Positions 1 to 64,000 of a stretch of 64,000 bases of DNA are shown here, piece after piece (position 1 is the first letter of the stretch; the number at the start of each line of letters is the position of its first letter). A program made the position numbers and the translations under genes. The DNA comes from Devosia marina (GTDB taxonomy: Bacteria; Pseudomonadota; Alphaproteobacteria; Rhizobiales; Devosiaceae). The stretch covers positions 434,001 to 498,000 of the forward strand of contig NZ_WQRF01000002.1 in NCBI RefSeq assembly GCF_009758415.1. The letters run 5' to 3'. The notes under the pieces are model-generated. The model was not told the origin of the DNA. It was given only the letters and a program-made list of their open reading frames with translations, and made no database searches.

Positions 1-558
1 TGGCAGGGTGATGTCGAAAAATGTGCGGACCGGCGAGGCGCCCAGATCCATGGCGGCCTCTTCAAGGCTGCGGTCGAAATCGGACAGGCGCGACTGCACG
101 ACCACGCAGACATAGGCGGTGCAGAAGGTGGCGTGGGCGATAACGATGGTCAGCATGCCGCGCCCTTGCGGCCAGCCCAGAAAACCTTCCATGGCCACAA
201 AAAGCAGCAGCAGCGACAGGCCGGTGATCACGTCGGGCATGACCAGCGGGGCCGAGACCATACCGGCAAACAGCGTGCGTCCGCGAAAGCGACGGAAGCG
301 GACCAGGGCAATGGCGGCCAGCGTGCCCAGCACCAGGGCGATGCTGGCGCTGAGCGCAGCAATCTGTAGGCTCAGCCAGGCCGCGCCGAGCAATTGCGGG
401 TCGCGGAACAGCTCGCCATACCATTTGGTCGAGAAACCGGACCAGACGGTTACCAGGCTCGATTCATTGAACGAGAAGATGACCAGCGAAACGATGGGCG
501 CGTAGAGAAACGAAAAGCCCAAGGCAGCGGCGATGGGAAGGAACCAGCCCCGGCGCAT
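1..558 (-). CDS. potI: Spermidine/putrescine ABC transporter permease PotI/PotC, partial (C-terminus outside window)
   Basis: This is the second inner-membrane permease of a polyamine importer. The frame is open from an ATG at 558 to the window edge, giving 186 residues with the C-terminus missing. The N-terminus has a hydrophobic first helix (about residues 8-28) that runs into the SFNES motif typical of PotC/PotI proteins, then further membrane helices. Near the edge EEAAMDLGAS followed by TFFDITLP forms the EAA loop that docks on the ATPase. Its start lies one base after the potH stop, so the two are translationally coupled. It is the last visible gene of potFGHI, and the choice between the PotC and PotI name is by context. 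Confidence 0.93.
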   Translation of the reverse strand, partial: MRRGWFLPIAAALGFSFLYAPIVSLVIFSFNESSLVTVWSGFSTKWYGELFRDPQLLGAAWLSLQIAALSASIALVLGTLAAIALVRFRRFRGRTLFAGMVSAPLVMPDVITGLSLLLLFVAMEGFLGWPQGRGMLTIVIAHATFCTAYVCVVVQSRLSDFDRSLEEAAMDLGASPVRTFFDITLP

Positions 559-559
559 G

Positions 560-1510
560 CTATTTCTCCACCACTGCGCCCTGGGCGCGTTGCAACAGCA
601 TGATGGGCACCACCACAACCAGCAGCATGGCCACCGCCACGGCGGAGGCACGCGGCCAATTGGTGGCGCTGAAGAACTCATCCCAGAGCACCCGGCCGAT
701 CATCAGCGTTTCCGGCCCGCCCAGCAGCGAGGGAATAACGAATTCGCCAATGGCGGGGATGAAGACCAGCATCGAGCCGGCAATGATGCCGGGCAGCGAG
801 AGCGGCAGGGTGACAAAGAGGAAGGTGTGGATGGGTCTGGCCCCCAGATCCGCCGAGGCCTCAAACAGGGACACGTCGAGCTTTACCAGCGTGGTGTAGA
901 GCGGCAGGATCATGAAAGGCAGGTAGGTGTAAACAATGCCCACATAGACCGCAAAATCGGTCTGCATCATCACGATCGGTTCGATGCCGAACAGGCCGAG
1001 GAACTGGTTGATCACTCCATTGCCGCGCATGAAGCCGGTCAGCGCATAGACGCGAAGGAGGAAGGAGGTGAAGAAGGGCAGGACCACCAGCATGAGCAGG
1101 ATATTGCGCCAACGATCGGGGGCGCGGGCAATGGCATAGGCCATTGGGTAGCCGACCAGCAGGGTGATGATCGTGGCAATCGCTGCAATGCGGATCGAGC
1201 TCAGATAGGCCGCGACATAGAGATTGTCGGTGAACAGACGGATGTAGTTGTTCAGGTGCAATGTCAGTTGCACCGTGCCCTCTTCGCTGGTGAGCAGCGG
1301 GGTATAGGGCGGGCGGCCGAACTGCTTGCTGGTCAGCGAAATGCCAAACACCACAGCCAGCGGCACGAGGAAGAACACCAGCAGCCAGATGAGCGGCGCA
1401 ATGAGCACCAGCATGCGGCCGGTAATGCCGACACGGGCCAGACCACGCTCGACGGCGTTCCAGGGCTTGAGCCGCCGGGGCGGCGGGATGGTTGGATCGT
1501 GGGTGGTCAT
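560..1510 (-). CDS. potH: Spermidine/putrescine ABC transporter permease PotH/PotB
   Basis: This is the first inner-membrane permease of the polyamine importer, 316 residues long, with about six transmembrane helices beginning with a long one near residues 32-56. The EAA cytoplasmic loop is visible as EASADLGARP followed by FLFVTLPLSLPG. The start used here is the ATG at 1510, whose first bases overlap the stop of the upstream ATPase gene in an ATGA arrangement. A longer reading frame exists upstream, but it lies inside the ATPase gene and has no receptor-like sequence. The FVIPSLLGG stretch near the C-terminus is typical of PotB/PotH proteins. Confidence 0.95.
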   Translation of the reverse strand: MTTHDPTIPPPRRLKPWNAVERGLARVGITGRMLVLIAPLIWLLVFFLVPLAVVFGISLTSKQFGRPPYTPLLTSEEGTVQLTLHLNNYIRLFTDNLYVAAYLSSIRIAAIATIITLLVGYPMAYAIARAPDRWRNILLMLVVLPFFTSFLLRVYALTGFMRGNGVINQFLGLFGIEPIVMMQTDFAVYVGIVYTYLPFMILPLYTTLVKLDVSLFEASADLGARPIHTFLFVTLPLSLPGIIAGSMLVFIPAIGEFVIPSLLGGPETLMIGRVLWDEFFSATNWPRASAVAVAMLLVVVVPIMLLQRAQGAVVEK

Positions 1511-2661
1511 GAGGTCAGCACCGAGCCGGCGTCTTCGTCCCAGGTGACATAGACTGTCTCTTCCCAGGTGATGGCGTCGGGATTGCCACGCACCGAATTG
1601 GTCTGGCTGACGCGGAGGCGTTTGCCGCTTGCAAGCGCGATCTGATAGACCGAGATATCCCCCAGATAGGCGATTTCCTCGACAATGCCGGTGGCCACAT
1701 TGGCGCCATGGAGCCCGGCGGGCTTTTCGCGGCTCAGAACCATTTTCTCGGGGCGGATGGCCCACCAGAGGCGCTGTTCGGGCGCGCAGTCGACACCGTG
1801 GCCGACATAGATATCGCAGCCCAGCTCGCTTGAGCGGATGCGCACATGGTCGGGCTCGTCCTCGGAAACCACGCCCTCAACCATATTGGCCGAGCCGATA
1901 AAGTTGGCGACGAAGCGCGAATTGGGAAATTCATAGATGTCGGTGGGTTCGCCGATCATGGCGATTTCGCCCTGGTTCATCACCCCGATGCGGGTGGCCA
2001 GGGTCATGGCTTCTTCCTGATCGTGGGTAACCACGATGAAGGTGACGCCGAGCTGTTCCTGGATCTTGACCAGTTCGAACTGGGTCTCCTCGCGCAGCTT
2101 CTTGTCGAGTGCGCCGAGCGGTTCGTCGAGGAGGAGGAGTTTGGGGCGTTTGGCCAAGGCGCGAGCGAGCGCGACGCGCTGGCGCTGGCCGCCGGAGAGC
2201 TGGTGAGGCTTGCGTTTGCCATAGTCCTGGAGCTTGACCAGGGCCAGCAGTTCATTGACCCGCGCTGCAATCTCGGCGCGCGGCAGGCCGTCGCGTTTCA
2301 GGCCATAGGCAATGTTCTGCTCCACGCTCATATGCGGGAACAGCGCATAGGACTGGAACATCATGTTGACCGGCCGGTTATAGGGCGGCACTTCGGTCAT
2401 GTCCTGGCCGTCGATTTCGATGGTGCCCGAGGTCGGGTTTTCGAAGCCGGCCAGCATGCGCAGCAGGGTCGACTTGCCCGAGCCCGAGCCGCCCAAAAGG
2501 CAGAACAGTTCGGATTTGTAGATGTCGAGCGAGACCTCGTGCACCGCGATGATGTCGCCGAATTTCTTCGAGACATTCTTGATGCGCACGAAAGGCTTGT
2601 TGTTGGCCGTGTCGCGCCAGGGACGCGTGTCGATGGCTAGCTGCTGCGGCTTCTTGGCCAT
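1507..2661 (-). CDS. potG: Spermidine/putrescine ABC transporter ATP-binding protein PotG/PotA
   Basis: This is the ATPase that powers polyamine uptake, 384 residues. It carries Walker A (GGSGSGKSTLL), the Q-loop (FQSYALFPHM), the signature LSGGQRQRVALARAL, Walker B (LLLLDEPLGALD) and the switch His (VTHDQEEAM). About 120 C-terminal residues form a TOBE-type regulatory domain. The start is the ATG at 2661, which gives MAKKPQQ and has an AGAGAG-like ribosome-binding site. The longer frame adds an arginine-alanine stretch that overlaps a hairpin and is unlikely to be coding. The gene sits between potF and potH and overlaps potH by four bases. Confidence 0.96.
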   Translation of the reverse strand: MAKKPQQLAIDTRPWRDTANNKPFVRIKNVSKKFGDIIAVHEVSLDIYKSELFCLLGGSGSGKSTLLRMLAGFENPTSGTIEIDGQDMTEVPPYNRPVNMMFQSYALFPHMSVEQNIAYGLKRDGLPRAEIAARVNELLALVKLQDYGKRKPHQLSGGQRQRVALARALAKRPKLLLLDEPLGALDKKLREETQFELVKIQEQLGVTFIVVTHDQEEAMTLATRIGVMNQGEIAMIGEPTDIYEFPNSRFVANFIGSANMVEGVVSEDEPDHVRIRSSELGCDIYVGHGVDCAPEQRLWWAIRPEKMVLSREKPAGLHGANVATGIVEEIAYLGDISVYQIALASGKRLRVSQTNSVRGNPDAITWEETVYVTWDEDAGSVLTS

Positions 2662-2685
2662 TGGTGCTCTCTGTCCGATGGAGTG

Positions 2686-2707
2686 AAGGGCGGCGCGGGC
2701 CGCCCTT
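2686..2707 (-). promoter_or_regulatory. Intergenic mRNA hairpin between potF and potG
   Basis: There is a perfect 9-bp stem (AAGGGCGGC and its complement) around a 4-base loop, starting about 12 bases after the potF stop. No U-run follows on the minus strand, so it does not look like a full terminator. Such hairpins after a binding-protein gene often protect the upstream mRNA and reduce read-through, which keeps the binding protein more abundant than the membrane parts. That role is inferred. Confidence 0.6.
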
Positions 2708-2719
2708 CGCAAGGTGGTT

Positions 2720-3811
2720 CTACTGACCGGTCTTGATGCGGGTCCAGGTGCGGGTCAGCACTTCCTCGTAATCGGGGGAGTGTGCCTGCATCACGAAGGC
2801 CTTTTCGATGGTCTCGGCCGGCGGATAGATGCCGGGGTTCGACTTGACCGCTTCGTCCACGAATTCCAGCGCCGGCAGGTTCGGGTTGGCGTAGAAGACA
2901 TAGTTGGTGATGGCGGCTACGACCTCGGGTTCGAGGATGTAGTTGATGAAGGCATGGGCATTCTCCGGATGCGGGGCATCGGCGGGGATGGCCAGGAAGT
3001 CAAATAGGGTGGCAGCACCTTCCTTGGGGATCAGATAGGTCACCTCAACGCCTTGTCCGGCTGCGGCGGCGGCATCGGCGGCGATGAAGATGTCACCCGA
3101 GTAGCCCAGTGCCAGGCAGATTTCGCCGTTGCCCAGATCGTCGATATATTGCGAGGAGTGGAAATAGCGGATCGAGGGCTTGATGGAATTCATCAGCGCT
3201 TCGGCCGCAGCCAGGTCTTCCTCGCTCTCCGAATTGGGGTCGAGACCGAGATAGTGCAGGGCAATGCCCATCACTTCAGAGGGACTGTCGAGCACGGCGA
3301 CGCCGCAGCCGGCGAGCTTCTCGACGACTTCGGGCTTGAACAGCAGGTCCCAGCTTTCCAGATCCGCATCGGGGCCGAGTGCTTCGGTCACCTTGGCGGT
3401 ATTGTAGCCCAGGCCGATGGTGTTGATCATATAGGGCACGGCATGGGCATTGTCCGGGTCCTGGTTGGCGGCGGTTGCCATCACGGCCGGGTCGAGATTG
3501 CCCAGATTGGTCAGCTTGGACTTGTCGAGTTCGAGGATCAGGCCAGCCTGAATCTGGCGCTCGAGGAAGTTGCCCGAGGGAACGACGATGTCATAGCCGG
3601 AATTGCCGGCCAGCAGCTTGGCGTCGACGATCTCGTTATTGTCATAGACGTCGTAATTGACCTTGATACCGGTTTCCGCCTCGAAATTGGCGATGGTGTC
3701 CTCGGCAATGTAGTCGGACCAGTTATAGACGTTGAGCACCGGCTCCTCCTGCGCAATGGCAGGGCTCGCAGCCAGTACAGCGCCAAGGGCAATGGCGAGC
3801 GACTTTTTCAT
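2720..3811 (-). CDS. potF: Polyamine ABC transporter periplasmic substrate-binding protein PotF/PotD
   Basis: This protein captures putrescine or spermidine in the periplasm and delivers it to the PotGHI complex. It has 363 residues. It begins with a Sec signal peptide (MKKSLAIALGAVLAASPAIAQ, cut after about residue 21). The mature protein opens with VLNVYNWSDYIAEDT, the hallmark of PotD/PotF proteins, and YDIVVPSGNFLERQIQAG follows. The ATG at 3811 has a strong AGGAGA ribosome-binding site, so the longer upstream frame is rejected. Putrescine versus spermidine preference cannot be told from the sequence by eye. Confidence 0.96.
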   Translation of the reverse strand: MKKSLAIALGAVLAASPAIAQEEPVLNVYNWSDYIAEDTIANFEAETGIKVNYDVYDNNEIVDAKLLAGNSGYDIVVPSGNFLERQIQAGLILELDKSKLTNLGNLDPAVMATAANQDPDNAHAVPYMINTIGLGYNTAKVTEALGPDADLESWDLLFKPEVVEKLAGCGVAVLDSPSEVMGIALHYLGLDPNSESEEDLAAAEALMNSIKPSIRYFHSSQYIDDLGNGEICLALGYSGDIFIAADAAAAAGQGVEVTYLIPKEGAATLFDFLAIPADAPHPENAHAFINYILEPEVVAAITNYVFYANPNLPALEFVDEAVKSNPGIYPPAETIEKAFVMQAHSPDYEEVLTRTWTRIKTGQ

Positions 3812-4240
3812 CAGTTTAGTCTCCTGTGGAGGCGATTGGCATGTGCAGGGACAGCCGGTTCGAGGCGCCATGCGCCGGTTCGCGGATAGAGCCGCGGCTC
3901 AACCCCGGGGCCTCATCTGAAAGACCCCGGAAATGGCATGAAACGGAGGTGGATATGCGCGCGTAGGCGGCACCGGAAGGCGCCCGGAACTGTTGCGGCG
4001 ATCAACCCGAAAAGTGGGTGCGTATCGAGGCGCAAACCAAGCGCCGTCAACAATGGATCTAGCCAGCGAAGTGTCCTTTCCCTCTCAAACACAAAGGCAA
4101 ATTATCGACAAACCAGAAAGCCGACAAGGCGGTGTGGACGCTGTTTTTTACAGGACTTGACCGCATGGTTGCCGGGGCGCACAAGCTCGGCCAATTGCGT
4201 CGCCCACAGGCGGCAAACCAGCGTTTCGGAGTAGAACAGA
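3812..4240. other. Intergenic region between divergent potF and psuG
   Basis: These 429 bases separate two divergent operons and should contain both promoters. I see no convincing gene. An inverted repeat (CCGGGG and CCCCGG about 13 bases apart, near 3905-3930) lies in the presumed potF leader. The half near psuG is less GC-rich and contains a TTTTTT run at 4142-4149. I could not assign a confident -35/-10 pair. Confidence 0.4.
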
Positions 4241-5176
4241 ATGAGTGCAAAGGCCTATCTGTCGGTTTCAGGCGATGTCAAAGCGGCGCTGGCTGCCGGC
4301 AAGCCGGTGGTGGCGCTGGAATCGACCATCATCACCCATGGCATGCCCTATCCGCAAAATTTGAGCATGGCGCAGGAGGTCGAGGCGGTCGTGCGTGAGC
4401 ATGGCGCCGTGCCTGCGACCATTGCCATCATGGATGGCCGGCTCTGCGTCGGGGTTTCAGGCGAGGATCTTCAGCGTCTGGCCGAAGAGGGGCACAAGGC
4501 GGCCAAGGCCAGCCGCCGCGATATGGCGGCGCTTCTGGCCAGTGGCGTCATGGCCGGCACGACCGTTGCCACCACCATGCAGATCGCGGCACTGGCGGGC
4601 ATCCGCATCTTTGCGACGGGCGGCATTGGCGGGGTGCATCGCGGTGCCGAGGACAGCTTTGACATTTCGGCAGACCTTGAGGAGCTTGGCCGCACACCGG
4701 TGGCAGTCGTCTGCGCCGGGGCCAAGTCGATCCTTGATATCGCCAAGACGCTCGAAGTGCTCGAAACCAATGGCGTGCCGGTACTGGGTTTCGGCACCGA
4801 GGATTTTCCCGCCTTCTGGGCGCGCACCAGTGGCTTCAAGGTCGATCAACGCCTCGATACTGCAGGCGAGGTGGCCAAGCTGCTCGCCATTCAGTCGGAT
4901 CTCAATATGGGCGGAGTGCTGATCGCCAATCCCATTCCCGAAAGTGATGCCTGGGAAGCCAGTGCCATTGAGGGCTTCATTGCCCAGGCGCTAGCCGATG
5001 CCGAAGCGCAGGGGGTCAAGGGCAAGGCGACCACGCCCTTCCTGTTGCAGCGGATCTTCGAATTGACCGGCGGCAAGTCGCTGGAGAGCAATATCGCGCT
5101 GGTCAAGAACAACGCCAAGGTCGCCGCCCAGATTGCGGTCGCGCTGTCGAGCCAGCTCGCCTCTCGCCCGGCATGA
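4241..5176 (+). CDS. psuG: Pseudouridine-5'-phosphate glycosidase PsuG
   Basis: PsuG breaks the C-C glycosidic bond of pseudouridine 5'-phosphate to give uracil and ribose 5-phosphate. The protein has 311 residues, the usual family length. Family landmarks are ALESTIITHGMPYP near the N-terminus, the central FATGGIGGVHRGA glycine-rich stretch, the AGAKSILDI segment that carries the conserved lysine, and GGVLIANPIPE. It overlaps the following PfkB kinase by four bases, so the pair forms a compact pathway that phosphorylates and then cleaves pseudouridine from RNA turnover. Confidence 0.96.
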   Translation: MSAKAYLSVSGDVKAALAAGKPVVALESTIITHGMPYPQNLSMAQEVEAVVREHGAVPATIAIMDGRLCVGVSGEDLQRLAEEGHKAAKASRRDMAALLASGVMAGTTVATTMQIAALAGIRIFATGGIGGVHRGAEDSFDISADLEELGRTPVAVVCAGAKSILDIAKTLEVLETNGVPVLGFGTEDFPAFWARTSGFKVDQRLDTAGEVAKLLAIQSDLNMGGVLIANPIPESDAWEASAIEGFIAQALADAEAQGVKGKATTPFLLQRIFELTGGKSLESNIALVKNNAKVAAQIAVALSSQLASRPA

Positions 5177-6057
5177 GCACCCGCGTATTGGTGGTCGGCG
5201 ATGTGATGACCGACATCATCGTCCGGCCCGAGGGGCCGATCGTGCCCGGCTCGGACCGGCGGGCGGAAATCCGCAACCGGCCGGGCGGGTCAGGGGCCAA
5301 TCAGGCCGTCTGGCTGGGCGCTGCCGGGGCCAATGTGCTGTTTGCCGCCCGCGTCGGGGCCGCTGACCGGCCGATGTATGAGAACTATTTCCGCGGCCAG
5401 GGCGTGGTGCCGGCGCTTGCCGGGGACCGGGATCTGCCCTCAGGCGTGCTGGTGACCATTCTCGATCCGTCGGGGGAGCGCAGCTTTCTTACCGATCGGG
5501 GCGCCAATCTCAATTTGAGCCCCGGTGATTTGCCGGATAGCCTGCTTGAGGGCGTGGGACTGGTGCTGGTCTCGGGCTACAGCCTGTTTGCGCCGGGACC
5601 GCGCGAGGCGGTCCAGCGGCTGTTGCAGTCCGCGCGCACGCGCAATGTCCCTGTCGCCATTGATCCAGCGTCCACGGGTTTTCTCGAAGAAGTCGGGCCG
5701 GCGGTGTTCCTGGGCTGGGCTGGCCAGGGGGCGTGGTTGTTCGCCAATGAAAGCGAGGCGGAACTGCTGACGGGGGAAGCCGATTTTGATGCGCAAATGC
5801 AGGCACTGGGTCGCCAATTTTCCCATGTGGTCATCAAGCGCGGACAATTCGGGGCTGCATTGGGCGACCGTCACGGGCTGCGCCTGAGCCAGCCGGCGCC
5901 CATCGTCAAGGTGATCGATACCACCGGGGCGGGCGATGCCTTTGCGGCCGGATTTGTCGCGGCCTTGCTGCGCGGTGAGGACCACGAGGCCTGTCTCTCG
6001 GCCGGGATTGCTGGTGGCGCAAAAGCGGTTCAGGCAATGGGTGGCCAGCCCGGCTAA
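5173..6057 (+). CDS. psuK: PfkB-family sugar kinase, probable pseudouridine kinase PsuK
   Basis: This is a 294-residue ribokinase/PfkB-fold enzyme. It has the N-terminal signature region GGSGANQAVWLGAAGANV (about residues 37-54) and the C-terminal PfkB signature DTTGAGDAFAAGF, which contains the catalytic aspartate and the anion hole. The ATGA overlap with psuG makes phosphorylation of pseudouridine to pseudouridine 5'-phosphate the most likely reaction. PfkB kinases are hard to separate by sequence alone, so the substrate rests on context. It ends convergent to the siderophore-interacting gene, with a 46-base gap. Confidence 0.88.
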   Translation: MSTRVLVVGDVMTDIIVRPEGPIVPGSDRRAEIRNRPGGSGANQAVWLGAAGANVLFAARVGAADRPMYENYFRGQGVVPALAGDRDLPSGVLVTILDPSGERSFLTDRGANLNLSPGDLPDSLLEGVGLVLVSGYSLFAPGPREAVQRLLQSARTRNVPVAIDPASTGFLEEVGPAVFLGWAGQGAWLFANESEAELLTGEADFDAQMQALGRQFSHVVIKRGQFGAALGDRHGLRLSQPAPIVKVIDTTGAGDAFAAGFVAALLRGEDHEACLSAGIAGGAKAVQAMGGQPG

Positions 6058-6103
6058 AGTCCCTCCGCCGGAAGGATTTTGCGGCTTTGCCGCCGCCTCG
6101 AAG

Positions 6104-6913
6104 TCAGTGATCCTCCTGGGCGTCGGCGATGCCCGGATGCCAATAGCCGGCGGCCTTGAGCCATTCGGGTTTGAAGCCGCGCGCCTCGAGCAGATGCGCC
6201 TTGACGGACCGGGCCATGTTCACTTCGCCAGCAACATAGGCATAGACGTCCCCTTGCGGAAAGATGGCGGCGGCCACCACGTCGCGGACGAGGCTGGTGG
6301 TCCCGGCAGCGGCGCCATTGCGGTGCACATATTGCAGCGTGAGGTCGGCTTCGGTTTCGAAATGCTGTTCCTCAGCCTTGCTCTCAACCTCGATTACGGC
6401 AACGACCGGTGTGCCCTTTGGCAACTCCTCGATCCGGCGGCCGATGGCGGGCAGGGCGGTTTCATCGCCGGCCAGCAAATACCAGTCAAAAGCCAGCGGC
6501 ACGATCTGACTTCCGCGCGGACCGCCGATCACCAGGGTGTCACCAATCTGCGCGGAGGCGGCCCAACCCGAAGCCGGGCCATCGCCATGCAACACGAAAT
6601 CGAGCTCGATCCAGCCCTCATCCACGCTCCAATAGCGCGGGGTGTAGTCGCGCATCTCGCGCCTTGTGCCGGGCGGGAATTGGGCGCCATTGGGGCCGAC
6701 CGGCGGCAATTGGTCCGGTGTGCCGTCGGGGAAAAAGAAGGCCTTGATGTGGTCGGCATGGCCGGGTGAGACAAAGCCGGTCATGTCGCCGTTGAGGCGG
6801 ATGCGGCGCATCAGAGGCGTGATATCCTTGATCCCGGACACGGTCAGCAGGCGAAGCCTGGTGTCGTGGCGCAGGCGCTGGATGACGCGGGATTGGGCGG
6901 TGGTCTCGGGCAT
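6104..6913 (-). CDS. Siderophore-interacting protein (FAD-dependent ferric-siderophore reductase)
   Basis: This is a 269-residue protein of the SIP/ViuB family, which reduces Fe(III)-siderophores in the cytoplasm using NAD(P)H or ferredoxin. RDYTPRYW (about residues 90-97) is the FAD-binding R-x-Y-T motif. VLHGDGPASGWA and LVIGGPRGS follow and define the ferredoxin-reductase-like fold. The C-terminal AGEVNMARSVKAHLLEARG and AAGYWHPG are typical of the family. No siderophore receptor or uptake gene is adjacent. The ATG at 6913 has an AGGA ribosome-binding site that lies inside an inverted repeat. Confidence 0.93.
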   Translation of the reverse strand: MPETTAQSRVIQRLRHDTRLRLLTVSGIKDITPLMRRIRLNGDMTGFVSPGHADHIKAFFFPDGTPDQLPPVGPNGAQFPPGTRREMRDYTPRYWSVDEGWIELDFVLHGDGPASGWAASAQIGDTLVIGGPRGSQIVPLAFDWYLLAGDETALPAIGRRIEELPKGTPVVAVIEVESKAEEQHFETEADLTLQYVHRNGAAAGTTSLVRDVVAAAIFPQGDVYAYVAGEVNMARSVKAHLLEARGFKPEWLKAAGYWHPGIADAQEDH

Positions 6914-6919
6914 TGTCTA

Positions 6920-6940
6920 TCCTGACTTTATTGATCAGGA
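6920..6940. promoter_or_regulatory. Inverted repeat over the ribosome-binding site of the siderophore-interacting gene
   Basis: TCCTGA and TCAGGA form a perfect 6-bp inverted repeat with a 9-base spacer. The AGGA in the left arm is the best ribosome-binding site for the minus-strand gene that starts at 6913. It could be an operator or an mRNA hairpin that hides the ribosome-binding site. Neither role is proven. Confidence 0.4.
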
Positions 6941-7023
6941 ATTAGCGAAGAGAATTCGGCGTGGCAAGGTTGACGTAAGCGTCAGCTCGCCTATCTCTGC
7001 CGCACATGACAACGGAGATGAAC

Positions 7024-7992
7024 ATGAAGCGCGCCGTCTACACCGAGTTCGGCAAGCCCGAAATTGTCCTCACCACAGAGGAAAGTGCGCGCCCGGAGCC
7101 CGGGCCAGGCGAGGTCCTGGTGCGCATGGTGCTCTCGCCCGTGCACAATCACGACTTGATGACCATTGCCGGCCAATATGGTCACAAGCCCGCGCTTCCG
7201 GCGGTGCCGGGAACCGAGGCCGTCGGCGTTGTCGAGGTGCTGGGCGAGGGTGTCGAGAACCTGCAAGTCGGGCAGCGGGTTGCCGGCGGCGCTCAGAGCA
7301 GCTGGGCCGAATATTATCTTGCCGATGCGCGCCGGGTTGTTCCGGTCCCTGACAGCGTCGACGATGCCACGGCCTGCCAGCTCGTCTCCATGCCGCTCAG
7401 CGCCAAGATGCTGCTCGATACGCTGGGCGTCGAGGCGGGGCAGTGGATTGCGCTCAACGCCGCCAATGGAGCGGTGGGCAAGCTGGTTGCGCAGTACGGC
7501 ACGGCGTCTGGCATCAAGGTGCTCGGCCTGGTGCGCCGGGCGGAGGCTGTCCAGGAGATGGCGGCTCTCGGGTTCGACACCGTGGTCGCGACAGAAGGCG
7601 AGGCTTGGCAGGAAAAGGCGCGTGCCATCACCGGTGGTGTGCCGATCGTGCGGGGCGTTGAATCTTTGGGCGGCAAGGGGGCGGCGCAGTTGCTGAGCAT
7701 CCTCAGCGATGGTGCCGAGCTGATCAGCTTTGGAGCCATGACGGCCCGTCCGCTGGAAATCTCTGCTGGCGATCTCTTGTTTCGCGGCATCACGGTCAAA
7801 GGCTTCTGGGGCGCCAACCCACCAGTCAAGCCGGAGCGGATCGGCCAATTGCTCGGCGAACTGGTTGCCGATGCCGCGCAGGGAAAACTCAAAATGGCGA
7901 TCGAGGCCAGCTATCCGATTGATGCCATTGCAGAAGCCGTTGCAGCCAGCGGCGTGCCAGGCCGCAAGGGAAAGATCGCCATTCACGGCTAG
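7024..7992 (+). CDS. Zinc-independent medium-chain alcohol dehydrogenase / quinone or enoyl reductase family protein
   Basis: This is a 322-residue MDR-family NAD(P)H oxidoreductase. The N-terminal GroES-like domain has PEPGPGEVLVRMVLSPVHNHDL. The Rossmann domain has NAANGAVGKLVAQYG (about residues 142-156), the version seen in mitochondrial-type enoyl-thioester reductases (MECR/Etr1) and quinone reductases. The cysteines of zinc-binding relatives are absent. The start is the ATG at 7024 because GGAG sits about 8 bases upstream; an in-frame ATG at 7006 would add six residues. The substrate cannot be fixed from the sequence. A strong terminator follows. Confidence 0.85.
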   Translation: MKRAVYTEFGKPEIVLTTEESARPEPGPGEVLVRMVLSPVHNHDLMTIAGQYGHKPALPAVPGTEAVGVVEVLGEGVENLQVGQRVAGGAQSSWAEYYLADARRVVPVPDSVDDATACQLVSMPLSAKMLLDTLGVEAGQWIALNAANGAVGKLVAQYGTASGIKVLGLVRRAEAVQEMAALGFDTVVATEGEAWQEKARAITGGVPIVRGVESLGGKGAAQLLSILSDGAELISFGAMTARPLEISAGDLLFRGITVKGFWGANPPVKPERIGQLLGELVADAAQGKLKMAIEASYPIDAIAEAVAASGVPGRKGKIAIHG

Positions 7993-8043
7993 GTTTTGCC
8001 AGCAGGCGCTGCGCTGGCGTCCCAAAGGGCTGACAGCATGGAC

Positions 8044-8074
8044 GGGGTTTGCCTATATGGGCAGACCCCTTTTT
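8044..8074 (+). terminator. Rho-independent terminator after the oxidoreductase gene
   Basis: A 10-bp GC-rich stem (GGGGTTTGCC with its partner, one G-U wobble) encloses a short loop and is followed by TTTTT. It lies about 50 bases after the oxidoreductase stop and just before the HPP gene. Confidence 0.85.
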
Positions 8075-8090
8075 ACTGTCCAGTTGATGC

Positions 8091-8615
8091 ATGCACCCCC
8101 TGATTGCCCGTTTCATGGCCCGGCACGAACCCCGCAAGGACTGGCGGGTACATGCCAAATCTGCGGCCGCCACGACAGCGGCGGTTACATTGATTGGCTA
8201 TCTTTCGGCGGTTACGGGCCTGCCCCTGCTGCTGGCGCCGCTAGCCCCTACGGCGCTGGTGATTTTCGGGCAACCTGAATCGCCCAATGCGCAGCCGATC
8301 AATATCTTTGCCGGCTATTTCATCGGCACGGTGGTGGCGGTGCTGGCGATGTCCGTGGTGCCCGAACCGTTCTGGCTGGCAACGCTGTGTGTGGGACTGG
8401 TAATGCTGGTCATGCTGGCGCTGCGCGTGACCCATCCTCCGGCGGCGGCCATCCCCCTGTTGACGCTGACTGGCCGGGTGGACGCGCTGACTCTGTTTGT
8501 CGTGCTGTTCCTAGCCTGCCTTCTGCTGGTCGTCATGGGCACAATACTGCATCGCCTGCCGCCACAAAGGCGGCGCTACCCGCTGCCGCTGGCCGAGGAA
8601 GTGGAGAAGGATTGA
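8091..8615 (+). CDS. HPP family integral membrane protein
   Basis: This is a 174-residue protein with about four transmembrane helices (roughly residues 27-45, 48-62, 75-90, 96-112 and a last one at 133-150). The family-defining HPPAAAIPLL motif is at about residues 114-123. HPP proteins include a chloroplast nitrite transporter, but most bacterial members are uncharacterised, so transport of nitrite or another small anion is only a possibility. The C-terminal tail (PPQRRRYPLPLAEEVEKD) is charged and probably cytoplasmic. Confidence 0.85.
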   Translation: MHPLIARFMARHEPRKDWRVHAKSAAATTAAVTLIGYLSAVTGLPLLLAPLAPTALVIFGQPESPNAQPINIFAGYFIGTVVAVLAMSVVPEPFWLATLCVGLVMLVMLALRVTHPPAAAIPLLTLTGRVDALTLFVVLFLACLLLVVMGTILHRLPPQRRRYPLPLAEEVEKD

Positions 8616-8700
8616 AGATCCATGCCCTGGTGACAGGGTCTGGCAGCACGGCACAATAGTGTGCATGGCATTAGCTGAACGACTTGGGAGAAAAGCTGGC

Positions 8701-9087
8701 ATGTCCATCATCAGCCACATCACATTGGGAACCAATGACAAGACCCGTTCGGCCGCCTTTTACGATGCCGTGCTCGGCGTGCTGGGGTTCGAGCGCCTTG
8801 CCAAGCCGCCGGAAAAGCCGCTGGCCTATGAGAAGAACGGGCAGATGCCCACGATCTACCTCTACACCCCGGAAGACGGACGGCCCGCGACCTGGGGAAA
8901 TGGCACCCATGTCGCGCTGATCGCCGAGAGCGCGGCGCAGGTGGAGCAGTTTCACGCGCTGGCTCTGCAACATGGTGGCAGCGACGAAGGCGCGCCGGGA
9001 CCGCGCCCGCATTACGGGCCGAACTATTTCGCCGCCTATGTGCGCGACCCCGATGGCAACAAGCTGCAGGCGGTCTGCTACGCGTGA
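8701..9087 (+). CDS. VOC family protein (glyoxalase/bleomycin-resistance fold)
   Basis: This is a 128-residue single-module vicinal-oxygen-chelate protein. It opens with ISHITLGTNDKTRSAAFYDAVLGVLGF and closes with YVRDPDGNKLQAVC, the classic beta-alpha-beta-beta-beta pattern with a possible metal His near the start. The ATG at 8701 has GGGAGA upstream, so a longer frame from 8659 is rejected. Its function could be lyase, dioxygenase or resistance, and cannot be narrowed. It ends one base from the stop of the convergent next gene. Confidence 0.9.
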   Translation: MSIISHITLGTNDKTRSAAFYDAVLGVLGFERLAKPPEKPLAYEKNGQMPTIYLYTPEDGRPATWGNGTHVALIAESAAQVEQFHALALQHGGSDEGAPGPRPHYGPNYFAAYVRDPDGNKLQAVCYA

Positions 9088-9088
9088 G

Positions 9089-10408
9089 CTAGGCGCTCAG
9101 GCCGAGCATGCGATCCTGTTCCTGCCGCAGCGCAAAGAGCCGCGTCGAGCTATCCGGTTGGGCGTTCGCGCTGGTGATGAGTTCCCCCTTTTTCACCGGC
9201 GCTGTCACCTTGCCGCCTTCGAGCAGACCCACCGGCAGGGCGCCGGCAGCGCGGGCATCGGTGACGGTCATGGCAAAGGAGCGATAGCAGGTCTCGCCGA
9301 TGGCATCGAGCGCCTCGCCGGGCTGCAGATCGCGCTTGGCGACGGCGCAGACTTCGGCCACCGGGCGGGGCAGGGGGACCATGTCCGGCTTGCCGGTGAG
9401 CATGATGCGGGCACAGGTCAGCGGCACTTCAAGGCTGGTCAGGTGGTAGGGGCGGAAGAACCCGTAATAAGGCCCGTGGCCGATATGAAGATCATCCATG
9501 CGCTCGATGATGCGCGGGTGCTCGGCCTTGACGATGACGAACACACCCGGGGCCACGCCCTTGCCAATCGTGAAATCCACGACGCCTGACGAATTGAGAA
9601 TGCCGCCATCGGCTTTGGGAATGAGTACCTTTGCCATGTCGTCGCGATCGGTGGACGGCCCGTGCATGCCGGGAATATCGGGCAAGAGCCCGGTGGCATT
9701 GGCGATGGCAGTCATTTCGACGGCGGTCTTTGACCCGTCGACGAACTCGACCAGCATGCGCGGGTTCATGTTGCGGCGTTCCGCTTCCTCCCGATAGTCG
9801 TCGGGTACCGCGTCGTGCTTCAATGGATTGTTCTTGCCCTTGCCGGCGGCGACAATGTCCAGGCCCAGGGCCGACACAAATTCGATCAGCTCCATGCAAG
9901 AGCTCGGCTCGTCACCGGCGCCGACTGAATAGACCACGCCGAGCTTGTCGGCCTGGGTTTTCAGATAAGGGCCGATGGTCACGTCTGCCTCGACATTCAT
10001 CATCACCAGATGCTTGCCATGTTCCATGGCCAGCAGGTCGTAATCGGCGGCGACGCCCGGCTTGCCGGTGGCGTCGATCACCACATCGATATTGGGGGTG
10101 GTGACCAGCGTCTCGGCCGAGGTGATGGCAATCTTGCCGGCCTCGATGGCCGCGGTGGCGGCGCTGGGCGTGTCGCAGACCTTGCCCATAGTGTCCTCGC
10201 CATAGGCGATGGTCATGGCATCGAGCGCAGTATGGGGGCGGCGGGTGGCGATGGCCGCCATTTCGATGCCGGTCATCAGGCTCATCTGGGTGACGAGATC
10301 GGTGCCCATTTCGCCGGAGCCGATCACCCCGACGCGAATGGTCTTGCCGTCTGCGGCGCGCTGGGCGAGGTCACGGGCAAGGCCGGTCAGGGCGATCTTT
10401 GAGGGCAT
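9089..10408 (-). CDS. Homoserine-dehydrogenase-like NAD(P)-binding protein with C-terminal SAF domain (COG4091 type)
   Basis: This is a 439-residue oxidoreductase-like protein. The Rossmann motif VGVIGSGEMGTDL is near residues 25-37, followed by DVVIDATGKPGVAADYD and AGDEPSSCMELIEF in the central part. The C-terminal 70 residues (AVAKRDLQPGEALDAIGE and onward) match a SAF domain. This domain pairing is that of COG4091 proteins, which are annotated as predicted homoserine dehydrogenases; several relatives act in sugar-acid breakdown. True homoserine dehydrogenase activity is doubtful. The start at 10408 is preferred over 10495 because the extra segment is proline-rich and poorly conserved in character. 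Confidence 0.82.
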   Translation of the reverse strand: MPSKIALTGLARDLAQRAADGKTIRVGVIGSGEMGTDLVTQMSLMTGIEMAAIATRRPHTALDAMTIAYGEDTMGKVCDTPSAATAAIEAGKIAITSAETLVTTPNIDVVIDATGKPGVAADYDLLAMEHGKHLVMMNVEADVTIGPYLKTQADKLGVVYSVGAGDEPSSCMELIEFVSALGLDIVAAGKGKNNPLKHDAVPDDYREEAERRNMNPRMLVEFVDGSKTAVEMTAIANATGLLPDIPGMHGPSTDRDDMAKVLIPKADGGILNSSGVVDFTIGKGVAPGVFVIVKAEHPRIIERMDDLHIGHGPYYGFFRPYHLTSLEVPLTCARIMLTGKPDMVPLPRPVAEVCAVAKRDLQPGEALDAIGETCYRSFAMTVTDARAAGALPVGLLEGGKVTAPVKKGELITSANAQPDSSTRLFALRQEQDRMLGLSA

Positions 10409-10500
10409 GGGGCGGTCCAGTTCTGGTATCGCGCCTGCGATAACCCCGTGTGAGGGCGGGAGCAAGGATTGTGTTGGGGTCGGAGGTGCGGCCAAGCCCT

Positions 10501-10720
10501 GTGAGCTGCGCTACGAGCTGCCAATCGAGCACAGCTCTTCGGGCCCATGACCCTGCAATGCGGACGCTCAGCCTTTCGAGCGTAGCTCTCAAGGCCTATT
10601 CGGCTCGGATCGCTCCACTGGAGCGCTCCGTCCCTTCGGGCACGGGATCGCCCTGCGAGCATAGCTCTTCGGGCCTATGACCCTCCAACCGCGCCACTGG
10701 CGCGTTTGGCCGCGATGCGG
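10501..10720. repeat. Cluster of small hairpin repeats with compensating arm changes
   Basis: Three related units occur here. Each has a 4-bp hairpin, GAGC-ACA-GCTC (10527-10537), GAGC-GTA-GCTC (10578-10588) and GAGC-ATA-GCTC (10657-10667), followed by TTCGGGCC or a variant. Two units are followed by a second hairpin, CGCTCC-ACT-GGAGCG (10611-10625) and GCGCC-ACT-GGCGC (10691-10703). A related unit occurs at 41919-41994 with both stems changed but still paired. The block fills the gap between a convergent-facing gene start and the chemotaxis operon. It looks like a family of dispersed palindromic repeats. Confidence 0.65.
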
Positions 10721-10730
10721 ACGGGTCATA

Positions 10731-10746
10731 GTTAGCAATTCTTAAA
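10731..10746 (+). promoter_or_regulatory. TTAA-type motif upstream of the cheS-cheY1-cheA-cheW unit
   Basis: GTTAGCAATT followed by CTTAAA lies about 55 bases before the first chemotaxis gene. The same ten bases occur again at 16452-16461 before cheD. The pattern resembles a degenerate TTAA-N-TTAA site such as that bound by CtrA in Alphaproteobacteria, but the match is imperfect. Confidence 0.35.
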
Positions 10747-10799
10747 CCGTTGGGGCTGAATATGCAGCTTGGAGAAAACTCCGGGGGCACCTTTACGAA

Positions 10800-11090
10800 A
10801 TGGCCAAGCAAAACCTGCAGACGGTCGCCTTGCCTGAAATCATCGACCTTGATTCGATCGATGGCATTCGCGACCAGTTGATCGACGCCCTGGAAGAGGG
10901 ACCGGTCGCGGTCCAGGCCGGAGCGGTCGAGCGGGTTTCGACCAATGCGCTGCTGCTGCTGATCAGCGCCGCCGAGACCGCCCGGAGACACCATTTCGAG
11001 TTTTCTATTGAAGCGCCGAGCGCGGCCATGGGCGCCGCGATCGAACGGCTGGGCCTTGGTGCCCAGTTTTCGGGGATGATGAAACAATGA
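10800..11090 (+). CDS. cheS: CheS-like STAS-domain chemotaxis protein
   Basis: This is a 96-residue single STAS domain (anti-sigma-factor-antagonist fold). DQLIDALEEGPVAVQAGAVERVSTNALLLLISAAETARRH shows the usual strand-helix layout, with Ser at the position that is phosphorylated in some relatives. Size and position just before cheY1 and cheA match CheS of Sinorhizobium meliloti (about 97 residues), which binds CheA and speeds up CheY1 dephosphorylation. It overlaps cheY1 by four bases (ATGA). The name is by synteny and length and would need alignment to confirm. Confidence 0.8.
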   Translation: MAKQNLQTVALPEIIDLDSIDGIRDQLIDALEEGPVAVQAGAVERVSTNALLLLISAAETARRHHFEFSIEAPSAAMGAAIERLGLGAQFSGMMKQ

Positions 11091-11452
11091 CGTTGCGTGT
11101 ACTCACGGTCGACGATTCGCGGACCATTCTGGCCATGCTGCATCACACGCTGAGCAATGCCGGCTTCGAAGTGCTGCAGGCCGAAGACGGCAAGCAGGGC
11201 CTGGATGTGCTCAGAAGCCAGGATGTGGATGTGGTGATCACCGACATCAACATGCCGGTGATGGACGGGATTGAGTTCATCAAGAACGTCCGGGCCTCCG
11301 GTCAGCACAATTCGCTCCCCATCCTGATCCTGACCACCGAGACCAGCCAGGACAAGCGCGACCAAGGCAAGGCGGCCGGCGGTACGGGCTGGATCGTCAA
11401 ACCGTTCGATCCGGAAAAGCTGATATCAGTCATCAATCGCGTCGTGCACTAA
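11087..11452 (+). CDS. cheY1: CheY-like response regulator (CheY1, probable phosphate sink)
   Basis: This is a single receiver domain of 121 residues. Acidic pocket residues are D9-D10, the phospho-acceptor is D53 (ITDINMP), the switch threonine is T83 and the lysine is K105 (GWIVKPFDP). A Trp (W102) is near the usual aromatic switch position. The order cheS-cheY1-cheA is that of S. meliloti, where CheY1 drains phosphate from CheA and CheY2 acts on the motor. That division of labour is inferred here. Confidence 0.92.
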   Translation: MTLRVLTVDDSRTILAMLHHTLSNAGFEVLQAEDGKQGLDVLRSQDVDVVITDINMPVMDGIEFIKNVRASGQHNSLPILILTTETSQDKRDQGKAAGGTGWIVKPFDPEKLISVINRVVH

Positions 11453-11494
11453 ACCAAAAACCAGTACGGACCCAGAAGGGTTGGAAGCCTAAGA

Positions 11495-13849
11495 ATGAGT
11501 GATCTCGACGACTTCAAGGCCACCTATTTCGACGAGTGCTCCGAGCTCCTGACCGAGCTTGAAGAGCAATTCGCCGCCATTGAAGAGGGCGAGCGCCACG
11601 CCGACCGACTCAATGCGGTGTTCCGGGCCATTCATTCGATCAAGGGCGGTGCCGGGGCCTTCGGATTTACCGCGCTGGTGGGCTTTGCCCATGCCTATGA
11701 AACGCTGCTCGACTATGTCCGCGACGGTCGGATCGAGTTGACCGACGATGTTGTAGTGCTGTGCATCCGTGCCAATGACATCGTTGCCGATCATGTCAAT
11801 GCCGCCCAGTCTGGTGAGGATCTGCCGGCCGATTACGGCGCCGACGAGAAGGCACGTTTTGATGCCCTGGCACGGGGCGAGTCGGGCGCGGACAGCGCCG
11901 GGGAAGACGATCTGGACGGAGAAATGGTCGACGAATTCGACCTTGATTTTACCCCCGTCATGGTCAATCTCGACGCCCCGACGCCAACCGGGGAAGCGCC
12001 GGTCGAAGATGTGTTCGACGCCGCCCCGATGATGGCTGCCGAGGGGCAGTGGGAAATCCGCTTCACCCCGCATCGTGCGCTTTATGCGCGGGCCAATGAT
12101 CCATTGCTGCTGTTCCGCGAACTGGCGGCCCTGGGCAAAATGAACGTGCGCCCCATTCTGAGCGATGTGCCGCCGCTGTCTGATTTCGAGCCCTTTGGCG
12201 TCTACTGCACCTGGGAAATTACCCTTGTGGCGCCAGGTCTGGGCGAAGACGCCATTCGCGAAGTGTTCGAATTTGTCGATGGCGATTGCGACATCGTCAT
12301 CGCCCAGGCCGGCACCGTGCCCGGCCTTGTGCAAGATGAACCCGAGGTCGTCGCTGAAGTTGCAACCGCGTCAGACGAGCCGGATCTGTCGAGCCTGCTG
12401 GCCCTGACCGAGGAAGAAGTGGCGGCCCCGGCCGAACCCGTCGTGCCGCCCGCCGCGTTTGCGCCCGAGCCGCCCGCTGCGGAGATTGGCCCGCAGGACA
12501 GTTTTGATGAAGCCCCCGCTGACCTGAGCTTTGCCGCGCTCGCCGCCGAGATTGCGCCGGCGCCCAAGGCGGAAAAGGCTGCTGCTGTCGCCGCGCCGGT
12601 TGCCGCCGCCAAGCCGGCCATGCCGGCCGCCGGTGGTGGTGAGAGCGAGGAAAGCAGCGGCCGCTCGGTTGGCGTGCAGTCAATCCGTGTCGATCTCGAC
12701 AAGGTGGATCGTGTCGTCAACATGGTGGGCGAGCTGGTCATCACCCAATCGATGCTGACCCAGCAGATGGATGAAACGCTGCGCGCCCGCTATACCGAGC
12801 TGGTGCGTGGCCTCGAGGTTCTGGCCCAGACCACGCGCGGGTTGCAGGATTCGGTGATGGCGATTCGTGCACAGCCGGTCAAATCGGTGTTCAGCCGCAT
12901 GCCGCGCCTGGTGCGCGAACTGGCCACCAAGACCTCCAAGAAGATCAAGCTCGAGACCATTGGCGAGAACACCGAAATCGACAAGACAGTGATCGAGCAA
13001 TTGTCCGACCCGCTGACGCATATGATCCGCAATTCGGCGGACCACGGCATTGAGAGCCCGGAAAAACGCCTGGCGGCCGGCAAGCCGGAATCGGGTACAA
13101 TTCGCCTTTCAGCCGAACAGGCGGGCGGCAATATCCTGATCATTGTCGAGGATGATGGGGCCGGCATCAACCGCGAACGCGTCCTGGGCCTGGCTCGGGA
13201 CAAGGGCATCGTGGCCCCCGATATCACCCCGACCGATGAGCAGATCGACCAGCTCATCTTTGCTCCTGGCTTCTCCACTGCCGAGGCCGTGAGCGACATT
13301 TCCGGCCGCGGCGTGGGCATGGACGTGGTGCTCTCCAATATCAAGAAGATCGGCGGCTCGGTGCATGTGCGGAGCTGGCCCGGCCGGGGCACGCGCATGA
13401 CCTTGCGCTTGCCGCTGACGCTGGCCGTGCTCGATGTGATGCTGGTCAAGGTCGGTGGAGGCCCCTATGTGGTGCCGCTTTCCTCGATCGTTGAGACCAT
13501 GCAGTGCAGCCGCGCTGCCTTCGAGCGCGTGCCTTCGGGCGGCCGGGTGCTGCAGGTGCGGGGCGAATATGTGCAGGTCATCGACCTGGCACAGCGCTTC
13601 GAGCTCACCAGCCAGCAGAACCCGGACGACCAGTTCGTGGTGCTCTGCGAGGCCGAGGGCAATCAGAAAGTGGCGCTGGTGGTGGACGACATCATCGGTC
13701 AGCAGCAGGTGGTGATCAAATCGCTCGAAGAGAATTTCGAGAGCGTTGAGGGCATCGCCGGCGGCACTATCCTGGGCGATGGCAATGTGGCGCTGATCGT
13801 GGATGTGCAGGGGCTCAGAACCTCGCCGATCCACCAGAATGCGGCGTAG
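11495..13849 (+). CDS. cheA: Chemotaxis histidine kinase CheA
   Basis: This is the central kinase of the pathway, 784 residues. P1 (Hpt) carries the phospho-His H47 in AIHSIKGGAGAFGF. A small alpha/beta domain at about residues 184-270 is the likely P2 response-regulator docking domain. An Ala/Pro-rich linker (about 305-390) precedes P3 dimerisation helices (VDKVDRVVNMVGELVITQSM area), the P4 ATPase (N-box HMIRNSADHGIE, then VEDDGAGI and GRGVGMDVV) and the P5 CheW-like domain (VVPLSSIVETMQC onward). The whole length fits typical CheA plus the linker. Confidence 0.97.
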   Translation: MSDLDDFKATYFDECSELLTELEEQFAAIEEGERHADRLNAVFRAIHSIKGGAGAFGFTALVGFAHAYETLLDYVRDGRIELTDDVVVLCIRANDIVADHVNAAQSGEDLPADYGADEKARFDALARGESGADSAGEDDLDGEMVDEFDLDFTPVMVNLDAPTPTGEAPVEDVFDAAPMMAAEGQWEIRFTPHRALYARANDPLLLFRELAALGKMNVRPILSDVPPLSDFEPFGVYCTWEITLVAPGLGEDAIREVFEFVDGDCDIVIAQAGTVPGLVQDEPEVVAEVATASDEPDLSSLLALTEEEVAAPAEPVVPPAAFAPEPPAAEIGPQDSFDEAPADLSFAALAAEIAPAPKAEKAAAVAAPVAAAKPAMPAAGGGESEESSGRSVGVQSIRVDLDKVDRVVNMVGELVITQSMLTQQMDETLRARYTELVRGLEVLAQTTRGLQDSVMAIRAQPVKSVFSRMPRLVRELATKTSKKIKLETIGENTEIDKTVIEQLSDPLTHMIRNSADHGIESPEKRLAAGKPESGTIRLSAEQAGGNILIIVEDDGAGINRERVLGLARDKGIVAPDITPTDEQIDQLIFAPGFSTAEAVSDISGRGVGMDVVLSNIKKIGGSVHVRSWPGRGTRMTLRLPLTLAVLDVMLVKVGGGPYVVPLSSIVETMQCSRAAFERVPSGGRVLQVRGEYVQVIDLAQRFELTSQQNPDDQFVVLCEAEGNQKVALVVDDIIGQQQVVIKSLEENFESVEGIAGGTILGDGNVALIVDVQGLRTSPIHQNAA

Positions 13850-13946
13850 TGCACAAGGCGCATGGCGCCGTTAAGGAATTGGCGTCGATTGACGCATTAG
13901 GATCAAGCCAAGTGCCCAGGATGGGCGGAAGAAGAGGCAAGAAAAG

Positions 13947-14435
13947 ATGGAAGCGCTGAGCCTTCGCGACGATATGAGCGACAAGACGGCAGCTGCCGGT
14001 CAGAACACCCTGCAGTTGATCGCCTTTTCGATCGGCGAGCAGACTTATGGCGTGGAAATCACCACGGTGCGCGAAATCCGCGCCTGGAACGGTGCCACCC
14101 CGCTGCCCAATACCCGCGAATTCGTGCGGGGCGTGATCAATCTGCGCGGCACCATCGTGCCGATCTTTGACCTGCGCGCCCGCTTCGGCGACGGCCAGAC
14201 CTCGCCCACCAAGAACCATGTGGTGGTGGTGATGAGCGTTGGCGACAAATGGGTCGGCATTCTGGTCGATGCGGTCTCGGACATTCTGACGGTCAATCGC
14301 GATGACATCCACAATGTCCCCGAAGGCAATTCGATCGATACCGAACTGCTCAACGGCATTGTTACCCATGAAAGCCGCATGGTCGGCCTGATCGATCTGC
14401 ACGCCGTGGTCTCTGGTGCCAAGATGGACGGCTAG
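13947..14435 (+). CDS. cheW: Chemotaxis coupling protein CheW
   Basis: CheW links receptors to CheA. The protein has 162 residues and a two-subdomain SH3-like fold: LQLIAFSIGEQTYGVEITTVREI, TPLPNTREFVRGVINLRGTIVPIFDLRARF, then VVVVMSVGDKWVGILVDAVSDIL. The start at 13947 (MEALSLRDD) has a purine-rich upstream stretch; an alternative ATG nine codons later has no good ribosome-binding site. A terminator follows, so cheS-cheY1-cheA-cheW may form a single transcript, although a 97-base gap before cheW could hold an internal promoter. Confidence 0.95.
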   Translation: MEALSLRDDMSDKTAAAGQNTLQLIAFSIGEQTYGVEITTVREIRAWNGATPLPNTREFVRGVINLRGTIVPIFDLRARFGDGQTSPTKNHVVVVMSVGDKWVGILVDAVSDILTVNRDDIHNVPEGNSIDTELLNGIVTHESRMVGLIDLHAVVSGAKMDG

Positions 14436-14467
14436 AAGGCGACGGCAAGCTCATTTCACCAGCTTTT

Positions 14468-14491
14468 CAGGGCGCCCACGGGGCGCCCTTT
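14468..14491 (+). terminator. Rho-independent terminator after cheW
   Basis: GGGCGCC pairs with its complement around a short loop (14470-14488) and is followed by TTT. The stem is strong but the U-run is short, so some read-through into the next gene is possible. Confidence 0.65.
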
Positions 14492-14627
14492 GCGCGTGCT
14501 TGGCCTGATTGCCATTGGCAATGATACGAAGTGTACCCAGAGGTTCGCGATTGATCGAAGCGCGCTTGATGGGCCCCGCGGTTTCGTGCTGCTATGACCT
14601 GAGTAGGCCAGACGGAAGAGACATATA

Positions 14628-15578
14628 TTGGAAACCCTGCTTTCGCCAGTTGTGCTGTTCTTCGTTCTTGGCGCGGTGGCGGCCCTGCTTCGGTCAGACC
14701 TTGCGATCCCCGAGGCCATCGGCAAGGGCATTTCGCTCTACCTGATGGTGGCGATCGGCCTGAAAGGGGGCGTCGAGGTTTCCGAGGCCGGCTTCACATT
14801 CGATCTGATGATCGCGGCGGTCGCCGGTATCACTCTGAGCTTTCTCATTCCTGTTCCAGTATTTCTGGTGCTGCGAAGCGTGGGCCGACTCAACCCCGTC
14901 AATGCAGCCGCGGTCTCGGCGCATTATGGTTCGGTGTCGGTAGTGACCTTCGTCACCGGCCTGGAAATTCTGACTCGGCAACAGATTCCGGCAGCCGGTT
15001 ACATGGTGGCTGTTCTGGCCCTGATGGAGACGCCAGCCATCATCAGCGGGCTGCTGCTGGCACAGCGCTTCGGTGTGACCGGAACGCGGCCAGCGCGCGA
15101 GCTGATGCACGAAACCCTGACCAATGGCTCGGTGATGCTCCTGGTGGGCAGCTTTGTCATCGGGCTACTGGTCGGCAAGTCCGGATTTGCCTCGATTGCT
15201 CCGGTATTCGAGGGCGCCTTTCGCGGGGTCTTGTGTTTGTTTCTGCTCGACATGGGGCTGGTGGCGGCCAAGCGGCTCAAGGATGGTCGCAGCCTGACGC
15301 CGCGGCTGATCGCTCTTGCACTGGCCATAGCCCTGACCAACGGCACGCTCGGCGTGTTGCTGGGCAGTGTTCTGGGGCTCGATACCGGCACGGCGGCGGC
15401 GTTGGGAATTCTCGCCGGCAGCGCCAGCTATATTGCGGTGCCCGCGGCGATGCGTCTGGCGTTGCCCCAAGCTGACCCAGGCCTTTATCTGGGCATGTCT
15501 TTGGCGGTGACGTTTCCGTTCAATATCCTGATCGGCATCCCGATCTATGTGTGGCTGGCTCAGTGGGTGGTGAGATGA
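14628..15578 (+). CDS. Sodium-dependent bicarbonate transporter family permease (SbtA-like, DUF897)
   Basis: This is a 316-residue membrane protein with about ten transmembrane helices. FFVLGAVAALLRSDLAIPEAIGKGISLYLMVAIGLKGG near the start and ALMETPAIISGLLLAQ in the middle are typical of the SbtA family, whose cyanobacterial members import bicarbonate with sodium. The frame starts with TTG at 14628, which has GGAAGAG about 7 bases upstream. It overlaps a PII-like gene by four bases, the sbtA-sbtB arrangement. It lies between cheW and cheD, an unexpected place for a transporter. Confidence 0.88.
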   Translation: METLLSPVVLFFVLGAVAALLRSDLAIPEAIGKGISLYLMVAIGLKGGVEVSEAGFTFDLMIAAVAGITLSFLIPVPVFLVLRSVGRLNPVNAAAVSAHYGSVSVVTFVTGLEILTRQQIPAAGYMVAVLALMETPAIISGLLLAQRFGVTGTRPARELMHETLTNGSVMLLVGSFVIGLLVGKSGFASIAPVFEGAFRGVLCLFLLDMGLVAAKRLKDGRSLTPRLIALALAIALTNGTLGVLLGSVLGLDTGTAAALGILAGSASYIAVPAAMRLALPQADPGLYLGMSLAVTFPFNILIGIPIYVWLAQWVVR

Positions 15579-15892
15579 ATTTACAGGGCGCAGAGCGTAC
15601 GCGCATCGAAGTGCTGGTGGATGCCCCGTTGGTTCCCGAGCTTGTGAGCCTGCTCGAAAAGCATGGCATTCTGGGGCACACCGTGATGCCGACACTGTCG
15701 GGGCAAGGCGCCTCGGGTCGCTGGAGCGATGATCTGATTACCAGCGCAGAGCACAAGGTGACGTTGTTGTCGGTGGCGGAACCGGCTCGAGCAGAAGGCT
15801 TTCTGGACGATCTGCGTCCCCTGCTCGATAGCTATGGAATGGTGGTGATGATCAGCGCGGTAAACGTGTTGCGGCCCGACAAATTTTCCTGA
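15575..15892 (+). CDS. PII-like signalling protein paired with the SbtA-like permease (SbtB-like)
   Basis: This is a 105-residue ferredoxin-fold protein of PII-like type. IEVLVDAPLVPELVSLLEKHGILGHTVMPTLSGQG is the first beta-alpha-beta and the T-loop stem, and HKVTLLSVAEPARAEGFLDDLRPLLDSYGMVVMISAVNVL is the second half. The start is the ATG at 15575, in an ATGA overlap with the permease stop. In cyanobacteria SbtB binds adenine nucleotides and regulates SbtA. The C-terminal redox loop of cyanobacterial SbtB (a Cys pair) is absent, so the regulation may differ. Confidence 0.8.
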   Translation: MNLQGAERTRIEVLVDAPLVPELVSLLEKHGILGHTVMPTLSGQGASGRWSDDLITSAEHKVTLLSVAEPARAEGFLDDLRPLLDSYGMVVMISAVNVLRPDKFS

Positions 15893-15954
15893 GCGAACTC
15901 GCCGGGAAGACGGTTCTGTGGTCTTGGCCGAGCGGTCCATGGGTCTTGAAACGC

Positions 15955-15974
15955 AAAAAGGCGCTCCAGGCGCC
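15955..15974 (-). terminator. Rho-independent terminator of the CheT-like gene
   Basis: On the minus strand GGCGC pairs with GCGCC around a 5-base loop and is followed by TTTTT. It lies about 30 bases after the stop of the gene at 16003-16356. Confidence 0.65.
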
Positions 15975-16002
15975 AGCGTAATGAAAACCGGAACCTGAAA
16001 GC

Positions 16003-16356
16003 CTAGAACAGCTCGGCGTCGCCATGGTTCGAATGGGCAGCGATGCCCGAAAGGGCCGGGACGCGCAATTCGTCCAAAGTCAGGCTGGCCCAGATTTCGT
16101 CATAGACACTGTCGGGGGCGGTGGGCGGCAGGAGCGCAAACTGGCGCACCGCCAGCGCCATGTTGTGGCAGCGCTGTTCGATCCGGTCCTGGCCCTGAAG
16201 GGCGGTGATGATGAGCTGCACGGCTTCCCGAACGCTCGGGTCCTTGCTGATTTGCTTGTCGGCGAGCAGTTCGAGCGCTTCTGTGATGCCTTCTAGCATG
16301 GAAGCGGTTTGCCGCGCCGTCTCGTCCAATTCTCGTGCGAGTTTCTGCAGTGACAT
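16003..16356 (-). CDS. CheT-like/CheZ-like small chemotaxis protein with DxxxQ motif (candidate phosphatase)
   Basis: This is a 117-residue mostly helical protein. The long central helix contains ALQGQDRIEQR, so Asp57 and Gln61 form a DxxxQ motif. In CheZ the same spacing of Asp and Gln is the active site for CheY dephosphorylation, and the S. meliloti CheT protein also has it. Location between cheW and cheD and the length fit CheT. The ATG at 16356 has AGGA eight bases upstream. It is transcribed opposite to its neighbours and has its own terminator. I have not aligned it, so the name is a proposal. Confidence 0.65.
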   Translation of the reverse strand: MSLQKLARELDETARQTASMLEGITEALELLADKQISKDPSVREAVQLIITALQGQDRIEQRCHNMALAVRQFALLPPTAPDSVYDEIWASLTLDELRVPALSGIAAHSNHGDAELF

Positions 16357-16451
16357 TGAAAATTTCCTGGCCCTGTTCGGACAACCCTATAGCGCAATTT
16401 CTAAACCTCTCCTTGCTCGATAGGACATCGCCAGCGAACTCGTAGGTCGTG

Positions 16452-16468
16452 GTTAGCAATTGGCTAAC
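16452..16468. promoter_or_regulatory. Perfect inverted repeat GTTAGC-N5-GCTAAC upstream of cheD
   Basis: The 17-base site lies between the divergent CheT-like gene and cheD. Its left ten bases also occur at 10731-10740 before the cheS operon. It overlaps a TTG that could start a longer cheD, which favours the downstream ATG as the true start. A shared transcription factor is the simple reading. Confidence 0.5.
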
Positions 16469-16522
16469 GAGTTTACCTCTACCATCCGAACCAATTCGCC
16501 CGCAGAGGTAGACCAAGACGAC

Positions 16523-17113
16523 ATGCCCCCGACCAATACCCTGCCACCCGAGTTCGATCGTGGTGTGGTGACAACGGTTCACCAAGGCGATTGCCACGTT
16601 TCCAACGCTGCGGACGTGACGTTTTCGACCGTCTTGGGGTCGTGCATTTCGGCCTGTGTCCGTGACCGGGTCGCTCTGGTTGGCGGGATGAACCATTTCC
16701 TGCTTGCCGAGCAGTCGGGCTCGGCCCGGGACCGCTATGGCGCTTCGGCCCGGTACGGCGCCTTTGCCATGGAGCAATTGATCAACAAGGTGCTCTCGCA
16801 GGGCTCGGGGCGCAAGTCCAACCTTGAGATCAAGATCTTCGGGGGCGGCAAGATCAATTCGGCGCTCGATGATGTCGGCGCCAAGAACATAGAATTCGTG
16901 CGCCAGTTCCTGATTGATGAGGGCTATGTGTCCACCAGCGAGGATCTGGGGGGCAGCTTTGCCCGCCGCGTGTTGTTCAAACCCCATTCCGGACGGGCTT
17001 TCGTCAAACGGCTCGACAGCGATGCGGGGGCCAATGTGGCGCAGGAAGAACTGGCGATTGCGCGGCGCCGCGTCGTCGTGCCGGCGCCGGTGGACGATAT
17101 CGAACTGTTCTAG
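16523..17113 (+). CDS. cheD: Chemoreceptor glutamine deamidase CheD
   Basis: CheD deamidates specific glutamines of chemoreceptors to glutamates. From the ATG at 16523 the protein has 196 residues. The catalytic Cys is in FSTVLGSCISACVRD and the His in VGGMNHFLL, both with family context, followed by the KIFGGGK loop. A TTG at 16460 would add 21 residues, but it lies inside an inverted repeat and has no good ribosome-binding site. The last 40 residues (HSGRAFVKRL and an Arg/Val-rich tail ending in ELF) are less conserved. Confidence 0.93.
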   Translation: MPPTNTLPPEFDRGVVTTVHQGDCHVSNAADVTFSTVLGSCISACVRDRVALVGGMNHFLLAEQSGSARDRYGASARYGAFAMEQLINKVLSQGSGRKSNLEIKIFGGGKINSALDDVGAKNIEFVRQFLIDEGYVSTSEDLGGSFARRVLFKPHSGRAFVKRLDSDAGANVAQEELAIARRRVVVPAPVDDIELF

Positions 17114-17225
17114 TTGCCGACCATTTCTTGGGCGTGTTTTGGCGCGCCAGCCGGGCTTACGAAAGTCTTACTGCCGCGCCAGGCCTTATAGATTTGATTA
17201 ACCATTATTAAGATAGGGTTCGGTC

Positions 17226-18776
17226 ATGTCGGACCGTGCCGTTTTTAGTGGTGATTCGCTTGCCCCCCGCCGGGGATTGCGTCTCATGCTGGCCGCATCC
17301 GGCCTCTGGACATTATTGGGCGCGAGCGCGGGCGGGCTGCTGCTGGCGATCGGACCGGGCGCCACCTGGTTCACTGCCGTCGGAAGCCTTGTCGGTCTTG
17401 GCATTGCCGGGTGCCTTGCCGGGGGCGCTCTCTTTGACCAGCGCGAGGCGCAGCGTCTGGCGGCCGTGGTTCAGGCTGCCGGTTTGTCCGACCGGTCGGG
17501 CGAGGCTTTGTCCATCGGCGGCATTGTCACACGCCTGGGCAAGCGGCTGGAAAAGGCCCATCATTTCCGGGCGGCCATCGGCATGCTCGAGGCGCCGCTC
17601 CTGGTGGTCGACGAGCATGGCATCATCCTGGCAGCCAGCCGCGGCATGGAGCGCCTGGCGCCTGGCGCCAGGGAAGGCGAAACCCTTGATGGCCTGTTCG
17701 GCGCCGGCTATCTCGAAACCGGTGGTGGTGCACCTCAGGAAGCGCTGGTGCTGCTCGATCAGCGGCGCTTTGTGGCGCAGCGCCTGGCCTTGCCATCGGG
17801 GCGCTATGCACTTGAATTGCAGCCGGCAGGATATTTCATCGAAGATGACCGGTTCGACCTGATGCTCGAAGCGCTGCGGCAGGGGCGCACCGGTTTCCGG
17901 TTCGAAGACGACGCGGTGACCAATCAGCCTGTGCTGCAGGAGATCAATACGGCCCTTGCAGCGCTGGACGATGGCGTGAGCCAATTGCGTGCCGTCATGG
18001 AAGGCAGGACCGTCGATATTCAGGACCTGCCGCTTTCGGACGAGGCGCAGATGGTGATCGAGCTGTTCTCGGGCCTTGATGAGCAGCAGCGTGACGAAGC
18101 CCAGGCTCGGGTGGCGCTCGAAACCAGGCTCGCCTCGGTCAAGGATTTGCTGGCCCAGTTCGAAGCGCGAGCAGCGGCCACCGAACAGTCGGCGGAAACA
18201 GCACGTGCGGCCTTGGCCGCGGGCGTCGAGAAGATGACGGCGCTCGAGGCAGATCTGGCGGCAGCCAGAACGCGCAATGAGGCAGCACAATCGCTGGCCC
18301 GGCAGGCCGAAGAGGCGGCGGGCCGCACCCGCATGCTGGTCAGCGAGATCGATCGGATGGCCCGGGAAATCGACACCATGACCGCCGGGATCGAGGATGT
18401 GTCGTTCCGCACGAATCTTCTGGCGCTCAATGCGGCGGTGGAAGCGGCGCGCGCGGGCGAAAAGGGTGCAGGTTTTGCGGTGGTGGCCGATGAGGTGCGT
18501 CAGTTGGCGCAAGTTACTAACCGCAGCGCCAAGGACATCCGCGTCATCGCTGACAAGGGCCGGGCGCAGGCCCGGATCGGCCTCGACGAGGCTGGGGGCT
18601 TGCAAAAAATCACCGCCCAACTGCAAGAGAATTTACGCAATCTAAGCAACGGGCCAGTCAGTATCGCTGCCGAAGAGGAGACGAAGGTACCCCGTTCGGT
18701 GTTTTTTACGTCGCCAGGGCCGGTGGTCGAGATAGCCGATCAGGAGATCGCGTTCGACCAGCGCGCCGCCAGTTAA
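17226..18776 (+). CDS. Methyl-accepting chemotaxis protein with PAS-like domain and short signalling tip
   Basis: This is a 516-residue receptor-like protein in the core che locus. Two adjacent N-terminal hydrophobic segments (about 18-40 and 46-65) leave almost no periplasmic loop. A PAS-like region follows ([29 protein letters not shown]). After a coiled coil rich in Ala, Glu and Arg, the conserved hairpin tip is present ([20 protein letters not shown]). The C-terminal arm is short and there is no xWxxF ending. Its position between cheD and cheR fits IcpA-type internal sensors of rhizobia. It probably senses a cytoplasmic or membrane signal. Confidence 0.88.
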
Positions 18777-18810
18777 TCCGGAAGAAGTCCGGGACAAAAA
18801 GGGTGGTTGC

Positions 18811-19650
18811 ATGGAACAGGGGGAATACGCCCTCAGCGAGCGGGAATTCGCTCGTATCAAGGCACGGGTCTATTCCGTCGCCGGTATTTCGCTGAGTGAT
18901 GCCAAGCGCACGCTGGTTGTGTCCCGGCTCTCCAAGATACTGCGCGCGCTGCAATTGCCCAGCTTTGACGCTTATGTCGATTATCTGGAACGCGGCGGAT
19001 CGGCCAAGGACGGGCAGGATTTCGTCAACGCGCTGACCACCAATCTGACGCGGTTCTATCGCGAAGATCACCATTTCGACCATTTGCGGGACTATGTGGG
19101 CACGCTGATCGCCGAACGGCCTCGTGGCACGCGGCTGCGCATCTGGTCGGCCGGCTGCTCGACAGGCCAGGAGCCCTATACGATCGGTATGGATTTGCTT
19201 GCTGCCTTTCCAGAGCTCAAGCGCTGGGACTTCAAGATCCTGGCCACCGATATCGACACCGCCGTGCTGGCCAAGGCGGCCGGTGGGGTCTATCCGGAAA
19301 CAGAGCTCAATGGTCTTTCCGCGGAACGGGCGCGTCCGTTCGAGCGCGCGACAGGGTCGATCCGTATACCCGCCAATGTGCGCGAGCTGGTCTCGTTCAA
19401 GCCGCTCAACCTGATTGGCCCCTGGCCGATGAAGGGGCCGTTCGACGCCATCTTCTGCCGCAATGTGGCGATCTATTTCGACAAGCCGACGCAGGGCGAG
19501 ATGTTTGGACGCTTTTCCAAGATGCTCGCGCCCGAAGGCTTCCTCTACATCGGCCACTCGGAAAACCTGGGTTCAGGTGGCGAGGGCTTCCGGCTTGTGG
19601 GCAAGACGATCTACCAGTCGCGTGAAAAACTGAACAAGCGAGCTGCATGA
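18811..19650 (+). CDS. cheR: Chemotaxis protein methyltransferase CheR
   Basis: CheR transfers methyl groups from SAM to receptor glutamates. The protein has 279 residues. The N-terminal helical domain covers about residues 1-85, TTNLTRFYRE marks its junction, and the SAM-binding motif is RIWSAGCSTGQEPYTIGM. The small beta-subdomain that binds receptor pentapeptides in enterics lies at about 155-190. FDAIFCRNVAIYFD and YIGHSENL complete the family set. It overlaps cheB by four bases. Confidence 0.96.
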   Translation: MEQGEYALSEREFARIKARVYSVAGISLSDAKRTLVVSRLSKILRALQLPSFDAYVDYLERGGSAKDGQDFVNALTTNLTRFYREDHHFDHLRDYVGTLIAERPRGTRLRIWSAGCSTGQEPYTIGMDLLAAFPELKRWDFKILATDIDTAVLAKAAGGVYPETELNGLSAERARPFERATGSIRIPANVRELVSFKPLNLIGPWPMKGPFDAIFCRNVAIYFDKPTQGEMFGRFSKMLAPEGFLYIGHSENLGSGGEGFRLVGKTIYQSREKLNKRAA

Positions 19651-20708
19651 TGAGCATCAAGGTCCTGGTCGTCGACGATTCGGCGCTTATCCGCGAAGTT
19701 CTGGCCCGCATGCTGACGCGGGACGGCGATATCGATGTGGTGGGCACCGCCACCGATCCCATTGACGCACGCGAGAAGATCAAGACCCTCGATCCTGATG
19801 TGGTGACACTCGATATCGAAATGCCCAACATGAACGGGCTGGCCTTCCTTGAAAGACTGATGCGCCTGCGGCCCACGCCGGTGGTGATGGTGTCGACACT
19901 CACCAAGAAGGGGGCGAGCGAAACGCTATTGGCCCTCGAGCTGGGCGCCGTGGACTTTGTCGCCAAGCCCAGTGCCGAGTTTGCCGGCGGGCTCGATGCC
20001 TTCGGTGTCGGTCTGCGCGACAAGATCCGCGCTGCGGCGAAATCGGATGTACGTGGCCGTTCGGCCAGCAGGGCCGAGGTACCCAAGACCGGCAAGATGC
20101 CGCTCAAGACGGCCGCTGCGCCCGACGGCGCGCTGATCGCCATTGGCGCTTCGACCGGCGGGGTGGAAGCGATCCGCGCCGTGTTGTCAGAGTTGCCCGC
20201 CGATTGTCCGCCGGTGGTCATCGCCCAGCACATGCCGGCCGGCTTTACCGGTCGCTTTGCCGCGCGGCTGGATGAATTGTGCGCGCTGACCGTGCAGGAA
20301 GCCGAGGACCGCATGGCGCTCAAGCCGGGTCACGCCTATGTGGCCCGCGGCGACTATCATTTGCGGGTCGAGCGCTCTTCGGGGCAGCTTAAGTGCCGCC
20401 TGGGTCAGGATGGGCTGGAAAGCGGGCATCGGCCCAGCGTTGATGTTCTCTTCGAATCGGTGGCCAAGACCGTCGGGCCGATGGCCGTCGGCGCCATTCT
20501 GACCGGCATGGGCCGGGATGGCGCCAGAGGTCTCAAGCTCATGCGCGATGCGGGCGCCTATACCGTGGGGCAGAGCCAGGCCTCGGCGCTGGTCTATGGC
20601 ATGCCGCGCGTGGCCTTCGAGGAAGGCGCGGTGGTCGAGCAGGCGCCGGTGGAACAGATCGCAGCCAAGCTGGCCAATGCGCTGGTCAAGCTCAAATCCG
20701 CCGCGTGA
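19647..20708 (+). CDS. cheB: Chemotaxis response regulator / protein-glutamate methylesterase CheB
   Basis: CheB removes methyl groups from receptors when phosphorylated by CheA. It has 353 residues. The receiver domain has D56 in VTLDIEMP and ends near residue 130. After a short linker the esterase domain carries the catalytic triad S169 (IGASTGG), H195 (AQHMP) and D291 (GMGRDGA). The start at 19647 overlaps the cheR stop; an ATG one codon later is equally possible. Confidence 0.97.
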   Translation: MMSIKVLVVDDSALIREVLARMLTRDGDIDVVGTATDPIDAREKIKTLDPDVVTLDIEMPNMNGLAFLERLMRLRPTPVVMVSTLTKKGASETLLALELGAVDFVAKPSAEFAGGLDAFGVGLRDKIRAAAKSDVRGRSASRAEVPKTGKMPLKTAAAPDGALIAIGASTGGVEAIRAVLSELPADCPPVVIAQHMPAGFTGRFAARLDELCALTVQEAEDRMALKPGHAYVARGDYHLRVERSSGQLKCRLGQDGLESGHRPSVDVLFESVAKTVGPMAVGAILTGMGRDGARGLKLMRDAGAYTVGQSQASALVYGMPRVAFEEGAVVEQAPVEQIAAKLANALVKLKSAA

Positions 20709-20820
20709 ATGGGCAAGCGAGAATGCCAATGGCGCAGTTGAGAGATTTGTAACGCTTGACCCATAGAGTTTGAGTCAAGTGCGGCCCGAAGGCCGCAGGC
20801 GCGTAGAGGTAAGAACAACC

Positions 20821-21210
20821 ATGCCAAAAGCGAGCGCTGTGAGCGTCCTGATCGTTGATGACCAGCAGTCCATGCGCGGGATCTGTAAGTACATCCTGAC
20901 CCAGCTCGGGTTCAAGGACATCATCGAAGCCAAGTCCGGGCGCGATGCCCTGGGCAAGCTTGAAAAGTCCAATGTCGATCTGATCATTTCCGACTGGAAC
21001 ATGGAAGATATTGACGGGCTGACCCTGCTCAAGGTGATCCGCAAGCATCCCCGGACACAAGCCATGCCCTTCATCATGGCCACGGGCCGCTCGGACAAGG
21101 AACAGGTCAAGGAAGCTATTTCCTTTGGTGTGAACAATTACATCATCAAGCCGTTTGATGCTTCGACCATGAAGAAGCGGATCGAGGCGGTGATCGGCGC
21201 GCTGACCTGA
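20821..21210 (+). CDS. cheY2: Chemotaxis response regulator CheY2 (probable motor-acting CheY)
   Basis: This is a 129-residue receiver. Acidic residues are D13-D14, the phospho-acceptor is D58 (IISDWNMED), T88 is in FIMATGR, and Y107 and K110 (NNYIIKPF) are the aromatic switch and lysine. The presence of a classical Tyr switch makes it a better candidate than CheY1 for the motor-binding regulator. The ATG at 20821 follows GAGGTAAG; an upstream GTG at 20770 is less likely. It is followed by a strong terminator, which ends the core che cluster. Confidence 0.94.
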   Translation: MPKASAVSVLIVDDQQSMRGICKYILTQLGFKDIIEAKSGRDALGKLEKSNVDLIISDWNMEDIDGLTLLKVIRKHPRTQAMPFIMATGRSDKEQVKEAISFGVNNYIIKPFDASTMKKRIEAVIGALT

Positions 21211-21242
21211 TCGGTACTTAGCGGTCGCCCCACAAAAGTTCA

Positions 21243-21274
21243 AACGCCTCCGCTGTCGCAGCCGGGGCGTTTTT
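21243..21274 (+). terminator. Rho-independent terminator after cheY2
   Basis: AACGCCTC pairs with GGGGCGTT (one wobble pair) around a 13-base loop, and TTTTT follows. It separates the core che cluster from the receptor array. Confidence 0.8.
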
Positions 21275-21468
21275 CATTGAGAAAACACTGTTCTCACAGG
21301 TGTTTGCCTAATAAATGGGCGATCCGCACTTGTCCGTAAGAAGTGATTAAGCCTGTGCCGGTATCGTTTCCATGACAGCGCGTTCGCGTTGCGTGACTGC
21401 CTGCGCATGGGCCGCCCGGCCTGTTGCTGCCTAGGGGGAGCAGTCGCCGTTGGGGAGCAAACACAAAA

Positions 21469-23997
21469 ATGAAATTCATTCCGCAGCTCAGGATTGCCCA
21501 GAAATTGCCGTTGGCCCTGGTGGGGTCGGCGCTGATTGTCAGCGCTGGCGTGGGCATTGCGAGCTATCTGATCGGCCTGGGAACCGTACAGGAACAGCGC
21601 GACCAGTCCATGCAGGCCTCGCTCAATACAGCCAGCGCGCTGGTCAGCGACTATTATTCCAGTGCCGAGGTCGATCTGCGGCTCTTCGTGCAGCGCTCCG
21701 ATACCGTGACGGCCATGCAGAACATGACCCGCTCGCTTGACGAGTTGCGCATGGGGCTCAAGGAGCGGGCTGCGGCGCAGTTGCAGAAGGCCTATGTGAC
21801 CGACAGCCCCAATCCCGAGGACCGCGCGGCGGTCGACAGTGTCGGGATCATGGGTGCCAGCTACGATCCGGTGCACAAGCGCTATCATCCCGGTTTCCGC
21901 ACGCTCATGCTCGAGCGCGGCTATACCGATGTGCTGATGGTTTCGGCCGCTGGTGACGTGGTCTATTCGGTGGCCAAGAACACCGATTTCGCCACCAATG
22001 TCGTCAATGACGGAGATGCTGCCGCCTCGGGTCTGGGGCAGGCCTTCGCTGCGGCCAAGGATCTGGGCCCGGGCGAGGCGGCCTTTGTGGACTTTTCGCT
22101 CTACAGCCCCACCGCGACGCCGGAAAGCTTCATGGCCATGCCCGTCTACAGCAATGATGAGAGCACCGGCGTCATGGTGCTGGCGATCTCGCCGCAGGTG
22201 ATGAGCACCGCCGTTTCCGGCCTCTCGGGGCTGGGCCGGAGTGGCGAAGTGGTGGTGGTGGGCCAGGATGGCCTGTTGCGCTCTGAATCCCCGCGCACTG
22301 AAGAGGCCGATGTGCTGGCCACCAGCCTCACTTCCGATGTCATTGCCGGTGCCTTTGCCGGCGAAACCGGGGAAGGCCTGAGCACCGATTATCGCGGCGC
22401 GCCGATGGTGGTGCGGGCCCAGCCGGTGAGTGTGCATGACGTCACCTGGGCCATTGCTGCCGTGCAGCCGGAAGACGAGGCCTATGCCGCCGTTGTGCAG
22501 ATGCGCAATATGACCCTGATTGTGGGCGGGATTCTCCTCGCCATTGCAGCCGTCATCGGCTTTCTCTTTGCCCGCTCGATCAGCAAGCCGATTTCGCGCC
22601 TGACCGATACCATGGACGCGCTGGCCGGCGGGAATCTCGAGGTCGAGGTCAAGGGCGCGCGCCGGGCCGACGAGATCGGCGCCATGGCCCGGGCCGTCGA
22701 GGTGTTCCGTGAGAACGCCCTCAAGGTCAATGAGATGACCGAGGCCGAAGCCGCCCGGATCGTGGCCAGCCAGGCCGAGCGCGCCGCCATGATGCAGGAT
22801 TTGCAGCGGGCTTTTGGCCAGGTGGTCGATGCCGCCATTGCCGGGGATTTCTCGCGGCGCGTGACGGCCGAGTTCCCCGATGACGAACTCAATACGCTGG
22901 CCCGCTCGGTCAATGGTCTGGTCGAGACGGTCGACCGGGGCGTCAGCGAAACCGGCTCGGTGCTATCGGCGCTGGCCAATACCGATCTCACCCAGCGCAT
23001 GCAGGGTGATTATCAGGGAGCGTTCGCCCGCCTCAAGGCAGATACCAATGCGGTGGCCGACAAGCTCACCGATATTGTGGGTCAGTTGCGCGACACCTCG
23101 CGCACGCTCAAGACCGCTACGGGTGAGATTCTCTCGGGCGCCAATGATCTCTCGGAACGCACCACCAAGCAGGCGGCGACAATCGAGGAAACCTCTGCGG
23201 CCATGGAGCAGCTTGCAGCCACGGTATTGAGCAATGCCGAACGCGCCAAGCAGGCTTCGGGCGTTGCCACCGGGGTGACCCACACCGCAGAAGAAGGCGG
23301 GCAGGTCATGGGTCAAGCAACGGCGGCCATGGAGCGCATCACGCAGTCGTCGGCCAAGATTTCCAACATTATCGGGCTGATTGACGACATCGCGTTCCAG
23401 ACCAATCTCTTGGCGCTCAATGCCTCGGTGGAAGCGGCGCGCGCCGGCGAAGCCGGCAAGGGCTTTGCCGTGGTCGCCGTCGAAGTGCGGCGCCTCGCCC
23501 AGAGTGCGGCGCAGGCCTCAAGCGACGTCAAGGCGCTGATCGAGCAGAGCGCCGATGAGGTCAAGGGCGGCTCCAAGCTGGTTGCCGACGCCGCCGGTCG
23601 GCTGGAGGAAATCCTTGCCTCGGCCCGTTCCTCGAGCGAAATGATGAACAATATCGCGCGGGAAAGTCGCGAACAGGCCGCCTCCATTGAGGAGGTCAAT
23701 ACAGCCGTCCGCACCATGGACGAGATGACCCAGCACAATGCGGCTTTGGTCGAGGAAATGAACGCTTCGATCGAGCAGACCGAAGCCCAGGCAACCCAGC
23801 TGGACACAATCGTCGACATCTTTGCCCTGGAACAGCGCAATGCGGCGCCGGTCATCTCGGCTCCGAAAGAGGCGAAAGGCCCGGTCCAGTCCATCGCCCA
23901 GGGAGCGCGTGGCTTGCAAGCCAAGCTCAGCACCGCCGCGAAGTCCTATTTGAGCAGGGGCAACGCGGCCGTCGATGCCGACTGGAGCGAGTTCTAA
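21469..23997 (+). CDS. Methyl-accepting chemotaxis protein, large periplasmic (double Cache-like) sensor
   Basis: This is an 842-residue transmembrane receptor. TM1 is at about 12-34, a periplasmic sensor of about 310 residues follows (with [25 protein letters not shown], as in dCache modules), and TM2 is at about 345-368. A HAMP ([21 protein letters not shown]) and a second HAMP-like unit come next, then the signalling hairpin with [20 protein letters not shown]. The C-terminus is DWSEF, an xWxxF pentapeptide. The ATG at 21469 follows GGGGAG. A TTAAGCC motif lies 122 bases upstream. It is the first of six tandem receptors, and its ligand is unknown. Confidence 0.94.
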
Positions 23998-24010
23998 CCC
24001 GGCTCTGACG

Positions 24011-24035
24011 AAGGGCGCTTGGCAGCGCCCTTTTT
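24011..24035 (+). terminator. Rho-independent terminator after the first array receptor
   Basis: AAGGGCGCT pairs perfectly with AGCGCCCTT around a TGGC loop and is followed by more T residues. Each array gene may therefore be its own transcription unit. Confidence 0.85.
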
Positions 24036-24141
24036 CAGGCTCGAATAACTACCATACAAGATCAACCTGTCGTTAAGCCTCCAGGGGATAGCGTGTGGTC
24101 GCCGAGGAAGAGGACCTCGGCTCCGGGTTGGGAGGGGAACC

Positions 24142-26205
24142 ATGAAATTTCAGACGGGCTGGCGCCATATGCGCATGACCACAGCCATTGCCGCTTTGCT
24201 GCTGACCAGCATCATGGTGACCATCGTCGCTTATAGCGCGAGCACCTATCTCAGCCTGCGCGGGCAGGCCGTGGGGCAGGCGATTGCCCAGCAGGATGCC
24301 GATCTCAAGACCGCAGCAACGGTTTATGAAAAGCGCCTGTCCGGATCGGTGCTGACTTGGTCGGAGGAGGATGGCAGCATTGTCAGCTTCACCACCTATT
24401 CCATTCCCAATTTCTACGACACCGGCGCGGTGGATTCGGTTACCCGGGTCACTGGCGGCGAAACCATCGTGTTCAGCCTCGACGAGGCCGGGCAGTTCAT
24501 CGCCAAGTCGACCAGTTTCGAGGTCGAAGGCGAGCGCATCACCGATTTCGTGCTCGACCCGGCCAGCCCGGCCGCCACCACCCTGGCATCGGGCGAAGCC
24601 TATTATGGAGAGATGACGGTAGAAGGCACGACCTATAATGCGGCGGCCTATCCGGTCTACAAGCTTGATGGCACCTTGCTCGGCGCCTTCTGGGTGGGCA
24701 AGGACGTGGCACTGGCCGACGCTGCTGCCAATGCAGCCTTGCCGGGACTGGCCGCGATGGCAGGCGTGTTGCTGGTGGTCATGGGCGTGATCGGACTTCT
24801 GGCCTCGCGCCTGTTGACCCGCCCCATCCCCAGGCTGGCACAAACCATGGATGCCATTGCCGCAGGCGATTTCGCGGTCGAAGTCCCCTTTGTCGAGCGC
24901 GGCAATGAGATCGGCGCCATGGCGCGCGCCGTGGAAGTGTTCCGCGAGAACGGCCAGCGGGTCAGCCAGATGACCGAGGCCGAAGCGGCACGGATCGTGG
25001 CCGACCAGGAAGACCGCCAGCGCATGATGGGCGAATTGCAGGACGCGTTCGGCGTGGTGGTCGATGCGGCTGCAGCCGGCGATTTTGGCCGCCGCGTCAA
25101 TGTGGAATTCCCCGATCCCGAGCTCAATGCGCTCTCGAGTAGCGTCAACAATCTGGTCGCCACCTTCGAGCGCGGCGTCAGCGAAGTCGGCTCGGTGCTG
25201 GGTGCCCTGGCCAATACCGATCTCACCCGCCGCATGGAGGGGGACTATGAGGGCGCACTGGCGCAGCTCAAATCTGACACCAATGCGGTGGCCGAAAAGC
25301 TGAGCGATGTGGTGGGGCAATTGCGCGCCACTTCGGGCACGCTCAAGACCGCGACCTGCGAAATCCTCTCGGGCGCCAATGACCTCTCGGAACGCACCAC
25401 CAAGCAGGCGGCGACCATTGAGGAAACCTCGGCGGCCATGGAGCAGTTGGCCACGACCGTGCTCAGCAATGCGGAACGGGCGCAGGATGCCAGCCAGCGC
25501 TCCAGCGTGGTCACGCGCGCGGCCGAAGAGGGTGGCCAGGTGATGGCCGATGCCACCGGCGCCATGGAAAAGATCACCTGTTCTTCGGGCAAGATCTCCA
25601 ACATTATCGGCATGATCGACGATATCGCCTTCCAGACCAATCTCTTGGCGCTCAATGCCTCGGTGGAGGCGGCGCGCGCCGGCGAGGCGGGCAAGGGCTT
25701 TGCCGTGGTCGCCGTCGAAGTGCGGCGCCTCGCCCAGAGCGCGGCGCAGGCCTCGAGCGAGGTCAAGGTGCTGATCGAGCAGAGCGCCGATGAGGTCAAG
25801 GGCGGTTCGCGCCTGGTGGCCGATGCCGCCACCAAGCTCGACGCCATTCTCGAGGCGGCCCGTGCGTCGAACGAGTTGATGCACTCCATCGCTTCAGAAA
25901 GCCGAGAGCAAGCCTCCGCGATTGAGGAGGTCAATACGGCGGTGCGCACCATGGACGAGATGACCCAGCACAATGCGGCGCTGGTCGAAGAAATGAATGC
26001 GGCGATCGAGCAGACCGAGGCCCAGGCAACCGAACTCGACAGAATCGTCGATGTTTTTCATGTCGGCGACGCAAGCTCGCCCGTCACGCCTCCGGCCAGA
26101 ACGGAGGCCGAAGCGCCCGGCGCCCGGGCGCGGACCAACACCGCTCGAAACGCCTATCTCAGCCAGGGCAATGCGGCGCTCGACTTGTCCTGGAGCGAGT
26201 TCTAG
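24142..26205 (+). CDS. Methyl-accepting chemotaxis protein with single Cache-like sensor, unusual cysteines
   Basis: This is a 687-residue receptor. TM1 is at about 15-37 and a periplasmic domain of about 165 residues ends in GAFWVGKDV, the strand pattern of sCache modules. TM2 (about 206-228), HAMP and a second HAMP-like unit follow. The hairpin tip [20 protein letters not shown] is nearly identical in DNA to that of the previous gene. It ends in SWSEF. Two cysteines replace residues conserved in its paralogues (LKTATCEIL and KITCSSGK). GGGAGGGG lies before the ATG, and TTAAGCC is 69 bases upstream. Confidence 0.94.
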
Positions 26206-26227
26206 GCCAATCGGCACGGACAAACAG

Positions 26228-26264
26228 GCCGCATTGAGGTTCCGATGAACTCCCATGCGGCCTT
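26228..26264 (+). terminator. Weak hairpin after the second array receptor
   Basis: AGGCCGCAT pairs perfectly with ATGCGGCCT across a 19-20 base loop, without a clear U-run. It may help transcript ending or stability. Confidence 0.35.
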
Positions 26265-26462
26265 GTGCAACGCCGCACGCCTTCACATGAACGCAAAAAA
26301 GCGGCGATCTGCACATTTTTTGTCCGGCAAGTGGCGCTGAAATCGATTCCGGAAAGATCCGTACAGTTTTCGGTAAATAGTTTCTCATAGCGTGTCCCGC
26401 CAGTGGGCCGTTCCAGAAGTGATTCCAGAAGGAAGGCCGGGTCCGAACGGGGGAGAACCGCT

Positions 26463-28538
26463 ATGAAACAAGTTGCGCGCTTTTTTGGAAATGTGCGCAT
26501 GACCACCACCATCATGGTTCTGGTCATGCTGTCCATCATTGGCTCGATCGCGGCGGTTTCGACCGCGATCTATTTGAACCTGCATGCGCAGTCCATGGCG
26601 GACAGCGAAGTGCAACAGGAAACCAATCTGGGCGTGGCCGCCACCATTCTTGAGCGCCGCATTTCCGGTTCCGTGCTGACCTGGAACGAAGAAGGCGCCA
26701 TCGCCTCCTTCCAGAGCTGGGCCATCCCTCCCTTTTACGACACCGAAGTGATCGACTCGGTGACCCGTGTCACCAAGCAGGACGCGGCCATCTATGTCGC
26801 CGACTCAGCAACCGGTGACATGGTGGCCAAGACGACGAGCCTGATGGCCGATGCGCAGACCCGCGCCGTGGGCGGAACGTTGGCGGCCGATAGCGATGTC
26901 GTCACCCGGCTCAATGCCGGCGAAATGGTGCTGGGCCGGGTGAATATTGACGGGGTCGAATATTACTCTGCGCTGCAGCCGATCCAGAAGACCAATGGCG
27001 AAGTGATGGGTGCGATCTTTGTGGGCACGCCCATGGCCAGGGTGGAAGCGGCAGCCAATGCCGTGCTGGGACTGATCGGTGTGGTTGGCGGTGCCGCCGT
27101 GGTCGCGTTCGGTGCCATTGGCTTTGTCACTTCGCGCCTGATTACCCGGCCGATCCCCAAGCTGGCCGCGACCATGGATGTGGTGGCCCAGGGCAATTAC
27201 GAGGTCGATGTGCCCTATACCGACAAGGGCAACGAAGTGGGGGCCATGGCCCGCGCGGTGGAAGTGTTCCGCGAGAACGGCCTGCGCGTCAGCCAGATGA
27301 CCGAGGCCGAGGCCGCGCGTATCGTGGCGGACGAAGAAAAGCGCCGTCAGATGATGACCGAATTGCAGGCCGCGTTCGGTGAAGTGGTCGATGCTGCAGT
27401 CGCGGGCGACTTCACCAAGCGCGTGCATGCCGAGTTCCCTGATGCCGAGCTGAACAGCCTGGCGGGAAGTGTCAACAATCTGGTCGAGACCTTCGATCGC
27501 AGCGTGGAAGAAGTGGGCGAGGTGCTTGGCGCCATGGCCAATACCGACCTGACCCGCCGCATGACTGGAGAATATGAGGGGGCCTTCGCCAAGCTCAAAT
27601 CCGACATCAATGCCGTGGGCGAGAAGCTGACCGAAGTGGTCATGCAGCTGCGCCGCACCTCGGGATCGCTCAAATCGGCGACCGGCGAAATTCTTTCGGG
27701 CGCCAATGACCTGTCCGAACGCACCACGAAGCAGGCCGCGACTATCGAGGAAACCTCGGCTGCCATGGAGCAGCTTGCCTCAACCGTGCTGAGCAATGCC
27801 GAGCGGGCCAAGCAGGCCAGCGCCAGCGCTTCACGGGTGACCCGCACCGCTGAAGAAGGCGGGCAGGTGATGGATGCAGCCAATGAGGCCATGGAGCGGA
27901 TCACCGCCTCCTCGGCCAAGATCTCCAACATCATCGGCATGATCGACGATATCGCTTTCCAGACCAATCTTCTGGCGCTCAACGCTTCGGTGGAGGCAGC
28001 GCGCGCCGGCGATGCCGGCAAGGGCTTTGCCGTGGTTGCGGTGGAAGTGCGGCGCCTGGCGCAGAGCGCCGCCAGCGCATCTTCCGATGTGAAGGCGCTG
28101 ATCGAGCAGTCGAGCGGCGAGGTGACGACCGGCTCCAAGCTGGTGGGTGAAGCCGCCGGCAAGCTGGCCAGCATGCTCGAAGCGATCCGCGAAAACACCC
28201 AGTCGCTTGAAGCCATTGCCCGGGACAGCGCCGAACAGGCCACCTCGATCGAGGAAGTGACCGCGGCCGTGCGGACCATGGACGAGATGACCCAGCACAA
28301 TGCGGCCCTGGTGGAAGAGACCAATGCGGCAATCGAGCAGACCGAGGCCCAGGCGACCGAGCTCGACCGGATCGTGGACATCTTCGCCATCGACCAGAGC
28401 GGCATCGACTTGATGAGTGCCCCGGCAACCGCTCCGCGACAGGACCGTCCGGCGCCGGCCAGGGCGACCCAGAAGGCCGCCAAGGTCTATCTCAGCCAGG
28501 GCAATGCGGCCATTGCGGCCGATTGGGACGAATTTTAA
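26463..28538 (+). CDS. Methyl-accepting chemotaxis protein with single Cache-like sensor
   Basis: This is a 691-residue receptor. TM1 is at about 16-40, and the periplasmic domain of about 160 residues ends in GAIFVGTPM as in sCache modules. TM2 (about 203-227), HAMP ([18 protein letters not shown]) and a second HAMP-like unit follow, then the signalling hairpin with the conserved tip. The C-terminus is DWDEF. The ATG at 26463 has GGGGGAG upstream; a longer frame from 26403 is rejected. It is most similar to its two flanking receptors, which suggests local duplication. Confidence 0.94.
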   Translation: MKQVARFFGNVRMTTTIMVLVMLSIIGSIAAVSTAIYLNLHAQSMADSEVQQETNLGVAATILERRISGSVLTWNEEGAIASFQSWAIPPFYDTEVIDSVTRVTKQDAAIYVADSATGDMVAKTTSLMADAQTRAVGGTLAADSDVVTRLNAGEMVLGRVNIDGVEYYSALQPIQKTNGEVMGAIFVGTPMARVEAAANAVLGLIGVVGGAAVVAFGAIGFVTSRLITRPIPKLAATMDVVAQGNYEVDVPYTDKGNEVGAMARAVEVFRENGLRVSQMTEAEAARIVADEEKRRQMMTELQAAFGEVVDAAVAGDFTKRVHAEFPDAELNSLAGSVNNLVETFDRSVEEVGEVLGAMANTDLTRRMTGEYEGAFAKLKSDINAVGEKLTEVVMQLRRTSGSLKSATGEILSGANDLSERTTKQAATIEETSAAMEQLASTVLSNAERAKQASASASRVTRTAEEGGQVMDAANEAMERITASSAKISNIIGMIDDIAFQTNLLALNASVEAARAGDAGKGFAVVAVEVRRLAQSAASASSDVKALIEQSSGEVTTGSKLVGEAAGKLASMLEAIRENTQSLEAIARDSAEQATSIEEVTAAVRTMDEMTQHNAALVEETNAAIEQTEAQATELDRIVDIFAIDQSGIDLMSAPATAPRQDRPAPARATQKAAKVYLSQGNAAIAADWDEF

Positions 28539-28562
28539 ACCACTCGCATTGAACAATAATAA

Positions 28563-28585
28563 GCGGCCCGCCCAGTGCGGGCCGC
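28563..28585. terminator. GC-rich hairpin after the third array receptor
   Basis: GCGGCCCGC pairs perfectly with its complement around a CCAGT loop. No strong U-run follows on the plus strand, but the next bases are AT-rich. A transcript end here is likely but not certain. Confidence 0.55.
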
Positions 28586-28695
28586 AAACATTTGTTATCC
28601 TCAATAATCGGTTAAGCCCATTCTCCTAGGATATTTCCCAATAGAGGCGCCGGTTCCGCGGGGGAGCCGGACCCATATCCATAAGGGCCTGGCAC

Positions 28696-30789
28696 ATGTG
28701 CAAAACAATCAAGCGCTTCCTGGGCAATATCAAGATGACCACCGCCGTTGCAGCATTGGTCATCTGCACGGTCATCGTTTCGGTGAGTTGTGTGTCCGTT
28801 GGCATTTATCTGAGCCTGACCTCATCGATGTCTGACTCGGCGATGACGCAACAGGTCGCCAATTTGAAGGCTGCGGCGACGATCCTCGAATCGAACTTGC
28901 CGGGAACCGAGGTGAACTGGGCCGAGGACGGCGATCTTGCGTCTGTGCAGGTCTGGAGCATGCCGCGGCGTTTCATCGATCATGCTCTGGTGGATTCCAT
29001 CGCCAGGGTGACGGGAGAGCAGGCGACTATCTTTGGGTGGGACGAAGCTGCGCAGGATTTCGTGCGCATGACGACCACGATCGAGGACGAAGCCGGCGAG
29101 CGGGTCGTGGGAACACCGCTCGGGCGTGGTGGGGCGGTGTTTGCCAAGATAATGAACAATGAGGCTTTCTTTGGCGAAGCCAATATCTTGGGCGAAGCCT
29201 ATTTCACGGCCTATTATCCAGTAGTGGACAAGGACGGCAACGTTACTGGCATCTTGTTCGTGGGTAGTGGCAAGGCAGCATTCGAAGAGACGATCTACGA
29301 GGCGCTCAATGTTCTTCTGGTTGTCGGCCTGATTGCGCTGGTCGGGCTGGGCGCGGTGGGCTATGCGTTGTCGCGGTTGATGATGTCGCCCATCCCGAAG
29401 CTGGCCGGCACGATGGATGTTGTGGCCCAGGGCAATTACGATATCGACGTGCCTTTTACCGATAAGGGTAATGAAGTGGGCGCCATGGCGCGCGCCGTCG
29501 AGGTCTTCCGCGAAAATGGTCTCAAGGTCAGCCAGATGACCGATGAGGAACGCGCAGCGGCCGAGCGCCGGCGTATCGAGCGTACCGACATGATGGTCGC
29601 CCTGCAGGCAGCTTTCGGTGAAGTGGTGGATGCTGCGATCGCAGGCGACTTCACCAAGCGCGTGCATGCGCAATTTCCTGATGCCGAGCTCAATGGCCTG
29701 GCCGGCAGCGTCAACAGCCTGGTGGAAACAGTCGAACGCGGTCTGAGTGAAACTGGCCAGGTGCTTGCGGGACTGGCCGAGGCCGATCTTACTCAGCGCA
29801 TGGAAGGGGAGTATCAGGGCGCCTTTGCCAAGCTCAAGGCCGATACCAATGCGGTGGCCGAGAAGCTCAGTGACGTGATCGGCGAGGTGCGCGTCACGTC
29901 GCGCGCCCTCAAGGTCGCCACCGGCGAAATCCTTTCGGGCGCAAACGATCTCTCGGAACGCACCACAAAGCAGGCAGCGACCATCGAGGAAACGTCCGCA
30001 GCCATGGAACAGCTCGCTGGCACCGTGGCCGAGAATGCCCGGATGGCAGAGGACGCCAATCAGTCGGCAACGACTGTTTCCGCCGATGCCGCGCGCAATG
30101 GCGAAGTCATGGACAAGGCCAATGCAGCGATGGAGCGGATCACTCAGTCCTCGGCCAAGATTTCCAACATTATCGGCATGATCGACGACATTGCCTTCCA
30201 GACCAATCTGCTGGCGCTCAACGCCTCGGTGGAAGCGGCACGCGCCGGCGAGGCGGGCAAGGGCTTTGCCGTGGTGGCCGTTGAAGTGCGCCGCCTGGCC
30301 CAGAGCGCAGCGGAAGCCTCCTCGGAGGTCAAGGCGTTGATCGAGGCCAGTGCCAATGAGGTCAAATCCGGATCGGATCTGGTCTCCAGCGCGGCCACGC
30401 AACTGCGCGACATGCTTGGCGCGGTCAACAAAAATGCGGGGCTGATGGAGGCCATTGCCAAGGCCAGCCAGACGCAGGCGTCGGCGATCGACGAGGTTAG
30501 CGTTGCCGTTCGGACGCTGGACGAGATGACCCAGCACAATGCAGCTCTGGTCGAACAGACCAATGCCGCCATTGAGCAGACCGAGGCCCAGGCCAGTGAA
30601 CTCGACCGGATCGTAGCGGTGTTCAGGACAGATGCTGCCGAGGACGGGGTCAGCCTGGCGCCAATTGCGCACAGGACCGCACGAGCCGCCGCGCCGCGGC
30701 CGAATCCGGCGAGGAAGGTGCAGCAGGCCGCCAGCGCCTATCTCAGCCAGGGCAATGCCGCCATCTCGGCTGACTGGGACGAGTTCTAG
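28696..30789 (+). CDS. Methyl-accepting chemotaxis protein with single Cache-like sensor
   Basis: This is a 697-residue receptor. TM1 is at about 16-38 with a Cys near its start, the periplasmic domain of about 160 residues ends in GILFVGSGK, and TM2 is at about 206-226. HAMP and a second HAMP-like unit precede the conserved signalling hairpin. In the region after HAMP it has [17 protein letters not shown] where its paralogues have TEAEAARIV. The C-terminus is DWDEF. TTAAGCC lies 84 bases upstream of the ATG. Confidence 0.94.
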
Positions 30790-31097
30790 ACAAAGCCGAC
30801 AAACGACATGATCTCGGCCGGTGTCCAGTAATGGATGCCGGCCTTCTTGCTTCGAGGAAAAAATGTTCCAATTATTTCGCGCCGTCGTGGCCTGGTCTGG
30901 TGTATTTATTGGTATATTTCCGTATTAAATCTCTTCAGATCACCAGACTCTGCGCGGTGTGTAGTACAACTTACTCCAAAATTTCAATATGGGGTGATCC
31001 AGTACAGATCAACAAATGATCTTGTTAACTTTGTGGTCGCAGCCTTGAAGTCGAGGCCACCCCGTGGGGTTCGGGTGGCGGGGGTTGAGAGGCAGGC
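30790..31097. other. AT-rich intergenic region between fourth and fifth array receptors
   Basis: These 308 bases have no supportable gene. The part at about 30850-31030 is much more AT-rich than the rest of the window, with TATTTATTGGTATATTTCCG near 30903. GTTAAC occurs at about 31022. It probably holds the promoter of the tandem-PAS receptor. The base composition could also mark a past insertion. Confidence 0.45.
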
Positions 31098-32840
31098 ATG
31101 GTTGAGATCTCCTTTGGCAGCAGCCATCGTGACAATGCGGCAAAGGTTGCGGCTATCTCGCGCAGTCAGGCGGTGATCGAATTCGCGCTCGATGGCACGA
31201 TCATCACGGCCAACGAAAATTTCCTCAGCGCTATGGGCTATGGACTGGATGAGGTCGTGGGCCGGCACCATGCCATGTTCTGCGATCCCGACTATGCCAA
31301 GAGCGCGGACTACCAGAGTTTCTGGGCCGATCTGGCCAAGGGGCAGTTCAAGTCGGCGGCCTTTCAGCGTTTTGCCAAAGGTGGCCGGGAAATCTGGATC
31401 CAGGCCAGCTACAATCCGGTGTTCGATCATGCGGGCAGACCGGTCAAGGTCATCAAGTTCGCCACCGACATTACCGAGCAGACGCAGCGATCGGCCGATT
31501 TGGCGGCGCAGATCGAAGCCATTTCCCGGGTACAGGCCGTGATTGCCTTCAAGCTCGATGGCACCATCATTGAGGCAAACGAGAATTTCCTGACCACGGT
31601 TGGCTACCGGCTCGAAGAGATCGTGGGGCAGCATCACGCCATGTTCTGCGACCCGGATTATGCCCGCTCCAGCGAATATGCCCAGTTCTGGGAACGGCTG
31701 CGGGCCGGCCAGTATGAGGCCGCCGAGTTCCAGCGCTTCGGCAAGAATGGCAAGGAAATTTGGATCCAGGCGAGCTATAATCCGGTGCTCGACGCCGCCG
31801 GGCGGGTGGTCAAGGTGGTCAAGTTCGCCACCGATATCACCGAGCGCAAGCGGGCCGAAGGGATCATCGCCGAACTGACCTCGAGCCTGGCGCGCATGGC
31901 CAAGGGAGACCTTGGCTGCCGCATAGAGCACCAGTTCACGGGCCAGTACGAGCAACTGCGCCTGGCCTTCAATTCCTCGCTCGAGCAGCTTGAGGATATT
32001 GTCTCGGGGCTGCGCCACGCCTCCGGCGCGTTGCGCACGGCCACCGCAGAGATCCTGTCCGGGGCCAATGATCTCTCGAGCCGGACCACCAAGCAGGCCG
32101 CCACAATCGAGGAAACCTCGGCGGCGGTGGAGCAGTTGTCGAGCGCGGTGGCGGACAATGCCAAGCGCGCGTCCATGGCCAGCGAGAAGGCGCGCGCGGT
32201 GTCGCAAAACGCCACCGAGGGCGGGGAGGTGATGCATGACGCCACGCAGGCCATGACCGCCATCGAGACCTCGTCGGGCAAGATCTCCAATATCATCGGC
32301 ATGATCGACGACATCGCCTTTCAGACCAATCTCCTGGCCCTCAACGCTTCGGTTGAAGCAGCCCGGGCCGGTGACGCCGGCAAGGGCTTTGCGGTGGTTG
32401 CGGTGGAAGTGCGGCGCCTGGCGCAGAGCGCGGCCAGCGCCTCCTCGGACGTCAAGGCGCTGATTGAGGCCAGCGCAGGGGAGGTGCGTAGTGGGGCACA
32501 ACTGGTCAACCGTGCCGCCGAGCGCCTGCAGGACATTCTTGTCGGAGCGGAGGAAAGCGCAACCCTGATCGACGCCATTGCCACCGCCAACCGCGACCAG
32601 TCCGGTGCGCTCGAAGAAGTGGCTGTGGCCGTCCGGCAGATGGATGAGATGACCCAGCACAATGCAGCTCTGGTGGAACAGACCAATGCCGCCATCGAGC
32701 AGACCGAGGCCCAGGCCGGTGAATTGGACCGGATTGTGGCCGTGTTCCGCAGCGGGCAGCCTGCAGCGATGCCCGAGCCGGCGCGCCCAGCGGCGCCGCG
32801 CCTGCTCAAGGTGGCGGGCGGAGACTGGATGGAGGCCTAG
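31098..32840 (+). CDS. Soluble methyl-accepting chemotaxis protein with two tandem PAS domains
   Basis: This is a 580-residue cytoplasmic receptor without membrane segments. Two PAS domains (about residues 14-125 and 136-250) are near-duplicates; both have DGTII-ANENFL, the [11 protein letters not shown] motif and [16 protein letters not shown]-like segment ([14 protein letters not shown]) leads to the usual signalling hairpin with [20 protein letters not shown]. The C-terminus is DWMEA, which lacks the final Phe of the pentapeptide. PAS-type receptors of this kind often sense oxygen or redox through FAD or haem, but the cofactor is unknown. Confidence 0.92.
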
Positions 32841-32979
32841 CGAAAGGCCCTGCGCATGCCACGCGATAACCGATCCTTTACCATGAATGGCTAGGTTTTT
32901 CGTGACAATGATCCAGATCAAGATTTGGGAATCTCGATTGGCACAGAACGTCACAGACCCCAATCTGGAAACCCTTGCC

Positions 32980-34590
32980 ATGACCTCCAATACCGCCGAC
33001 CTTCTCCAGTCCCGTCTCGACTTTATCGGTCTTGATGAAGATGCGCGGGGCAGCGTCGCCCGCGCCCAGCCGCTGATCGAGGCTCATCTTGAACCGGCGC
33101 TGACCCGGTTTTACGCCAAGATCGCCGAGGTGCCGGCCGTAGCCCGCTTCTTTGATGGCAAGCCACAGATGGATCGGGCCAAGTCCAAGCAGCTCGGCCA
33201 TTGGTCGGCCATTGCGACGGGGCAGTTGGATCAGGCCTATATGGAGGCCAGCAGCAAGGTGGGCCTCCGCCATGCCAAGATCGGGCTGGAGCCGCGCTGG
33301 CATATCGGTGGCTATGGCGTGATCATGGAAACGCTGGTGCGCGGACTGGTGCACGACACCATGGCGGCAGCGCTCGAGCCGGAAAAAAGCCGTTTCGGCC
33401 GTTCCGTGCCGCGCAAGGCCGAGGCCGTGCTGGCTGATGCTGATGCCATGGCCGACATGCTGGTGGCGGTACTGAAATCCATGCTGCTCGATGTCGACAT
33501 CGGCGTTTCTGCCTATTTCGACAAGCTGACCGCTGATGCCCGAGAGGCCGATGACGCGGCGCGCGCAAAAATCGACAAGGCCGTCGCCGCGACCGGGGCG
33601 GTGCTCCGCGATGTGGCCCAGGGCAATCTCACCAGCCGGGTGACCGAGGCCCTCGACCCCGAATTCGACCAGATCAAGCAGGACACCAATGCGGTGGCCG
33701 AACGGCTGACCGAGATCGTCGGGCAATTGCAGCAGACTTCCCGCTCGCTCAAGACAGCGACGGGAGAAATTCTGTCCGGCGCCAATGATCTGGCCGACCG
33801 CACCACGCGGCAGGCGGCGACCATTGAGCAGACCTCCGCGTCGGTCGAGCAGCTGTCCACGGCCGTGGTGGAAAACGCCAAGCGGGCAGCAACCGCCAGC
33901 GACACGGCCCGTCAATTGTCGCGCAGCGCGACTGAGGGTGGCGCAGTGATGGGGGAGGCCAATCAAGCCATGAGCGCCATCGAAACCTCGTCGGGCAAGA
34001 TCTCCAACATTATCGGCATGATCGACGACATCGCCTTCCAGACCAATCTGCTGGCCCTCAACGCCTCGGTGGAAGCGGCCCGGGCTGGCGAGGCCGGCAA
34101 GGGCTTTGCCGTGGTCGCTGTGGAAGTGCGCCGCCTGGCGCAGAGCGCCGCCCAGGCCTCCAGCGACGTCAAGCAGTTGATCGATGCCAGCGCCGGCGAG
34201 GTGCGAAACGGTACCCAATTGGTGGCGCGCGCCGCCGAGACGCTGCTCGACATTCAGACCCGCGCCGAGGAAAGCGCGGGGCTGATCGACACCATTGCCC
34301 GGGCCAATAGCGAGCAGTCTCAGGCGCTTGAAGAAGTCACGGTGGCCGTGCGGACCATGGACGAGATGACCCAGCACAATGCGGCGTTGGTGGAAGAAAC
34401 CAATGCAGCCATCGAACAGACCGAGGCGCAGGCCAGCGAGCTCGACCGGATCGTGGATGTTTTTCGGGTCGAGGACACCGCAAAACCGTTGAAACGGCCG
34501 CAGGCGCCGTCCAAGCCTGCGCCCGCAATGCGCCCGGCACCCCGCAGCGCCGGTAATACAGCGCTGGCGACCGACTGGACGCAGTTCTAG
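32980..34590 (+). CDS. Globin-coupled chemotaxis receptor (HemAT-like protoglobin MCP)
   Basis: This is a 536-residue soluble oxygen sensor. The N-terminal protoglobin domain covers about residues 8-165, and H98 in VGLRHAKIGLEPRW is the expected proximal haem ligand. A linker and one HAMP-like unit lead to the signalling hairpin with the conserved tip. The C-terminus is DWTQF, which fits the xWxxF pentapeptide. The ATG at 32980 has GGAAAC upstream; the longer frame from 32887 adds 31 residues with no globin character and is rejected. It is the last full receptor in the array. Confidence 0.94.
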   Translation: MTSNTADLLQSRLDFIGLDEDARGSVARAQPLIEAHLEPALTRFYAKIAEVPAVARFFDGKPQMDRAKSKQLGHWSAIATGQLDQAYMEASSKVGLRHAKIGLEPRWHIGGYGVIMETLVRGLVHDTMAAALEPEKSRFGRSVPRKAEAVLADADAMADMLVAVLKSMLLDVDIGVSAYFDKLTADAREADDAARAKIDKAVAATGAVLRDVAQGNLTSRVTEALDPEFDQIKQDTNAVAERLTEIVGQLQQTSRSLKTATGEILSGANDLADRTTRQAATIEQTSASVEQLSTAVVENAKRAATASDTARQLSRSATEGGAVMGEANQAMSAIETSSGKISNIIGMIDDIAFQTNLLALNASVEAARAGEAGKGFAVVAVEVRRLAQSAAQASSDVKQLIDASAGEVRNGTQLVARAAETLLDIQTRAEESAGLIDTIARANSEQSQALEEVTVAVRTMDEMTQHNAALVEETNAAIEQTEAQASELDRIVDVFRVEDTAKPLKRPQAPSKPAPAMRPAPRSAGNTALATDWTQF

Positions 34591-34704
34591 TATCGTCTTG
34601 CCGGCGATGCCATGCGGCCGGGCTACTGACGCAAGCTGACAGGACGGCGGGAGAGGAAGGCGTGCGGCGGATGGTTCCGCCTCGTCAGACCCTTGGAGTG
34701 CGTC

Positions 34705-34998
34705 ATGCAGATTCTTGAACTCGTCACCTTTCGCCTCGCGATCCCCGATCGTCAGGCCTTCCTCGCTGCCAACGATACTGTAAGCAGCTGGGCCCAGCGG
34801 CAGCCCGGTTTTGTCAGCCGAACTTTGAGCGAAGGCGAGGACGGGCAATGGATCGACATGGTGGTATGGGCCAGCGACGTAGATGCAAGAACCGCGGCAG
34901 CTGAGATGAGCCGGATCATGCAGGACTTTGACGCCATGATGATGATTGACCCTGGCAGCGTCGTCATGCGCCACAGCGCTGTTCGTCTGGCCGCCTGA
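34705..34998 (+). CDS. Small ABM-like (dimeric alpha/beta barrel) protein
   Basis: This is a 97-residue protein with the layout of antibiotic-biosynthesis-monooxygenase-like domains: an N-terminal strand (ILELVTFRLAI), a helix with AFLAANDTV, QPGFVSRTLSE and a strand WIDMVVWAS. Such proteins can be haem-handling, monooxygenase or unknown. GGAG lies before the ATG at 34705. Its stop overlaps the next start by one base, so the two are coupled. The pair sits between the two globin-coupled genes. Confidence 0.7.
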   Translation: MQILELVTFRLAIPDRQAFLAANDTVSSWAQRQPGFVSRTLSEGEDGQWIDMVVWASDVDARTAAAEMSRIMQDFDAMMMIDPGSVVMRHSAVRLAA

Positions 34999-35357
34999 TG
35001 ATCAGCCAGAGCGAGCTTGACGCCATTCTGGCCCAGCAACCGGAATCTGTAAGACAGCTGTGCCGCCAAGTGGTCCGGCTGCTGGCGAACGTTGCGGGTC
35101 TGACCGGAAGCGTCAAGCTCGGCTGGCGGTCAGTCAATTTCCGGCATGAAGTCGCCGGACTGGTTTGTGCCGTCTTTCCCCATGATGATCGGGTGGCGAT
35201 CTACTTCGAGAATGGCAGACAGCTCGAGGATCGTGATGGTCTGCTTGAGGGCAGCCATTTGAAGAAGGGCCGTTTTCTGCGGCTTTATCCCGGCGAGCCG
35301 GTGCCTGAAACGGCAATTGTGATGTTGGTGGCCGAAGCCGTAGCACTCAAGCTCTAG
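34998..35357 (+). CDS. DUF1801-type small protein
   Basis: This is a 119-residue protein that resembles DUF1801 (YdhG-like) proteins: GSVKLGWRSVNFRHEVAGLVCAVFPHDDRVAIYFENG then a GSHLKKGRFLRL stretch. The fold is related to the FeS-free frataxin-like/YjbR type. Its function is unknown. It is translationally coupled to the ABM-like gene. Confidence 0.75.
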   Translation: MISQSELDAILAQQPESVRQLCRQVVRLLANVAGLTGSVKLGWRSVNFRHEVAGLVCAVFPHDDRVAIYFENGRQLEDRDGLLEGSHLKKGRFLRLYPGEPVPETAIVMLVAEAVALKL

Positions 35358-35456
35358 CAGTATAAGTAGATCCCGATAGGGATTTGTTAACCACGATGTT
35401 TACCCCGCCGGGGTCTGATCGGCGCTGACGAACAGCGCGGCCAGACGAGGGCGGGG

Positions 35457-36947
35457 ATGCAGGACACATTTGAGCAAAGGCTTGCATTTGTCGGGCTCGA
35501 CAAGGATGTGGAGGCCCGGCTGGCGCCAATTGCGGATCTGGTCGAGCGCCATGTCGAAGTCGCCGTTGAGCGCTTCACCGCGCAGGTGGCGACGAGCCCC
35601 AGCGCCGCGCGCTTTCTTTATGGCCGCGATCGTCTTGACAGCAATGGCGAAGGCCTGGCCGAGCACTGGCGGGCGCTGGCCGGGGGGCGGTTCGATGCGG
35701 GCTTTGCCGAAGCGTCGCGGCGCATGGGGCTGCGCCACGCCCGGATCGGGCTCGAACCGCGCTGGCATGTGGGTAGCTATGCCAGCCTTGTCGATGTCCT
35801 GGTCAAGGGTGTCATTCAGGACGGCATGGCTGCAGCGCTGCAGTCCCGGCGGGGTGCGCTGGGGCTGTTTGGCCGGTCGGACGAGGCGGGGGTCCAGCGG
35901 GTGGCCGAGGCGATTGCCGAAGGCCTAGCAACGCTTCTGGCCGGTGTGCTGCTCGACATCGATCTCAGCCTCTCGGGCTATATCGCCAAATTGCGGGAGG
36001 AAGGACTTCACAATGCCGAAGCGCAGCGCCAGCGCTTGCGCCAGGCCGTAAAGCAGGCCGGGCAGGCCCTGGAACTGGCCGCCGACGGCCAAAGGCATGA
36101 AGTTGCCGAGGCGCCGACAGACCCCGATCTGGCGCCGCTCTACGCGGGAGCCGAGCGGCTTGCCGACAAGGTGATGGCGCTTATCGCGGATCTCGAGGGG
36201 GCGAGCGCAACCATGCACCAGGTCGCTGGCAATGTGGCGACACACGCTGCAGCGCTGACCAATGCGCGGGATGAGCAAGAGCAGATGGGTGTGGCGCTGG
36301 CCGACGAACTGGCCGGGCAGGCGCCGCTCGCTGAGCAACTTTGTGCGATCCTTGATGCGGCGGCGCGCCATAACAAGGCCGTGCAGCGCAAGGCGGCGGC
36401 GCTTGCAGCAGTGCACGCGGCGCAACAGGCCGATGCCGGGGTGCTAGATGGCTTTGCCGAACAGCTCGATGCCCTGCATCTGAGCGCGCAATTGCTGGCT
36501 GCCCAGAGGGAGGACGAGGCCGTGCGTACCTTGTCTGCGGGTCTGGGCCGCCTGTCCGGCCAGTGTCGGGCGCTTCGCGTGCAGTCGGGCGGCCGGCAGG
36601 ATGAAATGACCCGCAGCGTCGCCGCCCTGCAGGCGGCGCTGGAGCGTCTGAACGGTACGGCAGCCGAGGATCCGGTGTCTATCGCTCCCGCTGCCAAGGC
36701 AGCGCGAGCGCAGCTTGCCGCTCTTGAGGCGATGGCCGCGCAAGCGCGTGGGCTCAGCGCTGCGCTGCAGGAAGATTGGGAAAAGAGCCAGACGGCGCGG
36801 GAGGGTGTGCGAGACGCTCTGCTGGCAACGGGGGCCTTTGCTGACCTGGCGGCTGCCTTTGCGCCCGATGCAACGCCAGCAGAGCAGACCGTGGCCTTCC
36901 CCGATCACGACCAGACCGCGCTGGCCGCTCACTGGCATGCAGGATAG
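35457..36947 (+). CDS. Globin-coupled protein with degenerate chemoreceptor-like coiled coil
   Basis: This is a 496-residue soluble protein. The first 160 residues are a protoglobin domain close to that of the gene 1.9 kb upstream, with the proximal His conserved as H94 in MGLRHARIGLEPRWHVGSY. The rest is an Ala/Gln-rich helical region that can be laid along a receptor signalling domain. However, the tip is replaced by LDALHLSAQLLAAQREDEA and the FQTN, EAARAG and GFAVVA blocks are missing. It ends in HWHAG instead of xWxxF. CheA coupling is therefore unlikely. GAGGGCGGGG precedes the ATG. Confidence 0.85.
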   Translation: MQDTFEQRLAFVGLDKDVEARLAPIADLVERHVEVAVERFTAQVATSPSAARFLYGRDRLDSNGEGLAEHWRALAGGRFDAGFAEASRRMGLRHARIGLEPRWHVGSYASLVDVLVKGVIQDGMAAALQSRRGALGLFGRSDEAGVQRVAEAIAEGLATLLAGVLLDIDLSLSGYIAKLREEGLHNAEAQRQRLRQAVKQAGQALELAADGQRHEVAEAPTDPDLAPLYAGAERLADKVMALIADLEGASATMHQVAGNVATHAAALTNARDEQEQMGVALADELAGQAPLAEQLCAILDAAARHNKAVQRKAAALAAVHAAQQADAGVLDGFAEQLDALHLSAQLLAAQREDEAVRTLSAGLGRLSGQCRALRVQSGGRQDEMTRSVAALQAALERLNGTAAEDPVSIAPAAKAARAQLAALEAMAAQARGLSAALQEDWEKSQTAREGVRDALLATGAFADLAAAFAPDATPAEQTVAFPDHDQTALAAHWHAG

Positions 36948-37020
36948 CTGCCCCCTCCATTGCCCTTTTGCGCTTTGGCGGGCATGAAGACGCCAGCGGA
37001 ATTCAACAAGGGCATTTGCA

Positions 37021-37383
37021 ATGGCGCGCATCGGTCTGGTGGCTCACGACGACAAGAAGGACGATCTTTGCCGCTGGGCCGAAGCGCATAAGGACAAGCT
37101 GGTACAGCACGAGCTCTGGGGCACCGGCACCACTGGCAGCCGGATCACCGCGGCCACCGGGCTTGCCGTCAGCCTGCTCAAAAGCGGCCCGCTGGGTGGC
37201 GATCAGCAGCTTGGAGCCATGATCTGCGAGGGGCGGCTGGATGTGCTGATCTTCTTCATCGACCCGCTCTCGGCGCAGCCGCATGATGTGGACGTCAAGG
37301 CGCTGACGCGCCTGGCCACGCTTTATGATGTGCCCCTGGCCAACAACAAATCCACAGCAGACGCCGTATTGGCGGCGGTCTGA
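37021..37383 (+). CDS. mgsA: Methylglyoxal synthase MgsA
   Basis: MgsA converts dihydroxyacetone phosphate to methylglyoxal and phosphate. The protein has 120 residues, short but normal for Alphaproteobacteria. The active-site aspartate is in PLGGDQQLGAMICEG, and the family signature DVLIFFIDPLSAQPHDVDVKAL follows. TGTTGSRI near residue 36 binds phosphate. The purpose in this neighbourhood is unclear. Confidence 0.96.
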   Translation: MARIGLVAHDDKKDDLCRWAEAHKDKLVQHELWGTGTTGSRITAATGLAVSLLKSGPLGGDQQLGAMICEGRLDVLIFFIDPLSAQPHDVDVKALTRLATLYDVPLANNKSTADAVLAAV

Positions 37384-37490
37384 GGGTTATCAGAAGGTTG
37401 ATATTGCCGCGCTCTTGTGAGCAGATGCCCCAAAATTGCCCGGATTGAACCGGGCGCACAGGCATTCAGGAAACCGGGGCTAAATTCGAC

Positions 37491-38273
37491 TTGTCCTCAG
37501 ACTTGGTTATCGACGTTCGCAACGTCTCGAAACATTTCGGCGGCCTCACCGCCGTCAACAATTGCTCGCTCTCGGTCCGGCGCGGCTCGATCACCGGGCT
37601 GATCGGCCCCAATGGCGCGGGCAAATCCACGCTGTTCAACATGGTGGCCGGCAATATCGTGCCCGATGAGGGCCAGGTGATCTTCGATGGCGAAGACGTC
37701 ACCGGCCTGCCGCCGCACCGTCTGTTCCGCATCGGCATGCTGCGCACCTTCCAGATCGCGCATGAATTTTCGCAGATGACGGCGCTGGAAAACCTGATGA
37801 TGGTGCCGGGCGACCAGCCGGGGGAGCACCTGATCGATACCTGGTTCCGGCCTGGCCTGGTCAGGAGCCGCGAGACTGAGGTGCGCAAGAAGGCGCTCGA
37901 CGTCATCGATTTTCTCAAGCTCGGCCATGTGCGCGACGAGCTGGCCGGCAATCTCTCGGGCGGGCAGAAGAAACTGCTCGAGCTGGGCCGCACCATGATG
38001 GTCGATGCCAAAGTGGTGTTGCTCGATGAGGTGGCCGCGGGCGTCAACAAGACCCTTCTCAACGATCTGGCATCCAATATCGAGCGCATGAACCGCGAGC
38101 TGGGCTACACCTTCTTTGTCATTGAACACGACATGGATCTGATCGGACGGCTCTGCGATCCGGTCATCGTGATGGCGCAGGGCGAAAAGATCGCCGAGGG
38201 CCCCATGGCCGAAATCCGCGCCAATCCGGCCATCGTCGAAGCCTATTTCGGCACCCCTGTGGAGGCCGAATAG
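37491..38273 (+). CDS. livG: Branched-chain amino acid ABC transporter ATP-binding protein LivG
   Basis: This is the first ATPase of a Liv-type importer, 260 residues. It has Walker A (GPNGAGKSTLF), signature NLSGGQKKLLELGR, Walker B (VVLLDEVAAGVN) and the switch His (VIEHDMDLI). The frame starts with TTG at 37491, since no better ATG is upstream of the family N-terminus. The livF ATG follows the stop directly. Substrate could be leucine-type amino acids or an amide. Confidence 0.94.
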   Translation: MSSDLVIDVRNVSKHFGGLTAVNNCSLSVRRGSITGLIGPNGAGKSTLFNMVAGNIVPDEGQVIFDGEDVTGLPPHRLFRIGMLRTFQIAHEFSQMTALENLMMVPGDQPGEHLIDTWFRPGLVRSRETEVRKKALDVIDFLKLGHVRDELAGNLSGGQKKLLELGRTMMVDAKVVLLDEVAAGVNKTLLNDLASNIERMNRELGYTFFVIEHDMDLIGRLCDPVIVMAQGEKIAEGPMAEIRANPAIVEAYFGTPVEAE

Positions 38274-38978
38274 ATGGCACTCATTGAACTCAAGCACGTC
38301 GTGGGTGGCTATGGCGGTGCGCCCATTCTCAATGGCGTCAACATGGCCATCGACAAGAGCGATATCGGGGTCATTGTCGGTCCCAATGGCGCGGGCAAGT
38401 CGACCACGCTCAAGGCCATCTTCGGCCTGCTCAAGGTTACTGGCGGCACCATCGATTTCGGCGGCGAGAATGTCGCCAATTCATTGCCCGACAAGCTGGT
38501 GCCCAAGGGCCTCTCCTTCGTGCCGCAGGAAAAGAACGTCTTCACCTCGATGAGTGTTGAAGAGAACCTGGAAATGGGCGCCTTTACCCGCACCGACGAC
38601 TTCTCTGACACCATGGCCTGGGTCTATGCCATGTTCCCGGTGTTGGCCGAAAAGCGGCGCCAGCCGGCGGGCGAACTCTCCGGCGGGCAACGCCAGATGG
38701 TGGCCATGGGCCGGGCGCTGATGAGCCGCCCCAAGCTCCTGATGCTGGACGAACCCTCTGCCGGCCTGTCGCCGCGCTATGTCATTGAAATTTTCCAGAC
38801 CATCCAGCGTGTCAACGAAGAGGGCGTGGGCATTCTCATGGTCGAGCAGAATGCGCGCCAGGCCCTGGCCTTTGCGTCCAAAGGGTTTGTTCTCGCGGGC
38901 GGGCAGAACCGTTATACCGGCACCGGGGCGGAGCTCATCGCCGACCCCGAAGTCGCCAAGTCTTTCCTCGGGGGCTGA
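38274..38978 (+). CDS. livF: Branched-chain amino acid ABC transporter ATP-binding protein LivF
   Basis: This is the second ATPase, 234 residues. It has Walker A (GPNGAGKSTTL), signature ELSGGQRQMVAMGRAL, Walker B (LLMLDEPSAGLSP) and the switch His replaced by the family-typical VEQNARQAL. It begins immediately after the livG stop codon and is followed three bases later by livH. Confidence 0.95.
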   Translation: MALIELKHVVGGYGGAPILNGVNMAIDKSDIGVIVGPNGAGKSTTLKAIFGLLKVTGGTIDFGGENVANSLPDKLVPKGLSFVPQEKNVFTSMSVEENLEMGAFTRTDDFSDTMAWVYAMFPVLAEKRRQPAGELSGGQRQMVAMGRALMSRPKLLMLDEPSAGLSPRYVIEIFQTIQRVNEEGVGILMVEQNARQALAFASKGFVLAGGQNRYTGTGAELIADPEVAKSFLGG

Positions 38979-38981
38979 GCC

Positions 38982-39986
38982 GTGACCGAAATCATTTTCT
39001 TTATCAATCAGGTGGTGATTTCCGGCCTGGTTCTGGGCTGCATCTATGCGTTGGGCGCCATCGGCATCACGCTGATCTTCGGCATTCTACGCTTTGCCCA
39101 TTTCGCTCATTCCGAGCTGATGACCGGCGGCGCCTTCATTGCCTTCCTGCTCGCCTCGGCCTTTGCCGCTTGGGGCATTGCGACGCCGATCCCGACGGGT
39201 TTTGTGGTGCTGCCTTTGGCCATGGTGCTGGCCGCCATTCTGGCGCTGGGCATCGACAAGGGCTTTTATGCCCCCCTGCGCAAACGCGGCGCCAGGCCGG
39301 TGACGCTGCTGATCGCCTCGATTGGCGTGACGCTGATGATCCAGGGTCTGATCCGCCTGTTCTTTGGGGCCGGTTCCTATTCTTTCTTCGAGAATGAACC
39401 CAAGGAAATCTTCCGCATCGACACCTCGGCCATCGGCTCGACCCGCCCGCTGGTGATCACCGAGCCGCAAGTGCTGATGATCGTTGTGACCCTGGCATCG
39501 GTGGTGGCGCTGCACTTCTTCCTTACCCGCTCGCGGCTGGGCAAGGCGATGCGGGCCATGGCCGACAATGCCGACCTGGCACAGGTCTCGGGCATCAATA
39601 CCGCGCTGGTGGTGCGGGTGACCTGGGTGATTGCCGGGGCGCTGGCCTGCATGGCTGGCACCATGCTGGCGCTCGACGTGACGCTCAAGCCGGATCTGGC
39701 GTTTAACATCATCCTGCCCATCTTTGCCGCTGCCATTGTCGGCGGGCTGGGCCAGGCCTATGGCGCCATTGCCGGGGGGCTGCTGATCGGCTTTGCCGAA
39801 ACGCTGGCCGTGTTCAACTGGACCATGCTGTTCCGGCCGCTCAACGCCATTCTGCCTGACTGGCTGCAATTGCCGGCCCAATTGGCGCTGGTGCCCACAG
39901 AATACAAGCTCACCGTGGCCTTCGTCATTCTCGTCGTGACCCTGCTTGTCCGGCCCACCGGTATCTTCAAGGGAGCCTCGTCATGA
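38982..39986 (+). CDS. livH: Branched-chain amino acid ABC transporter permease LivH
   Basis: This is the first permease, 334 residues, with about eight transmembrane helices. LGCIYALGAIGITLIFGILRFAHFAHSELM near the N-terminus is the LivH hallmark, and the EAA-like loop is in MRAMADNADLAQVSGIN. It starts with GTG at 38982 and overlaps livM by four bases. Confidence 0.94.
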   Translation: MTEIIFFINQVVISGLVLGCIYALGAIGITLIFGILRFAHFAHSELMTGGAFIAFLLASAFAAWGIATPIPTGFVVLPLAMVLAAILALGIDKGFYAPLRKRGARPVTLLIASIGVTLMIQGLIRLFFGAGSYSFFENEPKEIFRIDTSAIGSTRPLVITEPQVLMIVVTLASVVALHFFLTRSRLGKAMRAMADNADLAQVSGINTALVVRVTWVIAGALACMAGTMLALDVTLKPDLAFNIILPIFAAAIVGGLGQAYGAIAGGLLIGFAETLAVFNWTMLFRPLNAILPDWLQLPAQLALVPTEYKLTVAFVILVVTLLVRPTGIFKGASS

Positions 39987-41269
39987 TTCAGCGTTCCCTC
40001 GCTCTGTTTGGCGGCCTGTTCGTCCTCATCCTGGTCATCGGCTGGGTCATGGGGCTGCCCTTCACCTCATCGCGTCTTGTCGAGGCGGCCGCTTATGCGC
40101 TGATCGCGCTCGGGCTCAATATTCAGTGGGGCTATGGCGGGCTGTTCAATTTCGGCATCATGGGCTTCCTGATGGTGGGCGGCGCGGCCGTCACCTTTAT
40201 CTCCTTCCCGGTCAATCCCGAGTTCTGGGGCTCGGATGGTCCCATGATGCTGGGCCGGGCGCTCTTTGCCTTTGCAATCGGCGCGCTGATTGTCTTGGCA
40301 GCACGGCAAGCGCATCGCATCGGCATCACCGGCAAGTGGAAAGGCGCGCTGACCGTGCTCGCCTGGTTCGTTGCCTATGTGCTCTATCGCAGCCAGCTCG
40401 ATCCGGCGGCGGCCTATATCGAAAGCGCCGGTGGCGGCTGGGTCGGGGGGCTGGGCGCCCATCCGGTGCTGGGCTGGCTGTTCGGCGGTGTGCTGGCGGC
40501 TGGCATCGCCTATATCGTGGGCAAGATCTGCCTTGGCCTGCGTACCGACTATCTGGCCATTGCCACGATCGGTATTTCCGAAATCATCCGTGCCCTGATC
40601 AAGAACATGGATTGGCTGACCCGCGGCACGCTGACCGTCTCGCCCATTCCCTGGCCGACGCCATTACCGCAGGACTATCAGGCCGGCGGCATGGATATTG
40701 CCAGCTCGCTGATCGCAGCCCGCGCCGGCTACCTGGTGCTGGCGCTGGTTGTTCTGGCCATTGTCATGTGGCTGATCAGCCGCGCCTATTCCGGGCCATG
40801 GGGCCGGATGATGCGCGCCATTCGCGACAACCACATCGCGGCCTCCTCCATGGGCAAGAATGTCACTGCACGCCAGCTCGAAATCTTCGTCTTCGGCTCG
40901 GTGCTGATGGGCATTGGCGGGGCCATGCTGGTCAGCTTCGTGCAAATCTTTGATCCCTCCAGCTACCAGCCGATCAATCACACCTTCCTGATCTGGGTCA
41001 TGGTCATTGTCGGCGGTGCCGGCAATAATTGGGGCGCGCTGTTCGGTGCGGTCTTGCTCTGGCTGGTCTGGGTGGTGTCCGAACCGCTCTCCAAGGCCGT
41101 GTTCGACTTTGTCAGCTATTGGTCGACCAATGCCGGTTGGGGCGCCATTCCCGAAATCGAGGCCCGCTCGGCGCAGATGCGCGTCTTCGTGCTGGGACTG
41201 GTGATCACCATAGCATTGCGCTTCGCCCCGAAGGGCCTGATCCCGGAAGTGGTCAAGCGGGAGGGGTAG
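39983..41269 (+). CDS. livM: Branched-chain amino acid ABC transporter permease LivM
   Basis: This is the second permease, 428 residues, longer than the usual 320-400. It has about ten hydrophobic helices; the family landmarks are ALGLNIQWGYGGLFNFGIMGFLMVG, RTDYLAIATIGISEI and MMRAIRDNHIAASSMGKN. The extra length is an insertion with a hydrophilic loop (about residues 100-165). The 3' end overlaps the stop of the opposite-strand methyltransferase by 17 bases. Confidence 0.94.
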   Translation: MIQRSLALFGGLFVLILVIGWVMGLPFTSSRLVEAAAYALIALGLNIQWGYGGLFNFGIMGFLMVGGAAVTFISFPVNPEFWGSDGPMMLGRALFAFAIGALIVLAARQAHRIGITGKWKGALTVLAWFVAYVLYRSQLDPAAAYIESAGGGWVGGLGAHPVLGWLFGGVLAAGIAYIVGKICLGLRTDYLAIATIGISEIIRALIKNMDWLTRGTLTVSPIPWPTPLPQDYQAGGMDIASSLIAARAGYLVLALVVLAIVMWLISRAYSGPWGRMMRAIRDNHIAASSMGKNVTARQLEIFVFGSVLMGIGGAMLVSFVQIFDPSSYQPINHTFLIWVMVIVGGAGNNWGALFGAVLLWLVWVVSEPLSKAVFDFVSYWSTNAGWGAIPEIEARSAQMRVFVLGLVITIALRFAPKGLIPEVVKREG

Positions 41270-41858
41270 GTTCACGCCTGGCGGAGATCCAAAACCACTC
41301 GGTGGGCAGCGCGTCATAGCCGCTACCCAACTTCGTTTTGAGGGTAATATCGGTCCAGCCGGCTGCTCGATAGGCAGCATCGAGCGCTTCGGCCGACGGG
41401 TAATTGTAGTAGCGCCCCAACTGGTCGCGGCCTTCGCCGGCTCCCCCCTTGAAGCTGGCCACAAAGATCCCGCCTGGCCGAAGGGCCCGCCGCACGCGGG
41501 CGAGGATGTCGGGCAGGGACGCTGCCTCGACATGCAGCAGGCAGGCGCAGGCCCAGACGCCGTCATAGCCGGCTTCTGCCTCCAAATCGTCAAATAACAT
41601 CAGGCGGGCCGCGCCCCCAATCCGCTTCTGTGCCTCGGCCATCAGCGCCGGCGTGCCGTCGGTGGCATCAACGTCAAATCCCAGCGCCAACATATGCGCC
41701 GCATCCATGCCATTGCCGCAACCCAGCTCGAGAACGCGGGCGCCCTTGGACAAGGCGGCCAGAAAGGCGTCGAGCTGCCCGCCACTCGGTCGCGTTCGGT
41801 GCAGCGCATAGGCGGCGGCATGGTCGGCGTAGAAGCGCAGGGTTTCGTCGTCTGTCAT
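41253..41858 (-). CDS. Class I SAM-dependent methyltransferase
   Basis: This is a 201-residue Rossmann methyltransferase. Motif I is VLELGCGNGMDAAHML (about residues 41-56), followed by DATDGTPALMAEA and later YDGVWACACLLHVEA and LRPGGIFVASFKGG. The substrate is unknown; small-molecule methyltransferases of this type are common. It is convergent to and overlaps livM. Confidence 0.88.
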   Translation of the reverse strand: MTDDETLRFYADHAAAYALHRTRPSGGQLDAFLAALSKGARVLELGCGNGMDAAHMLALGFDVDATDGTPALMAEAQKRIGGAARLMLFDDLEAEAGYDGVWACACLLHVEAASLPDILARVRRALRPGGIFVASFKGGAGEGRDQLGRYYNYPSAEALDAAYRAAGWTDITLKTKLGSGYDALPTEWFWISARREPTPPA

Positions 41859-41870
41859 TTTCGCCTCAAG

Positions 41871-41898
41871 GAAAAGGCCCGGGATCGCTCCCGGGCCT
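41871..41898 (-). terminator. Rho-independent terminator on the minus strand
   Basis: On the minus strand a perfect 10-bp stem, AGGCCCGGGA with its complement, is closed by a GCGA tetraloop and followed by TTTT. It lies downstream of livJ and just upstream of the methyltransferase start, so it isolates the two. Confidence 0.8.
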
Positions 41899-41918
41899 CT
41901 GGTCTATCAGCATTCGTG

Positions 41919-41994
41919 CCCTGCGCGCACAGCGCTTCGGGCCTCGGCTTCTCAAAAGCCTCCACCGGAGGCTCCTGCCGGCGCTCTGCGCCGG
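41919..41994. repeat. Hairpin repeat related to the 10.5-kb cluster
   Basis: Here GCGC-ACA-GCGC (41925-41935) precedes TTCGGGCCT, then AGCCTCC-ACC-GGAGGCT (41957-41973) and CCGGCGC-TCT-GCGCCGG (41978-41994). The first two hairpins are at matching places in the 10501-10720 cluster but with both arms changed together. It lies directly after livJ. Confidence 0.6.
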
Positions 41995-42005
41995 ATGAAG
42001 CCGAA

Positions 42006-43202
42006 TTAGTCAATCAGACCCTTCTCGACGAAGGAACCGCCTTCGACGGCCAGTTCGACGATGATGCCGTCAACGTCGCCAACTTCGTCGAAGTCCAGCG
42101 AACCGCCAGCACCTTCATAGTTGATGTCGGTACCGGCTGCGATCAGTTCCTTGGCCTTGGCCCATTCACCCGGACGGATGATTTCGCCCGGAGCCGAAGC
42201 CACGTCCCGCAGGGCGGCCGAGAGGCCGTCGCGCGAGGCCGAACCGTTCTTCTCAATGGCAAGAGCCATCAGGAAGGCGGCATCATAAGCCTGCGGGGCA
42301 TAGGTGGCATTGGCCTGGAAGCTGTCGCTGGCAAAACCATTGTAGATATCGACCGATTCACCGCTCGGTGCACCGGCGCGGGTGGCGATCATGCCTTCGA
42401 CGGCCGCAGCGTCAATGCCGTTGAGCAGGTCGTCGCCAACCATGCCGTCACCGCCGACATAGGTGGTGAAGTTGCCGCTCTCGACAGCCTGCCGCAGGAT
42501 GGTGTTGCCCGAAGCATTTGCATAGGCCAGAACGACCAGGTTCTGGCTGGCCACCAGGTTGCCCAGCTCGGCGCGGTAGTCGGCCTTGCCTTCTTCATGG
42601 GCCAGGTTAGCAGCCACGGTGCCACCGCCAGCCTCATAGGCGGCGGCGAGCGCATCGGCAAAACCCTTGCCGTAGTCGTTGTTTACATAGGTGATGGCGA
42701 CGTCGTTGATACCCTTGGCGAGCAGCAGGTTGGCCAGTTTTACGCCCTGTAGAGCGTCGGACGGCGTGGTGCGATAAACCAGGTCATTGTCTTCCAGCGT
42801 GGTCAGCGCCGGGGCCGAAGATGCCGGCGAGATGAAGACCACGTTGCCGCTCAGGCCCGAGCCGTTGAAGGCGCCAATGGTTTCGCCGGTGCACAGGGCA
42901 CCCACCACACCAGTGACGTTGTCGGAATTGATCAGGCGGTCGGCGGCGGCAGCGGCAGCGGTGGCGTCACAGGCCCCGTCAGCCGAGAGGATGGCAAGCT
43001 CACCACCCAGAATGCCGCCCTGCTCATTGACCTGGTTCACCACCAGTTCGGCGCCGGCAAAGATCGGCGGGGTCAGGGATTCGATCGGGCCGGTGAAGCC
43101 GCCGATAAAACCGATGGTGGCGCCGCTGTCCTGGGCCAGGGCCGGAGCGGCGATGGTCAGGGTGGTGGCGGCGACCGCCAGGGTCAGGGTTTTCTTTAAC
43201 AT
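42006..43202 (-). CDS. livJ: Branched-chain amino acid ABC transporter substrate-binding protein LivJ/LivK
   Basis: This is a 398-residue periplasmic binding protein of the Leu/Ile/Val family. A signal peptide (MLKKTLTLAVAATTLTIAAPALAQ, cut after about residue 24) precedes TIGFIGGFTGPIESL. AILSADGACDATAAAAAADRL and the GALCTGETIGAF loop fit the first lobe. It has its own promoter, divergent to the next gene, and is convergent to livM at the other end. The GAGGGA ribosome-binding site lies before the ATG at 43202. Confidence 0.94.
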   Translation of the reverse strand: MLKKTLTLAVAATTLTIAAPALAQDSGATIGFIGGFTGPIESLTPPIFAGAELVVNQVNEQGGILGGELAILSADGACDATAAAAAADRLINSDNVTGVVGALCTGETIGAFNGSGLSGNVVFISPASSAPALTTLEDNDLVYRTTPSDALQGVKLANLLLAKGINDVAITYVNNDYGKGFADALAAAYEAGGGTVAANLAHEEGKADYRAELGNLVASQNLVVLAYANASGNTILRQAVESGNFTTYVGGDGMVGDDLLNGIDAAAVEGMIATRAGAPSGESVDIYNGFASDSFQANATYAPQAYDAAFLMALAIEKNGSASRDGLSAALRDVASAPGEIIRPGEWAKAKELIAAGTDINYEGAGGSLDFDEVGDVDGIIVELAVEGGSFVEKGLID

Positions 43203-43438
43203 GGACGTCCCTCTGTTTGATGTTGCGCGCCGGGTGGCCTTGCTGGCCTCGCTTCTTGCGGCGCGTCAACGGTCAAGGGGGGCGCGTTGGGCGCCCCGCT
43301 GGTGGGGACTGTTGCACACTCTTGACCGCCATGTCACCGGGGTTTGCGCGCCAATTCCATGAGCCGTTGCGGTTGCTTAACGGGCCTCGCGCAGGCAAGA
43401 CTGTCGTTCCGTCCGAAAGCGGTCGCCAGGAAGCCAGA

Positions 43439-44482
43439 ATGCCCCATCTTTGCCGTGTCATCGCCATATTGGGTCTGGTGCTGATGGTGCAACCGGCCAG
43501 GGCACAGTTCGAGGTGCTCGATACTGCGCAGGATGCAGTGGGATCGGATGCTGCCGGCCAGGAGATGGTGGACGCGAACGCGCCGGTTCCGATCTGCGGC
43601 ACCCGGCCGCTGTCGATTGCCCGGATGAGCTGGCCGTCCGCAGCGCTGCTGGCAGAAATTCACGCGCGCATCCTGGCCGCCGAATTCGATTGCGCGGTAC
43701 GGGTCGTGCAGGGTGACCAGGCCGCCACGGCTTCTTCGATGAGCTCGATCGGTCAGCCACAGGTGGCCCCTGAGCTCTGGATCAACCGCATAGCCGATCT
43801 TTGGAATGGGGCCATGGAAGGCCAGATGGTCCGCAGTGCCGCGCCCAGTTTTACCTCCAGCCAGTTCGAGGGCTGGTACATGCCGGCAGCGCTGGCGGGA
43901 AGTTTCAGCGCGGCGCCCACCGCCGCAAGCCTGGCCGAAGCACTGCGACTGTTAAGCCCGGACGGGGCTGTGCGCTTCATTTCCTGTCCGCTCGACTGGG
44001 CCTGCTCGGTTATCAATCGCAATCTGGTTGCAGCGCATGGGCTGAGTGGTTTGGTCGAGATCGTGGAGCCGGCCAACCGGCTGGACATGGACCGGCTGAT
44101 TGCCGAGGCGCTGAACCGGCGCGAACCGTTCCTGTTCTATTACTGGCAGCCCAATGCCATTCTTGCCCAGCTCGATTTCACCGCCATCGACATGGGCGCC
44201 TATGACGAGGCCGCCGCCCAGTGCCTCGCCGAGCGCGATTGCGCCGACCCCCAGCCATCGGCCTTTCCCAGCGATAGTGTGGTGATCGGGCTGGTCGAGC
44301 GCGTCTTTACCGAGACGCCCGAGATTGCCCGCTATTTCCAGCGGGCCAGCCTGCCGCTCGAAGAGATGAACGGCCTATTGGCCCAGCTCAATGCGCCCGG
44401 TGCCACCATAGAGGCGGTAGCCGACCGCTTCGTGGCAGAAAGAGGCGATTTGTGGCGCGCCTGGATAGACACATCCTTGTGA
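43439..44482 (+). CDS. Glycine-betaine/choline-type ABC transporter substrate-binding protein (first paralogue)
   Basis: This is a 347-residue OpuAC/ProX-type protein. A signal peptide (about residues 1-22, ending ARA) precedes the mature part, where SIARMSWPSAALLAEIHARILAAEFDCAVRVVQGD matches its neighbour. SCPLDWACSVINRNL carries a Cys pair also kept in the second paralogue. AGGAAG precedes the ATG at 43439; the longer upstream frame is not protein-like. It may be a divergent scavenger for a related quaternary amine. Confidence 0.88.
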   Translation: MPHLCRVIAILGLVLMVQPARAQFEVLDTAQDAVGSDAAGQEMVDANAPVPICGTRPLSIARMSWPSAALLAEIHARILAAEFDCAVRVVQGDQAATASSMSSIGQPQVAPELWINRIADLWNGAMEGQMVRSAAPSFTSSQFEGWYMPAALAGSFSAAPTAASLAEALRLLSPDGAVRFISCPLDWACSVINRNLVAAHGLSGLVEIVEPANRLDMDRLIAEALNRREPFLFYYWQPNAILAQLDFTAIDMGAYDEAAAQCLAERDCADPQPSAFPSDSVVIGLVERVFTETPEIARYFQRASLPLEEMNGLLAQLNAPGATIEAVADRFVAERGDLWRAWIDTSL

Positions 44483-44653
44483 GGTGCCCGATCTGCTCGA
44501 TATTTTTTAGACTTGCACCAGTTAACATTCTACATGTTTGCTTCTTTAGCAATCAAGAAGAGTGGCGGTTTGAGTTTCGTTTCCACGTTAGTTAGTCTAT
44601 TTTGCAAGAATATCGGCCATAGAATTTCTGTTATTGTCCAAATAGCGGGTGAT

Positions 44654-44682
44654 TTGACACACAATTCTGCCATGATTAAGGT
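44654..44682 (+). promoter_or_regulatory. Candidate sigma-70-type promoter for the second binding-protein operon
   Basis: TTGACA at 44654-44659 is a perfect -35 box. At 17-base spacing the -10 is TAAGGT (44677-44682), a weak match. The region 44483-44715 is AT-rich and has no gene, which suits a promoter area. Confidence 0.45.
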
Positions 44683-44715
44683 TTGCCGCATTCCATAACT
44701 GCAGGAGCAGACCTG

Positions 44716-45744
44716 ATGATTTTGAAATCCGGTGGCGTAGCCGCCGCGATCGCTGTTGCCTTTTTGTCCGCTGGTAGCCTTCCGGCCATCGCACAGGATG
44801 CCGATGCCGCCCAATGCGGAACTGATCGCACCATCGACATTGCCGAGATGTCCTGGCCCTCCGCCGCAGCCCTGGCGCATATCCATGCGACGATCCTGGA
44901 AGAAGGATATGGCTGTGACGTGGAGATCGTTGCCGGCGACACCGTGCCGACCTCATCGTCCATGATGACCCGGGGTACGCCCGCCGTGGCGCCCGAGCTC
45001 TGGACCAGCGCCATTGAACAGCCTTGGGCCGAGGCCATTGAAGAGGGCACCGTCGAGCAGCTCAGCCTCGCTATCACCGATGGCACTGTGGAAGGCTGGT
45101 TCATCCCGCAATATGTGGTGGATGAGCATCCCGAGCTGACCACGGCGGAAGCCGTGATCGCACGCCCGGACCTGTTCGCCGATCCAGAGGAGCCCAGCAA
45201 GGGGCGTCTCTATTCCTGCCCGCCAGGCTGGGCCTGCGAAATCTCCACCTCGGCCCTGTTCGAAGCTTTCGGCATGGATGAGACCTGGAACCTGTTCTCG
45301 CCCGGATCGGGCGGTGCACTCGATGCCTCTATCGCGCGTGCCTTCACCCGCGAAGAGCCAATCCTGTTCTACTATTGGGGCCCGACCTCGATCCTGGGCA
45401 AGTTCCCTGCCGTCCAGCTCGAAATCGGTGAAGCCAATCAGGATATCTATGCCTGCAATACCGATCCTGATTGTACCGAACCGCCGCAGGTGACGGCCTA
45501 CCCGTCCAGCCCTGCCGTGATCGGTGCGGCGGCCTGGGTTTCCGAAGAAGCCCCGGTTGTGGCCGACTACTTTGCCAAGGCGGGTCTGACCAATGCGCAG
45601 ATCTCCGAGCTGCTGGTCTATGGTGACGAAAACCAGGCTGACGCTGAAGAGACTGCCGAGAACTTCCTCAAGACCAAGCAGGACGTCTGGACCGAATGGG
45701 TCCCGGCCGAAGTTGCCGAGAAGGTGCTTGCAGCGATTGGCTAA
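44716..45744 (+). CDS. Glycine-betaine/choline-type ABC transporter substrate-binding protein (second paralogue)
   Basis: This is a 342-residue OpuAC/ProX-type protein. The signal peptide (about residues 1-27, ending AIAQ) precedes TIDIAEMSWPSAAALAHIHATILEEGYGCDVEIVAGDT. CPPGWACEISTS holds a Cys pair, and ACNTDPDCTE another. AGGAG lies before the ATG at 44716. A hairpin follows the gene before the permease, as in the pot operon. Being nearest to the transporter genes, it is the likely principal binding protein. Confidence 0.9.
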   Translation: MILKSGGVAAAIAVAFLSAGSLPAIAQDADAAQCGTDRTIDIAEMSWPSAAALAHIHATILEEGYGCDVEIVAGDTVPTSSSMMTRGTPAVAPELWTSAIEQPWAEAIEEGTVEQLSLAITDGTVEGWFIPQYVVDEHPELTTAEAVIARPDLFADPEEPSKGRLYSCPPGWACEISTSALFEAFGMDETWNLFSPGSGGALDASIARAFTREEPILFYYWGPTSILGKFPAVQLEIGEANQDIYACNTDPDCTEPPQVTAYPSSPAVIGAAAWVSEEAPVVADYFAKAGLTNAQISELLVYGDENQADAEETAENFLKTKQDVWTEWVPAEVAEKVLAAIG

Positions 45745-45767
45745 GACCAGTCCCTGATTTCGCAAAT

Positions 45768-45797
45768 AGCGGTCGGGCCTGATGGCCCGGCCGCTTT
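45768..45797 (+). promoter_or_regulatory. Hairpin between binding-protein gene and permease gene
   Basis: A 12-bp stem (AGCGGTCGGGCC with its partner, one G-U wobble) closed by TGAT lies 24 bases after the binding-protein stop and is followed by TTTG. It resembles an attenuator-like intergenic hairpin that keeps the binding protein in excess. It could end some transcripts. Confidence 0.55.
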
Positions 45798-45879
45798 GTG
45801 CGTTCGATCCCCAAACCAACCCCTTGCTGGCTTCGGGATCGCACGTCGATACCGCTTCTCTTTGCAAGAAAGAGCAAAA

Positions 45880-46749
45880 ATGTTTCCAGAAATAATCGAT
45901 ACCCGCCCCTGGCGCCGGGCCATTGACGACAGTCTCAACTGGGTGGTGCGCAATTGGGGCGATGAGTTCGAGGCGGCAGCCTATCCGCTGCTGATGCTGC
46001 TCAACTTCATTGAAGATGTGCTGATCGCCACGCCCTGGTGGCTGATCATGGCCATTCTGGTCGGCATTGCGTGGCTGGCCACACGGCGCTGGCAATTGCC
46101 GGTGATCGTGCTGGTTTCCCTGCTGTTCCTGGGCATCATGGAATTGTGGGAAGACGCCATGACCACCATGGCGCTGATGATCGCCGCTACGATCACGGCA
46201 ATTATCTTCTCCATTCCGCTCGGCGTCTGGATGAGCCGCTCGGCACGCGTGCGCCAGGTGGTCACGCCGCTGCTTGACCTGATGCAGACCATGCCCAGCT
46301 TCGTCTATCTCATCCCCACGGTGATGATCTTCGGCCCGGGCAAGATTCCGGCACTGATCGCTACGATCGTCTATGCGGCGCCGCCCCTGGTACGCTTGAC
46401 CGATCTGGGCCTGCGCTCGGTCGATCCGGCGGTGATGGAGGCCAGCCGCGCTTTTGGCACCACGCCGAGCCAACGCCTGTTCGGCGTGCAGATTCCGCTC
46501 TCGCTGCCCACCATCCTGGCCGGGGTTAACCAGACCACGATGATGGCGCTGGCCATGGTGGTGATTGCCTCCATGATCGGTGCAGGTGGCCTGGGCTATC
46601 AGGTGTTGCAGGGTATTGGCCGGCTCGAGGTCAGCCGCGGCCTGTTCGCCGGTCTCGGCATTGTGGTCCTGGCCATTGTCTTTGACCGTATCACCCAGTC
46701 CTTCGGCAAGCAGCTCCAGGCCAAGATCGGCCTGGCGGAGACCCGTTAA
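45880..46749 (+). CDS. proW: Glycine-betaine/proline ABC transporter permease (ProW/OpuAB type)
   Basis: This is a 289-residue inner-membrane permease with about six helices. LLDLMQTMPSFVYLIPTVMIFGPGKIPALIATIVYAAPPLVRLT is the classic ProW core, and MEASRAFGTTPSQRLFGVQIPLSLPTILAGVNQTTM is the EAA loop region. The ATG at 45880 follows a purine-rich stretch. The ProV-like ATPase starts two bases after the stop codon. Confidence 0.94.
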   Translation: MFPEIIDTRPWRRAIDDSLNWVVRNWGDEFEAAAYPLLMLLNFIEDVLIATPWWLIMAILVGIAWLATRRWQLPVIVLVSLLFLGIMELWEDAMTTMALMIAATITAIIFSIPLGVWMSRSARVRQVVTPLLDLMQTMPSFVYLIPTVMIFGPGKIPALIATIVYAAPPLVRLTDLGLRSVDPAVMEASRAFGTTPSQRLFGVQIPLSLPTILAGVNQTTMMALAMVVIASMIGAGGLGYQVLQGIGRLEVSRGLFAGLGIVVLAIVFDRITQSFGKQLQAKIGLAETR

Positions 46750-46750
46750 G

Positions 46751-47803
46751 ATGAATGAAATCAAGCTAGACACGGATCTCGCCATTCGCATGCGCGGGGT
46801 CACCAAGATCTTCGGCGACGATCCGCAAAGCGCCTTGGAATTGCTCCGCGCGGGCAAGACCAAGACCGAGGTGCAGGCCGAAACCAATCACGTGGTGGGG
46901 CTGGACAATGTCTCGCTCGACATCGCGCGTGGCCAGATCTTCGTGGTCATGGGCCTGTCCGGCTCGGGCAAGTCGACCCTGATCCGCCACGTCAACCGGT
47001 TGATCGAGCCGACCGCAGGCGAGATCATCGTGGATGGCACCGATGTGCTCAAGATGAGCCTGGAAGAGCTTCGGGCCTATCGCCGCAATTCGGTGGCCAT
47101 GGTGTTCCAAAAGTTCGGCCTGCTGCCGCATCGCTCGGTCATCGACAATGTCGCCTATGGCCTGGAAGTGCGCGGCGTGCCCAGGGCCGAGCGGCTGGAG
47201 AAGGCCGCCAAGTGGATCGATACGGTGGGGCTGTCGGGCTATGAGCAGAGCCGGCCCCGCCAGCTCTCGGGCGGGCAGCAGCAGCGCGTCGGCTTGGCCC
47301 GTGCGCTGGCGCTCGACACCGACATCATCCTGATGGACGAAGCCTTTTCCGCGCTCGATCCGTTGATCCGTTCGGGCATGCAGGACCAGTTGATCGAACT
47401 GCAGAAAACGCTGGGCAAGACCATCCTGTTCATCACCCACGACTTCGACGAAGCGCTCAAGATCGCCGACCGCATCGCCGTGCTCAAGGACGGCGCCGTG
47501 CAGCAGGAGGGCAAGCCGGAGGATATTGTGCTCAAGCCCGCCAATGAGCACATCGAGGAGTTCGTGCGCGAGGTGAACAAGGCCCGCGCCATCCATGTCC
47601 GCACCATCATGGAGCGGGGCGAATTCGAGGCTTGCGAATTCACCGTGCCCGAAACGGCGCGCTGCGAGGATGTGCTGCCCTATTTTGCCGAGCACCAATG
47701 GGTGGGGGTCACCAATGAGCAGGGCACCCAGATTGGTCGCGTCACGGCCAAGCGCGTCATTGGCGCCCTTGCCCGCTATACGCCCGGTGTCAACGAGGGC
47801 TGA
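46751..47803 (+). CDS. proV: Glycine-betaine/proline ABC transporter ATP-binding protein (ProV/OpuAA type)
   Basis: This is a 350-residue ATPase. The family N-terminus KIFGDDPQSALELLRAGKTKTEV precedes Walker A (GLSGSGKSTLI), signature QLSGGQQQRVGLARAL, Walker B (IILMDEAFSALDP) and the switch His (ITHDFDEAL). The C-terminal 70 residues form a short regulatory tail with one CBS-like half rather than a full pair. The ATG at 46751 starts two bases after the proW stop; a longer frame lies inside proW. Confidence 0.95.
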   Translation: MNEIKLDTDLAIRMRGVTKIFGDDPQSALELLRAGKTKTEVQAETNHVVGLDNVSLDIARGQIFVVMGLSGSGKSTLIRHVNRLIEPTAGEIIVDGTDVLKMSLEELRAYRRNSVAMVFQKFGLLPHRSVIDNVAYGLEVRGVPRAERLEKAAKWIDTVGLSGYEQSRPRQLSGGQQQRVGLARALALDTDIILMDEAFSALDPLIRSGMQDQLIELQKTLGKTILFITHDFDEALKIADRIAVLKDGAVQQEGKPEDIVLKPANEHIEEFVREVNKARAIHVRTIMERGEFEACEFTVPETARCEDVLPYFAEHQWVGVTNEQGTQIGRVTAKRVIGALARYTPGVNEG

Positions 47804-47831
47804 CGCGTCAACGATTCGTTAAGTGTGTTCC

Positions 47832-47890
47832 AAGGGGCGGTCCGCCATGTCATCGATCTGTCGCAGACGATGGCTAGCGTGCCGCCCCTT
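47832..47890. other. Long stem-loop in the gap after proV
   Basis: AAGGGGCGG (47832-47840) pairs perfectly with CCGCCCCTT (47882-47890). The 41-base interior has its own hairpin (GCCAT with ATGGC, then GTC with GAC and CGA with TCG around TCTG). Downstream an AGCT-ATTT-AGCT hairpin with a long T-run (47924-47941) may be the true terminator. It may be a structured 3' end of the operon. Confidence 0.4.
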
Positions 47891-47999
47891 CTGGCTTCAA
47901 TAAAGAATTATTGTCATAATTTCAGCTATTTAGCTTTTTTTCAGACTTGCTGAACAATTCTCGCCGCGGCCGCTTCTTCTCCCGATCAGGTCCTGCTGC

Positions 48000-49502
48000 A
48001 TGCGAATTCGTCCTGCCTTTGCCAATGTCAATGATGCCTATCACAGGCTGCGCCTGGCCGTAGGGCTGGTGGCTGGCCTGTTGGTCGTGCTCAGCCTTGT
48101 TTGCTTGGTCTCCGGGACGGCATTGCCCTATCTGATCGGCGCCATGGCGGTGCTGTCCGCGGCCATTCCTCTGATCATGTCGGTCGCGCACCGGCTGATG
48201 CGTCGGCGCCTTGCCGAGGCGGAAAGTGCCATGACCGCGCAGATCGACATGGCCCATCGCGACGCGCTGACCGGTACCTTCACCCGGTCCTATTTTCTTG
48301 GCGAGCTCAATGCGCGGGCACACCATGGCTCGCTCGGGGCGCTGGGCTATCTGCAGATCGACATGGACAATCTCAAGGTGCTCAATGACAGCGCCGGGCA
48401 TGGCGCGGGTGATGCCGCCCTCAAGGCGCTGGTGCGCGACATGCAGGCGCTGATGCCAGGCGCCATTATCGGGCGGCTGGGCGGCGACGAATTCGGGGTG
48501 CTGATCCCTGGCCATGACAACAAGCCGGCGCTGTGCCGGCTGGGCGAGCAATTGCTGCGTCAGCTTGGACAGCCGCATAATATCGACGGGCGCATGACCC
48601 GGCTGTCGGCCACCATCGGGGTGGCGCTGGCCCCGCTCGACAGCGACGATCCGACCGAGCTGATCGCCATTGCCGATCTGGCGCTCTACAAGGGCAAGCA
48701 GACCGGCCGGGGCTGCGTCGTGCCCTTTGATCCGGACATGTTGGGGGATGAGCGGCATCGCCGTTTTGTCGAACGCGAATTGCGCGCCGCCATATTGATG
48801 GACGAGTTGGAGCTGCACTATCAGCCCGTTCTCGACTGTCAGACACGCCAGGTGCGCTCCTATGAGGCGCTGGTGCGCTGGCGGCACCAGGTGCGCGGCA
48901 CCATTGCGCCGGGTCAGTTCATCGACGTGGCCGAACAGAGCAATCTGATCGACCGGCTGGGCGAATGGGTGCTGCGGCGGGCCTGCGCCGACCAGCGCCG
49001 CCTGGCCCATCCCGTGGCCATCAATGTCTCGCCCAAGCAATTGCGCCGCAGCGAATTTGCCGAGGCGTTTGCCGATATCCTGGTGGAGACAGGTACGTCC
49101 GTGACCGATATCATTGTCGAGATCACCGAGAATGCGCCGCTGATCGCGGGAAGCGTGGAAATGGAAACCCTGGCCGATTTGCGGGCCATGGGAGTGCGCA
49201 TTGCCATTGATGATTTCGGCGCGGGCCATGCGAGCCTGCATTATCTGCGCGATTTCACCTTCGATATCATCAAGATCGACCGTGCCTATGTGTCCGAGTT
49301 CACCTCCAATCCGGTCAGTGCCATGATCGTGTCGGCAGTGTGCGATATTGCCCGCAGCCTCTCGCTGCAGGTGGTGGCCGAGGGCATAGAGACCGAAGAA
49401 CAGGCGCAGGCGCTGACGGCCGCCGGCTGCACAGGCCTGCAGGGCTTCCATCTGGGCCGGCCGCAGCCGCTGACGCTCGACAAGGTGATCTGCGCTGCCT
49501 GA
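48000..49502 (+). CDS. Membrane GGDEF-EAL protein (c-di-GMP synthesis/degradation)
   Basis: This is a 500-residue protein. Two N-terminal helices (about 18-38 and 42-62) anchor it. The GGDEF domain has an intact RLGGDEFGVL motif but no RxxD inhibitory site upstream. The EAL domain keeps YEALVRW, INVSPKQL, EITENA, IDDFGAG, KIDRAY and AEGIET, so hydrolysis of c-di-GMP should be possible. The net direction is unknown. It begins about 200 bases after proV. Confidence 0.94.
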   Translation: MRIRPAFANVNDAYHRLRLAVGLVAGLLVVLSLVCLVSGTALPYLIGAMAVLSAAIPLIMSVAHRLMRRRLAEAESAMTAQIDMAHRDALTGTFTRSYFLGELNARAHHGSLGALGYLQIDMDNLKVLNDSAGHGAGDAALKALVRDMQALMPGAIIGRLGGDEFGVLIPGHDNKPALCRLGEQLLRQLGQPHNIDGRMTRLSATIGVALAPLDSDDPTELIAIADLALYKGKQTGRGCVVPFDPDMLGDERHRRFVERELRAAILMDELELHYQPVLDCQTRQVRSYEALVRWRHQVRGTIAPGQFIDVAEQSNLIDRLGEWVLRRACADQRRLAHPVAINVSPKQLRRSEFAEAFADILVETGTSVTDIIVEITENAPLIAGSVEMETLADLRAMGVRIAIDDFGAGHASLHYLRDFTFDIIKIDRAYVSEFTSNPVSAMIVSAVCDIARSLSLQVVAEGIETEEQAQALTAAGCTGLQGFHLGRPQPLTLDKVICAA

Positions 49503-49613
49503 GGGGAAATCTGACAGGCTTGTGACAGCTTTGCGCCCGTGCCAGTTGCGTCACCGGTGGCCGCGTGGCTATAACGGGCCGTCGCAGCCTCTGGCTTATG
49601 GGAGTATCGAGCC

Positions 49614-50030
49614 TTGGAATTGAAGCGGATCAACGATCACGTCAGCGTCTCGGGTCAAATCCAGCCGGAAGACGTGAAAACGCTCAAGGATCTCGGCTTT
49701 ACCGCCATCGTCAACAATCGCCCCGATGGAGAAGCGCCCGACCAGCCGGCCGGCGCCGAAATCGAGGCGGCTGCCAAGACAGCGGGGCTGGCCTATCATG
49801 CCATTCCGCTGGGCCGCGACGGCGTGAACCCGGAAATGGTTGCCCAGACCAAGGCCGTGCTTGAGGGGAGCGACGGCAAGGTGTTCTGTTTCTGCCGTTC
49901 GGGAACGCGCTCGACCACGTTGTGGGCGCTGAGCCAGGCCGGGGATGCTCCGGCCAGCCAGATCATCGCCCAGGCAGCAGAGGCCGGATATGACATGAGC
50001 CATCTGGCCGGGTATCTCGGCCAGAACTGA
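49614..50030 (+). CDS. DUF442 / TIGR01244 family protein (phosphatase-like rhodanese relative)
   Basis: This is a 138-residue protein. Cys94 is in the CRSGTRS P-loop, after ISVSGQ-like N-terminal SVSGQIQPEDVKTLKDLGFTAIVNNRPDGE. The family is related to dual-specificity phosphatases and is often fused to beta-lactamase-fold sulfur-dioxygenase domains, so persulfide handling is a possible role. The frame starts with TTG at 49614, with GGGAG upstream. Confidence 0.88.
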   Translation: MELKRINDHVSVSGQIQPEDVKTLKDLGFTAIVNNRPDGEAPDQPAGAEIEAAAKTAGLAYHAIPLGRDGVNPEMVAQTKAVLEGSDGKVFCFCRSGTRSTTLWALSQAGDAPASQIIAQAAEAGYDMSHLAGYLGQN

Positions 50031-50139
50031 TATTGAACATTTCTGCGGCGGTCGGGCGGACCACCGTCCTCCTTCCGTTGCAGTGCTGAGCCGGGCCTGA
50101 AAACAGGTCCTTTGCCCCTCCTGCTCGGAACGGACATCC

Positions 50140-53100
50140 ATGCCCATCAAGAAAATTCTCGTCGCCAATCGCAGCGAAATCGCCATCCGCGTCTTCCGCG
50201 CGGCCAATGAACTGGGTCTGAAGACCGTCGCCGCCTATGCCGAAGAAGACAAGCTGGCGCTGCACCGCTTCAAGGCCGACGAGGCCTATCTCATCGGCAA
50301 GGGCAAGGGTCCGGTCGAAGCCTATCTGCAGATCGAGGAATATATCCGCATAGCCCGCATTTCGGGCGCCGATGCCATCCATCCCGGCTATGGCCTGCTT
50401 TCGGAAAGCCCGGAATTCGTCGACGCATGCGAGGATGCCGGCATCATCTTTATCGGCCCGCGGTCCCAGACCATGCGCGATCTGGGCAACAAGGTTGCCG
50501 CTCGCAATATGGCGATCAAGGCCAACGTGCCGGTGGTGCCGGCCACCGAGGCTCTGCCCGACGACATGGAGGCGGTGCGCAAGATGGCCGCCGAAATCGG
50601 CTATCCGCTGATGCTCAAGGCCAGCTGGGGCGGTGGCGGTCGCGGCATGCGCCGGATCATGGACGAAAGCACCCTGATCTCGGAAGTGTCCGAGGGCAAG
50701 CGCGAGGCCAAGGCCGCGTTCGGCAAGGACGAGATGTATCTCGAAAAGCTGATCGAGCGCGCCCGCCATGTGGAGGTGCAGCTGATCGGCGATGATCACG
50801 GTAATCTGGTGCATCTGTTTGAACGCGACTGCTCGGTGCAGCGGCGCAACCAGAAAGTGGTCGAGCGTGCTCCCGCGCCCTATCTTTCCGAGGATGTGCG
50901 CAAAAGCCTTACCGATGCCGCCGTGCGTCTTGGCCAGGCCGCCAATTACCGCGGCGCGGGCACGGTCGAATTCCTCATGGATGCCGATACCGATGAATTC
51001 TACTTCATCGAGGTCAATCCGCGAATTCAGGTGGAGCATACCGTCACCGAAGAAGTAACCGGCATCGACATCGTCAAGGCGCAGATCCACCTGCTCGATG
51101 GCGCCGTCATCGGCACCCCGGAATCGGGCGTGCCTTTGCAGGAAGACATCAAGCTCAACGGCAACGCCATTCAGTGCCGGGTCACCACCGAAGATCCTGA
51201 ACAGAACTTCATTCCCGATTATGGCCGCATCACCGCCTATCGCGGCGCCACCGGCTTTGGCGTGCGGCTTGATGGTGGTACGGCCTATTCGGGCGCGGTG
51301 ATCACCCGCTATTATGATCCGCTCCTGGAAAAGGTCACCTGCTGGGCGCCCAGCGCCGAGGAAGCCATCGCCCGCATGCATCGCGCCCTGCGCGAGTTCC
51401 GCATTCGCGGCGTCGCCACCAATCTGGCGTTCCTCGAAAACATCATCACCCATGCCGATTTTGTCGAGAACCGCTACACCACGCGCTTCATCGACACGAC
51501 GCCGGACCTGTTCAATTTCAAGCCGCGCAAGGACCGGGCGACCAAGCTCTTGAGCTACATTGCCGATGTGACGGTCAATGGCCATCCCGAAGTGCGCGAC
51601 CGGCCGCGTCCGCCCGAGGATGCGGCGGCGCCCATCGTGCCCGAATTTCCGGCCCTGTCGGTCACCGAAGGCAGCCGCCAGGTGCTGGACCGTGATGGCC
51701 CGAAAGGTCTGGCGAAGTGGATGAAGGACCAGAAGCGGGTCCTGTTCACCGACACCACCATGCGCGATGCGCATCAGTCGCTATTGGCAACCCGCATGCG
51801 GTCCTTCGACATCACCCGGATTGCCCAAGCCTATTCGCGGGGCCTGCCAAATCTGTTCAGCCTTGAATGCTGGGGTGGCGCAACGTTCGATGTGTCCATG
51901 CGCTTCCTCAATGAGGATCCTTGGGAACGGCTGCGGCAGGTGCGTGAAGGCGCGCCCAATATCCTGACGCAGATGCTGCTGCGCGGCTCGAACGGGGTGG
52001 GCTACACCAATTATCCCGACAATGTCGTCAAATTCTTCGTCAAGCAGGCGGCCGAAGGCGGCGTCGACATCTTCCGCGTCTTTGACTGCCTCAACTGGGT
52101 CGAGAACATGCGCGTCTCGATGGACGCGGTGATCGAGGCCAACAAGGTCTGCGAGGGCGTGGTCTGCTATACCGGCGACATGCTGGACCCGGAACGGTCC
52201 AAATATGACCTCAAATATTACGTGGCGCTCGCCAAGGAACTCGAAGCAGCCGGCGCGCATGTGCTGGGTCTCAAGGACATGGCCGGGCTGATGAAACCGG
52301 CGGCCGCACACAAGCTGATTGCGACGCTCAAGGAAGAGGTCGGACTGCCGATTCATCTGCACACCCACGACACGTCGGGCGCTGCGGCGGCGACGGTTCT
52401 GGCAGCGGTGGATGCCGGCGTCGATGCGGTGGATGCGGCGATGGATGCTCTTTCGGGCACCACCAGCCAGCCGACGCTGGGGTCGCTGGTCGCGGCCACG
52501 GCCGATACCGATCGCGATCCTGGGCTTGACGCCAAGGCGATCCGGCAGATCTCGTTCTATTGGGAAGCCGTGCGCACCCAGTACCGGGCCTTCGAGAGCG
52601 ATCTCAAGGGCGGCGCCTCGGAAGTCTATCTGCACGAAATGCCGGGCGGCCAGTTCACCAATCTCAAGGAACAGGCGCGCTCGCTGGGTCTGGAAACCCG
52701 CTGGCACGAGGTCGCCCAGACCTATGCCGACGTCAACCAGATGTTCGGCGACATCGTCAAGGTGACGCCAAGCTCCAAGGTGGTGGGCGACATGGCACTG
52801 GCCATGGTTTCGGCCGGCATCACCCGCGCCGATGTGGAAAATCCGGACAAGGACATCGCCTTTCCCGACAGCGTGGTCGGTTTCTTTGCCGGCGATCTGG
52901 GCCAGCCGCCGGGCGGTTTCCCGGAAAAGCTGCAAAAGAAGGTGCTCAAGGGCAAGACGGCGCTGACCGAGCGGCCCGGCTCCTATTTGAAGGATGTTGA
53001 TCTCGAAGCCGAGCGCAACAAGATCGCCGAGGAGGTCGGGCATCCGGTCGATGACTATCGGCTGGCCTCATATCTGATGTACCCCAAGGTCTATTCGGAT

Positions 53101-53580
53101 TTCGAAAAGACCCAGGAGATGTACGGTCCGACCGAAGTGCTGCCGACCCCGGTCTATTTCTACGGATTGCAGGAAGGCGACGAACTGCTGGTCGATATCG
53201 AAAAGGGCAAGACGCTGGTCATCACCTACCAGGGCCGCGCCCCGACCAATGAAAAGGGCGAGGTGCGCTGCTTCTTTGACCTGAACGGCCAGCCGCGCAC
53301 CATTACCGTGCCGGATCGCCTCAAGGCCGGCGATGTCGTGGTCCGGGCCAAGGCAGCGGCGGGCGATCCCAAACAGGTGGGCGCGCCCATGCCCGGCGTG
53401 ATTTCCACGCTGGCCGTCAAGCAGGGCCAGGCGGTCAAGGCCGGCGACGTGCTCTGCTCGATCGAGGCCATGAAGATGGAAACCGCCATCCACGCGGAAA
53501 CCGATGGCACCGTGGCCGAACTCTTGATCAAGCCCGGCGATCAGATCGACGCCAAGGATTTGTTGGTCCGGTTGGAGTAA
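50140..53580 (+). CDS. pyc: Pyruvate carboxylase
   Basis: This enzyme carboxylates pyruvate to oxaloacetate with ATP and bicarbonate, an anaplerotic step. The protein has 1146 residues, the full length for a single-chain enzyme. The biotin carboxylase domain is at about 1-450 (KASWGGGGRGMR, EVNPRIQVEHTVTEE). The carboxyltransferase is at about 530-800 (FTDTTMRDAHQSLLATRMR, HLHTHDTSG). The C-terminal biotin carrier has CSIEAMKMETA. A good plus-strand terminator follows. Confidence 0.98.
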   Translation: MPIKKILVANRSEIAIRVFRAANELGLKTVAAYAEEDKLALHRFKADEAYLIGKGKGPVEAYLQIEEYIRIARISGADAIHPGYGLLSESPEFVDACEDAGIIFIGPRSQTMRDLGNKVAARNMAIKANVPVVPATEALPDDMEAVRKMAAEIGYPLMLKASWGGGGRGMRRIMDESTLISEVSEGKREAKAAFGKDEMYLEKLIERARHVEVQLIGDDHGNLVHLFERDCSVQRRNQKVVERAPAPYLSEDVRKSLTDAAVRLGQAANYRGAGTVEFLMDADTDEFYFIEVNPRIQVEHTVTEEVTGIDIVKAQIHLLDGAVIGTPESGVPLQEDIKLNGNAIQCRVTTEDPEQNFIPDYGRITAYRGATGFGVRLDGGTAYSGAVITRYYDPLLEKVTCWAPSAEEAIARMHRALREFRIRGVATNLAFLENIITHADFVENRYTTRFIDTTPDLFNFKPRKDRATKLLSYIADVTVNGHPEVRDRPRPPEDAAAPIVPEFPALSVTEGSRQVLDRDGPKGLAKWMKDQKRVLFTDTTMRDAHQSLLATRMRSFDITRIAQAYSRGLPNLFSLECWGGATFDVSMRFLNEDPWERLRQVREGAPNILTQMLLRGSNGVGYTNYPDNVVKFFVKQAAEGGVDIFRVFDCLNWVENMRVSMDAVIEANKVCEGVVCYTGDMLDPERSKYDLKYYVALAKELEAAGAHVLGLKDMAGLMKPAAAHKLIATLKEEVGLPIHLHTHDTSGAAAATVLAAVDAGVDAVDAAMDALSGTTSQPTLGSLVAATADTDRDPGLDAKAIRQISFYWEAVRTQYRAFESDLKGGASEVYLHEMPGGQFTNLKEQARSLGLETRWHEVAQTYADVNQMFGDIVKVTPSSKVVGDMALAMVSAGITRADVENPDKDIAFPDSVVGFFAGDLGQPPGGFPEKLQKKVLKGKTALTERPGSYLKDVDLEAERNKIAEEVGHPVDDYRLASYLMYPKVYSDFEKTQEMYGPTEVLPTPVYFYGLQEGDELLVDIEKGKTLVITYQGRAPTNEKGEVRCFFDLNGQPRTITVPDRLKAGDVVVRAKAAAGDPKQVGAPMPGVISTLAVKQGQAVKAGDVLCSIEAMKMETAIHAETDGTVAELLIKPGDQIDAKDLLVRLE

Positions 53581-53583
53581 ATC

Positions 53584-53616
53584 AAAAAAAGGCCCGGAGC
53601 GATCAGGGCCTTTTTA
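53584..53616. terminator. Bidirectional terminator between pyc and the Rnk-like gene
   Basis: GGCCC pairs with GGGCC around a 10-base interior that includes GGAGCGATCA. An A-run precedes and a TTTTT run follows, so it can serve both convergent genes. Confidence 0.85.
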
Positions 53617-53621
53617 TTGCT

Positions 53622-54068
53622 TCAGGCCGCTTGCGGCCCCTGACCGGGCGGTGGTGGAAGCGCATTCGCCACATTGATCACCGCAAGCCGCCGGACCTCG
53701 CCATCCAGGCCGATCCAGGCCATGACATGCCCTGGCCTGGTGCCGATCAGTGCCGCACCATGCTCGGACGTGACAGAGAGGCGATAGCCGTCTGCATGTG
53801 TCTCGCGTTCCGGCATTACCAGTTTGGCCATGCGCTCTGGCCCAGGCACGGGCCGGTAGCGTATTATGCTGCCGATGCGTACCACGTCAGGCGGCAGGGT
53901 AGCGTCAGGCACGGTCCTGGCGCGATCCAGCTCGTAGAGCAGGAAGTCGGTATTGTCGCCGCGCTCGCCCAGATCGGTCAGGGCGACAACAATCAGTCGC
54001 TTGTGCTCGGCTTCGCCGATCACGATCTCGGGCGAAGCCGTCCAATCAGCCAAAGTTATCGTCGTCAT
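53622..54068 (-). CDS. Rnk-like nucleoside diphosphate kinase regulator (GreA/GreB C-terminal fold)
   Basis: This is a 148-residue protein. NTDFLLYELDRARTVPDATLPPDVVRIGSIIRYRP then GLDGEVRRLAVINVANALP match the C-terminal fold of GreA/GreB shared by Rnk. The family binds RNA polymerase but Rnk lacks the GreA coiled coil, as does this protein. Its ATG overlaps the stop of a 54-residue upstream gene (ATGA), so they are one operon. Confidence 0.8.
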   Translation of the reverse strand: MTTITLADWTASPEIVIGEAEHKRLIVVALTDLGERGDNTDFLLYELDRARTVPDATLPPDVVRIGSIIRYRPVPGPERMAKLVMPERETHADGYRLSVTSEHGAALIGTRPGHVMAWIGLDGEVRRLAVINVANALPPPPGQGPQAA

Positions 54069-54229
54069 GGCTTGCCTTTCCGCGATGCGGTCGCCCGGCG
54101 GTCAAAACATGCGAACAGATGCTCGGGCGGGCCCGGCGGCAGGTCGTAGGAGCGCTGGCACCAGGGACATCGGCGTGCCGCCCGCGGGCGCGGGCCGGCG
54201 CATGAGCTGCAATAGCGCAGGGTTTGCAT
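54065..54229 (-). CDS. 54-residue double-CxxC zinc-ribbon-like protein
   Basis: This gene is easy to miss because of its size. The frame from ATG at 54229 to TGA at 54065 encodes 54 residues, starting MQTLRYCSSC and continuing with RCPWCQRSYDLPPG. The CxxC pairs are spaced by about 10 residues, which fits a small zinc ribbon. It shares an ATGA overlap with the Rnk-like gene. A role next to a transcription-related protein is tempting but unproven. Confidence 0.65.
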   Translation of the reverse strand: MQTLRYCSSCAGPRPRAARRCPWCQRSYDLPPGPPEHLFACFDRRATASRKGKP

Positions 54230-54244
54230 GGCTATTACTCCCCA

Positions 54245-54454
54245 TCAATTCAGCGGGGCGCTGGCAAAGGTCCGCAGCACAAGCGCGCGATCATCGAGCG
54301 TCAACAGGCGCACGGTCATCGTCTCGGTCTTGATCGGTGTCTGGTGTGGCAGGCTGTAGCTCAGCTCGGGCAGATGAGCGTCGGCCCACTCCCGGAACCG
54401 GCGCAGCTTGTTACCACCGCTAACGGGTAGGGTCACAGAATACTTGAATGTCAT
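54245..54454 (-). CDS. Hypothetical small protein upstream of the zinc-ribbon gene
   Basis: This is a 69-residue protein from the ATG at 54454, with GAGG upstream. The sequence FKYSVTLPVSGGNKLRRFREWADAHLPELSYSLPHQTP suggests a small alpha/beta domain. I do not recognise it. It is 15 bases from the zinc-ribbon start and likely cotranscribed. Confidence 0.6.
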   Translation of the reverse strand: MTFKYSVTLPVSGGNKLRRFREWADAHLPELSYSLPHQTPIKTETMTVRLLTLDDRALVLRTFASAPLN

Positions 54455-54484
54455 GTCAGTCGCCTCAGCACGTGCACACAATAT

Positions 54485-54829
54485 CCATGCGCAGAACGCA
54501 TGGAGCGAGCAGGTCAGGAAATTGGGAGATGAAGTGTCCGTCCTGGTGTCGCGCTTGCCTCAAGGCAGGTCGCAACACCAGGCCATCAGCCTGCTTGCGT
54601 GAGGCGTGTCAAAAACCGGCTTGAATTTGCTGGACTGGCGTACATGGCGGTCATCATGCCGATATCCGGAGTAAAGTCAAACTGGCTGGATTGCGGTTGC
54701 TTCCGTTCAGCAGCAGTCTTGGCCACCTTGGCCGAACTGCACATCACGCCCGGCGATCAGATCTACGCCGAGGAGTTGCCGGTGCGGTTCAGGTGGCTGA
54801 AAGGGGCCCGGAGCGATCCGGGCTTTTTT
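54485..54829 (+). ncRNA. Candidate structured non-coding RNA ending at a terminator
   Basis: No gene fits this 345-base stretch. It has a perfect 7-bp hairpin CCATGCG-CAGAA-CGCATGG (54485-54503), a long imperfect hairpin (54542-54582, about 16 pairs) and a strong plus-strand terminator (54806-54829). No plus-strand gene lies upstream to explain that terminator, so a short non-coding transcript is possible. The promoter is not identified. Confidence 0.35.
54806..54829 (+). terminator. Strong plus-strand terminator before the convergent DUF421 gene
   Basis: GCCCGGA pairs perfectly with TCCGGGC around a GCGA tetraloop and is followed by TTTTTT. The A-run on the other strand is absent, so it mainly acts in the plus direction, although it also lies just after the DUF421 stop. 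Confidence 0.8.
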
Positions 54830-54832
54830 GCA

Positions 54833-55312
54833 TTATTTGAGGCGCACGCTGATCGTGCCATCGCTTTCAAGGATCAGGAATTCCACGTCGCTGATGTCAT
54901 TGCCCCCATTGGCCCGAACGGCGGACAGGACTTCGTGATGGGTGATGCGTTCGCGCTTCATAGCGTCCTCCAGCGCGCGACCATCCTTTGCCAACAAGGC
55001 TGGTTCGCTTCTAACCAGGCTGGCGAAACGCTGGGAGCGTACGGAGAGAAAAGTCACAAGATACTGTGCCGCTATCAGAAGCGCCAAGGCAACGAGCCCC
55101 TCGGCAAGGGCAATGGATTCCTGGAGCAGGATCGCCGACAAGGTGGAGCCCAGGGCAACTGTAACGACCAGGTCGAACGCATTGAGCTTTGCCAGGGTAC
55201 GCTTGCCTGAAATACGCAGGAAAAGCACCAGGGCCACATAGGCTAGCGCGCCCACTATGAGTGTGCGCACCAGCCCTTGCGGGTTTTGATAAAACATCTC
55301 CTGCCAATTCAT
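54833..55312 (-). CDS. DUF421 (YetF-like) membrane protein
   Basis: This is a 159-residue protein. Three hydrophobic helices (about 15-34, 47-66 and 69-88) are followed by a cytoplasmic domain. LFLRISGKRTLAKLNAFDLVVTVALGSTLSAILL is the family signature. Function is unknown. It stops short compared with longer YetF proteins, which have a second small domain. Confidence 0.9.
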   Translation of the reverse strand: MNWQEMFYQNPQGLVRTLIVGALAYVALVLFLRISGKRTLAKLNAFDLVVTVALGSTLSAILLQESIALAEGLVALALLIAAQYLVTFLSVRSQRFASLVRSEPALLAKDGRALEDAMKRERITHHEVLSAVRANGGNDISDVEFLILESDGTISVRLK

Positions 55313-55357
55313 GTCAGCGCAACGCGGAACTGGCGTTATGGTTCGCGGATAAGGGGG

Positions 55358-55657
55358 CTAGACCCGACGCGCCGTGCCATCCACGGTCGGACGATCCTTG
55401 CCCGCATAGGCCTTGGCCGGAACGGGCAGGCGGGAGACGATCCAGCTCACCATCAGCGGCACCAGGATAATGTCATCCACCCAGCCGAGCAGGGGGATGA
55501 AGTCGGGCAGGATGTCGAGCGGGTTCACCAGATAAAAGGCGACGAACAGCGTCGCGGCCTTGAGGTGAAATGGCGTTTCCGGCGCCCAGAAGGCTTTCCA
55601 GAGCTGCGCGACTTCCTTGCGGAACAGAACGAGGCGGGTGAGGAGCATGGTCATCAT
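55358..55657 (-). CDS. YkvA/DUF1232 family membrane protein
   Basis: This is a 99-residue protein. The family motif YLVNPLDILPDFIPLLGWVDDIILVPLM spans two membrane segments. Its function is unknown. The tail (PAKAYAGKDRPTVDGTARRV) is polar. Confidence 0.9.
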   Translation of the reverse strand: MMTMLLTRLVLFRKEVAQLWKAFWAPETPFHLKAATLFVAFYLVNPLDILPDFIPLLGWVDDIILVPLMVSWIVSRLPVPAKAYAGKDRPTVDGTARRV

Positions 55658-55702
55658 GCTTGATAGATGGGGTGGCGTTGATCGCGTTCAAGATCGGCGC
55701 GA

Positions 55703-56701
55703 TCACAACTGAGGCAGTGCGATAACCGGCCATCCTTCCGCATCAAACCCGATCGGCGTCAGCGCCAGTTTGGGCACGCCGCCATGATCGCGGTCATACC
55801 AGTGATAGGCCAGCCAGGGCGCGCCATTGCGCAGCAAGACTTCCTGTCCGCCTGGCCCCCGAATGCGCCCCTCGGAGCTGAGCAGTTCGGTGCCGCCGCC
55901 TTCGAGCATGGGCGTGCCGCTCCGGTCGCGATAGGGCCCGGTGATCATGTTGGCCCGGCCCACCATGATGCGATAGGTCGATGCCGTGCCGGCGCAGCAT
56001 TTGTCGAAGGAGACAAACAGATAGAACTGCCCGTCCCGTTCGAGAATGGCGGGAGCTTCGATGGCGCCGCCGCCACGCGAGGCCAGTGGTTGTCGTTCCG
56101 CGCCGGGCAAAGCCAGGCCGGTCGCCGGATCCAGTTCGATCATCCCAATGCCGTCCCAGAACGAGCCGAAGGCGAGCCATGCCTTGCCGCCGCTATCGAT
56201 GCGGAATGGGTCGATGGCGTTGAAATCTTCGGTTCGATGCGATCGGAGGACCATGCCTTGATCGATCCAGCCTTCGGTCGGGTCAGAAGCGTCGAGTGCT
56301 TCATTGGTCATCAGGCCGATGGCGCTGTCATTGCGGCCAAAGCTTGAGGCGGCATAATAGAGATAATGAGTGCCATCCTTCTCGAAGATGGAAGGGGCCC
56401 AGAGATTGGGCGGCGTCAGGCCCAGTTCGGAGCTGACCCAATCGGGCATGCCGCCGGGGACGGCGCCAGCTTCCTGCCAGTCAAGACCATCGGGCGAGAT
56501 CTTGGTGCGGATCTGCCCGCCATCGGGGGCCCGTTCGACCCCGGTGGCGAAGGAGACCAGCCCATCCTCAAGCACGGCGATGCTGGGATCGTGAATGGCG
56601 ACATTGCCGGTCAGCGGCGCTGCCGATGCGGGCTGCGCCGTGGCGGCCAGCAGGAGGAGCCCCAGGGGCAGCATTGTGGGCAGCGTCTTGGGCTTTGGCA
56701 T
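55703..56701 (-). CDS. Secreted glycoside hydrolase family 43 (arabinan endo-1,5-alpha-L-arabinosidase type)
   Basis: This is a 332-residue protein with a signal peptide (about residues 1-28, ending ASAA). The five-bladed propeller family landmarks are HDPSIAVLEDG (catalytic base Asp), FRIDSGGKAWLAFGSFWDGI and AIEAPAILERDGQFYLF (catalytic acid Glu). It should cut arabinan outside the cytoplasm. GGGGAGGAT lies before the ATG at 56701. No sugar transporter is adjacent. Confidence 0.92.
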   Translation of the reverse strand: MPKPKTLPTMLPLGLLLLAATAQPASAAPLTGNVAIHDPSIAVLEDGLVSFATGVERAPDGGQIRTKISPDGLDWQEAGAVPGGMPDWVSSELGLTPPNLWAPSIFEKDGTHYLYYAASSFGRNDSAIGLMTNEALDASDPTEGWIDQGMVLRSHRTEDFNAIDPFRIDSGGKAWLAFGSFWDGIGMIELDPATGLALPGAERQPLASRGGGAIEAPAILERDGQFYLFVSFDKCCAGTASTYRIMVGRANMITGPYRDRSGTPMLEGGGTELLSSEGRIRGPGGQEVLLRNGAPWLAYHWYDRDHGGVPKLALTPIGFDAEGWPVIALPQL

Positions 56702-56782
56702 CGATCCTCCCCGATCACGCAAGCGTAACATTGCGTCTGTCGCCTTGCGGGCTTATCTGTGGCGCAAACACGAGGTGATACT

Positions 56783-58024
56783 ATGGCCGGACCGGCAGCG
56801 CGCAGGCAATCGGTGGGCGTCAATGTGGGTGGCGTCATGGTGGGCGGTGGCGCCCCGGTGGTCGTGCAATCCATGACCAATACCGATACCGCTGACATCG
56901 ACGCGACGGTGCGCCAGGTCATGCAACTGGCCCGTGCCGGCTCGGAAATCGTGCGTATCACCGTGGACCGGGATGAGAGCGCGGCCGCCGTGCCGATCAT
57001 CCGCGACCGGCTGGCCTCCATGGGCTATGACGTGCCGCTGGTGGGCGACTTTCATTATATCGGCCACAAGCTGCTGACGGACCACCCGGCCTGTGCCGAG
57101 GCCTTGGCGAAATACCGCATCAATCCGGGCAATGTGGGCTTCAAGGCCAAGCGCGATACCCAGTTTGCCACGCTGATCGAGATTGCCAACCGCTACGACA
57201 AGCCGGTGCGTATCGGGGTCAATTGGGGCTCGCTCGACGAAGAGCTGCTGACCAAGCTGATGGATGAAAATGCGGCGTCGGACACGCCGATTTCGGCCGC
57301 TGCGGTGCAGCGCGAGGCGATCATCCAGTCGGCCCTGCTCTCGGCGGCCCGCGCCGAAGAGCTGGGCATGGGCCGCGACAAGATCCTGCTCTCCACCAAG
57401 GTGAGCGACGTTCAGCACCTGATTGCCGTCTATCAGGATCTGGCGGCGCGTTGTGACTATGCCCTGCATCTGGGCCTGACCGAAGCTGGCATGGGGTCAA
57501 AGGGCATTGTCGCGTCTTCGGCGGCGCTGGGCATTCTCCTGCAGCAGGGGATTGGCGACACCATTCGCATTTCGCTCACCCCCGAACCGGGCGGTGACCG
57601 CACGACGGAAGTGAAAGTCGCGCAGGAATTGCTGCAGACCATGGGCTTCCGCCAATTCCTGCCCGTGGTGGCGGCCTGCCCGGGTTGCGGGCGCACCACC
57701 TCGACGACGTTCCAGACCCTCGCCAAGGACATCCAGGATCACCTCAACACCTCCATGCCCGAATGGCGCGAGCGCTATCCGGGCGTCGAGACGCTGTCGG
57801 TGGCCGTCATGGGCTGCATCGTCAACGGGCCGGGCGAAAGCAAGCATGCCAATATCGGCATTTCGCTGCCCGGCACCGGCGAAACCCCGGCGGCTCCGGT
57901 TTTTGTGGATGGCGAGAAGGTCGCGACCCTCAGGGGCGCTGATGTGGCCGATCAGTTCAAGGCGATGGTGGCCGACTATATCGAACGCAAATTCGGTTCC
58001 GGCAAGCAGAACGCGGCCGAATAG
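56783..58024 (+). CDS. ispG: 4-hydroxy-3-methylbut-2-enyl diphosphate synthase IspG (GcpE)
   Basis: IspG is the sixth enzyme of the MEP isoprenoid pathway, and it uses a 4Fe-4S cluster. The protein has 413 residues. The N-terminal TIM barrel has [20 protein letters not shown], and the cluster ligands are in AACPGCGRT and [10 protein letters not shown]. The ATG at 56783 follows GAGGTG. A GTG at 56759 is less likely. It is convergent to the diguanylate cyclase with a 3-base gap. Confidence 0.97.
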
Positions 58025-58027
58025 GGC

Positions 58028-59200
58028 TCAGCCGAGAGTGATCCGGTCGCGGCCATCATTCTTGCTGGCATAGAGCAGATTGTCGGCGCGGTCATAGATC
58101 TGGTCGAGGGTTTCAAGGCCGTCCAGTGCGGTGGCGCCGATGCTGACCGACAGGCTCGCGCCGGTCGGCAGGGCGATGCGCCCGATATTGTTGCGCATGG
58201 TTTCAAGGATCGAGCGGGCATGATCAAGGCCGGTGCCATACAGCAGCACGGCAAACTCCTCGCCTCCCAGACGGGCGGCCATGTCCATGGGGCGGCGCGC
58301 CGTATCGCCGATCACATTGGCGACCTGCCGCAATGCCTCGTCGCCCGCATTGTGGCCAAAACGGTCGTTGAAGGCCTTGAAGTGGTCGATATCGATCACC
58401 GCCAGCACAAGGGGTTCGTCGGTGCGCCCGGCATGGGCGATGGCGGCGGCGGCATGACGCTGGAACAGGCGGCGATTGGCCAGATCGGTCAGCGGATCGA
58501 ACTGGGCCTGGTGCAGCAGGATTGCGCCGAGCAGGAATTGCCGGCGATGGGCATATTCGCGCAGATAGGCGCCCATCGCGGCCACCGGCACGGCCATGAT
58601 CATCACGGCCAGCAGCATCATCTGACCCTGCCAGAGATCGGGCGGCAGCACAGAGACGCCGGCAATGGTGGTGAAGGCCAACATGGCGATGCTGGCGGCA
58701 AGGGCGCGGTAAAAGCGCAGACCGATGGGCAGGAAAGCCGCCATCACCAACACGATCTGGGCGATGTCGGCCGATGGGATGCCATTGGCCTTGTAAATCA
58801 CGGCGGTCAGGGCAACAGCCAGGCAGAGCAGCAGATAGACCGTAAACGCCTTGGCCTCGAGCAGTTCAGGCCGGATCAGCCGCGGCAGCAGGCAGGCCAG
58901 CAACAGCGCCAGCCAGCGCGCGCCGAGCAGGACCATGATATCGGGCGCCGGGGGCCAGGTGGCATAAAGGTCGAGGCGCACGACATCGAATATGGCAAAG
59001 CCGCCCCAGATGATCAGCGCGGCCAGGGTAATGATCAGTGCCGGCTGTTGGGCCTCGGCCACCACCAGCCGCTGATATTGCGCTTCCAGGGCCGGCGCAA
59101 AGCGCAGCTGGCGGAACCCCTGCTGCAGCTGTGCCTCGCAGGCCTCTCCCGTGGGCGCGTCCGGTCCTGTATGAAACGACGTCGCTAGCGTGTTCGGCAC
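58028..59200 (-). CDS. Membrane diguanylate cyclase (GGDEF)
   Basis: This is a 390-residue protein. Six to seven helices (about residues 55-215) form a membrane sensor. The GGDEF domain carries RLGGEEFAVLL, an active-type GGEEF, with RPMD as an RxxD inhibitory site at the proper distance. It starts with GTG at 59200, with GAGG upstream. It makes c-di-GMP, so it can counter the EAL protein at 48 kb. Confidence 0.92.
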   Translation of the reverse strand: MPNTLATSFHTGPDAPTGEACEAQLQQGFRQLRFAPALEAQYQRLVVAEAQQPALIITLAALIIWGGFAIFDVVRLDLYATWPPAPDIMVLLGARWLALLLACLLPRLIRPELLEAKAFTVYLLLCLAVALTAVIYKANGIPSADIAQIVLVMAAFLPIGLRFYRALAASIAMLAFTTIAGVSVLPPDLWQGQMMLLAVMIMAVPVAAMGAYLREYAHRRQFLLGAILLHQAQFDPLTDLANRRLFQRHAAAAIAHAGRTDEPLVLAVIDIDHFKAFNDRFGHNAGDEALRQVANVIGDTARRPMDMAARLGGEEFAVLLYGTGLDHARSILETMRNNIGRIALPTGASLSVSIGATALDGLETLDQIYDRADNLLYASKNDGRDRITLG

Positions 59201-59297
59201 CGCAAAAGACCTCGCAAATGGACTGGAATCGACCCGCCCCCTGCAGCAACTATGCCGAGGGAGCGTTGCGAAGCTGTAAAATTATCCGCTCAGGATG

Positions 59298-59720
59298 TCA
59301 TGCCTGCCATTCGGGAAGCGGGAAGACCCGGTCATAGGCCCAGTTGAACACCAGCGCATAGACCATGTAGAACAGCGCAAAGGCTAGGTCCATGATCAGC
59401 GCCTGCCAGAGCGAAATGCCAAGATAGAGCGCAATCAGCGGCATCAGCATGATCAAAAGGCCGATCTCGAACAGGACCGCATGGGCAATGCGGACCGGGC
59501 CGGACTTGAGCGTGGTGCCGGCAAGCCGGTTCAGAGCCTTGTCGAAAACAAGATTATAGACATAGTTCCAGACCATGGCGACGGTAGCGCTGCCCACAAT
59601 GATGACGGCGCTGTCCCCGGCATGCAGGTGGAAGGCAAAGGCCGCCAGCGGCGTCGCAATCAGGATGCCGATGAGTTCGAAGGAAATGGCGTGACGAATA
59701 CGGTCGGCGGTGGTCCGCAT
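59298..59720 (-). CDS. PACE family (AceI-like) multidrug efflux transporter
   Basis: This is a 140-residue protein with four helices in two BTP repeats. RTTADRIRHAISFELIGILIATPLAAF and RIAHAVLFEIGLLIMLMPLIALYLG are the typical paired repeats, and NYVYNLVFDKAL is the first repeat end. The ATG at 59720 has GGAG upstream and matches the family start. Relatives pump chlorhexidine, acriflavine or polyamines. Confidence 0.92.
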   Translation of the reverse strand: MRTTADRIRHAISFELIGILIATPLAAFAFHLHAGDSAVIIVGSATVAMVWNYVYNLVFDKALNRLAGTTLKSGPVRIAHAVLFEIGLLIMLMPLIALYLGISLWQALIMDLAFALFYMVYALVFNWAYDRVFPLPEWQA

Positions 59721-59848
59721 GGAAAGCTCCATGAGTTCCGGGCCGTCCCGAACGCTGATCCCGGAATGGGGGAGGTCGTCCTCGCTTGCCGGTCGGATAT
59801 AGGCCCTGGCGCAAATCCGGGCAAGGCTGGGGCGGCATATCCGATAGT

Positions 59849-60499
59849 CTAGGGGTGCAGGGCAAATACCCCGGCGCGTACCGGCGCGGTACCGCCCATG
59901 TCATCGACCCTATAGGTGGCCAATGGCTCGAGCCGGTCGAGCGGCAGGCTGCGGCGAAACGGATCGCCCACCAGAACGCGCGCGCCGCGCTTGGCCGCCG
60001 CCTCAAGCAGCGGTAGCGTGTCAGCCACAATTGCTGGATCGTAAAACACATCGCCGGCCAGCACGATTGTTGCATCGGGCAGGTGCGGCAGCTCCCAGAG
60101 GGCGATCTCGGCCTGATTGGCCGCCGCATTGAGTTGCAGCGCCACACGCGCGACCGGGTCGGCATCCATGGCCCAGATCTGGCCCGCGCCCGCCTTGGCG
60201 GCGGCAAGCCCCACCAGGCCCGAACCGGCGCCGAAATCGAGCACGGATTTGCCCGCCAGGACTTCGGGATGATCGCGCAGGTAGAGGCTCAGCGCCGCGC
60301 CGCCGCCCCAGGCATAGGCCCAATAGGGCGGGATATCGTCCAGCCCCTCGCTGGCCAGCCAACCGATCAGCCCGCTTTGCGGAGTTGGCGCATAGATGGA
60401 AATGTCGGGCCTAAACGGCAGGGCCCGCAGCGTCAGGCGCTGGGTAATGAAATTCTCGGCGCGCTGGGTCAGTCCGGCAATTGGCACGCATCCACCCAT
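59849..60499 (-). CDS. Class I SAM-dependent methyltransferase (ETFB-lysine/nicotinamide methyltransferase-like)
   Basis: This is a 216-residue enzyme. PPYWAYAWGGGAALSLYLRDHPE leads to motif I VLDFGAGSGLVGLAAAKAG, then MDADPVA and VLAGDVFYDPAIVADTLPLLE. These resemble protein lysine methyltransferases of the ETFBKMT type. The start at 60499 overlaps the YbaK gene end by 31 bases; a GTG at 60487 is an alternative. Confidence 0.85.
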   Translation of the reverse strand: MGGCVPIAGLTQRAENFITQRLTLRALPFRPDISIYAPTPQSGLIGWLASEGLDDIPPYWAYAWGGGAALSLYLRDHPEVLAGKSVLDFGAGSGLVGLAAAKAGAGQIWAMDADPVARVALQLNAAANQAEIALWELPHLPDATIVLAGDVFYDPAIVADTLPLLEAAAKRGARVLVGDPFRRSLPLDRLEPLATYRVDDMGGTAPVRAGVFALHP

Positions 60500-60936
60500 T
60501 TACCGCCGCACAGCTCGGCGAGCCGTTCCACACTGAGCTTAACCGAGGAATGTGTGTCGCCCGCGGCCGGGATCACCAGATCATAAATCCTGAGCGAAGT
60601 ATCGAGATAGATCTTGAGCGGGGCCGGCAGGCCGAAAGGGCAGACCCCACCGACCTGATGGCTGGTCAGGCGCAGCACATCCTCGGCCCCCAGCATACGG
60701 GGCCGCCCGCCGAATGCGGCTTTGGATTTCTGGTTGTCGAGCCGCGCATCGCCGCGCGTGACCAGCAGGAATTCATCTCCGTTGACGCGGATGCACAAGG
60801 TCTTGGCGATCTGACCGGGTTCGACCCCGTGCACTTGCGCGGCCAGTTGCACCGTGGCCGTGGAATCGCTGGTGACGATGACGGAAAGATCGGGCGCGCG
60901 GGCGGCAAGATCGGCGCGGACAGTATCAAGGCTCAT
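60469..60936 (-). CDS. YbaK/EbsC family aminoacyl-tRNA deacylase-like protein
   Basis: This is a 155-residue trans-editing domain. TSDSTATVQLAAQVHGVEPGQIAKTLCIRVNGDEFLLV then DQVGGVCPFGLP-like HQVGGVCPFGLPAP is the family pattern, with K at the expected active-site position. Relatives deacylate Cys-tRNA(Pro) or Ala-tRNA(Pro). AGGACC lies before the ATG at 60936. Confidence 0.92.
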   Translation of the reverse strand: MSLDTVRADLAARAPDLSVIVTSDSTATVQLAAQVHGVEPGQIAKTLCIRVNGDEFLLVTRGDARLDNQKSKAAFGGRPRMLGAEDVLRLTSHQVGGVCPFGLPAPLKIYLDTSLRIYDLVIPAAGDTHSSVKLSVERLAELCGGKWVDACQLPD

Positions 60937-60980
60937 GAAATGGTCCTGAAATCTATGGGTCGTGTAGGTCTCTGGCTCAT

Positions 60981-61016
60981 CCCCGGGTCATTCCCACTTT
61001 CGCGGGAATGACCGGG
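60981..61016. repeat. Palindromic repeat of the GTCATTCCC type
   Basis: CCCGGGTCATTCCC pairs with GGGAATGACCGGG with one bulge around a loop of about 8 bases. Similar palindromes are common interspersed repeats in proteobacterial genomes. It lies between ybaK and the MOSC gene. Confidence 0.5.
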
Positions 61017-61032
61017 TGGTTGGGCGTGTCCG

Positions 61033-61671
61033 TCAAAACATGTCCGCCAGCCGAGTTTCATACTTGAACCGCGTCTTTTCGCGGATCGGGGTGGTCACGG
61101 CGCGGCGCATGAAGTCGAGCGGTATGTCCTTGGCGAGGTCAAATTCCATCAGCTCGGATACGGTGATGCGCTCGCCAGCATAGGGCGCGCTCGTCACAGC
61201 CATGCCAGCTGCGACCGTGCCCGGCTCCAGCACCCGGCAATAGGCGCCGGGCCGGTTGGCGCGGTGGAAGCGCTTGACCCAGAACTTGTCGCCCATCCTG
61301 GCGGCAAAGGTCATGCAGGGCGTGCGGTGATAAGTCACTTCCAGCACGACATTGCCGATGGTGTAGCGGTCGCCGATGGCCGTGCTGGCGCTGGTTGGCC
61401 CCGCGATCACCAGGTTTTCTCCAAAGAGCCCTGGTGTCGCCGCGACGCCTTCGCGCGCCCACCATTCATAATCACCCTGAAAATAGACATAGATGGCCTG
61501 GTCGCGCCCGCCATGATGCTTGCGGTCGAGAATGGCGTCCTCGGCAATGCCCTGCATCCCGATGGAGACGGGTCCGGCAACCGGCTGTTTGTTGATGCCG
61601 GTCAGGGGCGAATAGCCTTCGATATGCTCGGCCTTGCCGACGCAAGCCGCGATCAGCCTGCCCATGCTCAT
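61033..61671 (-). CDS. MOSC domain-containing protein (YiiM-like)
   Basis: This is a 212-residue protein. KHHGGRDQAIYVYFQGDYEWWARE and ATPGLFGENLVIAG are family landmarks, followed by the conserved CMTFAARMGDKFWVKRF Cys region that can bind the molybdenum cofactor. Relatives reduce N-hydroxylated compounds. It overlaps ispA by four bases. Confidence 0.92.
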   Translation of the reverse strand: MSMGRLIAACVGKAEHIEGYSPLTGINKQPVAGPVSIGMQGIAEDAILDRKHHGGRDQAIYVYFQGDYEWWAREGVAATPGLFGENLVIAGPTSASTAIGDRYTIGNVVLEVTYHRTPCMTFAARMGDKFWVKRFHRANRPGAYCRVLEPGTVAAGMAVTSAPYAGERITVSELMEFDLAKDIPLDFMRRAVTTPIREKTRFKYETRLADMF

Positions 61672-62570
61672 TTCTCCCGGCTGGCAAAAAAACGGGCGGT
61701 GGCGCGCAGGCCGTCCGCCCGAGGCCCGAACGTGCGCAGGGCCGAAATGGCTTCATTGACGATGGCCTCAAGCATGGCGCGAGCGCCATCGAGGCCCAGA
61801 CGGGCCACCACGGTCTGCTTGCCCAGGGCGGCGTCCTTGCCGGTGGCCTTGCCCATGGCTTCAGGCGTTGCCGTCACATCGAGAATATCGTCGGCCAGTT
61901 GAAAGGCGCGTCCGGCAGCTTCGGCATAAGCGGTCATTGCCGAGAGGGCGCGCGGATCCGCGCCACCCAAGATCGCCCCCATGCGCACGGCGGCGCGGAT
62001 CAGGGCGCCGGTCTTCATCGCCTGCATCGTGGCGATGTCGGTTTCGGAAAAGCCGCCCTGTTCCCCCTCGATATCGCGCATCTGACCGCCGACCATGCCG
62101 CCGACCCCGCTGCCGGCGGCCAGTTCGGCCACCAACCGGATGCGCACCTCGGCATCGGCATGGCAGGCCGGGTCGGCCAGAATGGTGAAGGCGTGGGTCA
62201 GCAGGGCATCACCGGCCAGAATGGCTGTGGCGTCGTCAAACGCCTTGTGGACTGTCGGACGCCCGCGCCGCAGATCATCATCGTCCATGGCAGGCAGATC
62301 GTCGTGGATCAGCGAATAGCAATGCACCATTTCCACAGCCATGCCGGCCAGAAGGCTGGTTTCGCGTGGGACGGAAAAAATCGCTGCGGCCTGGCGCAGC
62401 AGGAGCGGACGCAGCCGCTTGCCGCCCTCCAGGCTCCCATGCCGCATGGCGGCCACGACACGGTCCGCCGCCGGACCGGGGCCGGAAAGCCGCGCGCCGG
62501 AGAGATAATCTGACAACCCGGCTTCGATGGCCCGGGCACAATCGGCGCTGTCGGCGGCAAAGTCATACAT
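61668..62570 (-). CDS. ispA: Farnesyl/geranylgeranyl diphosphate synthase (IspA family)
   Basis: This is a 300-residue prenyl transferase. The first Asp-rich motif is HDDLPAMDDDDLRRG and the second LADDILDVT, with GGKRLRP near the N-terminus and MVGGQMRDIEGE. It elongates isoprenoids; the product length is set by residues before the first motif and cannot be decided by eye. The start at 62570 is the ATG closest to the family N-terminus. It is in the same window as ispG but not its operon. Confidence 0.93.
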   Translation of the reverse strand: MYDFAADSADCARAIEAGLSDYLSGARLSGPGPAADRVVAAMRHGSLEGGKRLRPLLLRQAAAIFSVPRETSLLAGMAVEMVHCYSLIHDDLPAMDDDDLRRGRPTVHKAFDDATAILAGDALLTHAFTILADPACHADAEVRIRLVAELAAGSGVGGMVGGQMRDIEGEQGGFSETDIATMQAMKTGALIRAAVRMGAILGGADPRALSAMTAYAEAAGRAFQLADDILDVTATPEAMGKATGKDAALGKQTVVARLGLDGARAMLEAIVNEAISALRTFGPRADGLRATARFFASREK

Positions 62571-62639
62571 GGGCTCGTTGCTAGCCGGTTGGCGATTGGG
62601 GGGCAAGGGGTGCGCGCCGGCATCCCTTCATCCGGCGAT

Positions 62640-62720
62640 TGCTCCTTGTTCCTCTCCTACTTGGGGAGCGGTGGCTCGGCATAGCCGAGTCGGTGAGGGG
62701 GTTGCATGATCGCAACCCCG
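62640..62720. repeat. Palindromic RIME-like repeat in the mtgA leader
   Basis: GGCTCGGC-ATA-GCCGAGTC (62673-62691) and the perfect 8-bp hairpin GGGGTTGC-ATGATC-GCAACCCC (62698-62719) follow a CTCTCC stretch. The layout, with paired hairpins and GGTGAGGGG, resembles palindromic elements interspersed in Rhizobiales genomes. It lies in the leader of mtgA. Confidence 0.5.
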
Positions 62721-62737
62721 AGGTCATGAGGATGACC

Positions 62738-63448
62738 ATGGCTCGGCGCAAAAAGACCCTTTGGCGGTTTCTCCGCATTCCTCTCGGCATTCTGGCCGTT
62801 CTGGTCGCCATTCCGCTGGCTCTGACGCCGGTCTATCTGTTTGCGCAGCCGGTTTCTGTGCCCATGCTGTCGCGCCTGCTGACCGGGCAGACTGTGACGC
62901 GCGAGTGGCGCGATATCGAGGATGTTTCCGATCGGCTGAAGGCCTCGGTCATTCTTTCCGAGGACGGCCAATTCTGTCGTCACTGGGGCGTGGATGTCAG
63001 CGCCTTGAGAATCGAGGTGGACAATTATCTCGCCGGTCGCGAAACCCGCGGCGCCTCGACGCTGACCATGCAAGTGGCGCGCAATCTGTTTCTCTGGAAC
63101 CAGCAAAGCGTCATCCGCAAGGCGCTCGAAGTGCCCCTGGCATTCTATATCGACCTGATCCTGCCCAAGCGGCGGATCATGGAAATCTATCTCAACATCG
63201 CCGAATGGGGTCCCGAAGGCGAGTTCGGGGTTGCCGCCGGGTCGCTGCGCGCCTTTGGTCGCGAACCGCAAAATCTCGACTGGCAGACCGCCAGCCTATT
63301 GGCCGTTACCCTGCCCAATCCCATCCTGCGCAATCCGGCCCGCCCCAATGCGGGGCTGTTGCGCGTGGCACGCATTGTCGAGAACCGGGCCCGCCAATAT
63401 GGCGAGCGCGCGGCCTGTGTCGGCAAGGACGGACGGCTGGCGCTATGA
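62738..63448 (+). CDS. mtgA: Monofunctional biosynthetic peptidoglycan transglycosylase MtgA
   Basis: This enzyme polymerises lipid II glycan chains at the membrane. The protein has 236 residues. One N-terminal membrane segment (about 11-33) is followed by the GT51 domain with catalytic Glu in SEDGQFCRHWGVD, then GASTLTMQVARNLFLW, KALEVPLAFYID and EIYLNIAEWG. The ATG at 62738 has GAGG upstream. Confidence 0.96.
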   Translation: MARRKKTLWRFLRIPLGILAVLVAIPLALTPVYLFAQPVSVPMLSRLLTGQTVTREWRDIEDVSDRLKASVILSEDGQFCRHWGVDVSALRIEVDNYLAGRETRGASTLTMQVARNLFLWNQQSVIRKALEVPLAFYIDLILPKRRIMEIYLNIAEWGPEGEFGVAAGSLRAFGREPQNLDWQTASLLAVTLPNPILRNPARPNAGLLRVARIVENRARQYGERAACVGKDGRLAL

Positions 63449-63600
63449 TGGTGGCAAGACTCGGTTTTGTGGGCGCTTTGCGGTGCAAATCCCTCTAGCC
63501 AAGCCGCGCATTCTGCTCTATAGACCCCACCAATCCTGACAGAGAGACCTCTCTGGGCCGCTTTCGGCGGCACAATGAATTTGAATTCGGAGTACCGACC

Positions 63601-63780
63601 ATGGCTGTGCCAAAACGCAAGACCTCGCCTATGAAGCGCGGTTTCCGCCGTTCGCACGACGCGATTGCCAACCCGTCCTATGTCGAAGACAAGGATTCGG
63701 GCGAGCTGCGTCGTCCGCACCACGTGGATCTCAAGACCGGCATGTATCGCGGTCGCCAGATTCTCGCGGCAAAGAAGTAA
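63601..63780 (+). CDS. rpmF: 50S ribosomal protein L32
   Basis: This is the 59-residue L32 protein, [20 protein letters not shown] at the start and ending in ILAAKK. It is too short for most gene finders' default settings but is unmistakable. A strong terminator follows. Confidence 0.97.
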
Positions 63781-63823
63781 GCCGAAAGGCGAGCGGGCGC
63801 TGATGCGCTTTTTCTGATATCTC

Positions 63824-63862
63824 GACGGCCGGCCCCCAAAAGGGTCGGCCGTCTTGTCTTTT
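63824..63862 (+). terminator. Rho-independent terminator after rpmF
   Basis: GACGGCCG pairs with CGGCCGTC, with an inner GCCC/GGGT stem and a CCAAAA loop, followed by TTGTCTTTT. A smaller GCGC hairpin with TTTTT at 63797-63814 may help. Confidence 0.85.
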
Positions 63863-63905
63863 CTGCCGCAACAGGACGCGGCCAAATCGGGAGCCAAGGG
63901 CAAGG

Positions 63906-64000
63906 ATGAGCATGCGCGTTGAATCGGATACCATGGGCCAGATCGAGGTTCCGAATGACAAATATTATGGCGCGCAGACCGCCCGGAGCCTCCAGAATTT
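63906..64000 (+). CDS. fumC: Fumarate hydratase class II, partial (N-terminus only)
   Basis: The first 31 residues are visible, ending ...[14 protein letters not shown] at the window edge. [16 protein letters not shown] is the N-terminal hallmark of class II fumarases and their aspartase relatives. An ATG two codons later (63912) has an AGGA ribosome-binding site and could be the true start. Confidence 0.85.

Follow-up and report, generated by a model that had tools for sequence, protein, structure and literature searches.

A tip-less globin-coupled chemoreceptor paralogue under purifying selection in part of the genus Devosia

Chemoreceptors with a globin sensor relay its state through a helical half that ends in a signaling tip, and the locus described here raises the question of what such a protein is once that tip is gone. 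The window, a stretch of 64,000 nucleotides of Devosia marina (contig NZ_WQRF01000002.1), encodes one such protein, here called P1, downstream of an intact HemAT-type receptor that is the sole other protoglobin of the genome (Table 1). A first-pass annotation of the DNA had described P1 as a globin-coupled protein without the receptor tip, open over 496 residues, and both points held. The limits of the frame were exact, and Pfam matched Protoglobin (PF11563) over residues 3 to 178 (E = 9.5e-25), whereas MCPsignal did not match P1 even at E ≤ 1, nor any of the seven members of its family at E ≤ 0.01; NCBIfam gave zero matches to P1 at E ≤ 1. The neighboring receptor, which could also start from an ATG at 32980, matched both Protoglobin and MCPsignal. 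It had been placed 1.9 kb upstream, whereas the distance from its end to the P1 start codon is 866 bases.

Table 1. Features of the P1 locus, with positions in the window
Feature	Position	Strand	Basis
P1, tip-less globin-coupled chemoreceptor paralogue, 496 aa	35457..36947	+	ORF, ATG to TAG
Protoglobin domain, residues 1-178, with proximal His94 and with Thr41 in place of the distal B10 Tyr	35457..35990	+	Pfam PF11563 and residue comparison
Conserved HAMP-like linker, residues 179-246, recognizably of the HemAT-receptor type	35991..36194	+	hhalign, omega
Apparently eroded receptor coil, residues 247-480	36195..36896	+	hhalign, AlphaFold2, omega
Conserved tail at the C terminus, residues 481-496, with DQTALAAHWHAG at its end	36897..36944	+	Column conservation
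Conserved upstream element GTAGATCCCGATAGGGATTTGTTAACCACGATGTTTACC, probable promoter or operator	35366..35404	+	7/7 loci
Intact HemAT-type receptor, protoglobin and MCPsignal	32887..34590	+	Pfam, BLASTP

The P1 family comprised 7 of 75 Devosia genomes, the window genome (G000) included, and occupied one syntenic place. Matches at E ≤ 1e-10 occurred in 46 of the 75 genomes, with a P1-type protein in just 7; 20 candidates were scored per genome in most genomes. Identity to the window P1 was 85% in D. indica (G015), 80% in D. subaequoris (G070), 57% in G063, 51% in an uncultured Devosia (G068), and 43% in both D. sediminis (G032) and G031, and the remaining Devosia matches covering more than half of the query were 27 to 35% identical, with a few short ones at 38 to 47%. 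Across the 136 genomes of the wider family Devosiaceae, which count these 75 among them, zero further members were found with up to 11 candidates scored in most genomes, and the 17 proteins from other genera of the family among those retrieved were receptors. The retrieved globin proteins other than the P1 family, a subset of the matches, kept the receptor tip motif, except for one protein from G004. When the profile of the C-terminal half was run against 397 genomes of the order, with up to 5 candidates per genome, at least four genomes had matches, all 4 in Devosia; 24 of the 397 genomes were listed, and whether the set included G068, G032, and G031 was not evident. A scan of named genomes by this profile and by pattern returned four loci, in G070, G015, G068, and G032, and, since it recovered four of the six other known members, it was not exhaustive. 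Thus, no P1 member was found outside Devosia by the family, order, and named-genome scans, which were not exhaustive. A 41% match to residues 7 to 134 was present in G051 (C7:1127343-1127726), in a frame of 237 aa that is perhaps a stand-alone protoglobin.

In all seven genomes, P1 immediately precedes an MGS-like gene (here mgsA; Pfam MGS) and an ABC-transporter ATPase gene. An intact HemAT gene precedes P1 in five of the genomes; G070 and G032 have no intact HemAT, and P1 persists there as the only protoglobin of the genome. An obligate partnership of P1 with HemAT is thus unlikely, although a recent loss of HemAT from these two genomes is conceivable and would make its absence today less telling. 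One of the seven members is truncated: at the D. indica locus, approximately 1 kb is absent in two pieces flanking the upstream element (L035/L046), so that two small genes are missing and P1 lacks its first 78 codons, while the rest of the frame is open and the first usual start codon stands near residue 90. In several Devosia genomes, a DUF1801 gene (34998-35357 in the window) is flanked by HemAT and the MGS-like gene, and in 5 of the 7 genomes with P1 it is P1 that separates the DUF1801 gene from the MGS-like gene. A tie between the two genes was rejected, as DUF1801 was present in 36 of the 75 Devosia genomes, 31 of which lack P1.

P1 descends from HemAT-type receptors. The seven P1 proteins formed one clade in the globin tree (SH-aLRT of 99), and BLASTP aligned the window P1 with its receptor neighbor at 29% identity over 537 columns. 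The profile of the seven C-terminal halves matched that of 68 HemAT C-terminal halves with an hhalign score of 61.6 (probability, 94%), whereas the receptor profile gave 20.4 when reversed and at most 17.8 in 30 column shuffles. The bulk of this signal came from the linker (residues 181 to 246; 36.3, against 12.6 reversed and 17.6 for the best of 20 shuffles), which is, by its profile, recognizably that of the receptor. The coil (residues 247 to 480) gave a much weaker signal of 24.0 (15.3 reversed; best of 20 shuffles, 15.9), and coil and tail together (247 to 496) scored 25.9 at a probability of just 3.9% (15.8 and 16.3, respectively). Two segments were at the level of noise, with scores of 12.5 for residues 300 to 400 (17.1 and 15.5) and 17.9 for residues 400 to 496 (16.8 and 16.0), and a strong claim of homology for the coil alone was therefore dropped; the coil looks like an eroded receptor coil, collinear with the original. 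By the first-pass annotation, a profile match to a known output family would have made P1 ordinary. The outcome was intermediate: no Pfam or NCBIfam family matched this half, but the ancestral receptor half did, and the collinearity of that match led us to reject a foreign output domain.

The exception from G004 is a HemAT-like protein (L009:1417-2922, minus strand) whose place beside the same MGS-like gene is firm and that is the sole protoglobin of its genome. Its tip is mutated, FQSNLLALKASVEAANSGPSGTGF, its B helix is altered, and the ALAxxW tail is missing, yet it still scores as MCPsignal, with 72 bits versus 148 for the window HemAT. It joined the P1 clade with an SH-aLRT of 96; however, both branches are long, and with the P1 family omitted from the tree the G004 row had no supported place. 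A sister relationship to the P1 family was thus rejected, and we call this protein only a possible intermediate. Two intact HemAT receptors stand in tandem before the MGS-like gene in G010 (L090) and G017 (L091), which suggests a route by which a second copy could arise.

The signaling tip has been lost from P1. Its segment LDALHLSAQLLAAQ aligned opposite a 14-residue stretch of the receptor, and for the 16 residues that follow in the receptor and include its hairpin turn, P1 had no counterpart. P1 lacks the residues conserved in receptor tips, and its members differ from one another around the turn predicted in their place. The Glu/Gln-rich stretch of the receptors likewise had no evident counterpart in an alignment judged by eye. 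The length of the coil also varies among the members: the two arms measured 109 and 108 residues in the window P1 versus 121 and 119 in the intact receptor, and 113/108, 116/102, 115/100, 117/109, and 121/113 in five other members. A symmetric shortening of both arms fits the window P1 and fails in the five other members counted. Heptad periodicity was 2.8 to 10.3 in the arms of every P1 member versus 13.2 to 16.8 in intact HemAT and, compared with 500 shuffles, was not distinct in several arms (for example, 233 and 175 of 500 in G031, 151 in the N-terminal arm of G063, and 114 in the C-terminal arm of G015).

Structure prediction was informative in part. An AlphaFold2 model from the 7 family rows was poor (pLDDT, 62.8) and usable for helix boundaries alone, and a second model, from 56 rows, reached a pLDDT of 78.5 but leans on the 49 of them that are receptor-like. 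Both placed a turn at residues 352 to 353, where the signaling tip used to be. The second model had the globin, one helix from 223 to 351, the turn, helices from 354 to 467, and a tail helix from 486 to 495, with a pLDDT of approximately 54 to 65 in the coil near the turn; residues 247 to 480 are thus predicted to form an antiparallel helical hairpin. The best Foldseek match of this model was HemAT-Bs (1or6_B; E = 6.5e-4; TMt, 0.81), the other top matches being globins of globin-coupled sensors, and a chemoreceptor core unit came tenth (E = 7.3e-3).

CheW-domain matches were present in all three genomes searched (8 in the window genome and 6 each in G070 and G032), including frames of approximately 700 to 800 aa, which is the size of CheA, and two of those in the window genome lie at 13436-14414. 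With CheA/CheW-type proteins in these genomes, a kinase exists from which P1 could be disconnected. Upstream of P1, at 16460-34590, the window holds cheD, an MCP gene, cheR, cheB, and a cheY-like gene, after which come six consecutive receptor genes, four of the cache type, one with PAS, and one HemAT. CheR had two matches in the window genome. Upstream of HemAT in G071, an MCP was matched as three overlapping pieces in different frames (L092:11112-11722, minus strand) and is apparently a decayed receptor.

The globin had been called intact, and this was true of its fold and of the proximal His94, which was kept in 7 of 7 members, but not of the distal pocket. The distal B10 tyrosine (Tyr70 of HemAT-Bs), found in 67 of 67 scorable HemAT rows (the 68th is partial, with a gap at that place), has been lost: T41 stands opposite it in the window P1, and the six members that have the region carry T, S, N, Q, A, or H, never Tyr. 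In PccGCS, mutation of the distal tyrosine abolishes stable O2 binding, and Tyr70 of HemAT-Bs is described as crucial for signal transduction (PMC12805357 and PMC13401364, respectively). Judging from these residues, P1 has probably lost stable O2 binding.

At the other end of the protein, the C-terminal tail has kept part of a receptor feature. Coil and tail together have 19 invariant columns out of 250, and A488, A490, A491, H492, and W493 are identical in all seven members; 38 of 20,000 permutations matched this clustering of five invariant columns within the six at 488 to 493. ALAAHW of P1 aligned opposite ALATDW of the receptor. A W-x-x-F/Y pentapeptide ends 47 of the 68 HemAT receptors (contig ends may cut some of the other 21) and 6 of the 12 complete receptor tails of the window genome (13 rows, one of which ends at the locus edge). 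Going by this alignment, ALAAHW is a descendant of the CheR/CheB-docking tail of receptors. The Trp is retained, and the aromatic at position 5 is replaced by G, V, or L in every member. Since CheR requires an aromatic residue at both position 2 and position 5 of the pentapeptide for binding (PMC7390727), it is doubtful that the tail still binds its ancestral partner.

Selection acted on P1 with different strengths along its length. Between G000 and G070, omega (Nei-Gojobori) was 0.09 for the globin, 0.16 for the linker, and 0.40 for the coil, and the 16 codons of the tail showed zero amino acid change among G000, G070, and G015, with a pS of 0.66 between the first two. In more distant pairs, omega was 0.23 to 0.32 for the globin and 0.43 to 0.60 for the coil, and the tail was 50 to 75% identical. 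Globin omega was 0.08 to 0.09 in pairs with G070, which has no HemAT, and 0.12 between G000 and G015 (100 codons). The neighboring HemAT was under far tighter constraint, with an omega of 0.08 to 0.14 for its C-terminal half, and was 96% identical between G000 and G015, compared with 83% for P1. Thus, globin, linker, and tail are under purifying selection. The earlier judgment that P1 is not a simple pseudogene was borne out by dN/dS among related genomes, which was nonneutral in both halves: in each of 15 tests, one per region and pair, the bootstrap upper limit of omega stayed under 1 (0.57 to 0.83 for the coil). Six of the seven copies are open over their full length, with several pairs at a dS of approximately 1 or more, and in a crude neutral simulation, run at two divergences, the coil escaped stops in 0 of 1,000 runs at either one. 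Neither stops and frameshifts nor neutral rates marked these six copies, the exception being the truncated gene of D. indica.

An upstream element is conserved as well. TTAACC-N6-TTTACC occurred once per locus upstream of P1 in 7 of 7, with TTAACC starting 70 bp before the P1 start codon in the window, and is on this evidence a probable promoter or operator. A related ATAACC-N5-TTTACC lies upstream of HemAT at 32865-32882. Of the 10 loci scanned that have an intact HemAT, 5 carried it ahead of that gene (G000, G015, G071, G045, and G127), and it was not found in the other 5. The element was rejected as a window-wide motif, since at up to 2 mismatches there were 2 sites, a number equaled by 17 of 100 shuffles, and the perfect site is single.

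The reading that we favor, at a probability of roughly 0.85, is that P1 arose from a HemAT-type receptor, lost its tip, and has been retained by selection. On this basis we propose a mechanism that, taken as a whole, falls a little short of even odds, namely, a haem sensor uncoupled from CheA with its output through the tail. A HemAT-type receptor would have been duplicated, and one copy would have come free of the chemotaxis kinase, with selection maintaining it in some Devosia lineages for a new role that does not involve CheA. P1 would be unable to couple to CheA/CheW, and its methylation sites appear to have been lost, as far as an alignment by eye can tell. Haem would still be bound through His94 and, since without the distal tyrosine O2 would not be stably held, P1 may answer to the redox state of the haem or to another ligand, such as NO, CO, or haem itself. 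P1 would work as a homodimer in which the globin dimer moves the HAMP-like linker and the shortened antiparallel coiled hairpin, and the readout would pass via the conserved ALAAHW tail to an altered partner or one different from CheR/CheB. A variant that we consider improbable makes P1 a regulator of adaptation, an oxygen-blind haem (redox/NO) sensor whose modified tail alters the availability of CheR/CheB to the whole receptor array according to the state of the haem.

Of the three roles offered by the first-pass annotation, a sensor with a new output was best supported, and the other two lost ground. One was a partnership with the intact receptor: P1 could be a dominant-negative or modulating subunit that uses its globin and linker to form heterodimers with the intact HemAT, or with some other soluble receptor, whose kinase output it would damp or tune. 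The intact HemAT just upstream in five of the seven genomes, the location of most invariant columns in globin and linker, and the hint of coexpression from the related element at half of the scanned HemAT loci fit this idea, and in E. coli a Tsr with a dominant trimer-blocking lesion spoils its partners by subunit exchange (PMC4692393). However, P1 stands alone as a protoglobin in two of the seven genomes, the globin omega of pairs with G070 is equally low, not above that of G000 and G015, and the arms of P1 are shorter than those of the receptor, so that we regard this role as unlikely. The other was an oxygen buffer. The retained globin fold and proximal His and the poorly conserved coil fit a haem or oxygen buffer or scavenger with the helical half as a mere scaffold, but a bare buffer does not need the well-conserved linker and tail, and the distal Tyr is absent in 6 of 6 members; this reading is very improbable.

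P1 might instead be a former receptor in slow decay, with a constrained globin, a drifting coil, and eventual loss of the gene. The coil omega of 0.40 to 0.60, the faster change of P1 than of the adjacent HemAT, the truncated D. indica copy, and the mutated tip at the same place in the G004 protein all point that way. Such decay is nevertheless quite unlikely, given six full-length open copies at these synonymous distances, the failure of neutral runs to keep the coil open, the tail unchanged in three close species, the low omega of the globin (0.09), and the conserved upstream element. The least probable of these accounts is that P1 has kept its coupling to CheA/CheW by means of an altered and shorter tip: the receptor tip residues are gone, the surroundings of the new turn are variable, and residues 300 to 400 lack a receptor profile match, even though the predicted hairpin turns at the former tip position and CheA/CheW-type genes, cheR, cheB, and cheD are present nearby.

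P1 shows a sensor that changed at both ends in one lineage, with the distal ligand pocket and tip lost and the linker and tail kept. If the favored reading is true, nature has here tried out how a chemoreceptor can function without its kinase-control tip. No description of a tip-less globin-coupled receptor was found among the listed titles and abstract beginnings of open-licence papers. The known outputs of other globin-coupled sensors include diguanylate cyclases, histidine kinases, STAS/RsbR, and HD-GYP domains. Like these proteins, P1 joins a globin sensor to an output half, but in P1 that half is an apparently eroded receptor half, in which Pfam and NCBIfam recognized no enzyme or STAS domain. 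The tail resembles CheR/CheB-docking pentapeptides (NWETF and the xWxxF/Y kind) in its place in the protein and in the conserved Trp after ALA, and differs from them in having His rather than mostly Asp at position 1 and in the loss of the position-5 aromatic in all seven members. With HemAT-type chemoreceptors (HemAT-Bs; Agrobacterium Atu1027, PMC10851874; and the receptor at 32887-34590), P1 shares the protoglobin with its proximal His, the HAMP-like linker, and the predicted long helical hairpin, and with the Devosia HemAT receptors also the ALAxxW pattern of the tail. Unlike all of these receptors, it has no tip, no MCPsignal match, no distal Tyr, and no final aromatic, and its arms are shorter.
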